From NCBI GenBank assembly GCA_030148325.1, contig JASBTR010000013.1, positions 1 to 45,284 on the forward strand: DNA of 45,284 bases, given 5' to 3'. Below, piece by piece: positions 1 through 45,284 of this stretch. Below the pieces are notes generated by a model that was not told the DNA's origin, searched no databases, and worked only from the letters and a program-made list of their open reading frames with translations. Every line of letters begins with the position of its first letter. Within the stretch, counting starts at the first letter, position 1. A program made the position numbers and the translations under genes. The stretch comes from Gammaproteobacteria bacterium (lineage in GTDB: Bacteria > Pseudomonadota > Gammaproteobacteria > UBA6429 > Thiohalophilaceae).

Positions 1-1
1 C

Positions 2-400
2 TGGATCTGGGTAGAATCCATGCACGGCAAGGTGCGCTGCATGTGCCGCTTCAGTGAAGCGGTCGAACCCGGCACCGTCTGGACCTGGAACTCCATCGGC
101 AAGGCCAGCGGCGCCTGGGGACTGGACAGGGACGCGAATGAATCACGTCAGGGTTTCCTGCTCAATCATCTGATTTCAGAAGAACTGCCCGCCAATGAAG
201 ATGGCGAACATCTGTCGAACTCGGATCCTGTCTCCGGACAGGCAGGCTGGTATGACGTGCGCGTACGTGTCTACAAGGCCGGTGACGACGAAGAAAAAGT
301 CAGCTGGCCGCAGTTTGATCCCATACCCGCCGCACCCGGCACCGGCATACGGCGTAAATGGCAGGCCTACTTTGCGGGCAAATTTACCCGGGGTAAATGA
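2..400 (+). CDS. soeA: Sulfite dehydrogenase molybdopterin subunit SoeA, C-terminal fragment
   Basis: Only the last ~132 codons lie in the window; the frame is open from base 2 and stops at TGA 398-400. The residues resemble the C-terminal molybdopterin-dinucleotide binding domain of complex-iron-sulfur molybdoenzymes, with an open ...WVES.HG.V start, FLLNHLI, then SNSDP.SGQAGWYDVRV near the end. The identity rests mostly on context: a four-cluster ferredoxin subunit and a DmsC/NrfD-like membrane anchor follow directly, which is the soeABC order. SoeABC oxidises sulfite to sulfate on the cytoplasmic side and feeds electrons to the quinone pool. A related DMSO, tetrathionate or polysulfide reductase catalytic subunit cannot be excluded from this fragment. 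Confidence 0.72.
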   Translation, partial: WIWVESMHGKVRCMCRFSEAVEPGTVWTWNSIGKASGAWGLDRDANESRQGFLLNHLISEELPANEDGEHLSNSDPVSGQAGWYDVRVRVYKAGDDEEKVSWPQFDPIPAAPGTGIRRKWQAYFAGKFTRGK

Positions 401-415
401 AATCTCTGTGTGAAT

Positions 416-492
416 AACGCAGAGAACGCGGAGTCGCAGAGACGCGGAGAAAAATTATAGAAAACCTTTGCGCCTCTGCGTCCTCCGCGTTT
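416..492. repeat. Imperfect inverted repeat of the ACGCAGAG type between soeA and soeB
   Basis: The left arm (about 416-449) is rich in CGCAGAGaCGCGGAG units. The right arm (about 470-492) is its approximate reverse complement (CTCTGCGTCCTCCGCGTT). The same word family recurs at 1286-1436. The transcript would form an imperfect hairpin between two co-transcribed genes. It looks like a dispersed intergenic repeat rather than a gene; no ORF is apparent in it. Confidence 0.7.
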
Positions 493-522
493 ATTACCGG
501 AAATATAAAACTGGAACTATTT

Positions 523-1254
523 ATGACACAACTGGCATTAGTTATCGATCTCAACGTCTGCGTCGGCTGTCACGCCTGCGTGACGTCCTGCAAGGAATGG
601 AATACGTCCGGTGCGGCGGGCACGATGTGCGACGATAATCCCTATGGCGCCGATCCTACCGGCACGTTTTTCAATCGCGTGCAGACTTATGAAATTGGTG
701 AGTTCCCGCATACTGAAACCGTCCACTTTCCAAAGAGCTGCCTGCACTGCGAAGATCCGCCCTGCGTGCCGGTATGCCCTACCGGCGCCAGCTACAAGCG
801 CGAGAACGACGGCATTGTGCTGGTGGACTATGACAAGTGCATCGGCTGCCGCTACTGCTCCTGGGCCTGCCCCTACGGTGTGCGTGAGATCGACGAACAT
901 GAAAAGGTGATGAAAAAGTGCACCCTCTGTGTGGATCGCATTTACGATGAATCGCTGCCTGAAGCAGAGCGCAAGCCCGCCTGCGTGCTGGCCTGTCCCA
1001 CCAGCGCCCGTCTGTTCGGCGATGTGCATGATCCGCAGTCGGAAGTATCCATTACCATCCGAGAGGAAGGCGGCTATGCGCTGATGCCCGAATGGGGCAC
1101 CCGGCCATCGAACCATTATCTGCCACGACGCAAGACCCGCATGCATATCCATGAAGACGAACTGGTGCGGGCGGATAATCCGCTGAAGAAAGAACAGCGC
1201 GGCCATGCCGAGCCTGTCGATGCGCCTACACTGGACGATTCTACTTCGTGGTAA
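523..1254 (+). CDS. soeB: Sulfite dehydrogenase iron-sulfur subunit SoeB
   Basis: This 243-residue ferredoxin-type electron-transfer subunit has four cysteine sets for four [4Fe-4S] clusters: CVGCHACVTSC near residue 13, CLHCEDPPCVPVCP mid-protein, CIGCRYCSWACP, and a split CTLC...CVLACP set. This is the DmsB/PhsB/SoeB architecture, which passes electrons from the molybdenum subunit to a membrane anchor. It lies 122 nt after soeA and 210 nt before soeC, both gaps being filled by inverted repeats, so the three genes are probably co-transcribed. ATG 523 starts the protein just before the first cluster motif, as in the family. The stop codon sits inside a 15-bp tandem duplication. The substrate assignment (sulfite) comes from the operon, not from this subunit. 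Confidence 0.83.
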   Translation: MTQLALVIDLNVCVGCHACVTSCKEWNTSGAAGTMCDDNPYGADPTGTFFNRVQTYEIGEFPHTETVHFPKSCLHCEDPPCVPVCPTGASYKRENDGIVLVDYDKCIGCRYCSWACPYGVREIDEHEKVMKKCTLCVDRIYDESLPEAERKPACVLACPTSARLFGDVHDPQSEVSITIREEGGYALMPEWGTRPSNHYLPRRKTRMHIHEDELVRADNPLKKEQRGHAEPVDAPTLDDSTSW

Positions 1255-1274
1255 TAGATTTCGTGGTAATAGAT
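1245..1274. repeat. Perfect 15-bp tandem duplication spanning the soeB stop codon
   Basis: TTCGTGGTAATAGAT occurs at 1245-1259 and again at 1260-1274 without interruption. The first copy holds the last codons and TAA stop of soeB, so the second copy is untranslated. It looks like a slipped-strand duplication. Confidence 0.9.
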
Positions 1275-1285
1275 ATAGTTTTTAA

Positions 1286-1436
1286 TTAACGCAGAGGGCG
1301 CGAAGACGCAGAGACGCAAAGATTATTAATAAAAGAACATCTGATTTTGCCACTCCGGCTTTCGCCAGAGTGACTTATTCAGAAGTTCCATAATTTATTC
1401 TCTGCGTCTCTGCGTCTTCGCGCCCTCTGCGTTAAA
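1286..1436. repeat. Long near-perfect inverted repeat with a nested hairpin, between soeB and soeC
   Basis: The arm at about 1286-1320 (TTAACGCAGAGGGCGCGAAG then ACGCAGAGACGCAAA) is matched at about 1401-1435 by its reverse complement with roughly two mismatches in 35. The ~80-nt interior contains a second hairpin (CACTCcGGC-TTTC-GCCaGAGTG, about 1351-1372). It fills most of the soeB-soeC gap, ending 29 nt before the soeC start. It shares its core words with the repeat at 416-492. It could be a MITE-like element or an mRNA-stabilising structure. Confidence 0.85.
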
Positions 1437-1464
1437 AATATAAATTTAGCTTAAGAGGCACACC

Positions 1465-2442
1465 ATGCATCCTGCATTTTCAGTTATTTTCCTGACCACC
1501 CTGATCGGTGTCGGTCAGGGTCTGTTCCTGGCGATTTTTACCGGCCAGAGTTATTCCGCGGTTGAGCTGTTGCCAACCGAGGACAGTGTCCAGTTTTATG
1601 CAACGGGCTCGATGATTGCACTGGCCTTCCTGTTTGCAGGGCTTATCGCATCAATCTTCCACCTGGGGCATCCGGAGCGCGCCTGGCGCGCGGCAACGAA
1701 GTGGCGCACTTCCTGGCTCTCACGTGAAGTCATCATCCTGCCTGTCGTCATGTTTCTGGTTTTCCTGTACGGCCTGATGCACTACTTTGGCTGGGATACC
1801 ATGCTCACCACCAGTAAGAGCGGCGCCCGGCTACAACTAACACTGATCGTTGGCGGACTGGGGGTTATCGCCACCTTCACCCTGTTCCTCTGCACCGGTA
1901 TGATTTACGCTGCGATTAAATTTCTGCAGGAGTGGGCCAGCCCGCTTACGGTGATCAACTATCTGCTGCTGGGCACGGCTTCCGGATTTATACTAGCCAC
2001 GGCCTTTTCTTTCTACAGTGCGCCGGGACTGGTAAAGTTCTATGGTGTCTGGGCTACCATTATCACACTCACAGCCCTGATCACTCGTAGTGCCGCCCTG
2101 CTGCGCAACACCCGTATCAAATATAAGTCCAGCATGCAGACCGCCATCGGTGTGCGCCACAACCAGATCCAGCAGAAATCTATGGGCTTCATGGGCGGTT
2201 CAGTCAATACTCGCGATTTTTTCCACCACCAGACCCGCCTGTTTATGAAATCCATTAAATGGATTTTCATGCTGCTGACGTTTTTCCTGCCTCTGCTATT
2301 TCTCTGGTCCGGTATCGAACAGAACAATGGCACCACTCTTATTATGGCCTTTTTGATTCAATATATCGGCCTGATTGCCGAGCGCTGGTTTTTCTTCGCC
2401 CAGGCCAATCATCCACAAAATCTCTACTACCAGACTATATAA
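1465..2442 (+). CDS. soeC: Sulfite dehydrogenase membrane anchor SoeC (DmsC/NrfD-like)
   Basis: This 325-residue polytopic membrane protein has about eight hydrophobic segments (for example residues ~5-25, 50-68, 92-110, 130-155, 168-188 and 195-215). The motif FHLGHPERAWRA near residue 65 is typical of the DmsC/NrfD anchor family that binds quinone and receives electrons from the ferredoxin subunit. It begins with ATG after AAGAGG (SD spacing about 6). In SoeABC the anchor places the catalytic pair on the cytoplasmic face and reduces quinone. The family is broad (DMSO, tetrathionate and polysulfide reductases share it), so the name again depends on operon order. Confidence 0.8.
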   Translation: MHPAFSVIFLTTLIGVGQGLFLAIFTGQSYSAVELLPTEDSVQFYATGSMIALAFLFAGLIASIFHLGHPERAWRAATKWRTSWLSREVIILPVVMFLVFLYGLMHYFGWDTMLTTSKSGARLQLTLIVGGLGVIATFTLFLCTGMIYAAIKFLQEWASPLTVINYLLLGTASGFILATAFSFYSAPGLVKFYGVWATIITLTALITRSAALLRNTRIKYKSSMQTAIGVRHNQIQQKSMGFMGGSVNTRDFFHHQTRLFMKSIKWIFMLLTFFLPLLFLWSGIEQNNGTTLIMAFLIQYIGLIAERWFFFAQANHPQNLYYQTI

Positions 2443-2616
2443 CCCCTGTTCTCTCCTGGTGGGGAACTTACGCAGGATGCGGTGCGTAGTGTGCGACAAA
2501 CCGGAAGTCCGTTCAGAAAACCGGAGTGATCTGACTCCCTGATTTCGATATGATGATAAAAGCTATTGTCATTTTATTAACAAAACAATTGAAATAAGAA
2601 ATCAGGCAAACATCCC

Positions 2617-4047
2617 ATGCTGTACGGCACGTTACTGATTAGCTCCATTCTGCTGCAGGCAGCTGCCGTAATTCAGACCTTTCGCCTGCTGCGCACAACC
2701 GGCTGGCGCATTCCATGGTTACTGCTGGCGCTGGCCATCATGCTCATGCTGGTGCGCCGCCTGAGCGAATTCTACCTGCACCTTACCGGCCATGAATTTC
2801 ATTCGCCGCAACTGTTTGCTGAAATTCTGGCAATCATTGCCTCCATGCTGTTACTGGCCGCACTCGCCCGCCTGCAACCCGTTATTGCCTCAGCTGAAAT
2901 GGTTCGCATGCAGCTGACCAAAAACAGGCGCCAACTGCGTCAGGCGCAGCACATGGCAAAGCTGGGTTTCTGGGAATGGAATCTTATTACCGATGAATTC
3001 AACTGTTCCGAAGAAATGGCCTGCATGCTGAGTTGCCGGGAAGATAGAACCGATCGTAGCTTTCAGGGCTTACTGGAACATGTGCATCCCCAGGATCGTA
3101 TCACCTTTCGTGAAAAAATGAATAACGCTCTGTATGAACATGCAACATTTGATATCAAACACCGCCTGATAGAACTGGAGGGTGTGACACGTAATCTCTG
3201 GCATCAGGCCGAAGTCATTTATGACAACGCGGGACGCCCCGAATACGTCTACGGAATTCTACAGGACATCACCGAGCAGACACTGGCGGAACAACGCCTT
3301 GCTGAAACCAATGCCAACCTGCGCCAGCAGCAGACAGAACTGGCGCACGCCACACGCATGGCGACACTGGGTGAAATGGCTTCGGGCATCGCCCATGAAA
3401 TCAACCAGCCTCTGGGAGCTATTCTGATCTATGCCAATGGCGGCAAAAACCATCTCGCAAAATCCAGCCTCTCGGTCGCAGAAACCGGCGAACTCTTTGA
3501 ACAGATTGTTACCCAGGCAGAACGCGCGGCCAAGATTATCAAGCGCATGCGCGCCTTCGTGCGTAAGGAAGATGTGCATATTCAGAAGATCGAGCTTGCC
3601 GCACTGATTGAGCGCGTAATCACCTTTATCCATGCGACGACCCACTCCCGCCAGCTGCAATTTGAAACAGACTGCGAACCTGACCTGCCCGCTGTCTATG
3701 CAGACACCATACAGATAGAACAGGTCATTACCAACCTGATACTCAATGCCATCGAGGCAATGGAACAGGCCAACTCTTATTACCAGTTAATTCGAATACA
3801 TGCGCACACCGATGGCGCAGGTTTTGTCCAGGTCAGCATCAGCGATACAGGACCGGGCGTGGCTGATGATATTCGGCTGCGCCTGTTTGATCCCTTCTTT
3901 ACCTCAAAGGCCAAGGGACTGGGACTGGGCCTGTCTATATGTAAAACTATTATAGAAAATTATGGCGGCACACTGGAACTGGTAACAAAATCAAATCAGG
4001 CAGGCGCCACCTTCAGGTTCACCCTCCCGTTAAGGAAAGACAGTTAA
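2617..4047 (+). CDS. Membrane sensor histidine kinase, PAS-HisKA-HATPase (FixL/TodS-like)
   Basis: This 476-residue kinase has about three N-terminal transmembrane spans (residues 4-20, 33-47 and 68-86). A PAS-type domain covers ~112-220 (GFWEWN...GILQDITE) and is followed by a short coiled segment. The H-box contains the presumed phosphoacceptor His260 (GIAHEINQPLGAI). The ATPase domain has N-box NLILNAIEA, G1 box DTGPG at ~410 and G2 box GLGLGLS at ~434. The H-box subtype is that of FixL/DctB-like kinases. It overlaps the downstream response regulator by one base (TAATG), so the two are a co-translated pair. The PAS domain shows no obvious heme or flavin signature I could assign, so the stimulus is unknown. 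Regulation of the adjacent soe genes or of respiration is a guess from position. Confidence 0.88.
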   Translation: MLYGTLLISSILLQAAAVIQTFRLLRTTGWRIPWLLLALAIMLMLVRRLSEFYLHLTGHEFHSPQLFAEILAIIASMLLLAALARLQPVIASAEMVRMQLTKNRRQLRQAQHMAKLGFWEWNLITDEFNCSEEMACMLSCREDRTDRSFQGLLEHVHPQDRITFREKMNNALYEHATFDIKHRLIELEGVTRNLWHQAEVIYDNAGRPEYVYGILQDITEQTLAEQRLAETNANLRQQQTELAHATRMATLGEMASGIAHEINQPLGAILIYANGGKNHLAKSSLSVAETGELFEQIVTQAERAAKIIKRMRAFVRKEDVHIQKIELAALIERVITFIHATTHSRQLQFETDCEPDLPAVYADTIQIEQVITNLILNAIEAMEQANSYYQLIRIHAHTDGAGFVQVSISDTGPGVADDIRLRLFDPFFTSKAKGLGLGLSICKTIIENYGGTLELVTKSNQAGATFRFTLPLRKDS

Positions 4048-4652
4048 TGGATAATCAGCATTTCTGTATTTATATTATTGATGATGACAGAGGCATGCGG
4101 GATTCACTCGCCTGGCTGGTAAAGTCAGCCGACTACGATGCCGCCACATTTGAAACTGCGGAATCCTTTCTCAAAAACATCCCGGAGCATAAACTGGGGT
4201 GCGTGATTGCCGATATTCGTATGCCGGGCATATCCGGTCTGGAGCTATACCAGAAACTGTCACAAATGGATTTCCAGATGCCCGTGATTATCATCACCGG
4301 GCATGGCGATATTTCCATGGCGGTGAAAGCACTGAAAGATGGTGTGTTTGACTTTGTTGAAAAGCCTTTTGACGATAAGGTTATTCTCGACAGTATCCGC
4401 ATGGCGGTACAGTACTGTGAACACCAGCAGGAGCAGCGTTCCATCCATGAAATGCTCAGCGCACGCTTCGAGACGCTGACCTCGCGGGAAAAAGAAGTCA
4501 TGGACAAGATTGTGCTGGGCATGTCCAACAAACAGATTGCCGCGACACTGAATATCAGCATCAAAACCGTTGAAGTTCATCGCTCGCGCGTGATGGAAAA
4601 AATGCAGGCCAGCTCCCTGGCGGCGCTGGTGCGCATGTCGCTGAAGATATAA
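4047..4652 (+). CDS. FixJ-type response regulator (REC + LuxR HTH)
   Basis: This 201-residue protein has an N-terminal receiver domain with acidic pocket D12-D14, phosphoacceptor Asp56 (IADIRMPG), the conserved Thr (IITGHGD) and Lys (VEKPF). A C-terminal LuxR/FixJ helix-turn-helix follows (LTSREKEVMDKI...NKQIAATLNISIKTVEVHRSRVMEKM). The architecture and length match FixJ/TtrR/StyR-type activators. ATG 4047 overlaps the kinase stop, indicating translational coupling. Downstream, inverted segments ATTCCGTTC (4666-4674) and GAACGGAAT (4706-4714) could form a weak hairpin before the ubiT promoter. TtrR-like regulators often sit beside molybdoenzyme genes, which fits the soe neighbourhood, but targets cannot be read from sequence. 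Confidence 0.9.
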   Translation: MDNQHFCIYIIDDDRGMRDSLAWLVKSADYDAATFETAESFLKNIPEHKLGCVIADIRMPGISGLELYQKLSQMDFQMPVIIITGHGDISMAVKALKDGVFDFVEKPFDDKVILDSIRMAVQYCEHQQEQRSIHEMLSARFETLTSREKEVMDKIVLGMSNKQIAATLNISIKTVEVHRSRVMEKMQASSLAALVRMSLKI

Positions 4653-4736
4653 AGGCGCCTGCCTAATTCCGTTCACCCTGAACCGAGCAAAGATCGCCGA
4701 AGAGAGAACGGAATCAATCAGGGGTAAATATAAATA

Positions 4737-4778
4737 TTGATCCAGATCAGTTTATTCCCCGCCCCGCTGCAATAATCT
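4737..4778 (+). promoter_or_regulatory. FNR/DNR box and -10 element upstream of ubiT
   Basis: TTGATCCAGATCAG at 4737-4750 matches the FNR/DNR consensus TTGAT-N4-ATCAA at 9 of 10 positions. A -10-like TAATCT lies at 4773-4778, 22 nt after the box, which is class II activator spacing. The ubiT ATG is at 4815. In E. coli ubiT is part of the O2-independent ubiquinone pathway, so anaerobic activation makes sense. Confidence 0.72.
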
Positions 4779-4814
4779 AATTGTCTGTTTTTTTTTACTA
4801 TCGGTAAGTACGCG

Positions 4815-5315
4815 ATGAAACTCCCCCTCTGGCCACTGAAGCTCGCCCTGCGCGGCATCCCGGATACCCTCCACTCCCGGCTACTGAGCCACGGCTTCAA
4901 CCATCTCATGAAAGGCCAGTGTTTCAGTTCCCGGCTGGAGCAGCTACAGGGCAAACGACTGTGGCTGACGATCACGGATACGGGCAATACCTGGCGTTTC
5001 CGTATCCAGGATGGGCGCTTCCTGCCCGATCAGTTACAGAGCGATCCGGAAATACATATCAGCGGCAAACTCAACCACTTTCTGCTGCTCGCAACTCGCA
5101 ATGAAGATCCGGACACCCTGTTCTTCGCCCGCCAGTTGAGTATGGAGGGGAATACCGAAGACGGGCTCTATTTGAAAAATATGATCGATGCGATGGAGTT
5201 TGACTCTGAAGCCCACTTCAAGGCCTTTATTGGTGAGGCCATTGGAATCCGGCTTGCTGCACAGCTCAAACGTCTGGATCTGGGTCGGCACATAAATTCT
5301 ATGGTTAATTCCTGA
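4815..5315 (+). CDS. ubiT: O2-independent ubiquinone biosynthesis accessory factor UbiT (SCP2 domain)
   Basis: This 166-residue protein has an SCP2-like lipid-binding fold: a basic amphipathic N-terminus (MKLPLWPLKLALRGIP), then the segments DPEIHISGKLNHFLLLATRNEDPDTLFFARQL and MEGNTEDGLYLKNMIDAMEF, the signature of the YhbT/UbiT family. UbiT is thought to bind quinone precursors and works with UbiU and UbiV to make ubiquinone without oxygen. The partners are encoded at 8769-10796 on the other strand, so the set is complete in this window. An FNR-type box sits 65 nt upstream of the start. Length and order of conserved blocks agree with the E. coli protein. Confidence 0.88.
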   Translation: MKLPLWPLKLALRGIPDTLHSRLLSHGFNHLMKGQCFSSRLEQLQGKRLWLTITDTGNTWRFRIQDGRFLPDQLQSDPEIHISGKLNHFLLLATRNEDPDTLFFARQLSMEGNTEDGLYLKNMIDAMEFDSEAHFKAFIGEAIGIRLAAQLKRLDLGRHINSMVNS

Positions 5316-5374
5316 GACCGATTTTTTAAAGCCCCCTGGCTTTAATTCCCCGCAGCCTGCTGTAATGACTATCC

Positions 5375-5421
5375 GAAACGCCAGCCGGCTGGCGTTTCAG
5401 CTTGTTGCTTCGACCTTTTTT
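5375..5421 (+). terminator. Perfect 24-bp palindrome plus T-run, likely terminator after ubiT
   Basis: GAAACGCCAGCC at 5375-5386 is followed at once by its reverse complement GGCTGGCGTTTC (5387-5398). A T6 run lies at 5416-5421, so the T-tract is about 17 nt away rather than adjacent. A weaker AAAGCC/GGCTTT hairpin precedes it at 5328-5343. It probably ends ubiT transcription ahead of the ybiT promoter. Confidence 0.5.
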
Positions 5422-5498
5422 CGTTTTCGCGACGACGCTCTCTGTGGCATAATGCCCGACCTTTTTCCCTGTATTTATAATCCCCCCGGAAGTTTCCC

Positions 5499-7091
5499 TT
5501 GATTACGACAGCAAATATCACCATGCAATTTGGGGCCAAACCCCTGTTTGAAAACATTTCCGTCAAATTTGGCAATGGCAACCGCTATGGCCTGATTGGC
5601 GCCAACGGCTGTGGTAAATCCACCTTTATGAAAATACTGGGCGGCGACCTGGAACCCACGTCAGGCAATGTCTCGGTCGATATGAATGAGCTCGTCGGCA
5701 AACTGGGGCAGGATCAATTCGCATTTGAGAACAACACGGTACTGGATACGGTGATCATGGGACATGAGCGTCTCTGGCGAATCAAAAGGGAACGCGACCG
5801 CATCTATTCACTTGCCGAAATGAGTGAAGAAGATGGGATGAAGGTGGCCGATCTGGAAGTCGAGTTTGCTGAACTCGATGGTTATACCGCCGAATCCCGC
5901 GCAGGTGAACTATTGCTGGGGCTTGAAATCCCACTGGCTCAACATAATGATCTGATGAGCAGCATCGCACCCGGCTGGAAGTTACGCGTCCTGCTCGCCC
6001 AGGCGCTGTTCGCCGATCCGGATATTCTACTGCTGGATGAACCCACCAATAACCTGGACATCAATACCATTCGCTGGCTGGAAAAAATACTCAACGAACG
6101 CAACAGCACTATTATTATCATCTCCCATGATCGCCACTTTTTAAATAGCGTATGCACACACATGGCCGATCTGGATTACGGTGAGCTACGCGTTTATCCC
6201 GGTAATTATGATGAGTACATGACGGCATCTACCCAGGCCCGGGAACGCCTGCTTTCCGATAACGCGAAGAAAAAGGCCCAGATAAACGAACTTCAGTCAT
6301 TTGTCAGCCGCTTTTCCGCCAATGCCTCCAAGGCCAAACAGGCAACCTCGCGTGCCAGACAGATTGAAAAAATTAAACTCGAGGAAGTCAAACCCTCCAG
6401 CCGTAAAAATCCGTTCATTCGTTTTGAACAGGAGAAAAAACTCTATCGCAATGCGCTTGAACTGGAAAACCTGAGCAAAGGATTCGATGACCAGCCGCTG
6501 TTCAGCGACCTGAGTATGCTGGCTGAAGTGGGAGAACGTATTGCCGTGATCGGACCCAACGGTATCGGTAAAACAACCCTGTTACGCACGCTGGTACACG
6601 ACCTTCCACCAGATAACGGCAAGGTCAAATGGTCTGAAAATATTAACATTGGCTATTATGCACAGGATCATTCGGACGATTTTAGTAACGACATGTCATT
6701 ATTTGACTGGATGAGCCAGTGGATGAAACCCGCAGATGACGAACAATCAGTCCGCGCCGTACTCGGCCGGATGTTGTTCTCTCAGGATGAAATCAAAAAA
6801 TCCGTAACGAAGATTTCCGGCGGCGAACAGGGTCGTATGCTATTCAGTAAACTCATGTTACAACAGCCAAACGTTTTAGTTATGGATGAGCCGACTAACC
6901 ATCTGGACATGGAGTCGATCGAATCCCTCAACCTTGCCCTGGAAAATTACCCCGGCACCCTGATTTTTGTCAGTCATGACCGGGAGTTTGTTTCCTCACT
7001 GGCGACCCGGATTATTGAGTTGACAGCAACCGGAATAAACAACTACAGCGGCACCTATGAAGAGTACCTGCGTAGTCAGAGTGCGGATTAA
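5499..7091 (+). CDS. ybiT: ABC-F family ATPase, YbiT type
   Basis: This 530-residue soluble protein has two ABC ATPase domains and no membrane part. Domain 1 has Walker [10 protein letters not shown] (~residue 35) and Walker [13 protein letters not shown]. Domain 2 has Walker [10 protein letters not shown], signature ISGGEQGRM and Walker [13 protein letters not shown]. Between them lies the ABC-F linker with [17 protein letters not shown]. Blocks match my recollection of E. coli YbiT, also 530 residues, closely. ABC-F proteins bind the ribosomal E site and modulate stalled or initiating ribosomes. The start is TTG at 5499: it has GGAAG at 5488-5492 with 6-nt spacing, and the first eight residues align with YbiT, so the later in-frame ATG at 5523 is less likely. 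Confidence 0.95.
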
Positions 7092-7104
7092 GAAAACGTT
7101 TATT

Positions 7105-7206
7105 TGTAGGTTCGCCTTCAGGCGAACGCGGTGCTCAAGCAAGGGTACGCAACAGCAGGCTTTGTCGGTATATGCACCTCCGCGTGCGGCTGAAGCCGCA
7201 CCTACC
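7105..7206. repeat. REP/BIME-like paired hairpins after ybiT
   Basis: TGTAGGTTCGCC begins a hairpin (GTTCGCC-TTCA-GGCGAAC, 7110-7127). GTGCGGC-TGAA-GCCGCACCTAC (7184-7205) closes it. The outer ends GTAGGT and ACCTAC are inverted, giving a two-hairpin element. A degenerate relative occurs at 21231-21304. It lies between the convergent ybiT and rlmA genes and may also act as a bidirectional terminator. Confidence 0.75.
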
Positions 7207-7230
7207 TAAGCCTGGAAACCAGGATCAAAT

Positions 7231-8088
7231 TTACTCTTTCTGCAACACTCGAAAGACAACATCCACAGTTAAATCCAGTTCTTTCAAATTAACTGCGGCT
7301 TCCCGACCTTCTTTTGTCGCGCGATAGAAATGCGGCGTCATTAAAAGCAAATGATTAATTTGCTCATTATTGATGACCCCTGTTTTAAATTGAAGCGGCT
7401 GCCTGTCCAGCAGCGAAAACCCCTTTTCTTCAAGGTAAGAAAGATCCTGTGGCTGTGACTTTTTGACTTCGGGGTAAATTGTTTCTCTCAATTCCTTTAA
7501 ATGATCGGGCCCAGGCTCAACAAGAATAACCTTGCCTCCCGGTTTTAATATTTTTTTAAAGCCCGCGAAACTCTGAAATCCAAACACACATAAAACAATA
7601 TCGACACTACCAGCACAAACCGGAGGTTGTCTGTTAGTGCCCACGATCCAGCTTATTTGTCTGTTTCTTTTTGCAGCCTCGGTTATTGCGGCTTTCGATA
7701 TATCCAGACCAACAAAGGACAGCTCACCACAATCATTTTTATCTTTGAGGTAATTAAACACATAATCAAAATAATAACCCTCCCCACAACCCGCATCCAT
7801 CAGGCAGATTTTTTCAGCATCCACGAGATGTGTAACTATAATTTCAGTTAACTTATTAGCCACAGGCACATATACGCCTGAGTTCAAAAATCGAGAACGC
7901 GCCGAAACCATCTCCTTGCTGTCGCCCGGATGCTTCGTTCTTTTATGCTGCACGGGCAATAAATTGACATAGCCCTGACGCGCGATATCAAACGTATGCC
8001 CGTTGACACAAACCAGCTGCTTCTCACGAAGCTCAAGCCGTTCGCCATCAAGAGGGCAGGCCAGATTATCGGCTTTCACAATATTCAT
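7231..8088 (-). CDS. rlmA: 23S rRNA (guanine-N1)-methyltransferase RlmA
   Basis: This 285-residue protein has an N-terminal zinc-finger-like module (C11-x2-D14...C27-x3-H31), then the family block GYVNLLPVQHKR-KHPGDSKEMVSAR, and a Rossmann methyltransferase domain with motif I MDAGCGEGYY and the LKPGGKVILVEPGPDHL strand-loop. RlmA methylates G745 in helix 35 of 23S rRNA using S-adenosylmethionine. The second zinc ligand, Cys in E. coli RlmA (CPLC), is Asp here (CPLD), so the finger may bind zinc differently or not at all. It is convergent with ybiT and separated from it by a REP-like element. No obvious SD precedes ATG 8088, but the zinc-finger residues fix the start region. Confidence 0.88.
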   Translation of the reverse strand: MNIVKADNLACPLDGERLELREKQLVCVNGHTFDIARQGYVNLLPVQHKRTKHPGDSKEMVSARSRFLNSGVYVPVANKLTEIIVTHLVDAEKICLMDAGCGEGYYFDYVFNYLKDKNDCGELSFVGLDISKAAITEAAKRNRQISWIVGTNRQPPVCAGSVDIVLCVFGFQSFAGFKKILKPGGKVILVEPGPDHLKELRETIYPEVKKSQPQDLSYLEEKGFSLLDRQPLQFKTGVINNEQINHLLLMTPHFYRATKEGREAAVNLKELDLTVDVVFRVLQKE

Positions 8089-8141
8089 TGCTTTATTTTA
8101 ACAGCGAATGAAAAAAAACCGGTAGGGTGGGTGCAGGGTTT

Positions 8142-8300
8142 AATAAATGACCCCGCCGCAAGCGGACGGGGTATTAAATCGTAGGAGCGAGCTTGCTCGC
8201 GAATGCGGTTGGATGAACCTCAAACTATTCGTGGGCAAGCCCGCTCCTACCGGTTTTCGCCGCAAGCAGTGGGGAATTTAACCCATAGAGATTAATGAGG
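8142..8300. repeat. Composite dispersed repeat, copy 1
   Basis: This ~159-bp unit consists of a CCCCGCCGCAAGCGGACGGGG hairpin plus GGTATTAAATC, then GTAGGAGCGAGCTTGCTCGC, a short spacer with GGATGAACCTCAAACTATTC, then GGGCAAGCCCGCTCCTAC, CGGTTTTCGCCGCAAGC and GGGGAATTTAACCCATA-GAGATTAA. Nearly the same sequence is at 30647-30806. It fills the gap between the rlmA start and the 3' end of the next gene. Confidence 0.88.
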
Positions 8301-8317
8301 CAAAAATAATGAATACC

Positions 8318-8674
8318 CTACGGGGCTTCTATGTCCTTATCCTGTGCGCGACCAGCTCGACAGGAATCAACAATGCCGATTAGCCAGCAAATGATGAAAA
8401 CGGCTGTGGCCATATTTTGTAGTTGAGCTTCAGTACCCGTTGCCTGCTTCGATACTAATTCTGTAATTCCGACAACATCCAGCGGGATCTCGCCCGTTTG
8501 AATTTTTGCCGTTATTTGTAAGGCTCTTTCGACCATTGTCGTAAGCAAATAATAAAGCCCGCCAAATGCGGCACCGGCCAGAACTACAGCAGAAATATAT
8601 TTTTTCAGGAAAAAATGACCCACGCCCGGAAATACAAAGGCTGACAAAAGAACAGCTTTTGTTGATCTGGTCAT
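8318..8674 (-). CDS. Small membrane protein of unknown function
   Basis: The 118 residues contain hydrophobic segments at ~8-24 (AVLLSAFVFPGVGHFFL), ~28-46 and ~88-105 (AVFIICWLIGIVDSCRAG). The PGVGHFFLKKY turn and terminal GIVDSCRAGRA resemble the general pattern of TM2/DUF5683-type small membrane proteins, but I do not recognise a specific family. It is a single gene between two repeat-bearing gaps, in the same direction as ubiV. Its upstream SD is weak. Reading on both sides and a coherent three-segment hydropathy make it a likely real gene of unknown function. Confidence 0.6.
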   Translation of the reverse strand: MTRSTKAVLLSAFVFPGVGHFFLKKYISAVVLAGAAFGGLYYLLTTMVERALQITAKIQTGEIPLDVVGITELVSKQATGTEAQLQNMATAVFIICWLIGIVDSCRAGRAQDKDIEAP

Positions 8675-8768
8675 TATATGTCTGTATCCATTTTTTCGAT
8701 CTGCTTTCTCGAACGATGCGCTTCGTTCCTCAGCACATCCTGCCGGCCTCTTTCCAGCCTGCCGGTAT

Positions 8769-9674
8769 TTAGACCTGCACCTGATTTTCTTTCCAGTTCA
8801 TGCCGGCTTCCTCATGCCAGAAACCATTGCACCATTCCTGTTGTTCAAACTGCTTGTGCATTCGCTCTACTGCTTCTGTGGTGCTGCGCGTTTGATCGGC
8901 AACTTCACGGAACAGGTTGACCAGCTCCGCCATCGACCCGGCTTCGGGTGACAGGCGCAATACCTCCACACCCATTTCCCTCAGAACATCCATTTCGCCT
9001 ATCAGATTACAGGGCACACCGGACTGCAGCTGGATACCATTGACGGTAAACAGTTCCTGACCCTCCTGGGTCTGTAAGGGCAGACCATTCTCATCACTGA
9101 TACAGCGCAGCTCGCATTGATCCTTGGGCACGTTGTCGGCACGGGCAGTGAAACAGCGGGCGGAAAACGACAGCGGCAGGCGCCCATAGACCAGCACCTC
9201 GGTTTCAATCGCTGCCGGCTTTTCCGCTACCAGCCGCCGTAAGGTGGATTGCCCCAGCTCGAACGGCATCACCCAGCGCTCGGCGCCACAGGCGTGCAGG
9301 ACATTCAGGGTTCCGACGTTATAACTGTTGATATGCGGCCCGGCCACAAATTTGTTTTTTCCATCCAGCAGATGCACGGCCGAGATGTCGTTCGCCTCCA
9401 CGCTGTAGCGACCATTGCTGCATATTTTTTCCAGCCGCGACAGCTCTGAATCAGCTTCCAGAAGAATCAGGGTTGAAAGCACCACTTCTTTACCCGCAGC
9501 GCTTAACTGTTCAGCAATCGTTAACCAGTCTTCCAGCTTCAGTTCACGACGCTTGGCGCAGACGACTTCACCCAGATAAACAATATCCACCGGCCAGCCT
9601 TCCACCTGTTTATAAAACTCAAAGACTTTCTCTTTCGGCCAGAAATACTGCAATGGGCCAAGGGATAACTTCAT
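8769..9674 (-). CDS. ubiV: O2-independent ubiquinone hydroxylation factor UbiV (U32 family)
   Basis: This 301-residue protein of the U32 peptidase-like family starts [17 protein letters not shown]. It has Cys39 (GEVVC) and a cluster of three more, Cys174, Cys187 and Cys191 ([10 protein letters not shown]...KDQCELRC), that should hold a [4Fe-4S] cluster as shown for E. coli UbiV. UbiV forms a heterodimer with UbiU and hydroxylates ubiquinone precursors without O2, using prephenate as oxygen donor. It follows ubiU by about 100 nt, with a small inverted repeat in the gap, and is the last gene of yhcC-ubiU-ubiV. The operon has an FNR-type box at 11849-11862. Confidence 0.9.
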
Positions 9675-9697
9675 ATTCTTTTACCTAAATTTATAAT

Positions 9698-9733
9698 GCC
9701 CGCGTGGGTACAAAACCCGTGCCCACCCTACCA
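9698..9733. repeat. Short intergenic inverted repeat between ubiU and ubiV
   Basis: GTGGGTAC...GTGCCCACCCTACC forms an imperfect hairpin. The GGTAGGGTGGG word (reverse strand) also occurs at 8120-8131. A short 7-mer tandem TCGTCCC follows at about 9752-9766. This is a dispersed-repeat remnant inside an operon. Confidence 0.5.
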
Positions 9734-9776
9734 AACGGTTTTCCTCGCCACTCGTCCCTCGTCCCTCGCCACTTTG

Positions 9777-10796
9777 TTACTGCCATGGCCGATGCAGTGC
9801 GCCCAGCGTATGCGAACGACCTTCTGAAACATGATCGAGCGCCGAAACCCAGTCAGCCGCCGGTGAATAATTATCGGGATCCTGCTGGCAGTGATCCAGC
9901 GCGGTACGCATAACCTTTGTTACCTGTTTCACATAGGCCGGACTGCGCTGGCGTCCTTCTATTTTGATCGCGGCGATCCCCATTTTCACCAGTTCCGGCA
10001 GAATCTCCAGCGTATTCAGGCTGGTGGGTTCCTCCATGGCGTAAAATACCTTATTGCCTTTTACCTTGAAGCGACCCTTGCACAGGGTGGGATAACCGGC
10101 CGCTTCATCTTTCTGGTAACGGTCGATCAGCACACCATTCAGGCGTGACTGACGTCCCTGCGAGGTTTCTTCCCAGCGCACGGCTTTTGCCGGCGAACAA
10201 ACGCCACAGGTGTTGGGTGACTCGCCGGTGACATAGGAGGACAGAGCACAGCGGCCCTCCACCATCACGCACAGGCTGCCAAAACCAAATACTTCCACCT
10301 CGACCGGACTGCTGTCGATGACGCTTTTCACCTGGCGCAGGGAAAGCACCCGTGGCAACACCACCCGCTGGATATTGAAATGTTTATGATAAAAGGCAAT
10401 CGCATGCCGGTTGGTCGCCGAACCCTGTACCGACAGGTGCAGACGCAAATCAGGGAAATGCTCGGTGGCATATTGCATCAGCCCGGGATCAGCGAGAATT
10501 ACCGCATCCACCCCCAGACTGTCAGCATGCGCCAGCGCCTGAGTCCAGCGCTCAAAATGCTGGGGCTGGGGATAGGTGTTCAATGCCAGCAGCACCTTGC
10601 TGCCATTTTCATGCGCATAGTCGATGCCCTTACGCGCCTCGGCCTCATCAAAATTTAGGCCCGGAAAATTACGCGCGTTGGTATCATCACGAAACCCCAT
10701 GTACACCGCATCGGCACCATTGTCGATGGCCGCGCGTAAAGCCGGCAGGCTACCCGCCGGACATACCAGTTCAATCTTGCTGTTAACTGCAACCAT
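9777..10796 (-). CDS. ubiU: O2-independent ubiquinone hydroxylation factor UbiU (U32 family)
   Basis: This 339-residue protein has the U32 N-terminus (IELVCPAGSLPALRAAIDNGADAVYMGF) and the signature region VEVFGFGSLCVMVEGRCALSSY. Four cysteines at 176, 183, 200 and 239 have the same 7/17/39 spacing as the [4Fe-4S] ligands I recall for E. coli UbiU. With UbiV it performs O2-independent ubiquinone hydroxylation. It overlaps the end of yhcC by 14 nt, and GGAG inside the yhcC tail provides an SD 8 nt before ATG 10796, so translation is coupled. This gene and ubiV match yhbU-yhbV of E. coli in order. Confidence 0.93.
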   Translation of the reverse strand: MVAVNSKIELVCPAGSLPALRAAIDNGADAVYMGFRDDTNARNFPGLNFDEAEARKGIDYAHENGSKVLLALNTYPQPQHFERWTQALAHADSLGVDAVILADPGLMQYATEHFPDLRLHLSVQGSATNRHAIAFYHKHFNIQRVVLPRVLSLRQVKSVIDSSPVEVEVFGFGSLCVMVEGRCALSSYVTGESPNTCGVCSPAKAVRWEETSQGRQSRLNGVLIDRYQKDEAAGYPTLCKGRFKVKGNKVFYAMEEPTSLNTLEILPELVKMGIAAIKIEGRQRSPAYVKQVTKVMRTALDHCQQDPDNYSPAADWVSALDHVSEGRSHTLGALHRPWQ

Positions 10797-11721
10797 TCAC
10801 CTGTTCTCCAAATGCCATACCCTGATAACTTCCGCGCCGCCGCAACTCCTCGGCAATCGCGTTTAATACCCGCCATTTCATCGAACACCAGACAGGCGCC
10901 AGTAAAATGGATTCCGAAGCGGTGCCCGTCAGGCGGTGATAAATAATCTCGGCCGGCGTCTGTTCAACCATGTCAGCAACCAGCAGCACATAGTCCTGCA
11001 GGCTAATCGGAGTGAATTCCTTACGCCGCCACTCATTCGCCAGCTGTGTCCCCTTGACCACATGCAGGGGATGAATCTTCAGGCCGTCCACGCCCAGTTC
11101 CAGCACCCGCTGCAGGCTGGTATGTACGTGCTCTGCTGTCTCGCCCGGCAGACCGGCAATCAGATGGGTGCAAACCTGCAGGCCCCGGCCGCGCGCGGCT
11201 TTCACCGCTGCCACATATTCCTCGTAGCCGTGTCCACGATTGACCCGTGCCAGGGTAGCATTAAAACTGGACTGTAGTCCCAGCTCCAGCCAGATCTCAT
11301 GACCCGCCTGCTGGTAGTCCAGCAGCAGATCCAGCACCCTGTCAGGCACACAGTCCGGCCGCGTACCTATGGACAGGCCGATGACATCCTCTTCGGCCAG
11401 TGCCTGATCATACAGTGTACGCAGATCGTTCACATCCGCATAAGTATTGGTATATGCCTGAAAGTAGGCCAGATATTTGCGCGCGCCCGTGCGTTTGCAA
11501 ATCACCCGCCGACCCGCTTCAATCTGTGCTTCCAGCGCGGCCGGTTGACGACTATTGGGACTAAAGGACTGATTATTGCAGAAGGTGCAGCCGCCGATAC
11601 CCTTACTGCCGTCACGGTTGGGGCAGGTAAAAGCGGCATCGATTGCCAGTTTGTGCACCCGCTCCCCGTAGCGCGCCAGCATCGCCTGGCCAAAGGTGTA
11701 AACATAACGGGAGAGTATCAT
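10783..11721 (-). CDS. yhcC: Radical SAM protein YhcC (TIGR01212-type)
   Basis: This 312-residue radical SAM protein has the cluster motif CPNRDGSKGIGGCTFCNNQSFSPNSR, the Elp3-like wide-spaced C-x12-C-x2-C typical of YhcC. It also has the conserved EVDIGLSIGTRPDC-like and LIAGLPGET segments (here EEDVIGLSIGTRPDC and HLIAGLPGETAEHV). The enzyme's substrate is not established. It is the first gene of the operon with ubiU and ubiV, overlapping ubiU, and a perfect FNR-type box lies 128 nt upstream. Co-regulation with anaerobic ubiquinone synthesis is unusual context that may hint at function. Start ATG 11721 is the only one before the conserved YTFGQAMLARYGERVHKL block. Confidence 0.87.
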   Translation of the reverse strand: MILSRYVYTFGQAMLARYGERVHKLAIDAAFTCPNRDGSKGIGGCTFCNNQSFSPNSRQPAALEAQIEAGRRVICKRTGARKYLAYFQAYTNTYADVNDLRTLYDQALAEEDVIGLSIGTRPDCVPDRVLDLLLDYQQAGHEIWLELGLQSSFNATLARVNRGHGYEEYVAAVKAARGRGLQVCTHLIAGLPGETAEHVHTSLQRVLELGVDGLKIHPLHVVKGTQLANEWRRKEFTPISLQDYVLLVADMVEQTPAEIIYHRLTGTASESILLAPVWCSMKWRVLNAIAEELRRRGSYQGMAFGEQVNGCS

Positions 11722-11821
11722 CCGGCGTCATGCTCCCGGATTAAATGTTTATTTCCAACGACTTGTGTATTACGCAATGAATCAGTCCGTTCGAATGGCC
11801 ATATTTCAGCCGAAACGGTTA

Positions 11822-11862
11822 ATTTTAGGAGCCTGTTGACAGATGTTCTTGATGCAGATCAA
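11822..11862 (-). promoter_or_regulatory. Perfect FNR/DNR box and -10 element for yhcC-ubiU-ubiV
   Basis: TTGATGCAGATCAA at 11849-11862 matches TTGAT-N4-ATCAA at all 10 consensus positions. Reading leftwards, a -10-like TAAAAT lies at 11822-11827, 21 nt from the box. The first gene begins at 11721. The box could in principle also serve napC on the other side, but napC is read away from it as the last gene of the nap operon. Confidence 0.75.
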
Positions 11863-11938
11863 ATAAAGCCAATGGGTTTTGGCTGCAGGAATTCCCTTTC
11901 CCCTGACAGATAGCTAAATCCAGCCTCTGATGCCACCA

Positions 11939-12553
11939 TTACTGACCAATCGCTGCGCTGGGATCTTCCTCATACATAGCGGGCAGTGAATGTGCAATGC
12001 CCTTGTGACAGTCGATGCAGGTCTTATCGCCAACCAGCCCTTTCTCATGCTGAGCGACCGAACGCCGCCCCTGCTCGGTGTAATCCATGGACTCAAAATT
12101 ATGACAGTTGCGGCATTCGCGGGAGTCTGTCTTTTTCATGGTTTTCCAGACATTACGCGCCAGCTGCAGACGCTTGGCTTCAAATTTCTCCGGCGTATTG
12201 ATGCTACCCAACGCCTTGTGCCAGAGTTCGTTACTGGCCTGAATTTTACGCATCATCTTGTAGGTCCACTCCTTCGGCACATGACAGTCCGGACAGGTGG
12301 CGCGCACACCCGTGCGGTTGCTGTAATGCACGGTATCCTTGTATTCCTCATAGACGTAGTCACGCATCTCATGACAGGAAATGCAGAACCCCTCATTGTT
12401 GGTCGCTTCCATCGCTGTGTTGAATCCACCCCAGAAGATCACTCCGGCTACAACACCGGTTAATAACAGCCCCCCCATTGAATATCTGGAGCTGGGGCGT
12501 TTGAATATATCCCAGATACCGCCACGCTGCGGTGTATGTTGCTTGTCAGCCAT
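11939..12553 (-). CDS. napC: Tetraheme quinol dehydrogenase NapC
   Basis: This 204-residue NapC/NirT-family protein has one N-terminal membrane anchor (~residues 24-46, SMGGLLLTGVVAGVIFWGGF) and four CxxCH heme sites: CISCHEM, CPDCHVP, CRNCHNF and CIDCHKG. NapC oxidises membrane quinol and passes electrons to the periplasmic NapAB. It is the last gene of napFDAGHBC, 67 nt after napB. With both NapC and NapGH present, two quinol-oxidising routes to NapA are encoded, allowing ubiquinol and possibly menaquinol or other donors. Confidence 0.94.
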   Translation of the reverse strand: MADKQHTPQRGGIWDIFKRPSSRYSMGGLLLTGVVAGVIFWGGFNTAMEATNNEGFCISCHEMRDYVYEEYKDTVHYSNRTGVRATCPDCHVPKEWTYKMMRKIQASNELWHKALGSINTPEKFEAKRLQLARNVWKTMKKTDSRECRNCHNFESMDYTEQGRRSVAQHEKGLVGDKTCIDCHKGIAHSLPAMYEEDPSAAIGQ

Positions 12554-12620
12554 GATTCTTTCTCGCTGTTAATTAAAAATTTACTCACCATGCAAAGTCA
12601 CAGGACAAAGGATCCACGTG

Positions 12621-13082
12621 TCAGTGATGGGACTTGAGAGTTTTTACCGGCTCAAAGGTATTCTCTACCAGCGGTTTGGCATCCACCTGCGGCACATGGC
12701 ACTGATTGCAGAAATAACGCCGTGGCGCAATGTTCGCCAGCACATTTTCATCGCGATCGCTGAAATGCGTCTGGCTGATTTTGGTGGCGCCTGCTTCCTT
12801 ATAGTTGGCCCAACTGTGACAGGTGAGACATTTGTTAAACTTGATGTTGATCCTGTAACCCTTGGTGGAATGAGGAATCAGTGGTGGCTGCTGCACATAG
12901 TCGCGTTCAATCGGATCACGATCACGCTGCCACCTTCTGGTCATGGGAACCCTTGAATCTTCGTCCAGCGCCGTATGACCGCGCAACGAGGTAACCACAT
13001 CCGACTGCGCCATACTTACCGACACCATCGACAATGAACCGACTAACACGCCGACTCCAATGTACAGTTTCATTTTTTTCAT
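12621..13082 (-). CDS. napB: Periplasmic nitrate reductase diheme subunit NapB
   Basis: This 153-residue protein has a signal peptide ([19 protein letters not shown]...SMAQ) and two CxxCH sites, CLTCHSW and CNQCHVP. The IPHSTKGYRIN and H-rich regions supply axial ligands, as in NapB. It shuttles electrons from NapC/NapGH to the NapA catalytic subunit. ATG 13082 overlaps the napH stop by four bases (ATGA). Length is normal for the family. Confidence 0.94.
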   Translation of the reverse strand: MKKMKLYIGVGVLVGSLSMVSVSMAQSDVVTSLRGHTALDEDSRVPMTRRWQRDRDPIERDYVQQPPLIPHSTKGYRINIKFNKCLTCHSWANYKEAGATKISQTHFSDRDENVLANIAPRRYFCNQCHVPQVDAKPLVENTFEPVKTLKSHH

Positions 13083-13978
13083 GATCTGATCTCCTTATTT
13101 CGCGCCACACAAAGATGGCTGGAATTTTTAAAACGGTGACTGAATCTGAATACATCCTGGGCGCAGACATCAATACAGCGTCCACAGTTACTACAATTTG
13201 CTGACAGAATAACCGGGCTGATATTACGCTCTGCGCCTTTCAATGCCGGACGGATAACCTGTTGCTCCGGACACACGGCAAAACAGTCCATACAGTCATC
13301 ACACTGCGCTCTGGCGCTGGCCGAGACTCGAACAATGGAGAAGACGCCCAGCAAACTGTAAAACGCGCCCACTGGACAAAGATGCCCGCACCAGCCATGC
13401 CGGCTAATGAACAGGTCGAACATAAAAATGCCCACAATGAATACCCAGGCGGTTCCGATGCCGAAGATCAGGCTGCGCTGTACCATGGAGACGGGATTCA
13501 CCAGCTCCCAGGCCATGCTCCCGGTAAACAGGGCCAGCAGCAGGCTCATGCCCAGTATCCAGTAACGCGCCTGGCGTGAAAAATGGGCGCCACCCCTGAG
13601 CCGCCAGTGCCGCCGTAGAAAACCGGCGGCATCGGTAAGCATATTAAGTGGGCAAACCCAGGCGCAGTAACTGCGGCCTCCCACCAGTAGATAAAAAACA
13701 ATCACGATGGCAGCACCAATTAGCGCCGTTGCCTCAGGCAGATGACCGGCCAGCAGGGATTGCAGTAACAGGTAGGGATCGGTCAAGGGCAATACATCAA
13801 GTGTCAGACTCGAAGCCAGGTTGCCCCTGACGATCCAGATCCCGGCCAGGGGACCGAGTAGAAACAGGGCTAAGATCCCAAGCTGGGAGATGCGCCGCAG
13901 CACTAACCACTTATGCGCCCGCAGCCAGCCCTTGCGGGCGATCGCACTATGAGCAGGATATGAATGCAATACACTCAT
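13079..13978 (-). CDS. napH: Quinol dehydrogenase membrane component NapH
   Basis: This 299-residue polytopic protein has about four transmembrane segments (near residues 33-52, 82-104, 140-160 and 175-195). It carries the CxxxCP motifs CAWVCPLN and CGHLCPVG of the NapH/CcoG family and C-terminal ferredoxin sets [12 protein letters not shown] and [11 protein letters not shown]. NapH forms a quinol-oxidising complex with NapG that feeds NapAB. Its start overlaps the napG stop and its stop overlaps the napB start (ATGA at both ends), indicating tight translational coupling. Confidence 0.93.
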
Positions 13979-14823
13979 GGGTTCTGCTCCGCATGTCGCC
14001 TGAGACTGTCCAGGGGATTGGAAGAAAACGGCGTCCCGTCTTTGTCGTCCGTCAGGCCCCGGCCGTCATAGTCGTAATCGAGTCCTTCAGGCAGGTTGAA
14101 CCGGTGCGGTTGATCCGGCGTCACCAGACTGCCACCGGCTTTCTCTTTTTCCTTCCAGCCCAGCCGGTAATGCCTGCCCATTTCGCCTTTGGCAAGATGT
14201 TTCGGCAACACCTTGATTGCCGCTTCATCCAGCACGCAGGCATGTTCACACTTGCCACAACCGGTACAGGCCTCGGAGTGCACCACCGGAATGAGCAGCG
14301 CATGTTTGCTACTGCGCCGGTTGTGTTGCAGATTCAGCGTGATCGCCTCGTCGAGCAAAGGACAGACACGATAACAGACATCACAGCGCAAGCCCTGGAA
14401 ATTAAGGCAGGTTTCCTGATCAATCAGCACCGCCAGCCCCATGCGCGCATCGTCGATATCCGTTAGTGAGCTGTCCAGCGCGCCAGTCGGGCAGGCGGCG
14501 ACGCAGGGGATGTCCTCGCACATCTCACAGGGGATCGTGCGCGCAACAAAGTACGGTGTACCGCTGGCGACACCGCTGCCCGGCTGCGCCAGTTTTAAGG
14601 TATCGTAAGGACAGTTGCGCACACACAGACCACAGCGCACACAGGCGGAAAGAAAATCCTTTTCCGTACCGGCGCCCGGCGGGCGTACCGCCAGCGCCGG
14701 CAGGGACTGCGCTGAACGGGAATAGATCCCCAGCCCCATCGCCAGCAGGCTCACGCCACTGGCGGCTCTGGCGGTGGTCGCCAGAAATCGCCGTCGGCTG
14801 CTGCTTGTGATCAGTGCATTCAC
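13975..14823 (-). CDS. napG: Periplasmic ferredoxin-type protein NapG
   Basis: The 282 residues begin with a Tat-type signal ([16 protein letters not shown]). Four [4Fe-4S] cysteine sets follow: [40 protein letters not shown] and [12 protein letters not shown]. Exported by Tat, NapG docks on NapH and relays electrons from quinol towards NapAB. It begins 28 nt after napA and overlaps napH by ATGA. Length and cluster order match NapG. Confidence 0.93.
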
Positions 14824-14851
14824 CTTAACTATCCTGCATACCGTTCTACAT

Positions 14852-17356
14852 TTAGACCTTTTCGATCTTCACGGCGCACTTCTTGTAGTCCGTTTCTTTC
14901 GATAAGGGATCAGTCGCATCCAGGGTCACCTTGTTGATCAGACGCCCGGCATCGAACCAGGGTACGAAGACCAGTCCCTTCGGCGGCCGATTACGACCAC
15001 GGGTTTCCACCCGCAGCTTGATCTCACCACGCCGACTACTGAGCTTGCAGGACATGCCACGACGCAAACCACGCGCCCTGGCATCATCAGGATGCATGAA
15101 CACTACCGCATCCGGGAAGGCGCGATAAAGTTCCGGTACGCGCCGGGTCATGGAACCGGAATGCCAGTGTTCCAGCACGCGACCGGTGGACAGCCACAGA
15201 TCATATTCCTGATCCGGGCTTTCTGCGGGCGGCTCATAAGGCGCAAAAATAATATTAGCCCTGCCATCGGGCTTGCCATAAAACTTCACCTTCTCGCCTT
15301 TTTTCACATAGGGATCATAACCTTCACGGTAACGCCAGAGGGTTTCCTTGCCATTAACCACCGGCCAACGCTGGCCGCGCACCCTGTGATAGCTATCGAA
15401 CTCGCCCAGATCGTGGCCCTTCTTCGGTCCTTTGGTCCCAAAGATGCGATACTCTTCGAACAGCCCTTTCTGTAAATAGAAGCCAAAGTCTTCCATCTCA
15501 TCATTGCCATAAACATTGCCGGCGCTGTCGGTTATTTTCCGCGCCGGATATTTATCAACATTGCCGTTGCGGAACAGTACCTCGTACAGGGTCTTGCCTT
15601 TAAGTTCGGGTTTCTTCGCAATCAGCTCTGCCGGCCAGACTTCTTCCACCGTGAAACGTTTGGAGAATTCCACCAGTTGCCAGAGATCAGATTTGGATTC
15701 ACCCGGAGCTTTTACCTGCTGACGCCAGAACTGAGTGCGGCGTTCAGCATTACCATAAGCACCTTCCTTCTCCGTCCACATGGCTGTGGGCAGAATTAAA
15801 TCGGCCGCCTGAGCAGTCACCGTCGGATAGGGATCGGAAACCACGATAAAGTTTTCCGGATTACGATAACCGGGCCAGGTTTCCTCGTTGAAATTAGCCG
15901 CCGCCTGCATATTGTTGTTACACATGACCCAGTAGGCATTGAGCTTGCCGTCCTTGAGCATGCGGTTCTGCAAGACGGCGTGATAACCGGGTTTGGCTGG
16001 AATTGTGCCTTGCGGCAATTTCCATACCTTCTCGGCAAAATCACGATGCGCTTTTTTCTTTACCACCAGATCCGCCGGCAAGCGATGCGCAAAGGTGCCC
16101 ACTTCGCGCGCCGTGCCACAGGCCGAAGGCTGGCCGGTGAGGGAGAAAGGACTGTTGCCCGGCTCAGAGATTTTGCCCATCAACAGGTGCACGTTATAGA
16201 GCAGACCGTTGACCCAGACTCCGCGGGTATGCTGGTTAAAGCCCATCGTCCAGTAGGAAGCCACCTTTTTATCCGGATCGGCGTATATTTTCGCCAGCCG
16301 CAGAAGATTTTCCTTTGGTACGCCACTCAGTTCCGAAGCATAGTCCAGGGTATATTTTTCTACTGATTTAGCGTATTCCTTAAAGCTGATTTTGCTCAGC
16401 TTGCCACCCTTGCCGGTTTTCTTTTTCTCCAGCGGATGTTCCGGGCGCAGGCCGTAACCAATATCCGTAACCGTTTTGGTAAAGTTGACATGCTTGCCAA
16501 TGAAGTCCTTGTTATAGGCCTTGTTCTGGATAATATAGTTGGCGATGTAATTGAGGATGGCCAGATCGGTCTGTGGTGTAAACACCATGCCATTGTCGGC
16601 CAGATCAAAACAACGATGTTTGAACGTGGAGAGTACATGCACTTCACAGCCCTCTTTGGTCAGGCGGGTATCAGACAGGCGCGACCAGAGGATAGGATGC
16701 ATCTCAGCCATGTTCGCACCCCAGAGCACAAACACATCAGCATGTTCCAGATCATCATAACAGCCCATCGGTTCATCAGAGCCAAACCCCCGCATGAATG
16801 CACCCACCGCCGAGGCCATACAGTGACGGGCATTGGGATCAAGATTGTTTGAACGGAAACCGGCTTTAAATAACTTCGAAGCCGCATACCCTTCCCACAC
16901 CGTCCACTGACCGGAACCGAACATGCCGACCGAAGTCGGACCTTTTTTCTTCAGCGCTTCTTTCCATTTTTCAGCCATGACATCAAAAGCCTGATCCCAG
17001 GAAATCTCCGTGAACTCGCCCTGCTTGTCATACTTGCCATTGCTCATACGCAACAGCGGTTTGGTCAGGCGATCCTTGCCATACATGATTTTGGAGAGGA
17101 AATATCCCTTGATACAATTCAGGCCGCGGTTGACCGGCGCATCCGGGTCGCCCTGGGTCGCGACCACGCGGCCATCTTTGGTGCCCACCAGCACGCTGCA
17201 ACCGGTACCACAGAAACGACAGGGCGCCTTGTCCCAGCGAATTTTGTTGTCCACATGTTTCGCCAGCGCCGAGGCGCCGGGCAGGCTGATTCCGGCCGCC
17301 GCTGCAGTGGCTGCAATCGCATTGTTCTTGATAAAACTTCTTCTGCTCAATTTCAT
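14852..17356 (-). CDS. napA: Periplasmic nitrate reductase catalytic subunit NapA
   Basis: This 834-residue molybdenum bis-MGD enzyme reduces nitrate to nitrite in the periplasm. It has a Tat signal ([11 protein letters not shown]), a [4Fe-4S] set C46-x2-C49-x3-C53-x27-C81 (CRFCGTGC...GLNC), and Cys179 in [10 protein letters not shown] as the expected Mo ligand. The C-terminal molybdopterin-binding domain includes [24 protein letters not shown] chose ATG 17356 over the upstream ATG 17380 because AGGAGA lies about 8 nt before it, it overlaps the napD stop as ATGA, and it puts the Tat motif at the very N-terminus. Order napF-D-A-G-H-B-C gives a full system including chaperone. Confidence 0.97.
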
Positions 17357-17688
17357 TTTGACGTCTCCTGTACCTTCCATTCATTGCCGGATTTGTTTTC
17401 CAGACCTGATGGATTGCCTGATAGATTAATAGCTTCTGAAACTGTTTCATCTTCATCCAGCTCTTCATCATGGTGATAAATCATTGCCGCCGACAGCACA
17501 TTCGCCACGTTCTGGCAGGCCACCATGGTGTCGGCCATCTGCCCGGCATGCTCGGCTTCGATGCTCAACACCAGGCGTCCCTCGGGCGTGACGGCATGGA
17601 CTTCAACACCGGGAATCTTGAGTAATTGTGCTTTTACCGCCTCAACCCCTTCGGGTCGGGCATGAACAAGTACGCCACTGATATTCAT
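17353..17688 (-). CDS. napD: NapA signal-peptide-binding chaperone NapD
   Basis: This 111-residue small cytoplasmic protein starts [22 protein letters not shown], the characteristic NapD opening, followed by [20 protein letters not shown] and a variable acidic tail ([12 protein letters not shown]) longer than in E. coli. NapD binds the NapA Tat signal and holds export until cofactor insertion. Both ends overlap neighbours by ATGA (napF stop and napA start). Confidence 0.93.
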
Positions 17689-18227
17689 AGATAGGTCTCC
17701 AATCGCTGACTGGGTTGTTTATCGGAAATAAGCTGAGATTTCTGAAGTTGAATTGCACGGACCGGACAGGGCCGGTAACAGGCGCCACAGCCGGTGCACG
17801 CCGATGTGCTGACCTGCGGCTGCGGCACGCTGCCAACGCGGGGAATAAAGTGAATCGCCTCGACTTCACATTGCTCGGCGCAGGTGACACAGGTCACGCC
17901 ATTTTTACTCAGGCAGGATTCATCGATCTCGATATGGTAAAACCACGGGCGTTGATCGGTTGAAGTAAATACCGGCTCGCTACACGCTCGCTGGCACGCC
18001 TGACAGAAACTGCATTCACCTCTGGCAAAATCAAGCTGGGGGAAACCGCCGCGACCGGCAATAAGAATTTTTTCAGGACAGGCGTCAAGACAATTGCCAC
18101 AACGTGTGCAGAGCTCGACAAAATCGTGTTCCAAAAGCGACCAGGGCGGGCGGATAACAACTTCACCGCCTCGATAGTCGCCTCGCAGAAACTGTGCTCG
18201 ACTAATCTTGTTTTTCGCCATTTTCAA
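17685..18227 (-). CDS. napF: Ferredoxin-type maturation protein NapF
   Basis: This 180-residue protein has no signal peptide and carries three [4Fe-4S] motifs (CTRCGNCLDACPEKIL, CSFCQACQRACSEPVF and CTGCGACYRPCPVRAI) plus an extra CVTCAEQCEVEAI set. NapF acts in the cytoplasm on NapA maturation. It is the first gene of the operon. ATG 18227 (MKM) and the second ATG two codons in are equivalent candidates. An FNR/DNR box sits 54 nt upstream. Confidence 0.92.
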   Translation of the reverse strand: MKMAKNKISRAQFLRGDYRGGEVVIRPPWSLLEHDFVELCTRCGNCLDACPEKILIAGRGGFPQLDFARGECSFCQACQRACSEPVFTSTDQRPWFYHIEIDESCLSKNGVTCVTCAEQCEVEAIHFIPRVGSVPQPQVSTSACTGCGACYRPCPVRAIQLQKSQLISDKQPSQRLETYL

Positions 18228-18253
18228 ACTCGTGCTTGAACGGGAATGGCTTC

Positions 18254-18295
18254 AATATCTACACAAACAACAGGGGCAACCTTGATGTATATCAA
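18254..18295 (-). promoter_or_regulatory. Perfect FNR/DNR box and -10 element for the nap operon
   Basis: TTGATGTATATCAA at 18282-18295 fits TTGAT-N4-ATCAA at all 10 positions. GATATT at 18254-18259 is a plausible -10, 22 nt downstream in the direction of napF. This suggests activation of periplasmic nitrate reduction at low O2 and/or by NO. Confidence 0.75.
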
Positions 18296-18573
18296 GATTC
18301 TTATATTTTAATATTCTTACGTATTTACTCGGATATAGGGCGGGGGAAACAATAAATAGCATGCACTGACGTCCTGATTATATTGTTATTAGTAACCCGG
18401 AAAATCTTCATTTTTCTACCGAAAAAATTGAATCCAGACCAGACATATCACTATATTTTTATTCAGTTTAGAACAAAAACCGGATTTTCATAGACCCATT
18501 ATTTCTATGCTCTCGACGGGCGCTTAAAACCATAGTTCGGACAAAATTGTCAGCCAGGCCAAACCACCTGGAT
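18296..18573. other. Intergenic, cti 3' end to nap promoter
   Basis: Together with the nap promoter this forms a 346-nt gap. It is AT-rich. I see no plausible ORF, repeat copy or clear intrinsic terminator for cti. Remnants of upstream nap regulatory DNA (for example a NarP-type site) cannot be recognised with confidence. Confidence 0.4.
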
Positions 18574-21024
18574 TCAGCGGTTGTGATAACGGTTGAGATC
18601 CAGCAGGCCGGACAGCACGGGCTGTTCCTGCGCATAGCGCAGCTGAAACCAGTCTGCAACTTTCCAGAAATCCGTTCGCGTGCGGCGCACACCAAAACGG
18701 GCAACAAAGCGTTCATAATCCTTCATGTTGCGTATAGCTGCATACGCATGCGCGAAATGCTCAATATCCGCCAGTTTTACATCAAAGAAAAAATTCGGAT
18801 AGGATCCTTCCAGCCCCTTGACCACAGTCATACTGTCATTATCAACATCCCGTAAGAGCTGCCATGTATCTTCACCGTCATCCAGAAAAGACGATAGATT
18901 TTTATAGGCTTTATCTCGAATAAGTGAATAGCTAAGGTACTGCTCATTCCCTGTCTTCACCCGGACAAAAGCTACGTCAGGAAAAACACGGATCACTTCA
19001 CCTCGGATCTGTGCAATTTCACGCATAATCCTGTCCGTCTGCCTTTCGGCATTATCTATAGCGGCATCGATACAGTGGTTATCATGACAGCGATTAATAT
19101 AGTCATCCAGCGGTGCAACCGCCGCGAGCCGCTTCTGAATAGCCTGATATAATTCACGCTGAGGATCATCACTCTGATAGCCTGTGACCCTGTCCACGCT
19201 AAGCCAGTCCTTACGCGTGCTAAATATCACTTCCTCTTTTGAACGCATCCCTTCATACCAGGAATTTCTGATCGCCATGCGCCGGTCACTCGGAATGAAA
19301 GCCAGAAAATTGTCTTCCCCTTCCATACGCAGAAAATTCATATACAGACGGGTATTGAGCTGATGACCGACATTGCCGTAGATATTGAAGCCTGCAACCA
19401 GCAAATAATGGATACGTTCAAACAGGGGGTAGTCGATCACCCAGGCCGTCTCCGGGTAATCACCAATCAACCCCTGCCTGACCGAGGCGCTGTCAAAATG
19501 ACGAAAGATGGTCAGCGCGGCATTGCGATTGTGGCCACCCCCGTCCCATAAATGTTCTGTCGCCTGCTCCAGTCTAACGGTGGGTATCTGACTGAAATAT
19601 TTTGCCCGCGCCTCAATATAATACTGGTAACGCTGCCAGTAATCGGTCCAGATGCTTAATACATTAAATGTGTCACCACGCTCGGCAGGCAATTGCAGAT
19701 AGTCAGAAACCGAATCAAGAAAATCAGGATCATCGGAAAACATTTTATGCCTGGGGTTGATGAACATGACCCAGAATCTGTCTTCAATTACATTCAGCGC
19801 CACCTGCCCCCGGCAGACCGGCCCCTTGATAAACCCTTCGATGAAGAAGCGCGCATCGTCCAGTAAAAACTGGTAGCGTGAACCCGGTGGGATAGCCGAG
19901 AACGTCTTGAGCGGATTGGACGCCACTTCAGGCTGGTAGGATGGCAACCGGGTAACCGTATACGCCGGTTTAAAAAACAGCTCTTCATAGCGCTGCATGC
20001 GCGTATCAGACAGGGTATAGGCCACATGATTCTTGGCTACAATACTCGGCGTGTAGGGCACAAGGCGGTAATAAAAATCAGCGCCGGGATCATCATAGGG
20101 CCGCACGCTGGCAATTTCATCCACCAACTGGCCGGGCGGGGTGCGCGAACGCAGGAGGCGGAAAAATTCCCGCACCGGCGTATTTTCAAAATGAATGTGA
20201 GCAAGAAACAGGTGTTCATAGAGATAACGACTAACCAGTTTTTCCCGCAGACTGCGACCATTCAGAAACGCTTCCCACTTTTGTACCTGCCTGCGCGCTT
20301 CGGCCGAGATCCCTGGCGGCTCATCCCGGGGCGCACCCTGCGCCAGCCACTGCACCAGGGTTCGGTATTCTGATTCGCGAAGATTGGGCATGGCGTAGGG
20401 CATACCCCATGTCGGCGTTCTGCGCGCATAGTCATCAAACTCATCATTCGTCGGACAGCGCTGTTTGCGATCCAGGCTGAGATCAAAGTTGCCCGGCAGG
20501 CGCCCGACTCGCGGCTGTGGATGTAACTGCTTCAGACGTAGTATCCGGTAGAGCAGCGAGTTTTCCAGGTTCTGCTCCGGATCTTTGCGATTCACTTCAT
20601 TCAAAACAGGATGAAAACCTTTCTCACGCCACTCCCGAGTCGTTTTCGCATCAATAAACAGGCGTGTCGGCTCCACGCCCAGAATACGGCGACTGTCATA
20701 GACCCGCGCCTTGCTCGCCCCCCGCGTCAGTCCTTCATACGCTGAAAGTTTCAGCTGGCAGGGTGAATCGTAACAGCCGTGACAAACCACGCAGCGCCGT
20801 TCAAGCACAGGCCTGACCTTCTGTTCATAGGAAATGGGCTGCGCCGGCAAACTCAGCAACAAATCGTAATCGACCCGCACCGGTTCACTGATCGGCGCAC
20901 CGCTTTGTGATGAGCATGCCGAAAGAAAAGCGAACAGACCATATCCCGCCGCCCGACTGATTCGCGCCACTTTACGAACAACCGGTTCATACGCCTGTTT
21001 CATTCTGCTCCATTCAGATGTCAT
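18574..21024 (-). CDS. cti: Fatty acid cis/trans isomerase Cti (heme lipoprotein)
   Basis: This 816-residue protein has a basic N-terminus, a hydrophobic stretch ending in a lipobox-like FLSAC (Cys37), and a CVVCHGCYDSPC segment with CxxCH at 78-82 for covalent heme. A long C-terminal region holds family blocks such as NPLKTFSAIPPGSRYQFLLDDA, FIKGPVCRGQVALNVIEDRFWV and GGGHNRNAALTIFRHFDSASV. Cti converts cis to trans unsaturated fatty acids in membrane phospholipids under solvent, heat or osmotic stress and acts periplasmically. Either ATG 21024 or ATG 21003 (GGAG 4 nt upstream) could start it. It lies between nir and nap in the same direction, with no visible functional link. Confidence 0.9.
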   Translation of the reverse strand: MTSEWSRMKQAYEPVVRKVARISRAAGYGLFAFLSACSSQSGAPISEPVRVDYDLLLSLPAQPISYEQKVRPVLERRCVVCHGCYDSPCQLKLSAYEGLTRGASKARVYDSRRILGVEPTRLFIDAKTTREWREKGFHPVLNEVNRKDPEQNLENSLLYRILRLKQLHPQPRVGRLPGNFDLSLDRKQRCPTNDEFDDYARRTPTWGMPYAMPNLRESEYRTLVQWLAQGAPRDEPPGISAEARRQVQKWEAFLNGRSLREKLVSRYLYEHLFLAHIHFENTPVREFFRLLRSRTPPGQLVDEIASVRPYDDPGADFYYRLVPYTPSIVAKNHVAYTLSDTRMQRYEELFFKPAYTVTRLPSYQPEVASNPLKTFSAIPPGSRYQFLLDDARFFIEGFIKGPVCRGQVALNVIEDRFWVMFINPRHKMFSDDPDFLDSVSDYLQLPAERGDTFNVLSIWTDYWQRYQYYIEARAKYFSQIPTVRLEQATEHLWDGGGHNRNAALTIFRHFDSASVRQGLIGDYPETAWVIDYPLFERIHYLLVAGFNIYGNVGHQLNTRLYMNFLRMEGEDNFLAFIPSDRRMAIRNSWYEGMRSKEEVIFSTRKDWLSVDRVTGYQSDDPQRELYQAIQKRLAAVAPLDDYINRCHDNHCIDAAIDNAERQTDRIMREIAQIRGEVIRVFPDVAFVRVKTGNEQYLSYSLIRDKAYKNLSSFLDDGEDTWQLLRDVDNDSMTVVKGLEGSYPNFFFDVKLADIEHFAHAYAAIRNMKDYERFVARFGVRRTRTDFWKVADWFQLRYAQEQPVLSGLLDLNRYHNR

Positions 21025-21347
21025 TCAATTGCATCTTCTTAATTTGTATACATACGTACAGCTTTAGCCGCACAAAATACTCATATGCGCCACAGTCTAC
21101 GTTATTTAACCGCTGCTGTTCGCCTGCAGGTGAATCAATTCATTAAGTACCTGCGTATGAATTTGTATAAAATATTAATTTGGAGAATATCAGGAAACAA
21201 ATAACCCTGCAGCAAGCCATGGGGTATTAATTGTAGGTTCACCTTCGAATAGGTTCACCTTCGAACATGTACGGCTCACCCGAAGGATAGAAGCCGCGCC
21301 TACAATAGTGCTTCGCTGCAAACAGCAGGGATTACACCCAAAGTAGT
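21025..21347. repeat. Intergenic with degenerate REP-like repeat (21207-21310)
   Basis: The 323-nt gap holds an AACCCTGCAGCAAGCCATGGGGTATTAA hairpin-type unit near 21207-21232, related to the starts of the repeats at 8142 and 30647. TTGTAGGTTCACCTTCGAATAGG, a repeated GGTTCACCTTCGAA (two copies, about 21235 and 21251) and GAAGCCGCGCCTACAA follow, resembling the element at 7105-7206. No ORF seen. It may serve as the terminator after nirN. Confidence 0.6.
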
Positions 21348-22907
21348 TTAATGACTGGTGCCTTCGGAGCGGCGGGTTTTGTTGTAAACATTATACTTGC
21401 CGGAGGGCTTGCTCATGGGCAGGCGTTTGATTTCTTTTAAGGTCTTTGCATCATAGATGATTACCGCACCGTCCCTGTCCCAGATGCTCAGTAATGCGTG
21501 GCGACCATCACGATCAAATTCCACATGGGCGGCGTTCTTGCCCGGCGCCGGACGCAGGGTTTTCACTATCTTCAGGGTCTTCTTGTCAAGAATATGCACG
21601 GCATCCCGGTCCGGACCAAAGAACACATCGACCCAGGCATAGGGCGAGTTTTCGTGACTGCGCATAAAAAATCCCGGCCCCAGCGTCTTGATGCGTTTAA
21701 TGGTTTTCCAGCTCTGCATATCGATAATGCTGACTTCGGCCTTTTTAAGATTAGGCGTAGCCATGATCCTGTGTCCCTGATACATCCAGCTGATGCCTGA
21801 GCCCAGATGCGGCATGCCGGAAAGATCCAGATCGGCGATTTTCCTGCCGACGATAAGATTTACGACCTGACCGTTTTTGCCGTTGCGCGCCGCGCCCAGT
21901 AAATTGGTGTAGGACTGGTCAAAAAAGAAATCATCCAGGTAGTCATCCAGCTTGATCCTGCGCACGGGGAACGGACCTTTGTCGGCAAAGCCTTCCTGAT
22001 AACGGTAATCATGCACATAGCCTGAATAGATCGGCTCGGGATCATCCCGGTAGCTGATCTCCCAGACTTCGGGAATATCTTTTAAGGCGGCAATAAAACT
22101 GCCGCGCGGGGGTGCAGCATACACCGCACTGACGCGTGAGGATTTGCCATCCAGCCCCTTAACCGGAAAAATTTTGATCGGATCGAGGTTGCGCGCATCC
22201 AGCAATACCAGCGTATGCGGCAGATAGTTGCCCACCATGACATAACGCCCGTCACCGGAGACAGCCAGGTTGCGGGTGTTGATCCCGGCACGGATCTCGG
22301 CCACGATTTTCAGATTGTACATGTCAAACTTGCTGACCCAGCCATCGCGTGAGGCGAAATAGACATAGCGGCCATCGGGCGAATACTTGGGACCGCCATG
22401 CAGGTTCAGGCGCGTTTTGAATCGCACCAGCGGTTCAAAACGATCGCCGTCAAGAATGGTGGCATGATGATCGCCCAGTTCGACCACCACAAACAGGTTG
22501 AGCGGATCAGCATCGAAAACCGGCTTGTCCGGCAGGCTTTTATAGGGATGCGGCACAACATGGCTGGCACGTATTTCGGCCAGTCCCCATTTGGGCATGA
22601 ACGGCAGTGGCGTATAGATGTATCTCACCAGCGCCTCGATCTGGGCATCACTGAGCCGGTCGCCCAGCGCCGGCATCTGGGTGGCAATGCGGCCATCCCG
22701 GATCACCGTTGCCGCCTTCTCTTTTTTCAGGCGCTTTAAATTGCCGGGCAGCAGGGCCTGACCCATGCCGCCCAGGCGATCCTCGCCGTGGCATTCAGCA
22801 CAGTGCTTCTGATAAAGCCGGGCGGCGTCAATGTTGCTATCTGTCCCGGCCAGAACTGCTGAAGCGGAAAAAATCATCAGCAGGCAATACGAAAAAAAGT
22901 AACGCAT
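21348..22907 (-). CDS. nirN: Dihydro-heme d1 dehydrogenase NirN (c-type cytochrome, cd1-like)
   Basis: This 519-residue periplasmic protein has a signal peptide (MRYFFSYCLLMIFSASAVLA), a c-type heme domain (C36-A-E-C39-H40) and a beta-propeller like the d1 domain of NirS (DGRYVYFASRDGWVSKFD, GINTRNLAVSGDGRYVMVGN, ILDKKTLKIVKTLRP). NirN catalyses the last step of heme d1 synthesis, dehydrogenating dihydro-heme d1 and helping load it into NirS. It could be confused with NirS or NirF, but nirS and nirF are separately present. ATG 22907 overlaps the nirJ stop by one base (TGATG); the preceding TTG is less likely. It is the last gene of the operon. Confidence 0.88.
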   Translation of the reverse strand: MRYFFSYCLLMIFSASAVLAGTDSNIDAARLYQKHCAECHGEDRLGGMGQALLPGNLKRLKKEKAATVIRDGRIATQMPALGDRLSDAQIEALVRYIYTPLPFMPKWGLAEIRASHVVPHPYKSLPDKPVFDADPLNLFVVVELGDHHATILDGDRFEPLVRFKTRLNLHGGPKYSPDGRYVYFASRDGWVSKFDMYNLKIVAEIRAGINTRNLAVSGDGRYVMVGNYLPHTLVLLDARNLDPIKIFPVKGLDGKSSRVSAVYAAPPRGSFIAALKDIPEVWEISYRDDPEPIYSGYVHDYRYQEGFADKGPFPVRRIKLDDYLDDFFFDQSYTNLLGAARNGKNGQVVNLIVGRKIADLDLSGMPHLGSGISWMYQGHRIMATPNLKKAEVSIIDMQSWKTIKRIKTLGPGFFMRSHENSPYAWVDVFFGPDRDAVHILDKKTLKIVKTLRPAPGKNAAHVEFDRDGRHALLSIWDRDGAVIIYDAKTLKEIKRLPMSKPSGKYNVYNKTRRSEGTSH

Positions 22908-24100
22908 CAAGCAGTTTCCTTGCGGCTCCAGGGTCGATTCTGCAGGCGTGCGCCGCCCGGCTCAACGCCAATTTCCTCATCATCGAGATAGCAGGCCGGA
23001 TCTTCTTCCCAGGCGTCACCGCTGAGCTGGTAGGCTCGCACGCGGGTATTGCCGCCACAGATATCAAAATAGTTGCAGTCAGCACAGCGGCCTTTCAATG
23101 GCCGCGGCCGGGTCTTGAGTCCGGCCATCAATGGATCGGAGGTATCCTGCCATATTTGTGAGAAAGGCCGCTGCCTGACATTGCCCAGATTATAATTCCA
23201 CCAGAAGGTATCAGGATGCACGTTGCCAAGATTGTCGATGTTGGAAATATTCACGCCCGATGAATTGCCGCCCCACTGCGCCAGCCGTGCGCGCATGGCC
23301 TCGAGCTTTTCCGGGAAATGTCGCGCCACCCAGAACAATAGATAAACCCCGTCCGCATCGTTATTGCCGGTGACAAACTCGCGCGTCCTGCCCGCCTGAA
23401 TATCCGCCCAGCAGGTATCGAACAACAGATCCATGGCCTCGCGGGTCATTTTATGATGCACGTCTTCCCTGCGATTCTTGTTGCCGCGCCCGGCATAATT
23501 CAGATGCGATAGATAGAACTTGTCGATATGTTCCTCTTCCATCAACTGCAGCAGGGCGGGCAGTTCATGCGCCGTATCGGTAGTGATGGTGAATCGCATG
23601 CCCACACGGATACCGGCATCGCGGCACAGGCGAATGCCGTGCATGGATTCATCAAATGCGCCCGGCTTACGGCGGAAATAATCATGGGTATCGCGCAGGC
23701 CATCGATGCTGATGCCGACATAGTCATAACCGATATCGGCGATCTGCCTGATATTGTTCTCATCGATCATCGTGCCATTGGTAGACAGGCCGACATAGAA
23801 GCCCCTGTCTTTGGCGCGGCGTGATATCGCAAAAATATCCGGCCGCAACAGTGGTTCACCGCCGGACAAAATCAGCACCGGTACATGGAATGCTTTCAGA
23901 TCATCCATAACCGTGAACACTTCGTCGGTAGACAACTCACCGGGAAAATCTTTATCGGCGGAAATCGAATAGCAGTGGCGGCAGGTGAGATTACAACGGC
24001 GCACCAGGTTCCAGATCACGACCGGGCCGGGAGGTTGGCGATCCGGCTGCGTCAGACGATCCTCGGCCAGTTCACGCAAATGTTGAGAAATTCGGAACAT
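22907..24100 (-). CDS. nirJ: Heme d1 biosynthesis radical SAM protein NirJ
   Basis: This 397-residue radical SAM enzyme has C36-x3-C40-x2-C43 (CNLTCRHC), an LSGGEPLLRPD glycine-rich strand, and a C-terminal SPASM-like domain with extra cysteines (CADCNYFDICGGN and DPACYL). NirJ removes two propionate side chains of 12,18-didecarboxysiroheme on the way to heme d1. It starts 8 nt after nirH and overlaps nirN by one base. Length and motif order fit NirJ. Confidence 0.94.
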   Translation of the reverse strand: MFRISQHLRELAEDRLTQPDRQPPGPVVIWNLVRRCNLTCRHCYSISADKDFPGELSTDEVFTVMDDLKAFHVPVLILSGGEPLLRPDIFAISRRAKDRGFYVGLSTNGTMIDENNIRQIADIGYDYVGISIDGLRDTHDYFRRKPGAFDESMHGIRLCRDAGIRVGMRFTITTDTAHELPALLQLMEEEHIDKFYLSHLNYAGRGNKNRREDVHHKMTREAMDLLFDTCWADIQAGRTREFVTGNNDADGVYLLFWVARHFPEKLEAMRARLAQWGGNSSGVNISNIDNLGNVHPDTFWWNYNLGNVRQRPFSQIWQDTSDPLMAGLKTRPRPLKGRCADCNYFDICGGNTRVRAYQLSGDAWEEDPACYLDDEEIGVEPGGARLQNRPWSRKETA

Positions 24101-24108
24101 GCTTCACC

Positions 24109-24618
24109 TCATTTAAGTCGCATCCCGGTTTTTTTCAGGATACGGGTGCTGAACAGGACGTCGTGGCCACGGTCGGCCCCACCCAGCAGTTCGGCAATCT
24201 GCGCAACATGCTGCAAGGCCTGCTCGCGGCTGTGTGCGTGCACCATGGCAAAAAGATTATAGGGCCAGTCCGGCAACCTGCGCGGGCGATGGTAGCAGTG
24301 ACTGACAAATTCCAGCGCGCCGACTTTCTCGCCCAGACTGTCAATCTGATCGTCCGGCACATCCCAGACCGTCATGCCGTTAGCGCGGTAACCCAGCGCA
24401 TAATGATTCGGCACCGCACCGATGCGACGAATAATGCCGTCATCCTGCATGCGGCGCATTCGCCGCATCAGTTCCCCGGCGGATATGCCCAGCTGACTGG
24501 CAAGCACATCGTAGGGTCGGGAAACCAGCGGCAGGCCCGTCTGGGTCGCGATGATAATCCGCCTGTCCAGCTCATCAATGCCACTGCACTCCAGCTCATC
24601 GGCAACCTGCGGGGTCAT
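24109..24618 (-). CDS. nirH: Siroheme decarboxylase subunit NirH (AsnC/Lrp-like)
   Basis: The 169 residues combine a winged-helix AsnC-type N-terminus (LDRRIIIATQTGLPLVSRPYDVLASQLGIS) with a catalytic domain (GYRANGMTVWDVPDD...CYHRPRRLPDWPYNLFAMVHAHSR). NirD, L, G and H decarboxylate siroheme to 12,18-didecarboxysiroheme. This copy pairs with the preceding NirG-like protein, overlapping it by ATGA. The H versus L assignment rests on gene order and on closeness to the NirL at 25082-25636; the four subunits are homologous and hard to tell apart by eye. Confidence 0.86.
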   Translation of the reverse strand: MTPQVADELECSGIDELDRRIIIATQTGLPLVSRPYDVLASQLGISAGELMRRMRRMQDDGIIRRIGAVPNHYALGYRANGMTVWDVPDDQIDSLGEKVGALEFVSHCYHRPRRLPDWPYNLFAMVHAHSREQALQHVAQIAELLGGADRGHDVLFSTRILKKTGMRLK

Positions 24619-25085
24619 GACGAGCCATCCGGTTCGTCCACCTTCAAATCAAGGTGAATAAAATATTCCTTTAACTTTGGCATATTATAGACTGGCAGGC
24701 CGCAGCGTTTTTCAATTTCACGATTGACCTCATCGACCCGTTCCCTGCTGTCCGTGGCCAGCACAAACCACATATTGAAGGCATGCTCCCGCTGGTAGTT
24801 ATGTGCGACTTCAGGAAACCGATTAACGATTTCCGCTACGTGTTCAAACTTATCTTCGGGCACTTTCATCGCCACCAGACTAAACGCCCCGCCCAGGCGA
24901 TCGGCCCGGTAGAGGGGACCAAAGCGGGTCAGCACTCGCTCATCCAGCAGCCGCTGCAGGCGCTGTAACAGGGTCTGCTCATCTACCCCCAGTCCGGCGG
25001 CCAGCTCGGCATAGGGTTCATCGCAGAGCGGGAAACCTGATTGCAGGGTGTTAATAATCTGCCGGTCCAGTGTATCCAGCGTCAT
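24615..25085 (-). CDS. nirG: Siroheme decarboxylase subunit NirG (AsnC/Lrp-like)
   Basis: This 156-residue AsnC/Lrp-like protein has the HTH part LDRQIINTLQSGFPLCDEPYAELAAGLGVDE and the conserved block VAHNYQREHAFNMWFVLAT, which it shares with the NirD at 25627-26103. It is part of the siroheme decarboxylase set. Overlaps by ATGA occur with both nirL and nirH, consistent with stoichiometric complex formation. G rather than D is inferred from position after nirL. Confidence 0.86.
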   Translation of the reverse strand: MTLDTLDRQIINTLQSGFPLCDEPYAELAAGLGVDEQTLLQRLQRLLDERVLTRFGPLYRADRLGGAFSLVAMKVPEDKFEHVAEIVNRFPEVAHNYQREHAFNMWFVLATDSRERVDEVNREIEKRCGLPVYNMPKLKEYFIHLDLKVDEPDGSS

Positions 25086-25636
25086 GCTTCAGAAACATCC
25101 GCAGACCTGTCCTGCACAGGCTGATAAATTGCGCCGCGTTGCTTGAAACAGCGTCGGGAAAACAGCACCTCATGTGCAATGTTTTCAATCCGGCAGCGGC
25201 GAATGAGAAAAGCCAGCTTGTCCATGACTTCTTCACGGTTGCGCCCGTGGATCATGGTAAACAGATTATAGCGCCAGTCCGGCAGGCGACGAGGCCGCCG
25301 ATAACACAGGGTCACGAACTCAAAACAGCCCATGCACTTTCCAAGCTCAGAAACCTGCTCATCGGGAATGTCCCAGACCACCATGGCATTGGCGCGATAA
25401 CCCAGTGCACGATGACGGACAACCACGCCCATGCGCTTGATCAGGCCGCGTTCAAGCAGGCCCTGGATGCGTTCAATCACTTCGGCTTCCGGCATGCCGA
25501 TAGCCTTGCCAATCTCGGCATAGGGACGGGACACCAGCGGCAACCCGGACTGGATGCCGGCGACGATCTTTCTGTCCGGCTCATCCAGCTCGACGCAGGC
25601 CGCCTGCACGCTCGTTTTGATCACTTTCATGTCCAT
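25082..25636 (-). CDS. nirL: Siroheme decarboxylase subunit NirL (AsnC/Lrp-like)
   Basis: The 184 residues contain the HTH region DRKIVAGIQSGLPLVSRPYAEIGKAIGMPE and the catalytic-domain block GYRANAMVVWDIPDE...CYRRPRRLPDWRYNLFTMIHGRNR. It pairs with NirD as a siroheme decarboxylase unit. It overlaps nirD by 10 nt and nirG by 4 nt. A C-terminal tail after the conserved HEVLFSRRCFKQRG is slightly longer than in its paralogue NirH. Confidence 0.87.
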   Translation of the reverse strand: MDMKVIKTSVQAACVELDEPDRKIVAGIQSGLPLVSRPYAEIGKAIGMPEAEVIERIQGLLERGLIKRMGVVVRHRALGYRANAMVVWDIPDEQVSELGKCMGCFEFVTLCYRRPRRLPDWRYNLFTMIHGRNREEVMDKLAFLIRRCRIENIAHEVLFSRRCFKQRGAIYQPVQDRSADVSEA

Positions 25637-26103
25637 TTTATATCGAAGCCCAGATCAATATGAAAATCCTCCAGCATGGGCAGACTCATCACTGCATAGC
25701 CACTCAGTTGTTCGATATTTTCAATCACAGCGGCCAGCATCTGCTCATTTTCCGCCATCAATACAAACCACAGGTTGTAATGGTGTTCACGCTGATAATT
25801 ATGATTGACCGCCTCGCAGGCATTAATAATTTCCGCGACACGTTCGACGTCTTTCTCCGCAACAGACATGGTCGCCAGGGTACTGACACCCACCCCATTG
25901 GCTCGAAATACTGCGCCGACCCGACTGATGACGCCTTTATTCTGTTGTTGCTGCAGGGTCTTTAACACTTCATCCTCCGTCACCCCAAGCACATTCGCCA
26001 TGTCGGCAAAGGGTGTAGGACTCAGTGACAGACCATGCTGAAAATCATTCAACAGATGATGTTCCAGCCGCTGCTGATTTTTTTCCGAGCTTTCCACTGT
26101 CAT
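25627..26103 (-). CDS. nirD: Siroheme decarboxylase subunit NirD (AsnC/Lrp-like)
   Basis: The 158 residues have the HTH part LLNDFQHGLSLSPTPFADMANVLGVTEDE and the block VNHNYQREHHYNLWFVLMAE, the NirD/NirG type. It heads the four-gene run D-L-G-H. It lies 10 nt after nirF and overlaps nirL. In some organisms nirD and nirL are fused; here all four subunits are separate genes. Confidence 0.88.
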   Translation of the reverse strand: MTVESSEKNQQRLEHHLLNDFQHGLSLSPTPFADMANVLGVTEDEVLKTLQQQQNKGVISRVGAVFRANGVGVSTLATMSVAEKDVERVAEIINACEAVNHNYQREHHYNLWFVLMAENEQMLAAVIENIEQLSGYAVMSLPMLEDFHIDLGFDIKWT

Positions 26104-26113
26104 ATGCGCCTGC

Positions 26114-27301
26114 TTACAATCCAGTCCGGTGCGCGCGACTGGTCATAAAAATGCCGCTGGGTTTCTGCGCCGGCAAGTTGGCGCGAATACTGAAATCGTT
26201 TGTATCATAAACCGTTACCCGGTTGTCATCACGGGCGGAAATCCAGACTTCCCCACCACGCGGGGTGAACTCCATATGCAGCACCGCCTTGCCCGGCTTC
26301 AGGGTCTGAATCTTTTTCAACGAGAGCGTGTCGATGATCTCGACCGTATCATTATTCGGGAATGCGAAGTTCACCCATATCTGCCGTCCATCCGGACGCG
26401 CCATGACAAACACCGGCTGACCATGCACCGCAATACGCGTGACTTCCTTCCAGTCACGCCGCCGAACGACGAGGACTTCATTCATTCCCACAGCGGGCAA
26501 AAAGACATACTGATCGGCAACCGCCCAGCCTTCCAGATGCGGCATCTTGTACACCGGCATACGCCGCCAGCCCTTGCCGTAGTGATCGAGAATGCGTTTC
26601 ACCCCGGCCTGTGGCCGCCACAGATCCAGCAGCGCCAGCCCGTCCTCACCAAACAGGCCGGCAATATAGTAACGCCCATCCGAGGTAATAAGACCGTCAT
26701 AGGGCTGTTTGCCTGCCTTGTGGAATTTCTTGATCGCGGGCTCCATGCCCTCGCTGAAATCTGCAATCCAGATTTCCCCGGCATCATAAAGACTGAAAAC
26801 AAAACGCTGTCCCGGTGCATCCACCAGCCCAACGACCCTGGATAAATTACCATCAGCACCACGCGCAGGAATATCCGCCACTAGTCCCAACGTGTTTGCA
26901 TCGAATACCCGCACCCCGCCCGGCTCATAATTGGAAACCGCCACCAGCCGTCCATCCTGAGAAATGGCGCCGCCGATGCTATTACCCGACTGCACGATTC
27001 GTTTCACCAGCTTCTGTTCCAGGATGTCCACCTTGCTTAGCCCACCATCTCGGCCAAATACATAGGCAAAACGTTCATCCCGTGAAAAGACCACCGAAGC
27101 ATGCGACAGGTCGCCCAGCCCGTCCACCCGTGCAAGTGATATCCGCTTTGTGGTATCAACAATCAGCACACTGCCGCTGGCCCGCTCGATGATGACGGCC
27201 AGATCACCCGTACCCCGCAGCGTCATGCCCGTGCAGGCAAACAGTAGCGAAGCAAACACGAACAGGAGTCCGATGCGAATTCCTTTTTTCACCTTATTCA
27301 T
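26114..27301 (-). CDS. nirF: Heme d1 biosynthesis protein NirF (lipoprotein)
   Basis: This 395-residue beta-propeller protein resembles the d1 domain of NirS but lacks the cytochrome c part. A signal sequence ends in the lipobox LLFAC (Cys23), so the protein should be anchored in the periplasm. Propeller repeats include DERFAYVFGRDGGLSKVDI and DGRLVAVSNYEPGGVRVFD. NirF is required for heme d1 synthesis, acting late, before NirN. I take ATG 27301, which overlaps the nirC stop region (ATGAATAA); the longer reading begins at TTG 27310. Confidence 0.9.
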   Translation of the reverse strand: MNKVKKGIRIGLLFVFASLLFACTGMTLRGTGDLAVIIERASGSVLIVDTTKRISLARVDGLGDLSHASVVFSRDERFAYVFGRDGGLSKVDILEQKLVKRIVQSGNSIGGAISQDGRLVAVSNYEPGGVRVFDANTLGLVADIPARGADGNLSRVVGLVDAPGQRFVFSLYDAGEIWIADFSEGMEPAIKKFHKAGKQPYDGLITSDGRYYIAGLFGEDGLALLDLWRPQAGVKRILDHYGKGWRRMPVYKMPHLEGWAVADQYVFLPAVGMNEVLVVRRRDWKEVTRIAVHGQPVFVMARPDGRQIWVNFAFPNNDTVEIIDTLSLKKIQTLKPGKAVLHMEFTPRGGEVWISARDDNRVTVYDTNDFSIRANLPAQKPSGIFMTSRAHRTGL

Positions 27302-27626
27302 TATTTTCAATCCCGGTGTAGAGCCTGTCGACCAGCCAGCGAGCTTCTTCCGGCGCTAAAAACTTCGACCATGGCGGCATAGGCGTACCCGGACGGCCAT
27401 ATAAAATGGTATCCACCAGCATCTGTGGCGTTTTACCCCTCAGGGCCATCGGCGTTAGCGCCGGTCCCAGCCCCCCCTTCAGGGTCATGCCATGGCAGGA
27501 ACCACAGTCCTGTTTTAAAAGTTCGATCAGTTCTGTCCTGCGGGCGTGGTCAATCTCCGCCTGCACGGAAAATACCGACAGCAGCAGAACTACGAGCAGG
27601 AGATCAGGACGGATAATGCTGTGCAT
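27294..27626 (-). CDS. nirC: Monoheme cytochrome c NirC
   Basis: The 110 residues comprise a signal peptide (MHSIIRPDLLLVVLLLSVFSVQA) and one heme site C41-G-S-C44-H45, with distal Met likely in GTPMPPWSKF. NirC is a small periplasmic cytochrome thought to carry electrons in heme d1 synthesis (to or from NirN/NirF) and possibly to NirS. ATG 27626 gives a compact signal peptide and has GAGAG about 8 nt upstream; it starts inside the end of nirE (23-nt overlap). The longer frame from 27647 has no clear SD. Confidence 0.86.
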   Translation of the reverse strand: MHSIIRPDLLLVVLLLSVFSVQAEIDHARRTELIELLKQDCGSCHGMTLKGGLGPALTPMALRGKTPQMLVDTILYGRPGTPMPPWSKFLAPEEARWLVDRLYTGIENNE

Positions 27627-28404
27627 GCAGTTCACTCTCATTATCAATCACGAGTCCATGCTCAAACCATTCCAGCTCGGAGGCCAGACTAACCACCCGG
27701 CCAATAACAAAGACAACCGGCGCTTTTAGATCTTCCTCCGTCACCCGCTGCTGCAGCTGCGATAATTCGCAGATCAGGCAACGTTGACGCCGGCTTGCAC
27801 CATTTTCAATCGCCGCCGCCGGACTGTTGGCCGGCAGGCCGGCATAAATAAGCTGCCGGCTGATATAGCCGATGTTCGCCACCCCCATGTAAATAACCAG
27901 CGTCCTGTTCTCGTCCGCCAGACTCGCCCAGTCAAGATCCAGAGGTTGATTATTCTGGGCATGACCACTGACAAACTGCACACTATTGGCCAGGCCGCGA
28001 TGGGTCAGCGGAATCCCGGCATAACTGGTGCAGGCCGAAGCGGCAGTAATCCCCGGTATGACTTCAAAGCGCACACCCTGCTTTGCCAGATACCAGGCTT
28101 CCTCACTGCCTCGGCCAAAAATAAAAGGATCGCCGCCTTTGAGCCTGACAATGGCACGTTCTGTTTCAGCAAGATTGACCAGCAGGGCATTGATTTCATC
28201 CTGCGCCAGGGTATGTTGGCCCGAACGCTTGCCGACATAGATCCGAGTCGTGCCGGCGGGAATTAACTGCAGAATGTCATCGGAGACCAGGCGATCATAG
28301 ACCACCACATCCGCCTGTTGTATAAGACGCAGCGCCTTGACTGTGAGCAAATCGGGATCACCGGGACCGGTTCCCAGCAGGTAAACACATGCTTTTGACT
28401 TCAT
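27604..28404 (-). CDS. nirE: Uroporphyrinogen-III C-methyltransferase NirE
   Basis: This 266-residue SUMT-family enzyme starts MKSKACVYLLGTGPGDPDLLTVKALR, followed by VRLKGGDPFIFGRGSEE and EVIPGITAASACTSYAGIPLTHR, the classic SAM-binding and active-site blocks. It methylates uroporphyrinogen III twice to precorrin-2, the first committed step towards siroheme and heme d1. The in-frame upstream ATG at 28467 would add 21 non-conserved residues; ATG 28404 with AGGA upstream is preferred. It is named nirE rather than cobA/cysG because it sits in the nir operon directly after nirS. Confidence 0.9.
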   Translation of the reverse strand: MKSKACVYLLGTGPGDPDLLTVKALRLIQQADVVVYDRLVSDDILQLIPAGTTRIYVGKRSGQHTLAQDEINALLVNLAETERAIVRLKGGDPFIFGRGSEEAWYLAKQGVRFEVIPGITAASACTSYAGIPLTHRGLANSVQFVSGHAQNNQPLDLDWASLADENRTLVIYMGVANIGYISRQLIYAGLPANSPAAAIENGASRRQRCLICELSQLQQRVTEEDLKAPVVFVIGRVVSLASELEWFEHGLVIDNESELHAQHYPS

Positions 28405-28598
28405 GGCATGGGTCCTGTTTTGTGTATGATGGCTAAAGCAAATAATAACTGACCGGCATGTTCTCACAAATTACATCTGACAGTGAGGACGGCCACAAAC
28501 CAGGAGGAAAAACCGGTGAAAACATCCGGGTCAGTTATCCTGTATTTTTTAGCAATTAAAAATACAGGCGGGGATAAACCCCGCCTGCCTGTCTACGT

Positions 28599-30251
<1,653 letters not shown>

Positions 30252-30265
30252 TTATCTCAATCTAA

Positions 30266-30307
30266 ATTTATCCCCAAGCCCGACAGGCCATCCTTGATGT
30301 ACATCAA
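30266..30307 (-). promoter_or_regulatory. Perfect FNR/DNR box and -10 element for nirS
   Basis: TTGATGTACATCAA at 30294-30307 is a fully symmetrical 14-mer matching TTGAT-N4-ATCAA. Reading leftwards, ATAAAT at 30266-30271 lies 22 nt away as a -10. The nirS ATG is at 30230. This is the strongest of the seven boxes and implies NO/low-O2 activation through a DNR-type protein. Confidence 0.82.
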
Positions 30308-30646
30308 GCAGGCAACAAAGATTAAACATATAAGAAAATTATTCCCTCTTCAGAACAAACCAGTCATTCGGAAAAAACCTGGATATATTCAGCGCAGCTA
30401 TTATTTTCTGACCTGTTGGTAACAACTCTAATACAATATAGTCCATTCGCCAGACAATGAAATATTTTTTCCTGACCAGCCTGGATAGCGGATAAATCAC
30501 AACCGCTCAGACCCGCTCACGGCATAAATCTAACGTGGCCGTCCGGCGGATGCTGGAAAAAATCACGGAGAAGCACAGGAGATAGCGATGATCTTTCCCC
30601 TGCCCCGAATATAACATTCAGGTAATGTCTGGGCCTGCATGCAGGG
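30308..30646. other. Intergenic upstream of the nirS promoter
   Basis: There is no supportable gene. A good Shine-Dalgarno (AGGAG 30577-30581) precedes only an 8-codon frame (ATG 30588, stop 30612-30614), itself preceded by an 11-codon frame from 30550. These look like remnants. The whole nirS-to-next-gene gap is 735 nt, and the rest is occupied by the repeat at 30647-30806. Confidence 0.4.
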
Positions 30647-30806
30647 AAATAAACAACCCCGCCGCAAGCGCGGGCGGGGTATTCAATCGCAGGAGCGAGC
30701 TTGCTCGCGAAAGCGGTGGATGAACCTCAAACTATTCGCGGGCAAGCCCGCTCCTACCGGTTTTCACCGCAAGCAGCGGGGAATTTAACCCATAAGAGAT
30801 TAAGGA
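30647..30806. repeat. Composite dispersed repeat, copy 2
   Basis: Nearly identical in layout and sequence to 8142-8300: CCCCGCCGCAAGCGCGGGCGGGG, then CAGGAGCGAGCTTGCTCGC, GGATGAACCTCAAACTATTC, GGGCAAGCCCGCTCCTAC, CGGTTTTCACCGCAAGC and GGGGAATTTAACCCATAAGAGATTAA, with a small number of substitutions and indels. It is in the same orientation as copy 1, 22.5 kb away. Confidence 0.88.
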
Positions 30807-30822
30807 TGGCCATGAAACTGGA

Positions 30823-30954
30823 CTAAAAACAAGGCCATATCAATACTGGTGCCAAAAAGCCTTTCCAGAAGGGAAAAGCCACAAACAACGCCAGGAGGGC
30901 GCTCAGCAAAGCAGAAATAAACAACCCGGTCGAAGGACCCGGAGGCTGCTGCAA
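30823..30954 (-). CDS. Possible 43-residue hydrophobic peptide
   Basis: A minus-strand frame from TTG 30954 to TAG 30823 would encode a short Pro/Gln-rich head followed by one strongly hydrophobic segment (GLFISALLSALLALFVAFPFW). It begins 11 nt past the stop of the 99-residue gene in the same direction. No ATG or clear SD supports it; the frame runs open into the upstream gene. It is kept only because the hydrophobic run is striking. Confidence 0.2.
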   Translation of the reverse strand: MQQPPGPSTGLFISALLSALLALFVAFPFWKGFLAPVLIWPCF

Positions 30955-30965
30955 CGACAGCCGTC

Positions 30966-31265
30966 TTAGCCCGGATAATCGTTCATGCTGTTGAAAATAA
31001 CCCTGAAGCCCAGAAACTCGACATTCGTGCGATCTTTGAGATTGTCATAGTCATCGACAACCACATAGGCATGGATAAACCACTCTCCATCTCTGTCAAG
31101 AATATCCACCTCGGAAATATTGTAGATGCACTCCTTGCTGAACAGGCTGGCAACCCTGCTGGCGATATCCCGCCCCTCGCCCTTGCCAATATCCCAGCTT
31201 TTGTGGATACGCGCTCTTTCTTCATCCGATGCAAGCATCCACTCTTCAACACTGACTGCTGACAT
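30966..31265 (-). CDS. Hypothetical acidic protein, 99 residues
   Basis: This small soluble protein is not one I recognise. It starts MSAVSVEEWMLASDEERARIHKSW and includes an aromatic, acidic segment (DGEWFIHAYVVVDDYDNLKDRTNVEFLGFRVIF) that could form a beta-sheet domain. It has no signal peptide, membrane segment or metal motif. ATG 31265 has GGGGGAA about 6 nt upstream, a good SD. It stands alone between the nirS promoter region and another unknown gene in the same direction; a role in denitrification is possible only by proximity. Confidence 0.62.
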   Translation of the reverse strand: MSAVSVEEWMLASDEERARIHKSWDIGKGEGRDIASRVASLFSKECIYNISEVDILDRDGEWFIHAYVVVDDYDNLKDRTNVEFLGFRVIFNSMNDYPG

Positions 31266-31478
31266 GATATTCCCCCTTTTACATTAACGCGTTTGCAACG
31301 ATTATTTTCCAGCCTGCCACGCCTGCTGCAGGCAGGATATTTTTATTTCCGCAGCCCTGACATGATGATAAATAATGTTCACTCAAAGAATAATAAACCT
31401 GCTCTCAACAACAAAATCATTGCCTCCAGATAACCGGACTGTTGCCAATCAGGACAGGAACCCCGGCCAACAGAGCCT

Positions 31479-31976
31479 TCAATCCTTTATGTGCTCATAT
31501 TTTATGACATGGTCCTTGACCACACCTCTTTTTACCACTTGCATTGAATCATTCGGAAATTCTATCGTGCAGGGGGTCGAGTCACCACAATCAAACATAA
31601 CCTGCCCATCCACTCTGCGGATAACGTCCAGGTGCGCAACAACGGGTTTCTCCAGCAGGCCGAAGGTATCTCGGATATAGGCGCTGCCCGTCGTCTCCCT
31701 GTTGACCACATTAAAAACCTTTTTTATCACCTCCGGTGTGACCTGCTTCGAATACGGATAGGGGATAAAGAGTCGTATAATCCTGTTGTTAGGATAAAAT
31801 TTCACATAATGACTATTACCGGAGATTTCAGCCATTTTACCGTTATTTCCCTGGCGCGAAAAATATCCCGAATACACGATTACATCTCCCTTTTCCTGCT
31901 GCGAAAACGCGAACCCCGGAAACAGCATGGATACGACAGCAGCAAACAGTAGCGGAAAAACAGCGGTAGCCTTCAT
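31479..31976 (-). CDS. Exported hypothetical protein, 165 residues
   Basis: A signal peptide (MKATAVFPLLFAAVVSMLFPGFAFS, cleaved near residue 25-26) is followed by about 140 residues without recognisable domains. Two cysteines lie close together in FDCGDSTPC, possibly a disulfide. The rest is beta-rich (VIVYSGYFSRQG, FYPNNRIIRLFIPYPY). It is divergent from the plus-strand gene at 32161 with a palindrome between them. The function is unknown; periplasmic or outer-membrane location is inferred. Confidence 0.68.
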   Translation of the reverse strand: MKATAVFPLLFAAVVSMLFPGFAFSQQEKGDVIVYSGYFSRQGNNGKMAEISGNSHYVKFYPNNRIIRLFIPYPYSKQVTPEVIKKVFNVVNRETTGSAYIRDTFGLLEKPVVAHLDVIRRVDGQVMFDCGDSTPCTIEFPNDSMQVVKRGVVKDHVIKYEHIKD

Positions 31977-32044
31977 CTTTATTGACCTCGAATTGTATCG
32001 ACTAACATTCTATTGGCATAGAATAGCACTGGGATTGATACCTG

Positions 32045-32063
32045 CGCCAGCAATATGCTGGCG
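32045..32063. promoter_or_regulatory. Palindrome between divergent genes
   Basis: CGCCAGCA-ATA-TGCTGGCG is an 8-bp perfect inverted repeat in the 184-nt gap between divergent genes at 31976 (minus) and 32161 (plus), followed by TATAAAATAT. It could be an operator or a hairpin; nothing further supports either. Confidence 0.35.
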
Positions 32064-32160
32064 TATAAAATATGCTCACTTATGAAGCAGAGAAATGCCT
32101 GTGCTATACTGGCATGACTGAACAGCACCGACAATCCGGCCGTGGACACCTTCACTGGTG

Positions 32161-32493
32161 ATGACTGACATTTCAAGCTTGCTGATGCCCAAGGTTATGC
32201 GAAAATTTTCCAAAAACAGCTGGATTTTGCCCTTTTTCCTGGCCCTGAGCTGCCTCCTGTTCAGCCCGGCCAATACCCTCTTCGCCAGCCCGCATCCCGT
32301 ACCAACAGATGCAAAAATTTTACCCAACTCCAGCGCCAATCCGCAGAAAAATGTTCTCCGCCCACAACCGCGCGAAAGAAAACTGTCGACTTTTTTCAAG
32401 ATTGGCATTGCCCTGAACGTTATTATGATGTTTTCCTTCGCCTGGTGGGCCACAGGCCAGTGGCGTATGAAAAAAAGAAATAAGGACACCTGA
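32161..32493 (+). CDS. Small membrane protein of unknown function
   Basis: This protein of about 110 residues has an N-terminal hydrophobic segment resembling a signal or anchor (SWILPFFLALSCLLFSPANTLFA), a Pro/Asn-rich linker, and a second hydrophobic segment near the C-terminus (FFKIGIALNVIMMFSFAWWATG) ending in basic residues. The frame can start at ATG 32161, 32185 or 32197, none with a strong SD. It ends 4 nt before the SCO gene and supplies that gene's SD (AAGGA), so it probably heads the SCO-DUF420 operon. I do not recognise the family. Confidence 0.55.
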   Translation: MTDISSLLMPKVMRKFSKNSWILPFFLALSCLLFSPANTLFASPHPVPTDAKILPNSSANPQKNVLRPQPRERKLSTFFKIGIALNVIMMFSFAWWATGQWRMKKRNKDT

Positions 32494-32497
32494 TTAA

Positions 32498-33133
32498 ATG
32501 AGCGTGAAAAAAATTACTACCAGCAAAGCCTTCTGGTTTTTTATTTTATCTATCCTGCTGCTCGTATCCCTTGTATTTTTCAATTTGTGGTCATCCAGAG
32601 ACATGCCGCCCGAGCTGCAGGCGGTATTGCGCTTCCAGCCCACTGTACTGAAACCTTTCACTCTCACCGATCAGGATGGAAAACCTTTTGCCATGGCGCA
32701 ACTGAAGGGCAAAAGAACCCTGCTGTTTTTTGGCTATATGTCCTGCCCGGATATCTGTCCGACCACGCTGGCCACGCTCAACCAGGTATATAAAAAACTC
32801 GGCACTATTCCCGGCGCACGCACTGATCTACAGGTGGTTTTCGTCTCTGTCGATCCAGAACGCGACCGCCCTGAAAAACTGGCCGAATATATACATTATT
32901 TCAACCAGCGCTTTATCGGCCTCACCGGTAGCAAGGAAGCAATCGATAAATTTGCCCGCCAGTTTTCCGCCGGCTATGTACTGGAGGAAAAGCAGGCGGA
33001 TGGCAATTACCTCGTTTCCCACACCAGTTCTATTTTCCTGGTTGATCCACAGGCAAACCTGATCGCTACCTTTTCACCACCGCATCAGGCCAGAACGCTT
33101 GTTTCCCAGTATCTTCTAATCAAGAAAATGTAA
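32498..33133 (+). CDS. SCO1/SenC family copper chaperone
   Basis: This 211-residue, thioredoxin-fold protein is anchored by an N-terminal transmembrane segment (AFWFFILSILLLVSLVFFNLW). It has the copper motif CPDICPTTL and the distal His in LVSHTSSIFLVDP. SCO proteins deliver copper to the CuA site of oxidase or NO reductase subunit II. Here it is followed by a DUF420 protein and a small membrane protein, converging on the heme-copper operons of the minus strand. A second SCO gene lies at 37545-38429 in the operon of the CuA subunit, so the two may serve different targets. Confidence 0.9.
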   Translation: MSVKKITTSKAFWFFILSILLLVSLVFFNLWSSRDMPPELQAVLRFQPTVLKPFTLTDQDGKPFAMAQLKGKRTLLFFGYMSCPDICPTTLATLNQVYKKLGTIPGARTDLQVVFVSVDPERDRPEKLAEYIHYFNQRFIGLTGSKEAIDKFARQFSAGYVLEEKQADGNYLVSHTSSIFLVDPQANLIATFSPPHQARTLVSQYLLIKKM

Positions 33134-33160
33134 CCCCTGTTTCCCTGAAACTATTCACTC

Positions 33161-33589
33161 ATGGACATAATCTCTTTTCTGCCTCCGCTGCAGGCTGGAC
33201 TCAACACGCTTTCGGCGCTGCTGCTTTGCTGCGGTTACTTTTTTATCCGCAGAAAGAACCGAAACGCGCACCGCTTCTGCATGAGCTCAGCACTGTTTTT
33301 CTCCTGCCTTTTCACTGTCTCCTATCTGTATTACCATTCGCAGGTAGGCAACATCGCCTTTGCCGGTCAGGGCATCATCCGTTCGTTCTATTTCACTATT
33401 CTCGTCTCGCATGTCGTGCTCGCGGCGCTGACGGTTCCACTGGTGCTAATGACCGTCTGGCGCATCATCCGCAGGCAGCCGGAACGACACCGGTGGCTGG
33501 CGCGCAGAACCCTGCCGGTGTGGCTGTATGTTTCTGTAACCGGGGTTATGATCTATATCATGGCGTTTCATATTTATCCCCCGACATAA
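33161..33589 (+). CDS. DUF420 family membrane protein
   Basis: The 142 residues have four hydrophobic segments. The histidines of the DUF420 family are spread along it: NAHRFCMSSALFF, YLYYHSQVG, LVSHVVLAALTVPLV and ERHRWLARRTLPVWLYVSVTGVMIY. DUF420 proteins (including CtaM) are found next to cytochrome oxidase assembly genes and are thought to act in oxidase maturation. It starts 27 nt after the SCO gene. Function here is inferred from family and context. Confidence 0.82.
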   Translation: MDIISFLPPLQAGLNTLSALLLCCGYFFIRRKNRNAHRFCMSSALFFSCLFTVSYLYYHSQVGNIAFAGQGIIRSFYFTILVSHVVLAALTVPLVLMTVWRIIRRQPERHRWLARRTLPVWLYVSVTGVMIYIMAFHIYPPT

Positions 33590-33658
33590 TCCTGAAGCCG
33601 TTTCCTGAACAACGGAAAATGGTGAATATCAGCGTTTAACTTAACCAAGGTGCTAACA

Positions 33659-33901
33659 ATGGAAATAATCTATTACACTGTTGCTGCAGTCCTGCTCTAC
33701 CTGGTATCGGACTGGATACTGAACCGAATAGAAATCTATCGTGGTCAACGCCTGCCCTACCGCTCGCTGGTGTTTTTTGTGATTATCCTGATCCTCTCAG
33801 TCACCTCGTTCTCACTGATCAGCGCTTTCTATCAAAAACAGGACGCGGCTATCAGCACGGAAAAAGACGCGCCCGCCCAGTTCGACACGGTCCCGAAATA
33901 A
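33659..33901 (+). CDS. Small two-span membrane protein
   Basis: The 80 residues have two hydrophobic segments (IIYYTVAAVLLYLVSDWIL and SLVFFVIILILSVTSFSLIS) separated by a basic loop (NRIEIYRGQRLPYR), then an acidic tail. ATG 33659 has AAGG 8 nt upstream; the GTG at 33650 is less likely. It is the last gene of the SCO-DUF420 group and converges with the minus-strand heme-copper gene, 6 nt away. It may be an assembly or accessory subunit; not a family I can name. Confidence 0.65.
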   Translation: MEIIYYTVAAVLLYLVSDWILNRIEIYRGQRLPYRSLVFFVIILILSVTSFSLISAFYQKQDAAISTEKDAPAQFDTVPK

Positions 33902-33907
33902 CATGCT

Positions 33908-35284
33908 TTATGCAGGCCGCATTGATTTGATTACGATAACCAGGAAGATAATCCCGCCGATAATGGCGATCAGCCCGCCCAGTCCCATCAGTCCCATGCC
34001 CGCCACTTTTTCAATCGCATCCAGACCCTGAGCCGCACCGGCTGTTTTGCGCTGTACGCCATAGCCACCCGACCAGGCCAGCCCGGTAACGTGCATCAGC
34101 TGACCGACGGCATAAATAACAGGCTGTAGCCGAACCATTCTGCCCACAGGTTTCCTGAAACCCAGACGCGGCAACAAGTGGTAGGTGATACCCATGAACG
34201 CAAGCGTTACCGCAACGATCGAACCATGATAATGGGCGGGCACAGTGACATTGCTGCCGCTGATCATAAAACCGATAACGCCACCGACGCCAAACAGCAG
34301 AATCGAACTCAAAAGCGCATTGCCTTCTGCACTGGCTGTCGGCCTGTTGCCGCCTGTTAGCAGGCTATAGATAATGATCAGGCCAAACGGCAGGGCCGCC
34401 AGTCCTCCGCCATACTGCATCAGCCAGGTGATCGCCTGCAGGTGATCGCCGCTGTCCACGGCAAACGCCATATAAACAATCGGAGTGAATACGACAGGCA
34501 GAATACCGATGGCAAACAGAACCAACGCCACCCGGGGTGTAAGCCGGGGCATAAAACCGGCAATTGTCGCCAGGCACAGCCAGGCGACCAGCATCAGCTG
34601 GATATGCACAAATTGCAGGGTATGTCCGGCGCCCCAGAAAAGAAGTTCATAATAGTGTTCCCCCGTGATGCTCTCCGGTATCCCGTACCAGGATGCCAGC
34701 AATGCAAAAACAGCGGTGATCGCCGCAATCAGGGCCGTATACAAACCAAAACGAACCGCGCCTGCGCCACTGATCGTGGCACCGATAGGACGGGAAAATA
34801 CCAGCCCCCGCAGCACCGTAATGCTGAAGCCGATACCGAACATGCCCAGCCCCGTGAAAAAAATCGGATCCCGCAGCACTGGCACATAGTTGTTCATCAA
34901 CGGTTCGGCCGCGCCCAGGAAAGGGGAAATAACGATGATGCAGGAACCGGCAATGGCCAGCCACAGCCCCAGCCAGCCGCAGGTGGTGCAGCCTGAAGTG
35001 CTGTTAAGACTCCAGAACATACCGGCATAACCAAGGAACCAGACCAGCACGGTCAGATCCACATGCACAACCAGGGCGGTATGAAAAAAATCAACCCAGG
35101 GAATAATGTCCTGGATATACGGCGTTCTGGAAAGCACCAGCAGAATAGTAAACAGCCCGGCCACCAGCAGCGAACCCACCGCCAGCATCAGCCAGCCCGT
35201 GCTGATCAGCGTGTTGGCGCGATCTTCAGGCACAGCCAGTGAAAAACCGTCTATCAATGCATTGGGGGGGGATTCTGTTTTCAT
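33908..35284 (-). CDS. Heme-copper oxidoreductase-like subunit I lacking the CuB His-His pair
   Basis: This 458-residue protein has about 12 transmembrane segments. It retains low-spin heme ligands His74 (VVHVDLTVLVWFL) and His353, high-spin heme ligand His351 (VPAHYHGS) and one candidate CuB ligand His221 (WGAGHTLQFVH). The helix that normally carries adjacent CuB histidines is present (about 255-275, LFAIGILPVVFTPIVYMAF) but has no His; the nearest is His281 after the helix. The +4 position after His221 is Phe225, so the active-site Tyr of oxygen reductases and the Glu of cNOR are both absent. It is the last gene after the cytochrome b/ferredoxin/MvhD fusion and a single-span protein. It may be an atypical NO reductase or a heme protein with another role; an ordinary oxidase is unlikely. 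Confidence 0.75.
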   Translation of the reverse strand: MKTESPPNALIDGFSLAVPEDRANTLISTGWLMLAVGSLLVAGLFTILLVLSRTPYIQDIIPWVDFFHTALVVHVDLTVLVWFLGYAGMFWSLNSTSGCTTCGWLGLWLAIAGSCIIVISPFLGAAEPLMNNYVPVLRDPIFFTGLGMFGIGFSITVLRGLVFSRPIGATISGAGAVRFGLYTALIAAITAVFALLASWYGIPESITGEHYYELLFWGAGHTLQFVHIQLMLVAWLCLATIAGFMPRLTPRVALVLFAIGILPVVFTPIVYMAFAVDSGDHLQAITWLMQYGGGLAALPFGLIIIYSLLTGGNRPTASAEGNALLSSILLFGVGGVIGFMISGSNVTVPAHYHGSIVAVTLAFMGITYHLLPRLGFRKPVGRMVRLQPVIYAVGQLMHVTGLAWSGGYGVQRKTAGAAQGLDAIEKVAGMGLMGLGGLIAIIGGIIFLVIVIKSMRPA

Positions 35285-35402
35285 GCTGTCTCGCGCCGAA
35301 GATTAGTCGCCTGATATTTCAGGCTGGGACCTGTACCGGGCAGGGAAATGGGATTGAACTTAATCGTGATACAGGCAGCTGTCAAGCTGCGGCCTGTCCC
35401 AC

Positions 35403-35906
35403 CTATTTAATCCTGAAACGGCCAGTTTCGGAATTGAACTCAATAATCATATGCTGCTCCGGTTTGAGGCTAATCGCCTGTTCCTGCATATATATCGGCC
35501 CATCTACATTGATGTCATCATTAATCCAGACCAGCAGGCGATGATCACCGACCGGCACCTTGATATTCTGATAGATATCAACGCCCTGATCCTTGAATAG
35601 CCCGAGTGGCGCGGCTGTTTTGTTGAAAATTACTTTTCCATCCAGCTGCAACTCCATCGTAATCGGGGAACGTTCACGCGGGCAATCCATCGGGGCGCGC
35701 ATGTTGGGGGGCAACTTGAGCAATTCTTCCTGGCTCAACTTCCTGCATTTTTTCACCTGCTTGCCCACATGCCCGAGCGTAAACGTAATCATGGCCTGGT
35801 TTTCTTCAAGCTGATGATAAGGTGGATAAATAGAAAAATACCACACCAGCCCCATGAACACAGCGTAATTGAAAATCTGCAGCGGTATCCGCAAAACCTT
35901 ATTCAT
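35403..35906 (-). CDS. Single-span membrane protein with extracytoplasmic domain, unknown
   Basis: The 167 residues have one N-terminal transmembrane segment (LQIFNYAVFMGLVWYFSIYPPY) and then a ~140-residue, probably periplasmic, beta-rich domain. Two cysteines (KKCRKL and PMDCPRER) could form a disulfide. GDHRLLVWINDDIN is a notable block. ATG 35906 overlaps the end of the upstream fusion gene by eight bases (ATGAATAA) and has GGTGAG as SD; a GTG at 35918 would extend it by four residues. Translational coupling to the cytochrome b fusion and position before the heme-copper-like gene suggest a structural subunit of the same complex. Not a family I recognise. Confidence 0.7.
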   Translation of the reverse strand: MNKVLRIPLQIFNYAVFMGLVWYFSIYPPYHQLEENQAMITFTLGHVGKQVKKCRKLSQEELLKLPPNMRAPMDCPRERSPITMELQLDGKVIFNKTAAPLGLFKDQGVDIYQNIKVPVGDHRLLVWINDDINVDGPIYMQEQAISLKPEQHMIIEFNSETGRFRIK

Positions 35907-37449
35907 GCTCAGCCTCACCCGTTGCGAGATGCTCCTGCTTTAATTGCGCCAGCCCAGCCTGAAAATGGGCCAGCGCCTTGCGCAGTTTTTTGCAATCCGT
36001 TTCCGCCGCCCTGAAAATACCGATACGGCGGCGATCTGCCCGCTTGCGCAAACCAGGCTGGCGCCTGCCCTCAAAGCGCTCGTCGAACCAGCGGTTGCCA
36101 TGACGATAATAGCAGTCACCCGTACGGCAGCCGGTAACAAAAACACCATCCGCACCGTGCTTCAGCGCATATTCGATCATCGTTGGCGGAATCATGCCGG
36201 CACAAAAATAACTGATAACCGCAATGTTGGAGGACTCGAGGCCGGAGAAATCCAGCGCGTTGTCACAACCAAATATGATCACCCTGTTTTCGCCTTTAAG
36301 CTGCGCGAGTGCGGCGTCAACGTGATCCCGAATGTCATTGATCGGCATCTGCGGCATGTCGATGCCGGTCACCAGTTCTTTTTTCGCATGCCGGAACGGA
36401 TTGGAGGAATGGCAGGAACCCACGCAGATACCGCAGGCCGCGCACAGGTGATCGAGCACCACCACCTCATGCTCCCAGCGTGCGCCATCCGTCCTCTGCT
36501 GCACGTTAATGGCGTCGAAGGGACAGTCCCGGGCGCATTGCTCGCAACCATTACACTCATCCAGGTGAACCACAGCGGCCGGTCCTGTCTTTTTCGGCGG
36601 TAGCCAGGGCATCAGCATCAGAAACGTGGTGATACTCAGAGTCAGAACCCAGACCTGCCCCGACGTCCATTGATCCAGCAGCGGGTAGATATTGAGATAA
36701 AACCAGTCGAAATTCAGCACCGCCGGCGTTTTGGCAAGATCCGCCGCTTCATGACTGACGGCCGGGGCTATCAGCGACAGGATCAACAGGGCCAGAAAAC
36801 TACCCACGGCGAGCCCACGGGGTGCGATAATGGACACATCAGAAAGGCGCTTCACATGAATCCACAGCGCAAAAAACAGGATCACAGGCTGACCCAGCAG
36901 GTGCAGGAAACCCATCAGGGTAAAAAAACGATCGTTGATCTGACTTTCGAGGAAATTTCGCGACATGGAGGCCGGCAGAAAGGGTAAGGCATCCATCAAC
37001 TGGGAGGATTTGAGCGCCACATAGAGCGCCAGTTCGTCCCACACCAGCCAGTAGCCAGTAATCCCCAGGGTCACGACAAACCACAGGTTCGGCACCCCGG
37101 TCAGCCAGGAAAACCAGCGAAATCCCCGGTAACGATCGAGGGAAAATTCCCTGAACATATGCAGAATAATTGTCACTATCACCGCATCAGAGGTGTAACG
37201 ATGCAGACTGCGCATGACACCGGCGGCATACCACTGATCATGGGTCATATACTCAACCGACGCATAGGCACCGGAAAGGCTGGTATCAAAAAAGACGAAC
37301 AGATACAGCCCGCTGACAAAGATAATCCAGAAAAAGAAAAAGGACAGTGTTCCCAGATGATACAGCGGATTCCAGTCGTGCCCGAAGGAAATATTAAACC
37401 AGTTCTCAAGCGCCAGATAGCCCCGCTTAACCGGATTGATGTAACTCAA
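35899..37449 (-). CDS. Fusion: b6-type cytochrome b + 2x[4Fe-4S] ferredoxin + MvhD-like domain
   Basis: This 516-residue protein has three parts. Residues 1-285 are a PetB/PetD-like cytochrome b with His83/His97 and His183/His198 (spacing 14 and 15, the b6 pattern) and a WFYLNIYPLL segment like the PEWY region. Residues ~295-350 hold two ferredoxin clusters (C299-C302-C305-C309 and C336-C339-C342-C346). Residues ~385-495 resemble the methyl-viologen-reducing hydrogenase delta subunit MvhD, with Cys395, Cys416, Cys441 and Cys446 (GCRTGDCYYRHGN). It should pass electrons between quinol and cytoplasmic Fe-S centres or a partner. No Rieske gene is adjacent. It opens a three-gene operon with its own FNR/DNR box. 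Confidence 0.85.
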   Translation of the reverse strand: MSYINPVKRGYLALENWFNISFGHDWNPLYHLGTLSFFFFWIIFVSGLYLFVFFDTSLSGAYASVEYMTHDQWYAAGVMRSLHRYTSDAVIVTIILHMFREFSLDRYRGFRWFSWLTGVPNLWFVVTLGITGYWLVWDELALYVALKSSQLMDALPFLPASMSRNFLESQINDRFFTLMGFLHLLGQPVILFFALWIHVKRLSDVSIIAPRGLAVGSFLALLILSLIAPAVSHEAADLAKTPAVLNFDWFYLNIYPLLDQWTSGQVWVLTLSITTFLMLMPWLPPKKTGPAAVVHLDECNGCEQCARDCPFDAINVQQRTDGARWEHEVVVLDHLCAACGICVGSCHSSNPFRHAKKELVTGIDMPQMPINDIRDHVDAALAQLKGENRVIIFGCDNALDFSGLESSNIAVISYFCAGMIPPTMIEYALKHGADGVFVTGCRTGDCYYRHGNRWFDERFEGRRQPGLRKRADRRRIGIFRAAETDCKKLRKALAHFQAGLAQLKQEHLATGEAEHE

Positions 37450-37506
37450 AATCTGTGTCCTCTGAGATGACGAATTTAAGGTCTATTCCATAGCAGAATA
37501 GTATGG

Positions 37507-37548
37507 ATTTTAGTCGCTGGCGCGCTAACTGTATTTGACCTTTATCAA
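37507..37548 (-). promoter_or_regulatory. FNR/DNR box and -10 element for the cytochrome b fusion operon
   Basis: TTGACCTTTATCAA at 37535-37548 matches TTGAT-N4-ATCAA at 9 of 10 positions. TAAAAT at 37507-37512 (reverse strand) is a strong -10 exactly 22 nt away. The first gene starts at 37449. The box overlaps the stop codon of the SCO gene (37545-37547), so the second module has its own promoter within a same-strand gene series. Confidence 0.72.
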
Positions 37549-38429
37549 ACAGTCGGAGGCTGTTTACTGTAGCGGTATTCACGCACGATGAAGACTATCG
37601 TAAAGATGATTATAATCAGGCCAATAAACATTCCGATGAAAAGAGAATAATCGAACTGATAGCTATCGGTATAGGGATCGTAGGTGGTGCAGAAAAGACG
37701 CACATTGTCCACCAGCGTGGCAAAAAAGCCCTGATTGGTTTTGGGGTGCCCGAGAACCAGTTCCATCAGCGGTTCAATCAGCAACTGAGTATCAAAAACC
37801 TCGCCATAAACCTGGCGATAAATCTTCCCGCTCGCATCAACCACCGTCGCCTGCACCACATGATCAAAGCCATTGGGCGAGGCAAAGAAAACAAACCCCA
37901 ACTGCTTCGACAGGGCGGCAATGGTCTCACTGTCTGCACTGAGCAAATACCAGCCGCTGTTTTCTATTCCCTGTTTACGGGCAAAATGCTGCATTGCCTG
38001 TGGCGTATCATATTGAGAATCAAAACCGATCGCCAGCACGGAAAAACTGTCATTGCCCAATGTTTCTCGCGCCTTCTCCACCACTTTTGCAAGATGGCGT
38101 ATAGTCATGGGGCAGGTCTTGTAACAACTGGTGTAAACCATGCTGATGACAATGGGTTTGCCCAGTAGCGCCTGTGTGGATACCGCCCTGCCGTGATCAT
38201 CCGTCAGCGAGAAATGCCCCAGAGTCCGCCCTATGGCATCCTGACTGGCCTGCAGGGCTGACTTGTACTGGAAGGTCTGGATGGATTTTTTCTGGGCTGC
38301 ATTTTCGGCATTCACATCCGCGAACAGCGCCAGCCATGCAAACAGGGCGGCGAAAAAAACCGGGCAGATGCCGGACTTCATGAACCATAGATTTGGGGCG
38401 GCAAACGGCATCAACCAGCCTCCCGTCAT
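37545..38429 (-). CDS. SCO1/SenC family protein with C-terminal membrane anchor
   Basis: This 294-residue thioredoxin-fold protein has the copper motif CYKTCPMTI and a distal His in GFDHVVQATVVD. An N-terminal hydrophobic signal or anchor (~17-38) is unusual in being paired with a second transmembrane segment at the C-terminus (FIGMFIGLIIIIFTIVFIV). The start ATG 38429 overlaps the ctaB stop (ATGA); an internal ATG at residue 17 is an alternative. It probably loads or reduces the CuA site of the subunit II encoded upstream in this operon. SCO (SenC) genes are also reported beside NO reductase genes norSY in ammonia oxidisers. Confidence 0.87.
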   Translation of the reverse strand: MTGGWLMPFAAPNLWFMKSGICPVFFAALFAWLALFADVNAENAAQKKSIQTFQYKSALQASQDAIGRTLGHFSLTDDHGRAVSTQALLGKPIVISMVYTSCYKTCPMTIRHLAKVVEKARETLGNDSFSVLAIGFDSQYDTPQAMQHFARKQGIENSGWYLLSADSETIAALSKQLGFVFFASPNGFDHVVQATVVDASGKIYRQVYGEVFDTQLLIEPLMELVLGHPKTNQGFFATLVDNVRLFCTTYDPYTDSYQFDYSLFIGMFIGLIIIIFTIVFIVREYRYSKQPPTV

Positions 38430-39283
38430 AGGGCTACTACATCAAAAACCGCAAAAAACAGCAGGCTAACCAGTTGCACCAGTGAGGCGAAGAAGTTGCG
38501 CATGGCCATTCGGGGCGTCGTATCTCGAACCAGCAGAATACTCCGGTAAACAAAATAACCGCCGCCCAGAAGCGCACCGGCAAGGTAGAGCCAGCCAAGG
38601 CCGTAAAAAAAGGGTAGAACCGAGACACTGGCCAGGAGTATGGCATTCCAGAGCACCGCCTTTGCCGCCGCCCTGTCACCCTTAACAACCGGCAGCATAG
38701 GCACACCGGCAGCCGCGTAATCCTTGTGCTTGGCAATTGCCAGACTCCAGAAATGCGGCGGCGTCCAGAGAAACAGCACCATCGCCAGAATGATGGGGAC
38801 AGGCCCCAAATTCGGATCAACCACAGCCGCGCCCGCGAGCACGGCAAAACTTCCTGATGCGCCACCAATAATGATATTGATCCAGGTTCGCCGTTTTAAC
38901 CACACGGTGTAAACAATGGCATAGAAAAAAGCGCCCAGGAAAATAAACAGAGCCGCCACACCATTGAGCGTATAGGCCGCCGCTGCGATGCTAACTACGA
39001 GCAGCAATAATATTATTGACAGCCAGATGGGGTTACTGCTGGAAAATTCACCGGTGACAAAAGGGCGATCTTTTGTGCGCGTCATGAGTCCGTCATAATC
39101 ACGCTCATAATACTGATTAAATGCGCCCGCACTGCTGGATGCCATGAGTATGGTCAGGGCCAGCACCGCCACCTGCCACGCGGGAACAGAAGCGCCCGGG
39201 GTGACAACCATTGCGACCACAGCCGTAATGGTCATGATGACCCCGATGCGGATTTTGAAAAGATTAATAAGTTGCCTGACCAT
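38426..39283 (-). CDS. ctaB: Protoheme IX farnesyltransferase (heme O synthase) CtaB
   Basis: This 285-residue polytopic UbiA-family prenyltransferase has the first Asp-rich site NQYYERDYDGLMTRTKDRP, typical of CtaB/CyoE, and the second region around YAAAGVPMLPVVKGD. It adds farnesyl to heme B to form heme O, the precursor of heme A made by CtaA (42321-43361). It is 114 nt after subunit I, with a strong hairpin in that gap, and overlaps the SCO gene. Presence of both ctaB and ctaA suggests the heme-copper enzyme here uses an o- or a-type heme. Confidence 0.92.
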   Translation of the reverse strand: MVRQLINLFKIRIGVIMTITAVVAMVVTPGASVPAWQVAVLALTILMASSSAGAFNQYYERDYDGLMTRTKDRPFVTGEFSSSNPIWLSIILLLLVVSIAAAAYTLNGVAALFIFLGAFFYAIVYTVWLKRRTWINIIIGGASGSFAVLAGAAVVDPNLGPVPIILAMVLFLWTPPHFWSLAIAKHKDYAAAGVPMLPVVKGDRAAAKAVLWNAILLASVSVLPFFYGLGWLYLAGALLGGGYFVYRSILLVRDTTPRMAMRNFFASLVQLVSLLFFAVFDVVAL

Positions 39284-39354
39284 TTTAGCCTTTGTCTTTG
39301 TCGCGTTGCTTTAAACTGCTCAGATACTACAACTCAGGAGATAAATATTATTAT

Positions 39355-39388
39355 CAGGCCGGACAGTGTTATTACACCGTCCGGCCTG
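39355..39388 (-). terminator. Strong hairpin between heme-copper subunit I and ctaB
   Basis: CAGGCCGGAC (39355-39364) pairs perfectly with GTCCGGCCTG (39379-39388), plus an inner GTG/CAC pairing after one mismatch. In the minus-strand transcript an AU-rich stretch (ATAATAATATTT) follows, not a clean U-run. It may be a partial terminator or 3'-stabilising structure, raising subunit I/II over the assembly genes. Confidence 0.6.
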
Positions 39389-39397
39389 CTCCAGCTG

Positions 39398-41143
39398 CTA
39401 ACTGCCCATCGGCCAGACCGAGGACAGATACTTCCAGTTGATGAAGTAGTAAACAACAAAGGTCACCAGCAGCAGGAGCGCCAGAACAAAGGTTCCCGGC
39501 GCCTCGAAGCCGGAGCCGCCGGCAGCATGGTGCTGATCTTCCAGCTTCGCTGCCCTGGCCAGTTTTTCAGGCTTATCAACATTATAAATCGATGCCGCCA
39601 GCGCCTTGCCGGTGAAACACTCGAGGAAGCCGGCGGACGATTCCAGTTTCTTGCCAAACAGCAACGAACCCACGGTAATCAGCAGGAAGGCCCCGCCGCC
39701 TACAATGGCCAGCACGCCGCCGATCGCTCCTATCGCCATCATGGTATACGCCATTCCGGGATATTCAAACCCAAGCATGGCGCCGGTGAAGTCCATATCC
39801 CAGTGACGACGTGAAACCCCGAGTGTTCCTGCTCCCAGAAAAAACAGAATCAATATCACCATGCCACCGCCAAATATATAGGGTTGCAGTTTGGCCAGCC
39901 AGGGGAGAATCATCTGCCGACGGAACAATACCGGGATCAGCAAATAAGTCAGCGCCATGAACGCCAGGGTTGTACCTGTAACCACAGTGGCATGGAAATG
40001 CGCAGGCACGTAGATCGTATTATGGATAATCAGGTTGATCTGCTCAGTACCCATGACCACCCCGGTAATACCGCCGAGGAAGCCGAAAGTAACCAGTGAA
40101 ATAAACATGCCGGAGAACACCGGATTGCCCCAGGGTGCCTTACGCAACCATTCAAACAATCCCTTGGTCAGTCCCTTCTGACGCTGAGCAACCTCGATCG
40201 AACCCGGTACAGTCAAACCGTGGATCATACTGGCCAGCACAGCAAGATACATGGCGTAACTGGTATTGAAGATCTTCCATTCGGTGCTAATGCCCGGATC
40301 CACCAGGATGTGATGCGCACTGGCCAGCTGCAGAAACGCGATGTAGAGCAGGTAGGCAAAACGACTGACCTTTTCCGACATGGGTCGCGCACCGAAAAGA
40401 ATACCCGCGATCAGATACCATATCGCCACATGGGCTGCGACGTTAATCTGCTGGGAAGAATGACCCAACGCCCACCAGATAACACGGTACATTTCCGCAT
40501 CGATATGGTTGATGTAGCCAATTGACCAGAGAAAGGTGGGAACCAGAATGATAGCGCCACTGGCAATGGTGAAAACGGCAATAATCGCCGCCGTGATGGC
40601 GCCGAAAGTAACCAGCGGAACAGAACCTTCATAGGTCTTTTCCTGGTGTGCGATAACCAGGGTGCCGAAAAAGACGAAAACCTGCACCAGCGCCCCCACG
40701 GCAAACAGGATTAGCCCCAGATAGAAATGCGGTGCCGCCTGCATGGGCACATAAGAGGTCATCATGACGCTCGAATTACCCTGAAACACGGCAACATTAT
40801 TCATGATTGCGCCGATCAGCATGAGGAAAAATCCTGCCCATGCCCAGCCCGGCGTCGCCAGTCGGCAACGCAACAGGGTTGTCGAAGCAAAATGCAGAAT
40901 CGCCATTTCAAAAAAGATGACCCAGAAAATCAGGGCATTGATGCCATGTGCAGTCAGAACCTGATAAAACAGGTCAGCAGGAAGCAGATGCACTTCCTGC
41001 CAACGAGTGAGCACAACCCCAAGTGCGAGAATACCAGCAACCAACAGTGCAACGACGCCGGCAACCGCATTCACTTTCATCAGACGTTCTGCATCACGGT
41101 TAAAATAGAATCCCGAATCGGGACATAGACGAAATGAAGACAT
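39398..41143 (-). CDS. B-family-like heme-copper reductase subunit I with Gln at the active-site Tyr position (candidate NO reductase)
   Basis: This 581-residue, ~13-14-span protein has low-spin heme His66 and His384, high-spin heme His382 (VPAHFHAT) and a full set of CuB ligands: His228 (WWALGHSSQQ), His277 and His278 (SAHHILVDPGISTEWK). The HH-x4-PGI..-x-WK layout is that of B-family (ba3-like) oxygen reductases. Position +4 after His228, where oxidases have the cross-linked Tyr and cNOR has Glu, is Gln232. Loss of this Tyr is a feature of B-family-derived NO reductases (eNOR/sNOR types). With a CuA subunit II, a small peptide, SCO and CtaB around it, and an FNR/DNR box, an NO reductase is plausible. 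An unusual O2 reductase remains possible. Confidence 0.82.
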   Translation of the reverse strand: MSSFRLCPDSGFYFNRDAERLMKVNAVAGVVALLVAGILALGVVLTRWQEVHLLPADLFYQVLTAHGINALIFWVIFFEMAILHFASTTLLRCRLATPGWAWAGFFLMLIGAIMNNVAVFQGNSSVMMTSYVPMQAAPHFYLGLILFAVGALVQVFVFFGTLVIAHQEKTYEGSVPLVTFGAITAAIIAVFTIASGAIILVPTFLWSIGYINHIDAEMYRVIWWALGHSSQQINVAAHVAIWYLIAGILFGARPMSEKVSRFAYLLYIAFLQLASAHHILVDPGISTEWKIFNTSYAMYLAVLASMIHGLTVPGSIEVAQRQKGLTKGLFEWLRKAPWGNPVFSGMFISLVTFGFLGGITGVVMGTEQINLIIHNTIYVPAHFHATVVTGTTLAFMALTYLLIPVLFRRQMILPWLAKLQPYIFGGGMVILILFFLGAGTLGVSRRHWDMDFTGAMLGFEYPGMAYTMMAIGAIGGVLAIVGGGAFLLITVGSLLFGKKLESSAGFLECFTGKALAASIYNVDKPEKLARAAKLEDQHHAAGGSGFEAPGTFVLALLLLVTFVVYYFINWKYLSSVWPMGS

Positions 41144-41145
41144 GA

Positions 41146-41685
41146 TTATTTATCCTCCACGTAGATCTTGCCCACCATGGTATGGTGACCAATACCACAA
41201 TATTCATTACAAACCACCCCGTACTCACCGGCCTGATCAGGCGTCATATTGATGACCATTTCATAGCCTGGCACCACCTGCAAATTGATATTGACAGGCT
41301 GCAGGGAGAAACCGTGCTGATAATCCATTGAGGACAGATGGAAGCGATAACTCTTGTCTTTCTCCAGTTCCAGAATCGGCCACCACTGCCACAGACGCCC
41401 CAGCATATAGACATCGCTGCCGGCAGGGGGATGCACAACCGGGATACCGGCTTCCTCGCGCACCGTGTATTTGTCAATCATTTCCTGCACCCTGGCTCCA
41501 TACGCCGCAGGCGTAGTCTGGTAGGCCTCGGTGGAAAGGTTTTGCTTACCATAGACATGCCAGATAGGCATCATGGCAAACATGATCAAACACCAGGTCA
41601 GGGCAATGCCAATCCAGATGAGTTCCTGGCGCCCGACAGGCTCATTCCACCAAATTCGCTCGGCAGGCGGTAAAAATGAAGTCAT
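41146..41685 (-). CDS. Heme-copper reductase subunit II with CuA site
   Basis: This 179-residue protein has one N-terminal transmembrane segment (~23-42) and a cupredoxin domain with an intact binuclear CuA site: His124 (DYQHGFS), Cys159, Cys163, His167 and Met170 (C-x3-C-x3-H-x2-M in VVCNEYCGIGHHTM). It accepts electrons from a periplasmic cytochrome c or cupredoxin and passes them to subunit I. Its stop lies 2 nt before the subunit I start. The domain is short, as in ba3-type subunit II. CuA argues for cytochrome c rather than quinol as donor. Confidence 0.92.
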   Translation of the reverse strand: MTSFLPPAERIWWNEPVGRQELIWIGIALTWCLIMFAMMPIWHVYGKQNLSTEAYQTTPAAYGARVQEMIDKYTVREEAGIPVVHPPAGSDVYMLGRLWQWWPILELEKDKSYRFHLSSMDYQHGFSLQPVNINLQVVPGYEMVINMTPDQAGEYGVVCNEYCGIGHHTMVGKIYVEDK

Positions 41686-41717
41686 AGCTAATCCTCCTCA
41701 AAAAAAACCAGTGTTGG

Positions 41718-41870
41718 TTATGGCGCGACAGGTAAGGTGACGATTTCCATAATTCCCCAGATAATGTAGAAAACCGTCGGCATCACCACCCCGATAAACA
41801 ACAGCAGGAAGGGATTATCGATTAAGGATTGCATCGCGGGGATACGTTCATCTTCATCATTATTTGACAT
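41718..41870 (-). CDS. 50-residue membrane peptide, likely small heme-copper subunit
   Basis: This short gene runs from ATG 41870 to TAA 41718 with AGGAG 8 nt upstream. The peptide has an acidic N-terminus (MSNNDEDERIPAMQSLIDN) and one membrane span (PFLLLFIGVVMPTVFYIIWG). It is the first gene of the operon, 32 nt before subunit II. B-family oxidases carry a similarly small one-helix subunit (IIa), which makes a structural role likely. No database comparison was possible. Confidence 0.75.
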   Translation of the reverse strand: MSNNDEDERIPAMQSLIDNPFLLLFIGVVMPTVFYIIWGIMEIVTLPVAP

Positions 41871-41990
41871 GGTAATAGCTCCTGTTGGTCAGTGTCAGCA
41901 ACACGACGATGTGCTTGTTATTTATAATTTGCGGATGTCCGGCAAATCTTTAGCCTGCCTGGCCATCCAGAATTTAAAAACTTTGGCGGT

Positions 41991-42032
41991 ATTACATACT
42001 GTAATTACGCCGCCAACTTTGACCTAAATCAA
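41991..42032 (-). promoter_or_regulatory. FNR/DNR box and -10 element for the heme-copper reductase operon
   Basis: TTGACCTAAATCAA at 42019-42032 matches TTGAT-N4-ATCAA at 9 of 10 positions. TGTAAT (reverse strand, 41991-41996) lies 22 nt away and differs from TATAAT at one base. The first gene begins at 41870. In the opposite direction, towards ctaA, no good -10 is found at that spacing. Confidence 0.68.
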
Positions 42033-42320
42033 TTTGCGACCCTAATACCTGATTTTTTTAATCGGAGAACGTTCTTCCCCGTCATGCTCGAGAACTGAAA
42101 TGTTAAGAATTAATACAAAAAAGTAGGGGCATTTAATTCGTCAATTTGCATTTTTGTTTTTAAGTATTGAGCAACAAAATAAAATGACGCCGATCCCCTT
42201 TTTATTCTTTGATGCTCCGTTCGCAACCGCCTCAAAACAGTCAGGTTTCCAATACCTGTTCCATCTGATAATATTTTGAACGTTTTATGTGCAACACGCC
42301 ACCGGGAGCTAAAGCAGGCC
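42033..42320. other. Upstream region of ctaA
   Basis: This is the rest of the 450-nt gap between the divergent heme-copper operon and ctaA. It is AT-rich. No convincing ORF, repeat or clear promoter for ctaA was recognised; a TTG-initiated extension of ctaA from 42276 is possible but unlikely. Confidence 0.4.
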
Positions 42321-43361
42321 ATGACATTATCGAATAACAATCAAAAAGCTATCGCCATCTGGCTTTTTATCTGCTGCGCCGCCATTTTCGCCATGGTCGT
42401 ACTCGGCGGCGTCACCCGTCTGACCGGCTCCGGCCTTTCCATGGTTGAATGGGAACCCCTGATGGGTGTCCTGCCCCCCCTCAGCCACTCGGAGTGGCAG
42501 GAAACGTTTCTTCTGTACCAGCAATTTCCCGAATATCTGATAAATAATTACAGCATGAATCTGGAGGAATTCAAGTCCATCTTCTGGTTCGAATATTCTC
42601 ATCGTCTGCTGGGGCGTGCTATCGGGGTTATATTCATTATCCCTCTGATCTATTTCATTATCACCGGCAAGGTTAGAAAATCCCTGATCCCCAAACTGGT
42701 CGGCATGTTCATACTCGGCGGCCTGCAGGGGCTGATGGGATGGTACATGGTAAAAAGCGGCCTGGTGCAGGATCCCCACGTCAGCCAGTACCGGCTAACC
42801 GCCCACCTGGCCCTGGCCTTTATTGTCTATGCCTATATTTTCTGGGCCGCACTGGATCTGTTTTTCTCACGCCAGGACAGCTACATCGAAACCTCACCGG
42901 GAAAGCTGAAGCGGTTCTCGGTGCTGCTCACCCTGTTCATTTTCATCACCGTCCTTTCCGGTGGCTTTGTCGCAGGACTCAAAGCCGGTTATGTTTTTAA
43001 CACCTTTCCATTGATGGGCGGGCGGCTGATACCCGAGAGCATTTTCGCCCTCTCGCCGGTCTGGAAAAATTTCTTTGAGAATATGGCGACCGTCCAGTTT
43101 GACCATCGCGTCATGGCGACCATGCTGTTTATCATTGTGCCCCTGTTCTGGCTGACCGCCACCCGTCAGAATATCCCGGTCAGGGCAAGGGTTGGGGTGC
43201 ATCTGCTACTGGCAATGCTGGTCGTCCAGCTTGGCCTTGGGATTTCAACGCTACTGTTGCATGTTCCTGTGCCGCTGGCCGCCGCTCATCAGGGTGGGGC
43301 GCTCATGCTCTTCACCATTATGCTGTTCGTCAGCCACGAACTGTGGCGAGCACCGACCTGA
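42321..43361 (+). CDS. ctaA: Heme A synthase CtaA (COX15 type)
   Basis: This 346-residue, eight-span protein has the COX15-type motifs GGVTRLTGSGLSMVEWEP, WFEYSHRLLGRAIG, YRLTAHLALAF, QFDHRVMATML and AAAHQGGALML, whose histidines ligate heme and are catalytic. It converts heme O to heme A, following CtaB. I place the start at ATG 42321, which begins directly before the first conserved span; an upstream TTG frame adds 15 unconserved residues. It is divergent from the heme-copper operon and convergent with the dnr-like gene. The N-terminal extension and motif details are those of the alphaproteobacterial/mitochondrial form rather than the short Bacillus form. Confidence 0.92.
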   Translation: MTLSNNNQKAIAIWLFICCAAIFAMVVLGGVTRLTGSGLSMVEWEPLMGVLPPLSHSEWQETFLLYQQFPEYLINNYSMNLEEFKSIFWFEYSHRLLGRAIGVIFIIPLIYFIITGKVRKSLIPKLVGMFILGGLQGLMGWYMVKSGLVQDPHVSQYRLTAHLALAFIVYAYIFWAALDLFFSRQDSYIETSPGKLKRFSVLLTLFIFITVLSGGFVAGLKAGYVFNTFPLMGGRLIPESIFALSPVWKNFFENMATVQFDHRVMATMLFIIVPLFWLTATRQNIPVRARVGVHLLLAMLVVQLGLGISTLLLHVPVPLAAAHQGGALMLFTIMLFVSHELWRAPT

Positions 43362-43381
43362 ACCCGTTTACTCGCCGTGCT

Positions 43382-44065
43382 CTAAAGAAGATCCCGAAGA
43401 CCCGCGACATCCAGCAGGGTGATATTATTGCCATGAACGTCAATTAATCCCTTGCGGAACAGTCGGGTCAAAATCCGGGAAAATGTTTCCGGCTGAATAG
43501 CCAGCCGGGAGGCGACCACACTCTTTGGCGTGACCAGATGAATTTCCGACAGTTCCACGGCTTCAGAGGGTAATTGATCCAGCAGGAAGGTAACCAGACG
43601 ATAGGTGGCATTGTGCAGGGTCAGGTTATTAATCTCGTCAATTCGCGAATGCAGCCGCCGACTCATAATGGCCATCAGATGAAAGCAGGTTTCGTGGGAC
43701 TGTTCCAGAATCTCTCTGAAAGTTTGCATACTGAAACTGATCAATTCACTTTTACTGATCGCCTCTGCACTGAGCGGATAAACCTGTCGCTGCATGAAAA
43801 TAATCGCTTCGGCAAATGTCTGGGAGGGAAAAATAATTTCCATGACCTTTTCATCCCCATCAGCCGAAATACAGTACAGCTTAACCTGCCCGGACTTCAG
43901 CAGATAAAAGCGCTGCGCCGGCTGCCCGGCCTCGAACAGGTTTTCCCGTGCGGCCAGACTAATCGACGTCGATGTTTGCAACATCTTCGCCATCTGGCGC
44001 TCATCCAGCATTTCAAACAGGTAAATTTCTTTTAATTGTGCAGCAAGCACCTGTTCCGACTTCAT
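43382..44065 (-). CDS. dnr: Crp/Fnr family regulator, DNR-like
   Basis: This 227-residue protein has an N-terminal cyclic-nucleotide-binding-type beta-barrel (LFEAGQPAQRFYLLKSGQVKLY), a dimerisation helix, and a C-terminal winged HTH with SRLAIQPETFSRILTRLFRKG. The E-x2-S-R recognition pattern is that of FNR/DNR proteins that read TTGAT half-sites. It lacks the N-terminal cysteine cluster of FNR, so it should not sense O2 by a [4Fe-4S] cluster. Overall it resembles Pseudomonas DNR, an NO sensor. It is the obvious candidate to act on the seven TTGAT/C boxes of this window. It is convergent with ctaA, 20 nt apart. Confidence 0.87.
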   Translation of the reverse strand: MKSEQVLAAQLKEIYLFEMLDERQMAKMLQTSTSISLAARENLFEAGQPAQRFYLLKSGQVKLYCISADGDEKVMEIIFPSQTFAEAIIFMQRQVYPLSAEAISKSELISFSMQTFREILEQSHETCFHLMAIMSRRLHSRIDEINNLTLHNATYRLVTFLLDQLPSEAVELSEIHLVTPKSVVASRLAIQPETFSRILTRLFRKGLIDVHGNNITLLDVAGLRDLL

Positions 44066-44218
44066 AATGTCATCCCCGATAAACAGGGTGCTTTTGATTC
44101 CAGCAACAGACCTTCTCCTCGCTAAACCGACTTAATTGTTCGGACATTATTTTCACAAAACGTAATATTTAGTGAAAAACGGGATAAAAGCAACCGGAAT
44201 AAACAAACTTAGCCACAG

Positions 44219-44260
44219 TTGACTTTGGTCAACGACTACACCCTTGCAGACAAATAAAAA
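44219..44260 (+). promoter_or_regulatory. FNR/DNR-type box and -10 element upstream of the thioredoxin-like gene
   Basis: TTGACTTTGGTCAA at 44219-44232 is a symmetrical variant (TTGAC-N4-GTCAA; 8 of 10 consensus positions). TAAAAA at 44255-44260 lies 22 nt away in the plus direction. The next gene starts at GTG 44321. In the minus direction, towards dnr, no -10 is found at this spacing, so it likely drives the thioredoxin-like/hemerythrin pair. Confidence 0.6.
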
Positions 44261-44320
44261 TAGGCTTGGGATAGACAGTCAAACTGGACTCACTCTTTTT
44301 TATACCCGCAAAGGACGCAT

Positions 44321-44593
44321 GTGAAAATACAACTTATCATAATGGGAAGAACAGAGCAGTCGCAAGCCACAGAAAATATATGGCAAAAGATATGCGAGGA
44401 ACAGGGCCTGTCACTGGCGGTTGCTGATTCAGAAACCGAAGAAGGCCAGACGCTGGTTGAGAAACTGGCGCTACGCACCCTGCCCGCCCTGGTGGTGAAT
44501 GACAGGGTTGTTGCTGTTGGCCAGCCAGACAAGCTCTCCGCCAGGAGAATTCTGCAGATTCTTAGAGAAAAAACTGATATCAATCAGTTTTAA
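44321..44593 (+). CDS. Thioredoxin-fold protein lacking the CxxC motif
   Basis: This 90-residue protein has a pattern like a small thioredoxin or glutaredoxin: a first beta-strand (MKIQLIIMG), helix, acidic loop, then the cis-Pro loop LRTLPALVVNDRVVAVGQPD. Where CxxC should follow the first strand it has RTEQSQ, so it is probably not a thiol oxidoreductase. It starts at GTG 44321 with AAGGA 5 nt upstream. It is preceded by an FNR/DNR-type box and followed after 52 nt by a hemerythrin gene, perhaps as an operon. The function is unknown. Confidence 0.65.
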   Translation: MKIQLIIMGRTEQSQATENIWQKICEEQGLSLAVADSETEEGQTLVEKLALRTLPALVVNDRVVAVGQPDKLSARRILQILREKTDINQF

Positions 44594-44645
44594 TTTTCAG
44601 CAATCCATTTATGATGCCCGAAAAGTTAATTCAGGCGGCACCAGT

Positions 44646-45062
44646 ATGAGTAACAATAACCCCTTAATTGAATGGCAGGAAGACAGCCTGTCTGTGGGCA
44701 TCACAAGCATGGATGATACACACAGGGAGTTTATTGATTTAATCAACCATCTGGGACAGGCAACGGATGAGCAATTTCCGGCATTGTTCAGGAGCCTGCT
44801 TGAGCACACACAGCAACATTTTCAAAATGAAGATATCGCCATGGAAAAATCAGGATTTCCACCGAAATTTATCCATCGTAATGAGCATTACCGGATTCTG
44901 GATGAACTCAAACAACTCGCCAGCACTGTCGAGAACGGTAACATCAGCCCCGCAAGGAGCTTTGTCTGTCGCTACCTTCCTGAATGGTTTCCCATACATG
45001 CCGCGACAATGGATCGTGCACTGGCCTGTCATCTGAAAGCCTCGGGCTCGAGCACCGAATAA
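44646..45062 (+). CDS. Bacteriohemerythrin
   Basis: This 138-residue, four-helix-bundle protein has the full di-iron ligand set of bacteriohemerythrins: His26 (DDTHREF), His58 and Glu62 (HFQNEDIAME), His77 and His81 (HRNEH), then His and Asp in the last helix (FPIHAATMD). It binds O2 reversibly and may deliver or scavenge O2, or handle NO. I chose ATG 44646, the first residue of the conserved core, with AGGCGG 7 nt upstream; the larger frame from 44499 overlaps the preceding gene and is not needed. Placement downstream of an FNR/DNR-type box suggests expression under low oxygen or NO. Confidence 0.92.
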   Translation: MSNNNPLIEWQEDSLSVGITSMDDTHREFIDLINHLGQATDEQFPALFRSLLEHTQQHFQNEDIAMEKSGFPPKFIHRNEHYRILDELKQLASTVENGNISPARSFVCRYLPEWFPIHAATMDRALACHLKASGSSTE

Positions 45063-45175
45063 ACCACCCCGCAGCAAGCTACGGGGTATTAGTCGAAGGA
45101 ACAATCTGAACCGCCAGGACGCAAAGGACGCCAGGAATTGTTTGGCTAGGGTCTGTTGATCTTTCAGATGTTAGG
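45061..45175. repeat. Partial dispersed-repeat copy after the hemerythrin gene
   Basis: CCACCCCGCAGCAAGCTACGGGGTATTAGTC (in two parts, ~45064-45094) matches the hairpin that begins the repeats at 8142 and 30647. ACCGCCAGGACGCAAAGG and ACGCCAGGAA follow, related to the ACGCAGAG family near soe. No gene seen. Confidence 0.6.
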
Positions 45176-45281
45176 CTGATTTTGAGGAAATTTTAGTCCT
45201 GACAAGGCATTTTTTACGTATCAATGCACTCCATTGATAGTAAAAAATAACGCAGGCAGGGCTAAGATTAGCCAAAATCAG
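45176..45281. repeat. Long imperfect palindrome at the right edge (MITE-like)
   Basis: The core ATTTTTTAC-g-TATCAATG (45209-45226) pairs with CATTGATA-GTAAAAAAT (45232-45248) around a 5-nt loop, with one bulge. The arms continue outward: CTGATTTTG...TTTTAGTCCTG on the left aligns with the reverse complement of CTAAGATTAGCCAAAATCAG on the right. It may extend past the window end, so its borders are unknown. Confidence 0.7.
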
Positions 45282-45284
45282 ACA

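Follow-up and report, generated by a model that had tools for sequence, protein, structure and literature searches.

A cytochrome b–ferredoxin–MvhD fusion encoded beside an eNOR-type heme-copper enzyme: a putative electron-input module for nitric oxide reduction

Results

The window analysed here is a 45,284-nucleotide stretch of gammaproteobacterial DNA, and the features relevant to this report are collected in Table 1. A sequence-only reading had flagged three of its genes, here P0003, P0002 and P0001, as one operon. The three do share one direction, all being on the minus strand, but they are not the whole unit: the run starts upstream of P0003, where genes for SCO, CtaB, a heme-copper subunit I and a CuA subunit II occupy positions 37545-41685 of the same strand. 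The order is CuA subunit, eNOR-type subunit I, heme O synthase, SCO, P0003, P0002 and P0001. The window also carries the denitrification genes NirS and NirJ. There is no Rieske gene inside the run; two Rieske matches occur elsewhere in the genome, both on other contigs, and one of these is a 197-aa frame of bc1-like size, so that a second route to cytochrome c probably exists.

Table 1. Features of the eNOR–P0003 region (positions are those of the window)
Feature	Position	Strand	Basis or remark
NirS-type cytochrome cd1 protein, likely NO source	28599..30230	-	Pfam
P0001, heme-copper-oxidase-like, COX1 family; optional accessory	33908..35284	-	Pfam
P0002, N-terminal membrane helix plus periplasmic-type beta-sandwich (predicted); partner of P0003	35403..35906	-	Structure model, conservation, adjacency
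P0003, diheme cytochrome b + 2x[4Fe-4S] ferredoxin + FlpD/MvhD domain; TTG start	35899..37449	-	Pfam, profile alignment, residue conservation
FNR/DNR-type box upstream of P0003	37535..37548		Perfect match, TTGACCTTTATCAA; coding strand reads TTGATAAAGGTCAA
SCO1/SenC-type copper chaperone	37545..38429	-	Pfam
CtaB/CyoE heme O synthase (UbiA family)	38426..39283	-	Pfam; plasmid homologue annotated heme o synthase
eNOR-type heme-copper subunit I; Gln232 in place of Tyr; H228, H277, H278 conserved	39398..41143	-	Alignment; criterion from the excerpt of PMC8756737
CuA-type subunit II	41146..41685	-	Pfam COX2; CuA-type residues
FNR/DNR-type box upstream of subunit II	42019..42032		Perfect match
CtaA heme A synthase family protein, divergent neighbour of the run	42276..43361	+	
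Crp/Fnr-family regulator, candidate reader of the boxes	43382..44065	-	

The synteny of the run was surveyed in 82 loci and in 20 regions from genomes of the same class. SCO lies immediately to the 5' side of P0003 in 45 of 62 loci, and a six-gene order identical to that of the window is present on an alphaproteobacterial plasmid (Defluviimonas sp. SAOS-178_SWC, NZ_CP156080).

Pfam recognizes Cytochrome_B, Fer4 and FlpD/MvhD domains in P0003, the last with 61.5 bits against a cut-off of 22.3. The cytochrome part corresponds to b6 plus the start of subunit IV, and profile alignment with bc1-type cytochrome b (99.1% probability, 257 columns) includes the Qo region, with D248-W249-F250 of the ef-loop falling at the PEWY position. 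The heme, Qo-like, ferredoxin and MvhD residues are kept in nearly all of 90 sequences examined. The heme-b histidines H83, H97, H183 and H198 are present in 90/90, as are D248 and W249; at the position of the PEWY tyrosine, 86 sequences have Phe and 4 have Tyr. The MvhD cysteines C395, C416, C441 and C446 are also found in 90/90, although C441 and C446 are part of the motif by which 13 of the 90 rows were selected. These observations support the earlier description of a cytochrome b of quinone type that carries an Fe-S/MvhD arm on the cytoplasmic side. Fusions of cytochrome b to MvhD are currently annotated as 'hydrogenase iron-sulfur subunit'.

Sibling cytochromes with other heads were also observed. 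One with an FNR-type reductase head lies in the eNOR run of locus L167, one with a diflavin-type reductase head lies in the run of L112, and another FNR-type reductase-headed sibling is encoded elsewhere in genome G082. Comparison of the encoded proteins shows that reductase heads can be swapped on the same cytochrome b; the occurrence of NAD(P)H-reductase modules on siblings within eNOR runs suggests electron input from the cytoplasm.

P0002 matched no Pfam family. Its structure model is consistent with the single-span protein previously proposed, having one predicted N-terminal helix and, in addition, a beta-sandwich; H46, C54, M69 and C75 are invariant. The proposed coupling of the first two genes is borne out in the window, where P0003 and P0002 share 8 bases, and in relatives, where the genes overlap in 47 of 70 loci and are spaced by 0-35 bases in the remaining 23 (gene starts being assigned by script). 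P0002 adjoins P0003 in 66/70 loci and is fused to it in one genome (L127). Judged by this conserved adjacency, P0002 is a partner of P0003.

Subunit I of the upstream pair belongs to the B-family. When it is aligned to ba3 oxidase, the active-site cross-link tyrosine of helix VI is replaced by Gln in 45/45 sequences, and Gln at this place is the eNOR criterion given in the excerpt of PMC8756737. The CuB and heme residues H228, H277, H278, H66 and H382 are likewise present in 45/45, and H384 in 43/45, with Lys in two Thermus rows. In subunit II, C159, E161, C163, H167 and M170 are conserved in 40/40 sequences and H124 in 39/40 (one gap); we take these six residues to be the CuA ligands. The pair is thus predicted from its residues to be an NO reductase of the eNOR type. 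A COX1-family search of the genome returned only CcoN of a cbb3 oxidase, the eNOR, P0001 and a P0001 paralogue, and neither cNOR nor qNOR, which leaves the eNOR as the only NO reductase candidate found there.

P0003 and eNOR occur together at nearly one-to-one frequency. Among 369 genomes of the class, 34 have P0003, 34 have eNOR and 33 have both (Fisher 8.5e-45); among 398 genomes of the phylum the corresponding numbers are 34, 30 and 29 (Fisher 8.3e-38). No sampled class genome that is 90+% complete has P0003 without eNOR. Distances for P0003 and subunit I are correlated (r 0.88), a correlation that shared descent alone would also produce. The eNOR-like enzymes on Thermus and Thermomicrobium plasmids have no P0003 within the stretches examined.

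P0001 behaves differently from this constant pair. Five of the 34 P0003 genomes of the class sample lack it and 17 genomes without P0003 have it, and co-occurrence of the two (29 genomes) is above chance. Among the 56 loci whose sequence extends far enough, 19 have P0001 immediately to the 3' side of P0002, as do 12 of the 20 class-genome regions. Of the three flagged genes, P0003 and P0002 are not scattered in relatives and P0001 partly is. In the 17 genomes without P0003, the region of P0001 contains relatives of CtaA, CtaB or SCO in 8 cases and of ResB, CcsA or TlpA in 3. By fold, P0001 comes closest to NO reductase and cbb3 subunits, with a tie between the two. Profile alignment with subunit I bears out only part of the label 'CuB-deficient' that P0001 had been given: one CuB histidine is lost, but H221 and H281 remain, as do the three heme histidines, and Phe stands at the Tyr/Gln place. 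Rather than serving as the catalytic site, P0001 probably has an accessory role, in assembly or in heme/NO handling.

The FNR/DNR-type box that had been noted upstream of P0003 is a perfect match. The -10 element described with it could not be confirmed: our sigma-70 scan, which demands a -35 element and does not extend to FNR-type promoters, listed none there. Over the whole window, boxes with at most 1 mismatch number 12 against 5.9 by chance, about twice, and the case for the boxes therefore rests on their conservation. In relatives, 47 of 75 loci have such a box within 200 nt to the 5' side of P0003, against an expectation of 2.0 by mononucleotide shuffling; for subunit II, 36 of 38 loci have a box 200-450 nt to the 5' side, against an expectation of 1.2. 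On the whole, the analysis supports the earlier proposal of an NO- or denitrification-linked respiratory unit under FNR/DNR-type control.

Discussion

NO reductases are expected to take electrons from cytochrome c or quinol. We think it reasonably probable that P0003 and P0002 form a dedicated electron-input module for the adjacent upstream eNOR-type NO reductase, through which electrons from a cytoplasmic donor would pass by way of the Fe-S/MvhD arm and the b hemes to NO. We infer both this direction of flow and a physical complex. The Fe-S/MvhD tail would face the cytoplasm and accept electrons, which would move from bH to bL; quinone would trade electrons with the Qo-like site close to the periplasmic side; and P0002 may aid docking of the cytochrome onto the CuA subunit. 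Electrons might arrive at the eNOR either directly or via quinol and cytochrome c.

The Qo-like acidic motif is invariant in the 90 sequences yet would be unneeded for mere transfer from cytoplasm to eNOR, so that P0003 may chiefly oxidize quinol. Oxidation of quinol at this site could be bifurcated, one electron going to eNOR and NO and the other via bL, bH and the Fe-S/MvhD arm to a low-potential cytoplasmic carrier. The conservation of the Qo side together with the Fe-S arm, the acidic residue and tryptophan at the PEWY place, and the presence among the hosts of what record titles suggest are sulfur-oxidizer-type lineages are in keeping with this scheme, which we nonetheless consider unlikely. 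The sibling heads belong by family to NAD(P)H-oxidizing reductase types, which are donors in named relatives, the run has no Rieske-like gene, and there is no conserved partner capable of taking low-potential electrons, an HdrA/QmoB query having found matches in only 12 of 30 P0003 genomes. An extended form of the idea is rather unlikely as well: that these proteins belong to a class of respiratory complex absent from the literature searched, in which a heme-copper NO reductase is wired to a common diheme cytochrome b. This cytochrome would provide a Qo-like site and take one of several interchangeable heads on the cytoplasmic side (2x[4Fe-4S]+MvhD, [2Fe-2S]+FAD+NAD or flavodoxin+FAD+NAD(P)H), and the Fe-S/MvhD form would bifurcate quinol oxidation, NO reduction driving electrons into the low-potential carrier.

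P0003 and P0002 might instead be an oxidoreductase between a cytoplasmic donor and quinone, co-regulated with the eNOR but not bound to it. P0003 has its own conserved box, is on a different contig from the eNOR in 12 of the 28 phylum-sample genomes with both (the window's own genome left out), and in 4 of 80 loci (L064, L066, L069, L081) a P0003-like gene has neither P0002 nor eNOR nearby. The genome co-occurrence and the frequent position of SCO next to P0003 speak against such independence, which we regard as improbable. The sequence-only reading had placed the NO-binding or NO-reducing site in P0001, served by P0003. Its folds, its co-occurrence with P0003 and its position after P0002 in many relatives would suit that role, but the lost histidine, the Phe, the uneven distribution and the neighbours seen where P0003 is absent make it very doubtful; the constant partner, in 33/34 P0003 genomes of the class sample, is the eNOR-type enzyme upstream of the flagged trio. 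It is equally hard to credit that the heme-copper pair reduces oxygen and the run serves microaerobic respiration, a question that is open for Nitrosomonas sNOR according to the excerpt of PMC6967387: the invariant Gln, NirS and NirJ in the window, the lack of another NO reductase in the genome search and the FNR/DNR boxes all argue for NO as substrate.

If the electron-input module is real, an NO reductase matched one-to-one with a cytochrome b that bears an Fe-S/MvhD or NAD(P)H-reductase head on the cytoplasmic side would allow NO to be reduced at the expense of cytoplasmic reductant; alternatively, NO reduction could push reverse electron flow in autotrophs. In either case the little-studied eNOR gains a testable electron-supply partner, and cytochrome b–MvhD fusions could serve as its genome marker. 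We found no published description of the cluster in the literature searched, although Murali et al. 2024, the main eNOR paper, may cover the neighbourhood.

Comparison with known systems

P0003 shares the diheme cytochrome b fold and the Qo-region alignment with cytochrome bc1/b6f. It differs in having six helices, as judged from the alignment, rather than eight, Asp in place of the PEWY Glu, an Fe-S/MvhD tail, and a run without a Rieske gene. The best NCBIfam matches to its cytochrome b, below cut-off, are the b-type cytochromes ExtP/ExtQ of Geobacter selenite/tellurite operons, but those family models lack the Fe-S/MvhD tail and their operon is different. The ferredoxin and MvhD block aligns with the C-terminal part of HdrA2 (571-774); in contrast to HdrA2 and the Qmo complex, with its QmoB MvhD domain, P0003 is fused to a quinone-type cytochrome b. 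The heme-copper enzyme has in common with the eNOR of Rhodothermus, Chloroflexi and Proteobacteria the Gln for Tyr, the CuB histidines and the cupredoxin CuA subunit II, and differs in being accompanied by P0002 and by a cytochrome b–Fe-S–MvhD protein of its own. The eNOR neighbourhood of SURF MAG 42, as given in the excerpt of PMC8756737, contains both subunits and no further denitrification genes. The sNOR/bNOR (qCuANOR) enzymes of nitrifiers and Bacillus resemble the present run in their CuA subunit, B-family subunit I and clustered SenC/SCO gene, but their clusters, as described in the excerpt of PMC3475470, are without a cytochrome b–MvhD gene. They also have Asn at the place where subunit I of this run has Gln.

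Gene run and genome setting

The sequence-only reading had grouped P0003 (a cytochrome b/ferredoxin/MvhD fusion), P0002 (a single-span protein) and P0001 (a heme-copper-like protein) as one unit. The 3 genes do share one direction, but they are not the whole of it: the run is longer, with SCO, UbiA/CtaB, COX1 and COX2 genes directly upstream on the same strand, the last 2 encoding subunits I and II of an eNOR-type heme-copper enzyme. NirS-type proteins, NirJ, NapA and a Crp/Fnr regulator are also encoded in the window. The genome itself (99.5% complete, 5.45% contamination, 211 contigs) holds 4 COX1-family genes, and since those other than eNOR-type subunit I are CcoN (CcoO adjoining), P0001 and a P0001 paralogue, the eNOR is the sole NO reductase candidate turned up by the COX1-family search of this genome.

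Coordinates of the features discussed
Feature	Contig	Position	Strand	Content
P0003	window	35899-37449	minus	Cytochrome_B, two 4Fe-4S sites, FlpD/MvhD
P0002	window	35403-35906	minus	middle gene of the flagged trio
P0001	window	33908-35284	minus	last gene of the flagged trio
FNR/DNR-type box	window	37535-37548		perfect match, upstream of P0003
83-aa membrane protein	window	33650-33901	plus	no Pfam family; converges on P0001
165-aa protein	window	31479-31976	minus	no Pfam or NCBIfam family
Hemerythrin-domain protein	window	44499-45062	plus	
L090	C109 (own genome)	467-4246		ResB, CcsA, P0001 paralogue, thioredoxin-like gene in a row
L091	C70 (own genome)	56-3820		HdrA-like protein bearing a FlpD domain, followed by HdrC- and HdrB-like genes

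Conservation and control of the run

Scanning the contigs of named genomes yielded 80 P0003 loci (best 80 of 315 confirmed); together with 2 own-genome stretches they form a set of 82, in which many contigs stop early and P0003 relatives are accompanied by P0002 (73), SCO (60), subunit I (52), CtaB (48), subunit II (40) and P0001 (39). Among loci with room for the neighbor, P0002 lies immediately downstream of P0003 in 66/70 and SCO immediately upstream in 45/62. P0001 immediately follows P0002 in 19/56, and 17 genomes have P0001 without P0003. In 20 regions from 19 class genomes (one region holding only a sibling, that is, a P0003-like cytochrome b with another head), subunit I occurs in 16 and P0001 immediately after P0002 in 12, by our own count. 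A plasmid of Defluviimonas sp. SAOS-178_SWC carries homologues of subunit II, subunit I, heme O synthase, SCO, P0003 and P0002 in the same order; this run lacks P0001 and is followed by a hemerythrin gene, a family also represented in the window.

In the same set (best 80 of 315 plus 2), relatives of the 83-aa membrane protein were seen in 52/82 loci and the 165-aa protein, often adjoining SCO, in 29/82. Two tandem P0003-like genes precede P0002 and P0001 in L168, L169 and L170 (genomes G552, G488 and G577). In L064, L066, L069 and L081 a P0003-like gene with an N-terminal extension has neither P0002 nor eNOR nearby; it lies behind another gene in each, which in L081 encodes a cNMP-binding and rhodanese protein.

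The FNR/DNR-type box that had been noted upstream of P0003 was confirmed. Allowing at most 1 mismatch, with expectations from mononucleotide shuffles, we found such boxes in 47/75 loci within the 0-200 nt upstream of P0003 (2.0 expected), in 36/38 at 200-450 nt before subunit II (1.2 expected) and in 1/41 ahead of P0001 (0.9 expected). Of 41 boxes placed relative to SCO, 25 lie entirely within the gap and 16 overlap the SCO stop codon. Because boxes precede both P0003 and subunit II above expectation, both halves of the run are likely under FNR/DNR-type control, the binding regulator being inferred.

Co-occurrence of P0003 and eNOR

Across 369 class genomes, P0003 scores split in two, with 34 genomes below 1e-70 and other cytochrome b from 2.9e-17 upward. 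Subunit I (E<=1e-60) was likewise found in 34/369, and 33 genomes have both (Fisher 8.5e-45, kinship ignored). The exceptions are G215, 77% complete, with P0003 only, and G264, with subunit I only, which there ends at a contig end. P0001 is present in 46 class genomes, 29 of them with P0003. The 398 phylum genomes, a partly overlapping sample, gave 30 with subunit I, 34 with P0003 and 29 with both (Fisher 8.3e-38, relatedness again not taken into account). Counting against strict pairing, however, are G426 (97% complete), with subunit I only, and 5 genomes with P0003 only: G473 (82%), G489 (77%), G497 (96%), G577 (74%) and G628 (69%). P0003 and subunit I are on different contigs in 12 of the 28 phylum-sample genomes that have both besides the window's own genome, some assemblies being fragmented.

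P0003, its exchangeable heads and P0002

Over residues 24-285, P0003 matches cytochrome b of the bc1 type (7 sequences; 99.1% probability, E 1.4e-18), F247-D248-W249-F250 occupying the PEWY position, where those 7 read PVWY; the ferredoxin-MvhD block aligns with the HdrA2 end. Among 90 P0003 sequences, 13 of them picked with a motif filter, H83, H97, H183, H198, D248, W249, C395, C416, C441 and C446 are invariant, as are 7 of the 8 ferredoxin cysteines, C299 being found in 89/90. From these conserved residues and the bc1-type alignment, we predict 2 b hemes and a Qo-like site, with two [4Fe-4S] clusters plus an MvhD-type center on the cytoplasmic side.

The same type of cytochrome b carries a [2Fe-2S]+FAD+NAD head in L115, far from the eNOR run of its genome, and in L167, where the order is subunit II, subunit I, CtaB, SCO, cytochrome b–FNR, P0002, P0003, P0001. 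In L112 it carries flavodoxin+FAD+NAD(P)H domains and lies beyond P0001 on the same strand; a third copy, in L113, is cut by the contig end. The head of protein P0245 resembles the BenC, MmoC and NqrF reductases, and the best 120 relatives of its cytochrome part have the [2Fe-2S]/FAD architecture. Since reductase heads of these types are fed by NAD(P)H in known enzymes, we infer by analogy that the Fe-S/MvhD head of P0003 is an electron inlet as well. HdrA/QmoB is not a general partner of P0003, the query matching 12/30 P0003 genomes. The HdrA-like/FlpD protein of L091 is, by our reading, of the QmoB type.

The P0002 model (pLDDT 92.6) consists of one helix and a beta-sandwich, and a structure search with it returned no confident structural relative. 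H46, C54, M69 and C75 are present in 72/72 sequences. In G157, P0003 and P0002 are fused in a single 682-residue open frame, and the contig also carries eNOR at a distance of ~18 kb; the strongest evidence that the 2 proteins act jointly is this fusion.

P0001

P0001 has a heme-copper-like fold predicted with middling confidence, and in a profile alignment with subunit I it retains heme histidines H74, H351 and H353. The proposed CuB deficiency holds in part by this alignment: the helix VII His-His pair is D280-H281, but H221 is retained. F225 occupies the Gln place of subunit I. In the 17 genomes with P0001 but not P0003, CtaA, CtaB or SCO relatives occur in 8 regions and ResB, CcsA or TlpA relatives in 3; in one of these genomes, G099, P0002 is at a contig end and P0003 may be lost from the assembly only. 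A role in assembly or heme handling is the likelier guess. In L090, the P0001 paralogue is a CuB-poor heme-copper-like protein amid cytochrome c maturation genes.

The eNOR-type enzyme

Aligned with ba3 oxidase, subunit I retains the CuB histidines and has Gln in place of the cross-link Tyr, as do 45/45 aligned sequences (the window, 40 loci, 1 Defluviimonas, 2 Thermus and 1 Thermomicrobium). Subunit II retains CuA-type residues. Because the enzyme is also encoded on plasmids of Thermus and Thermomicrobium, where P0003 is not found nearby, the putative P0003 inlet would be a lineage variant, not a part of every eNOR-like system. On the Thermus plasmids (L084, L085) the enzyme with the same helix-VI Gln is annotated as ba3 or cbb3 oxidase and is probably a misnamed NO reductase; of the two, only L084 has an annotated nirS in its vicinity. 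Exactly this Gln at the cross-link Tyr place defines eNOR in PMC8756737, and it sets subunit I apart from sNOR and bNOR, which have Asn at the same position, and from gNOR, which has Asp.
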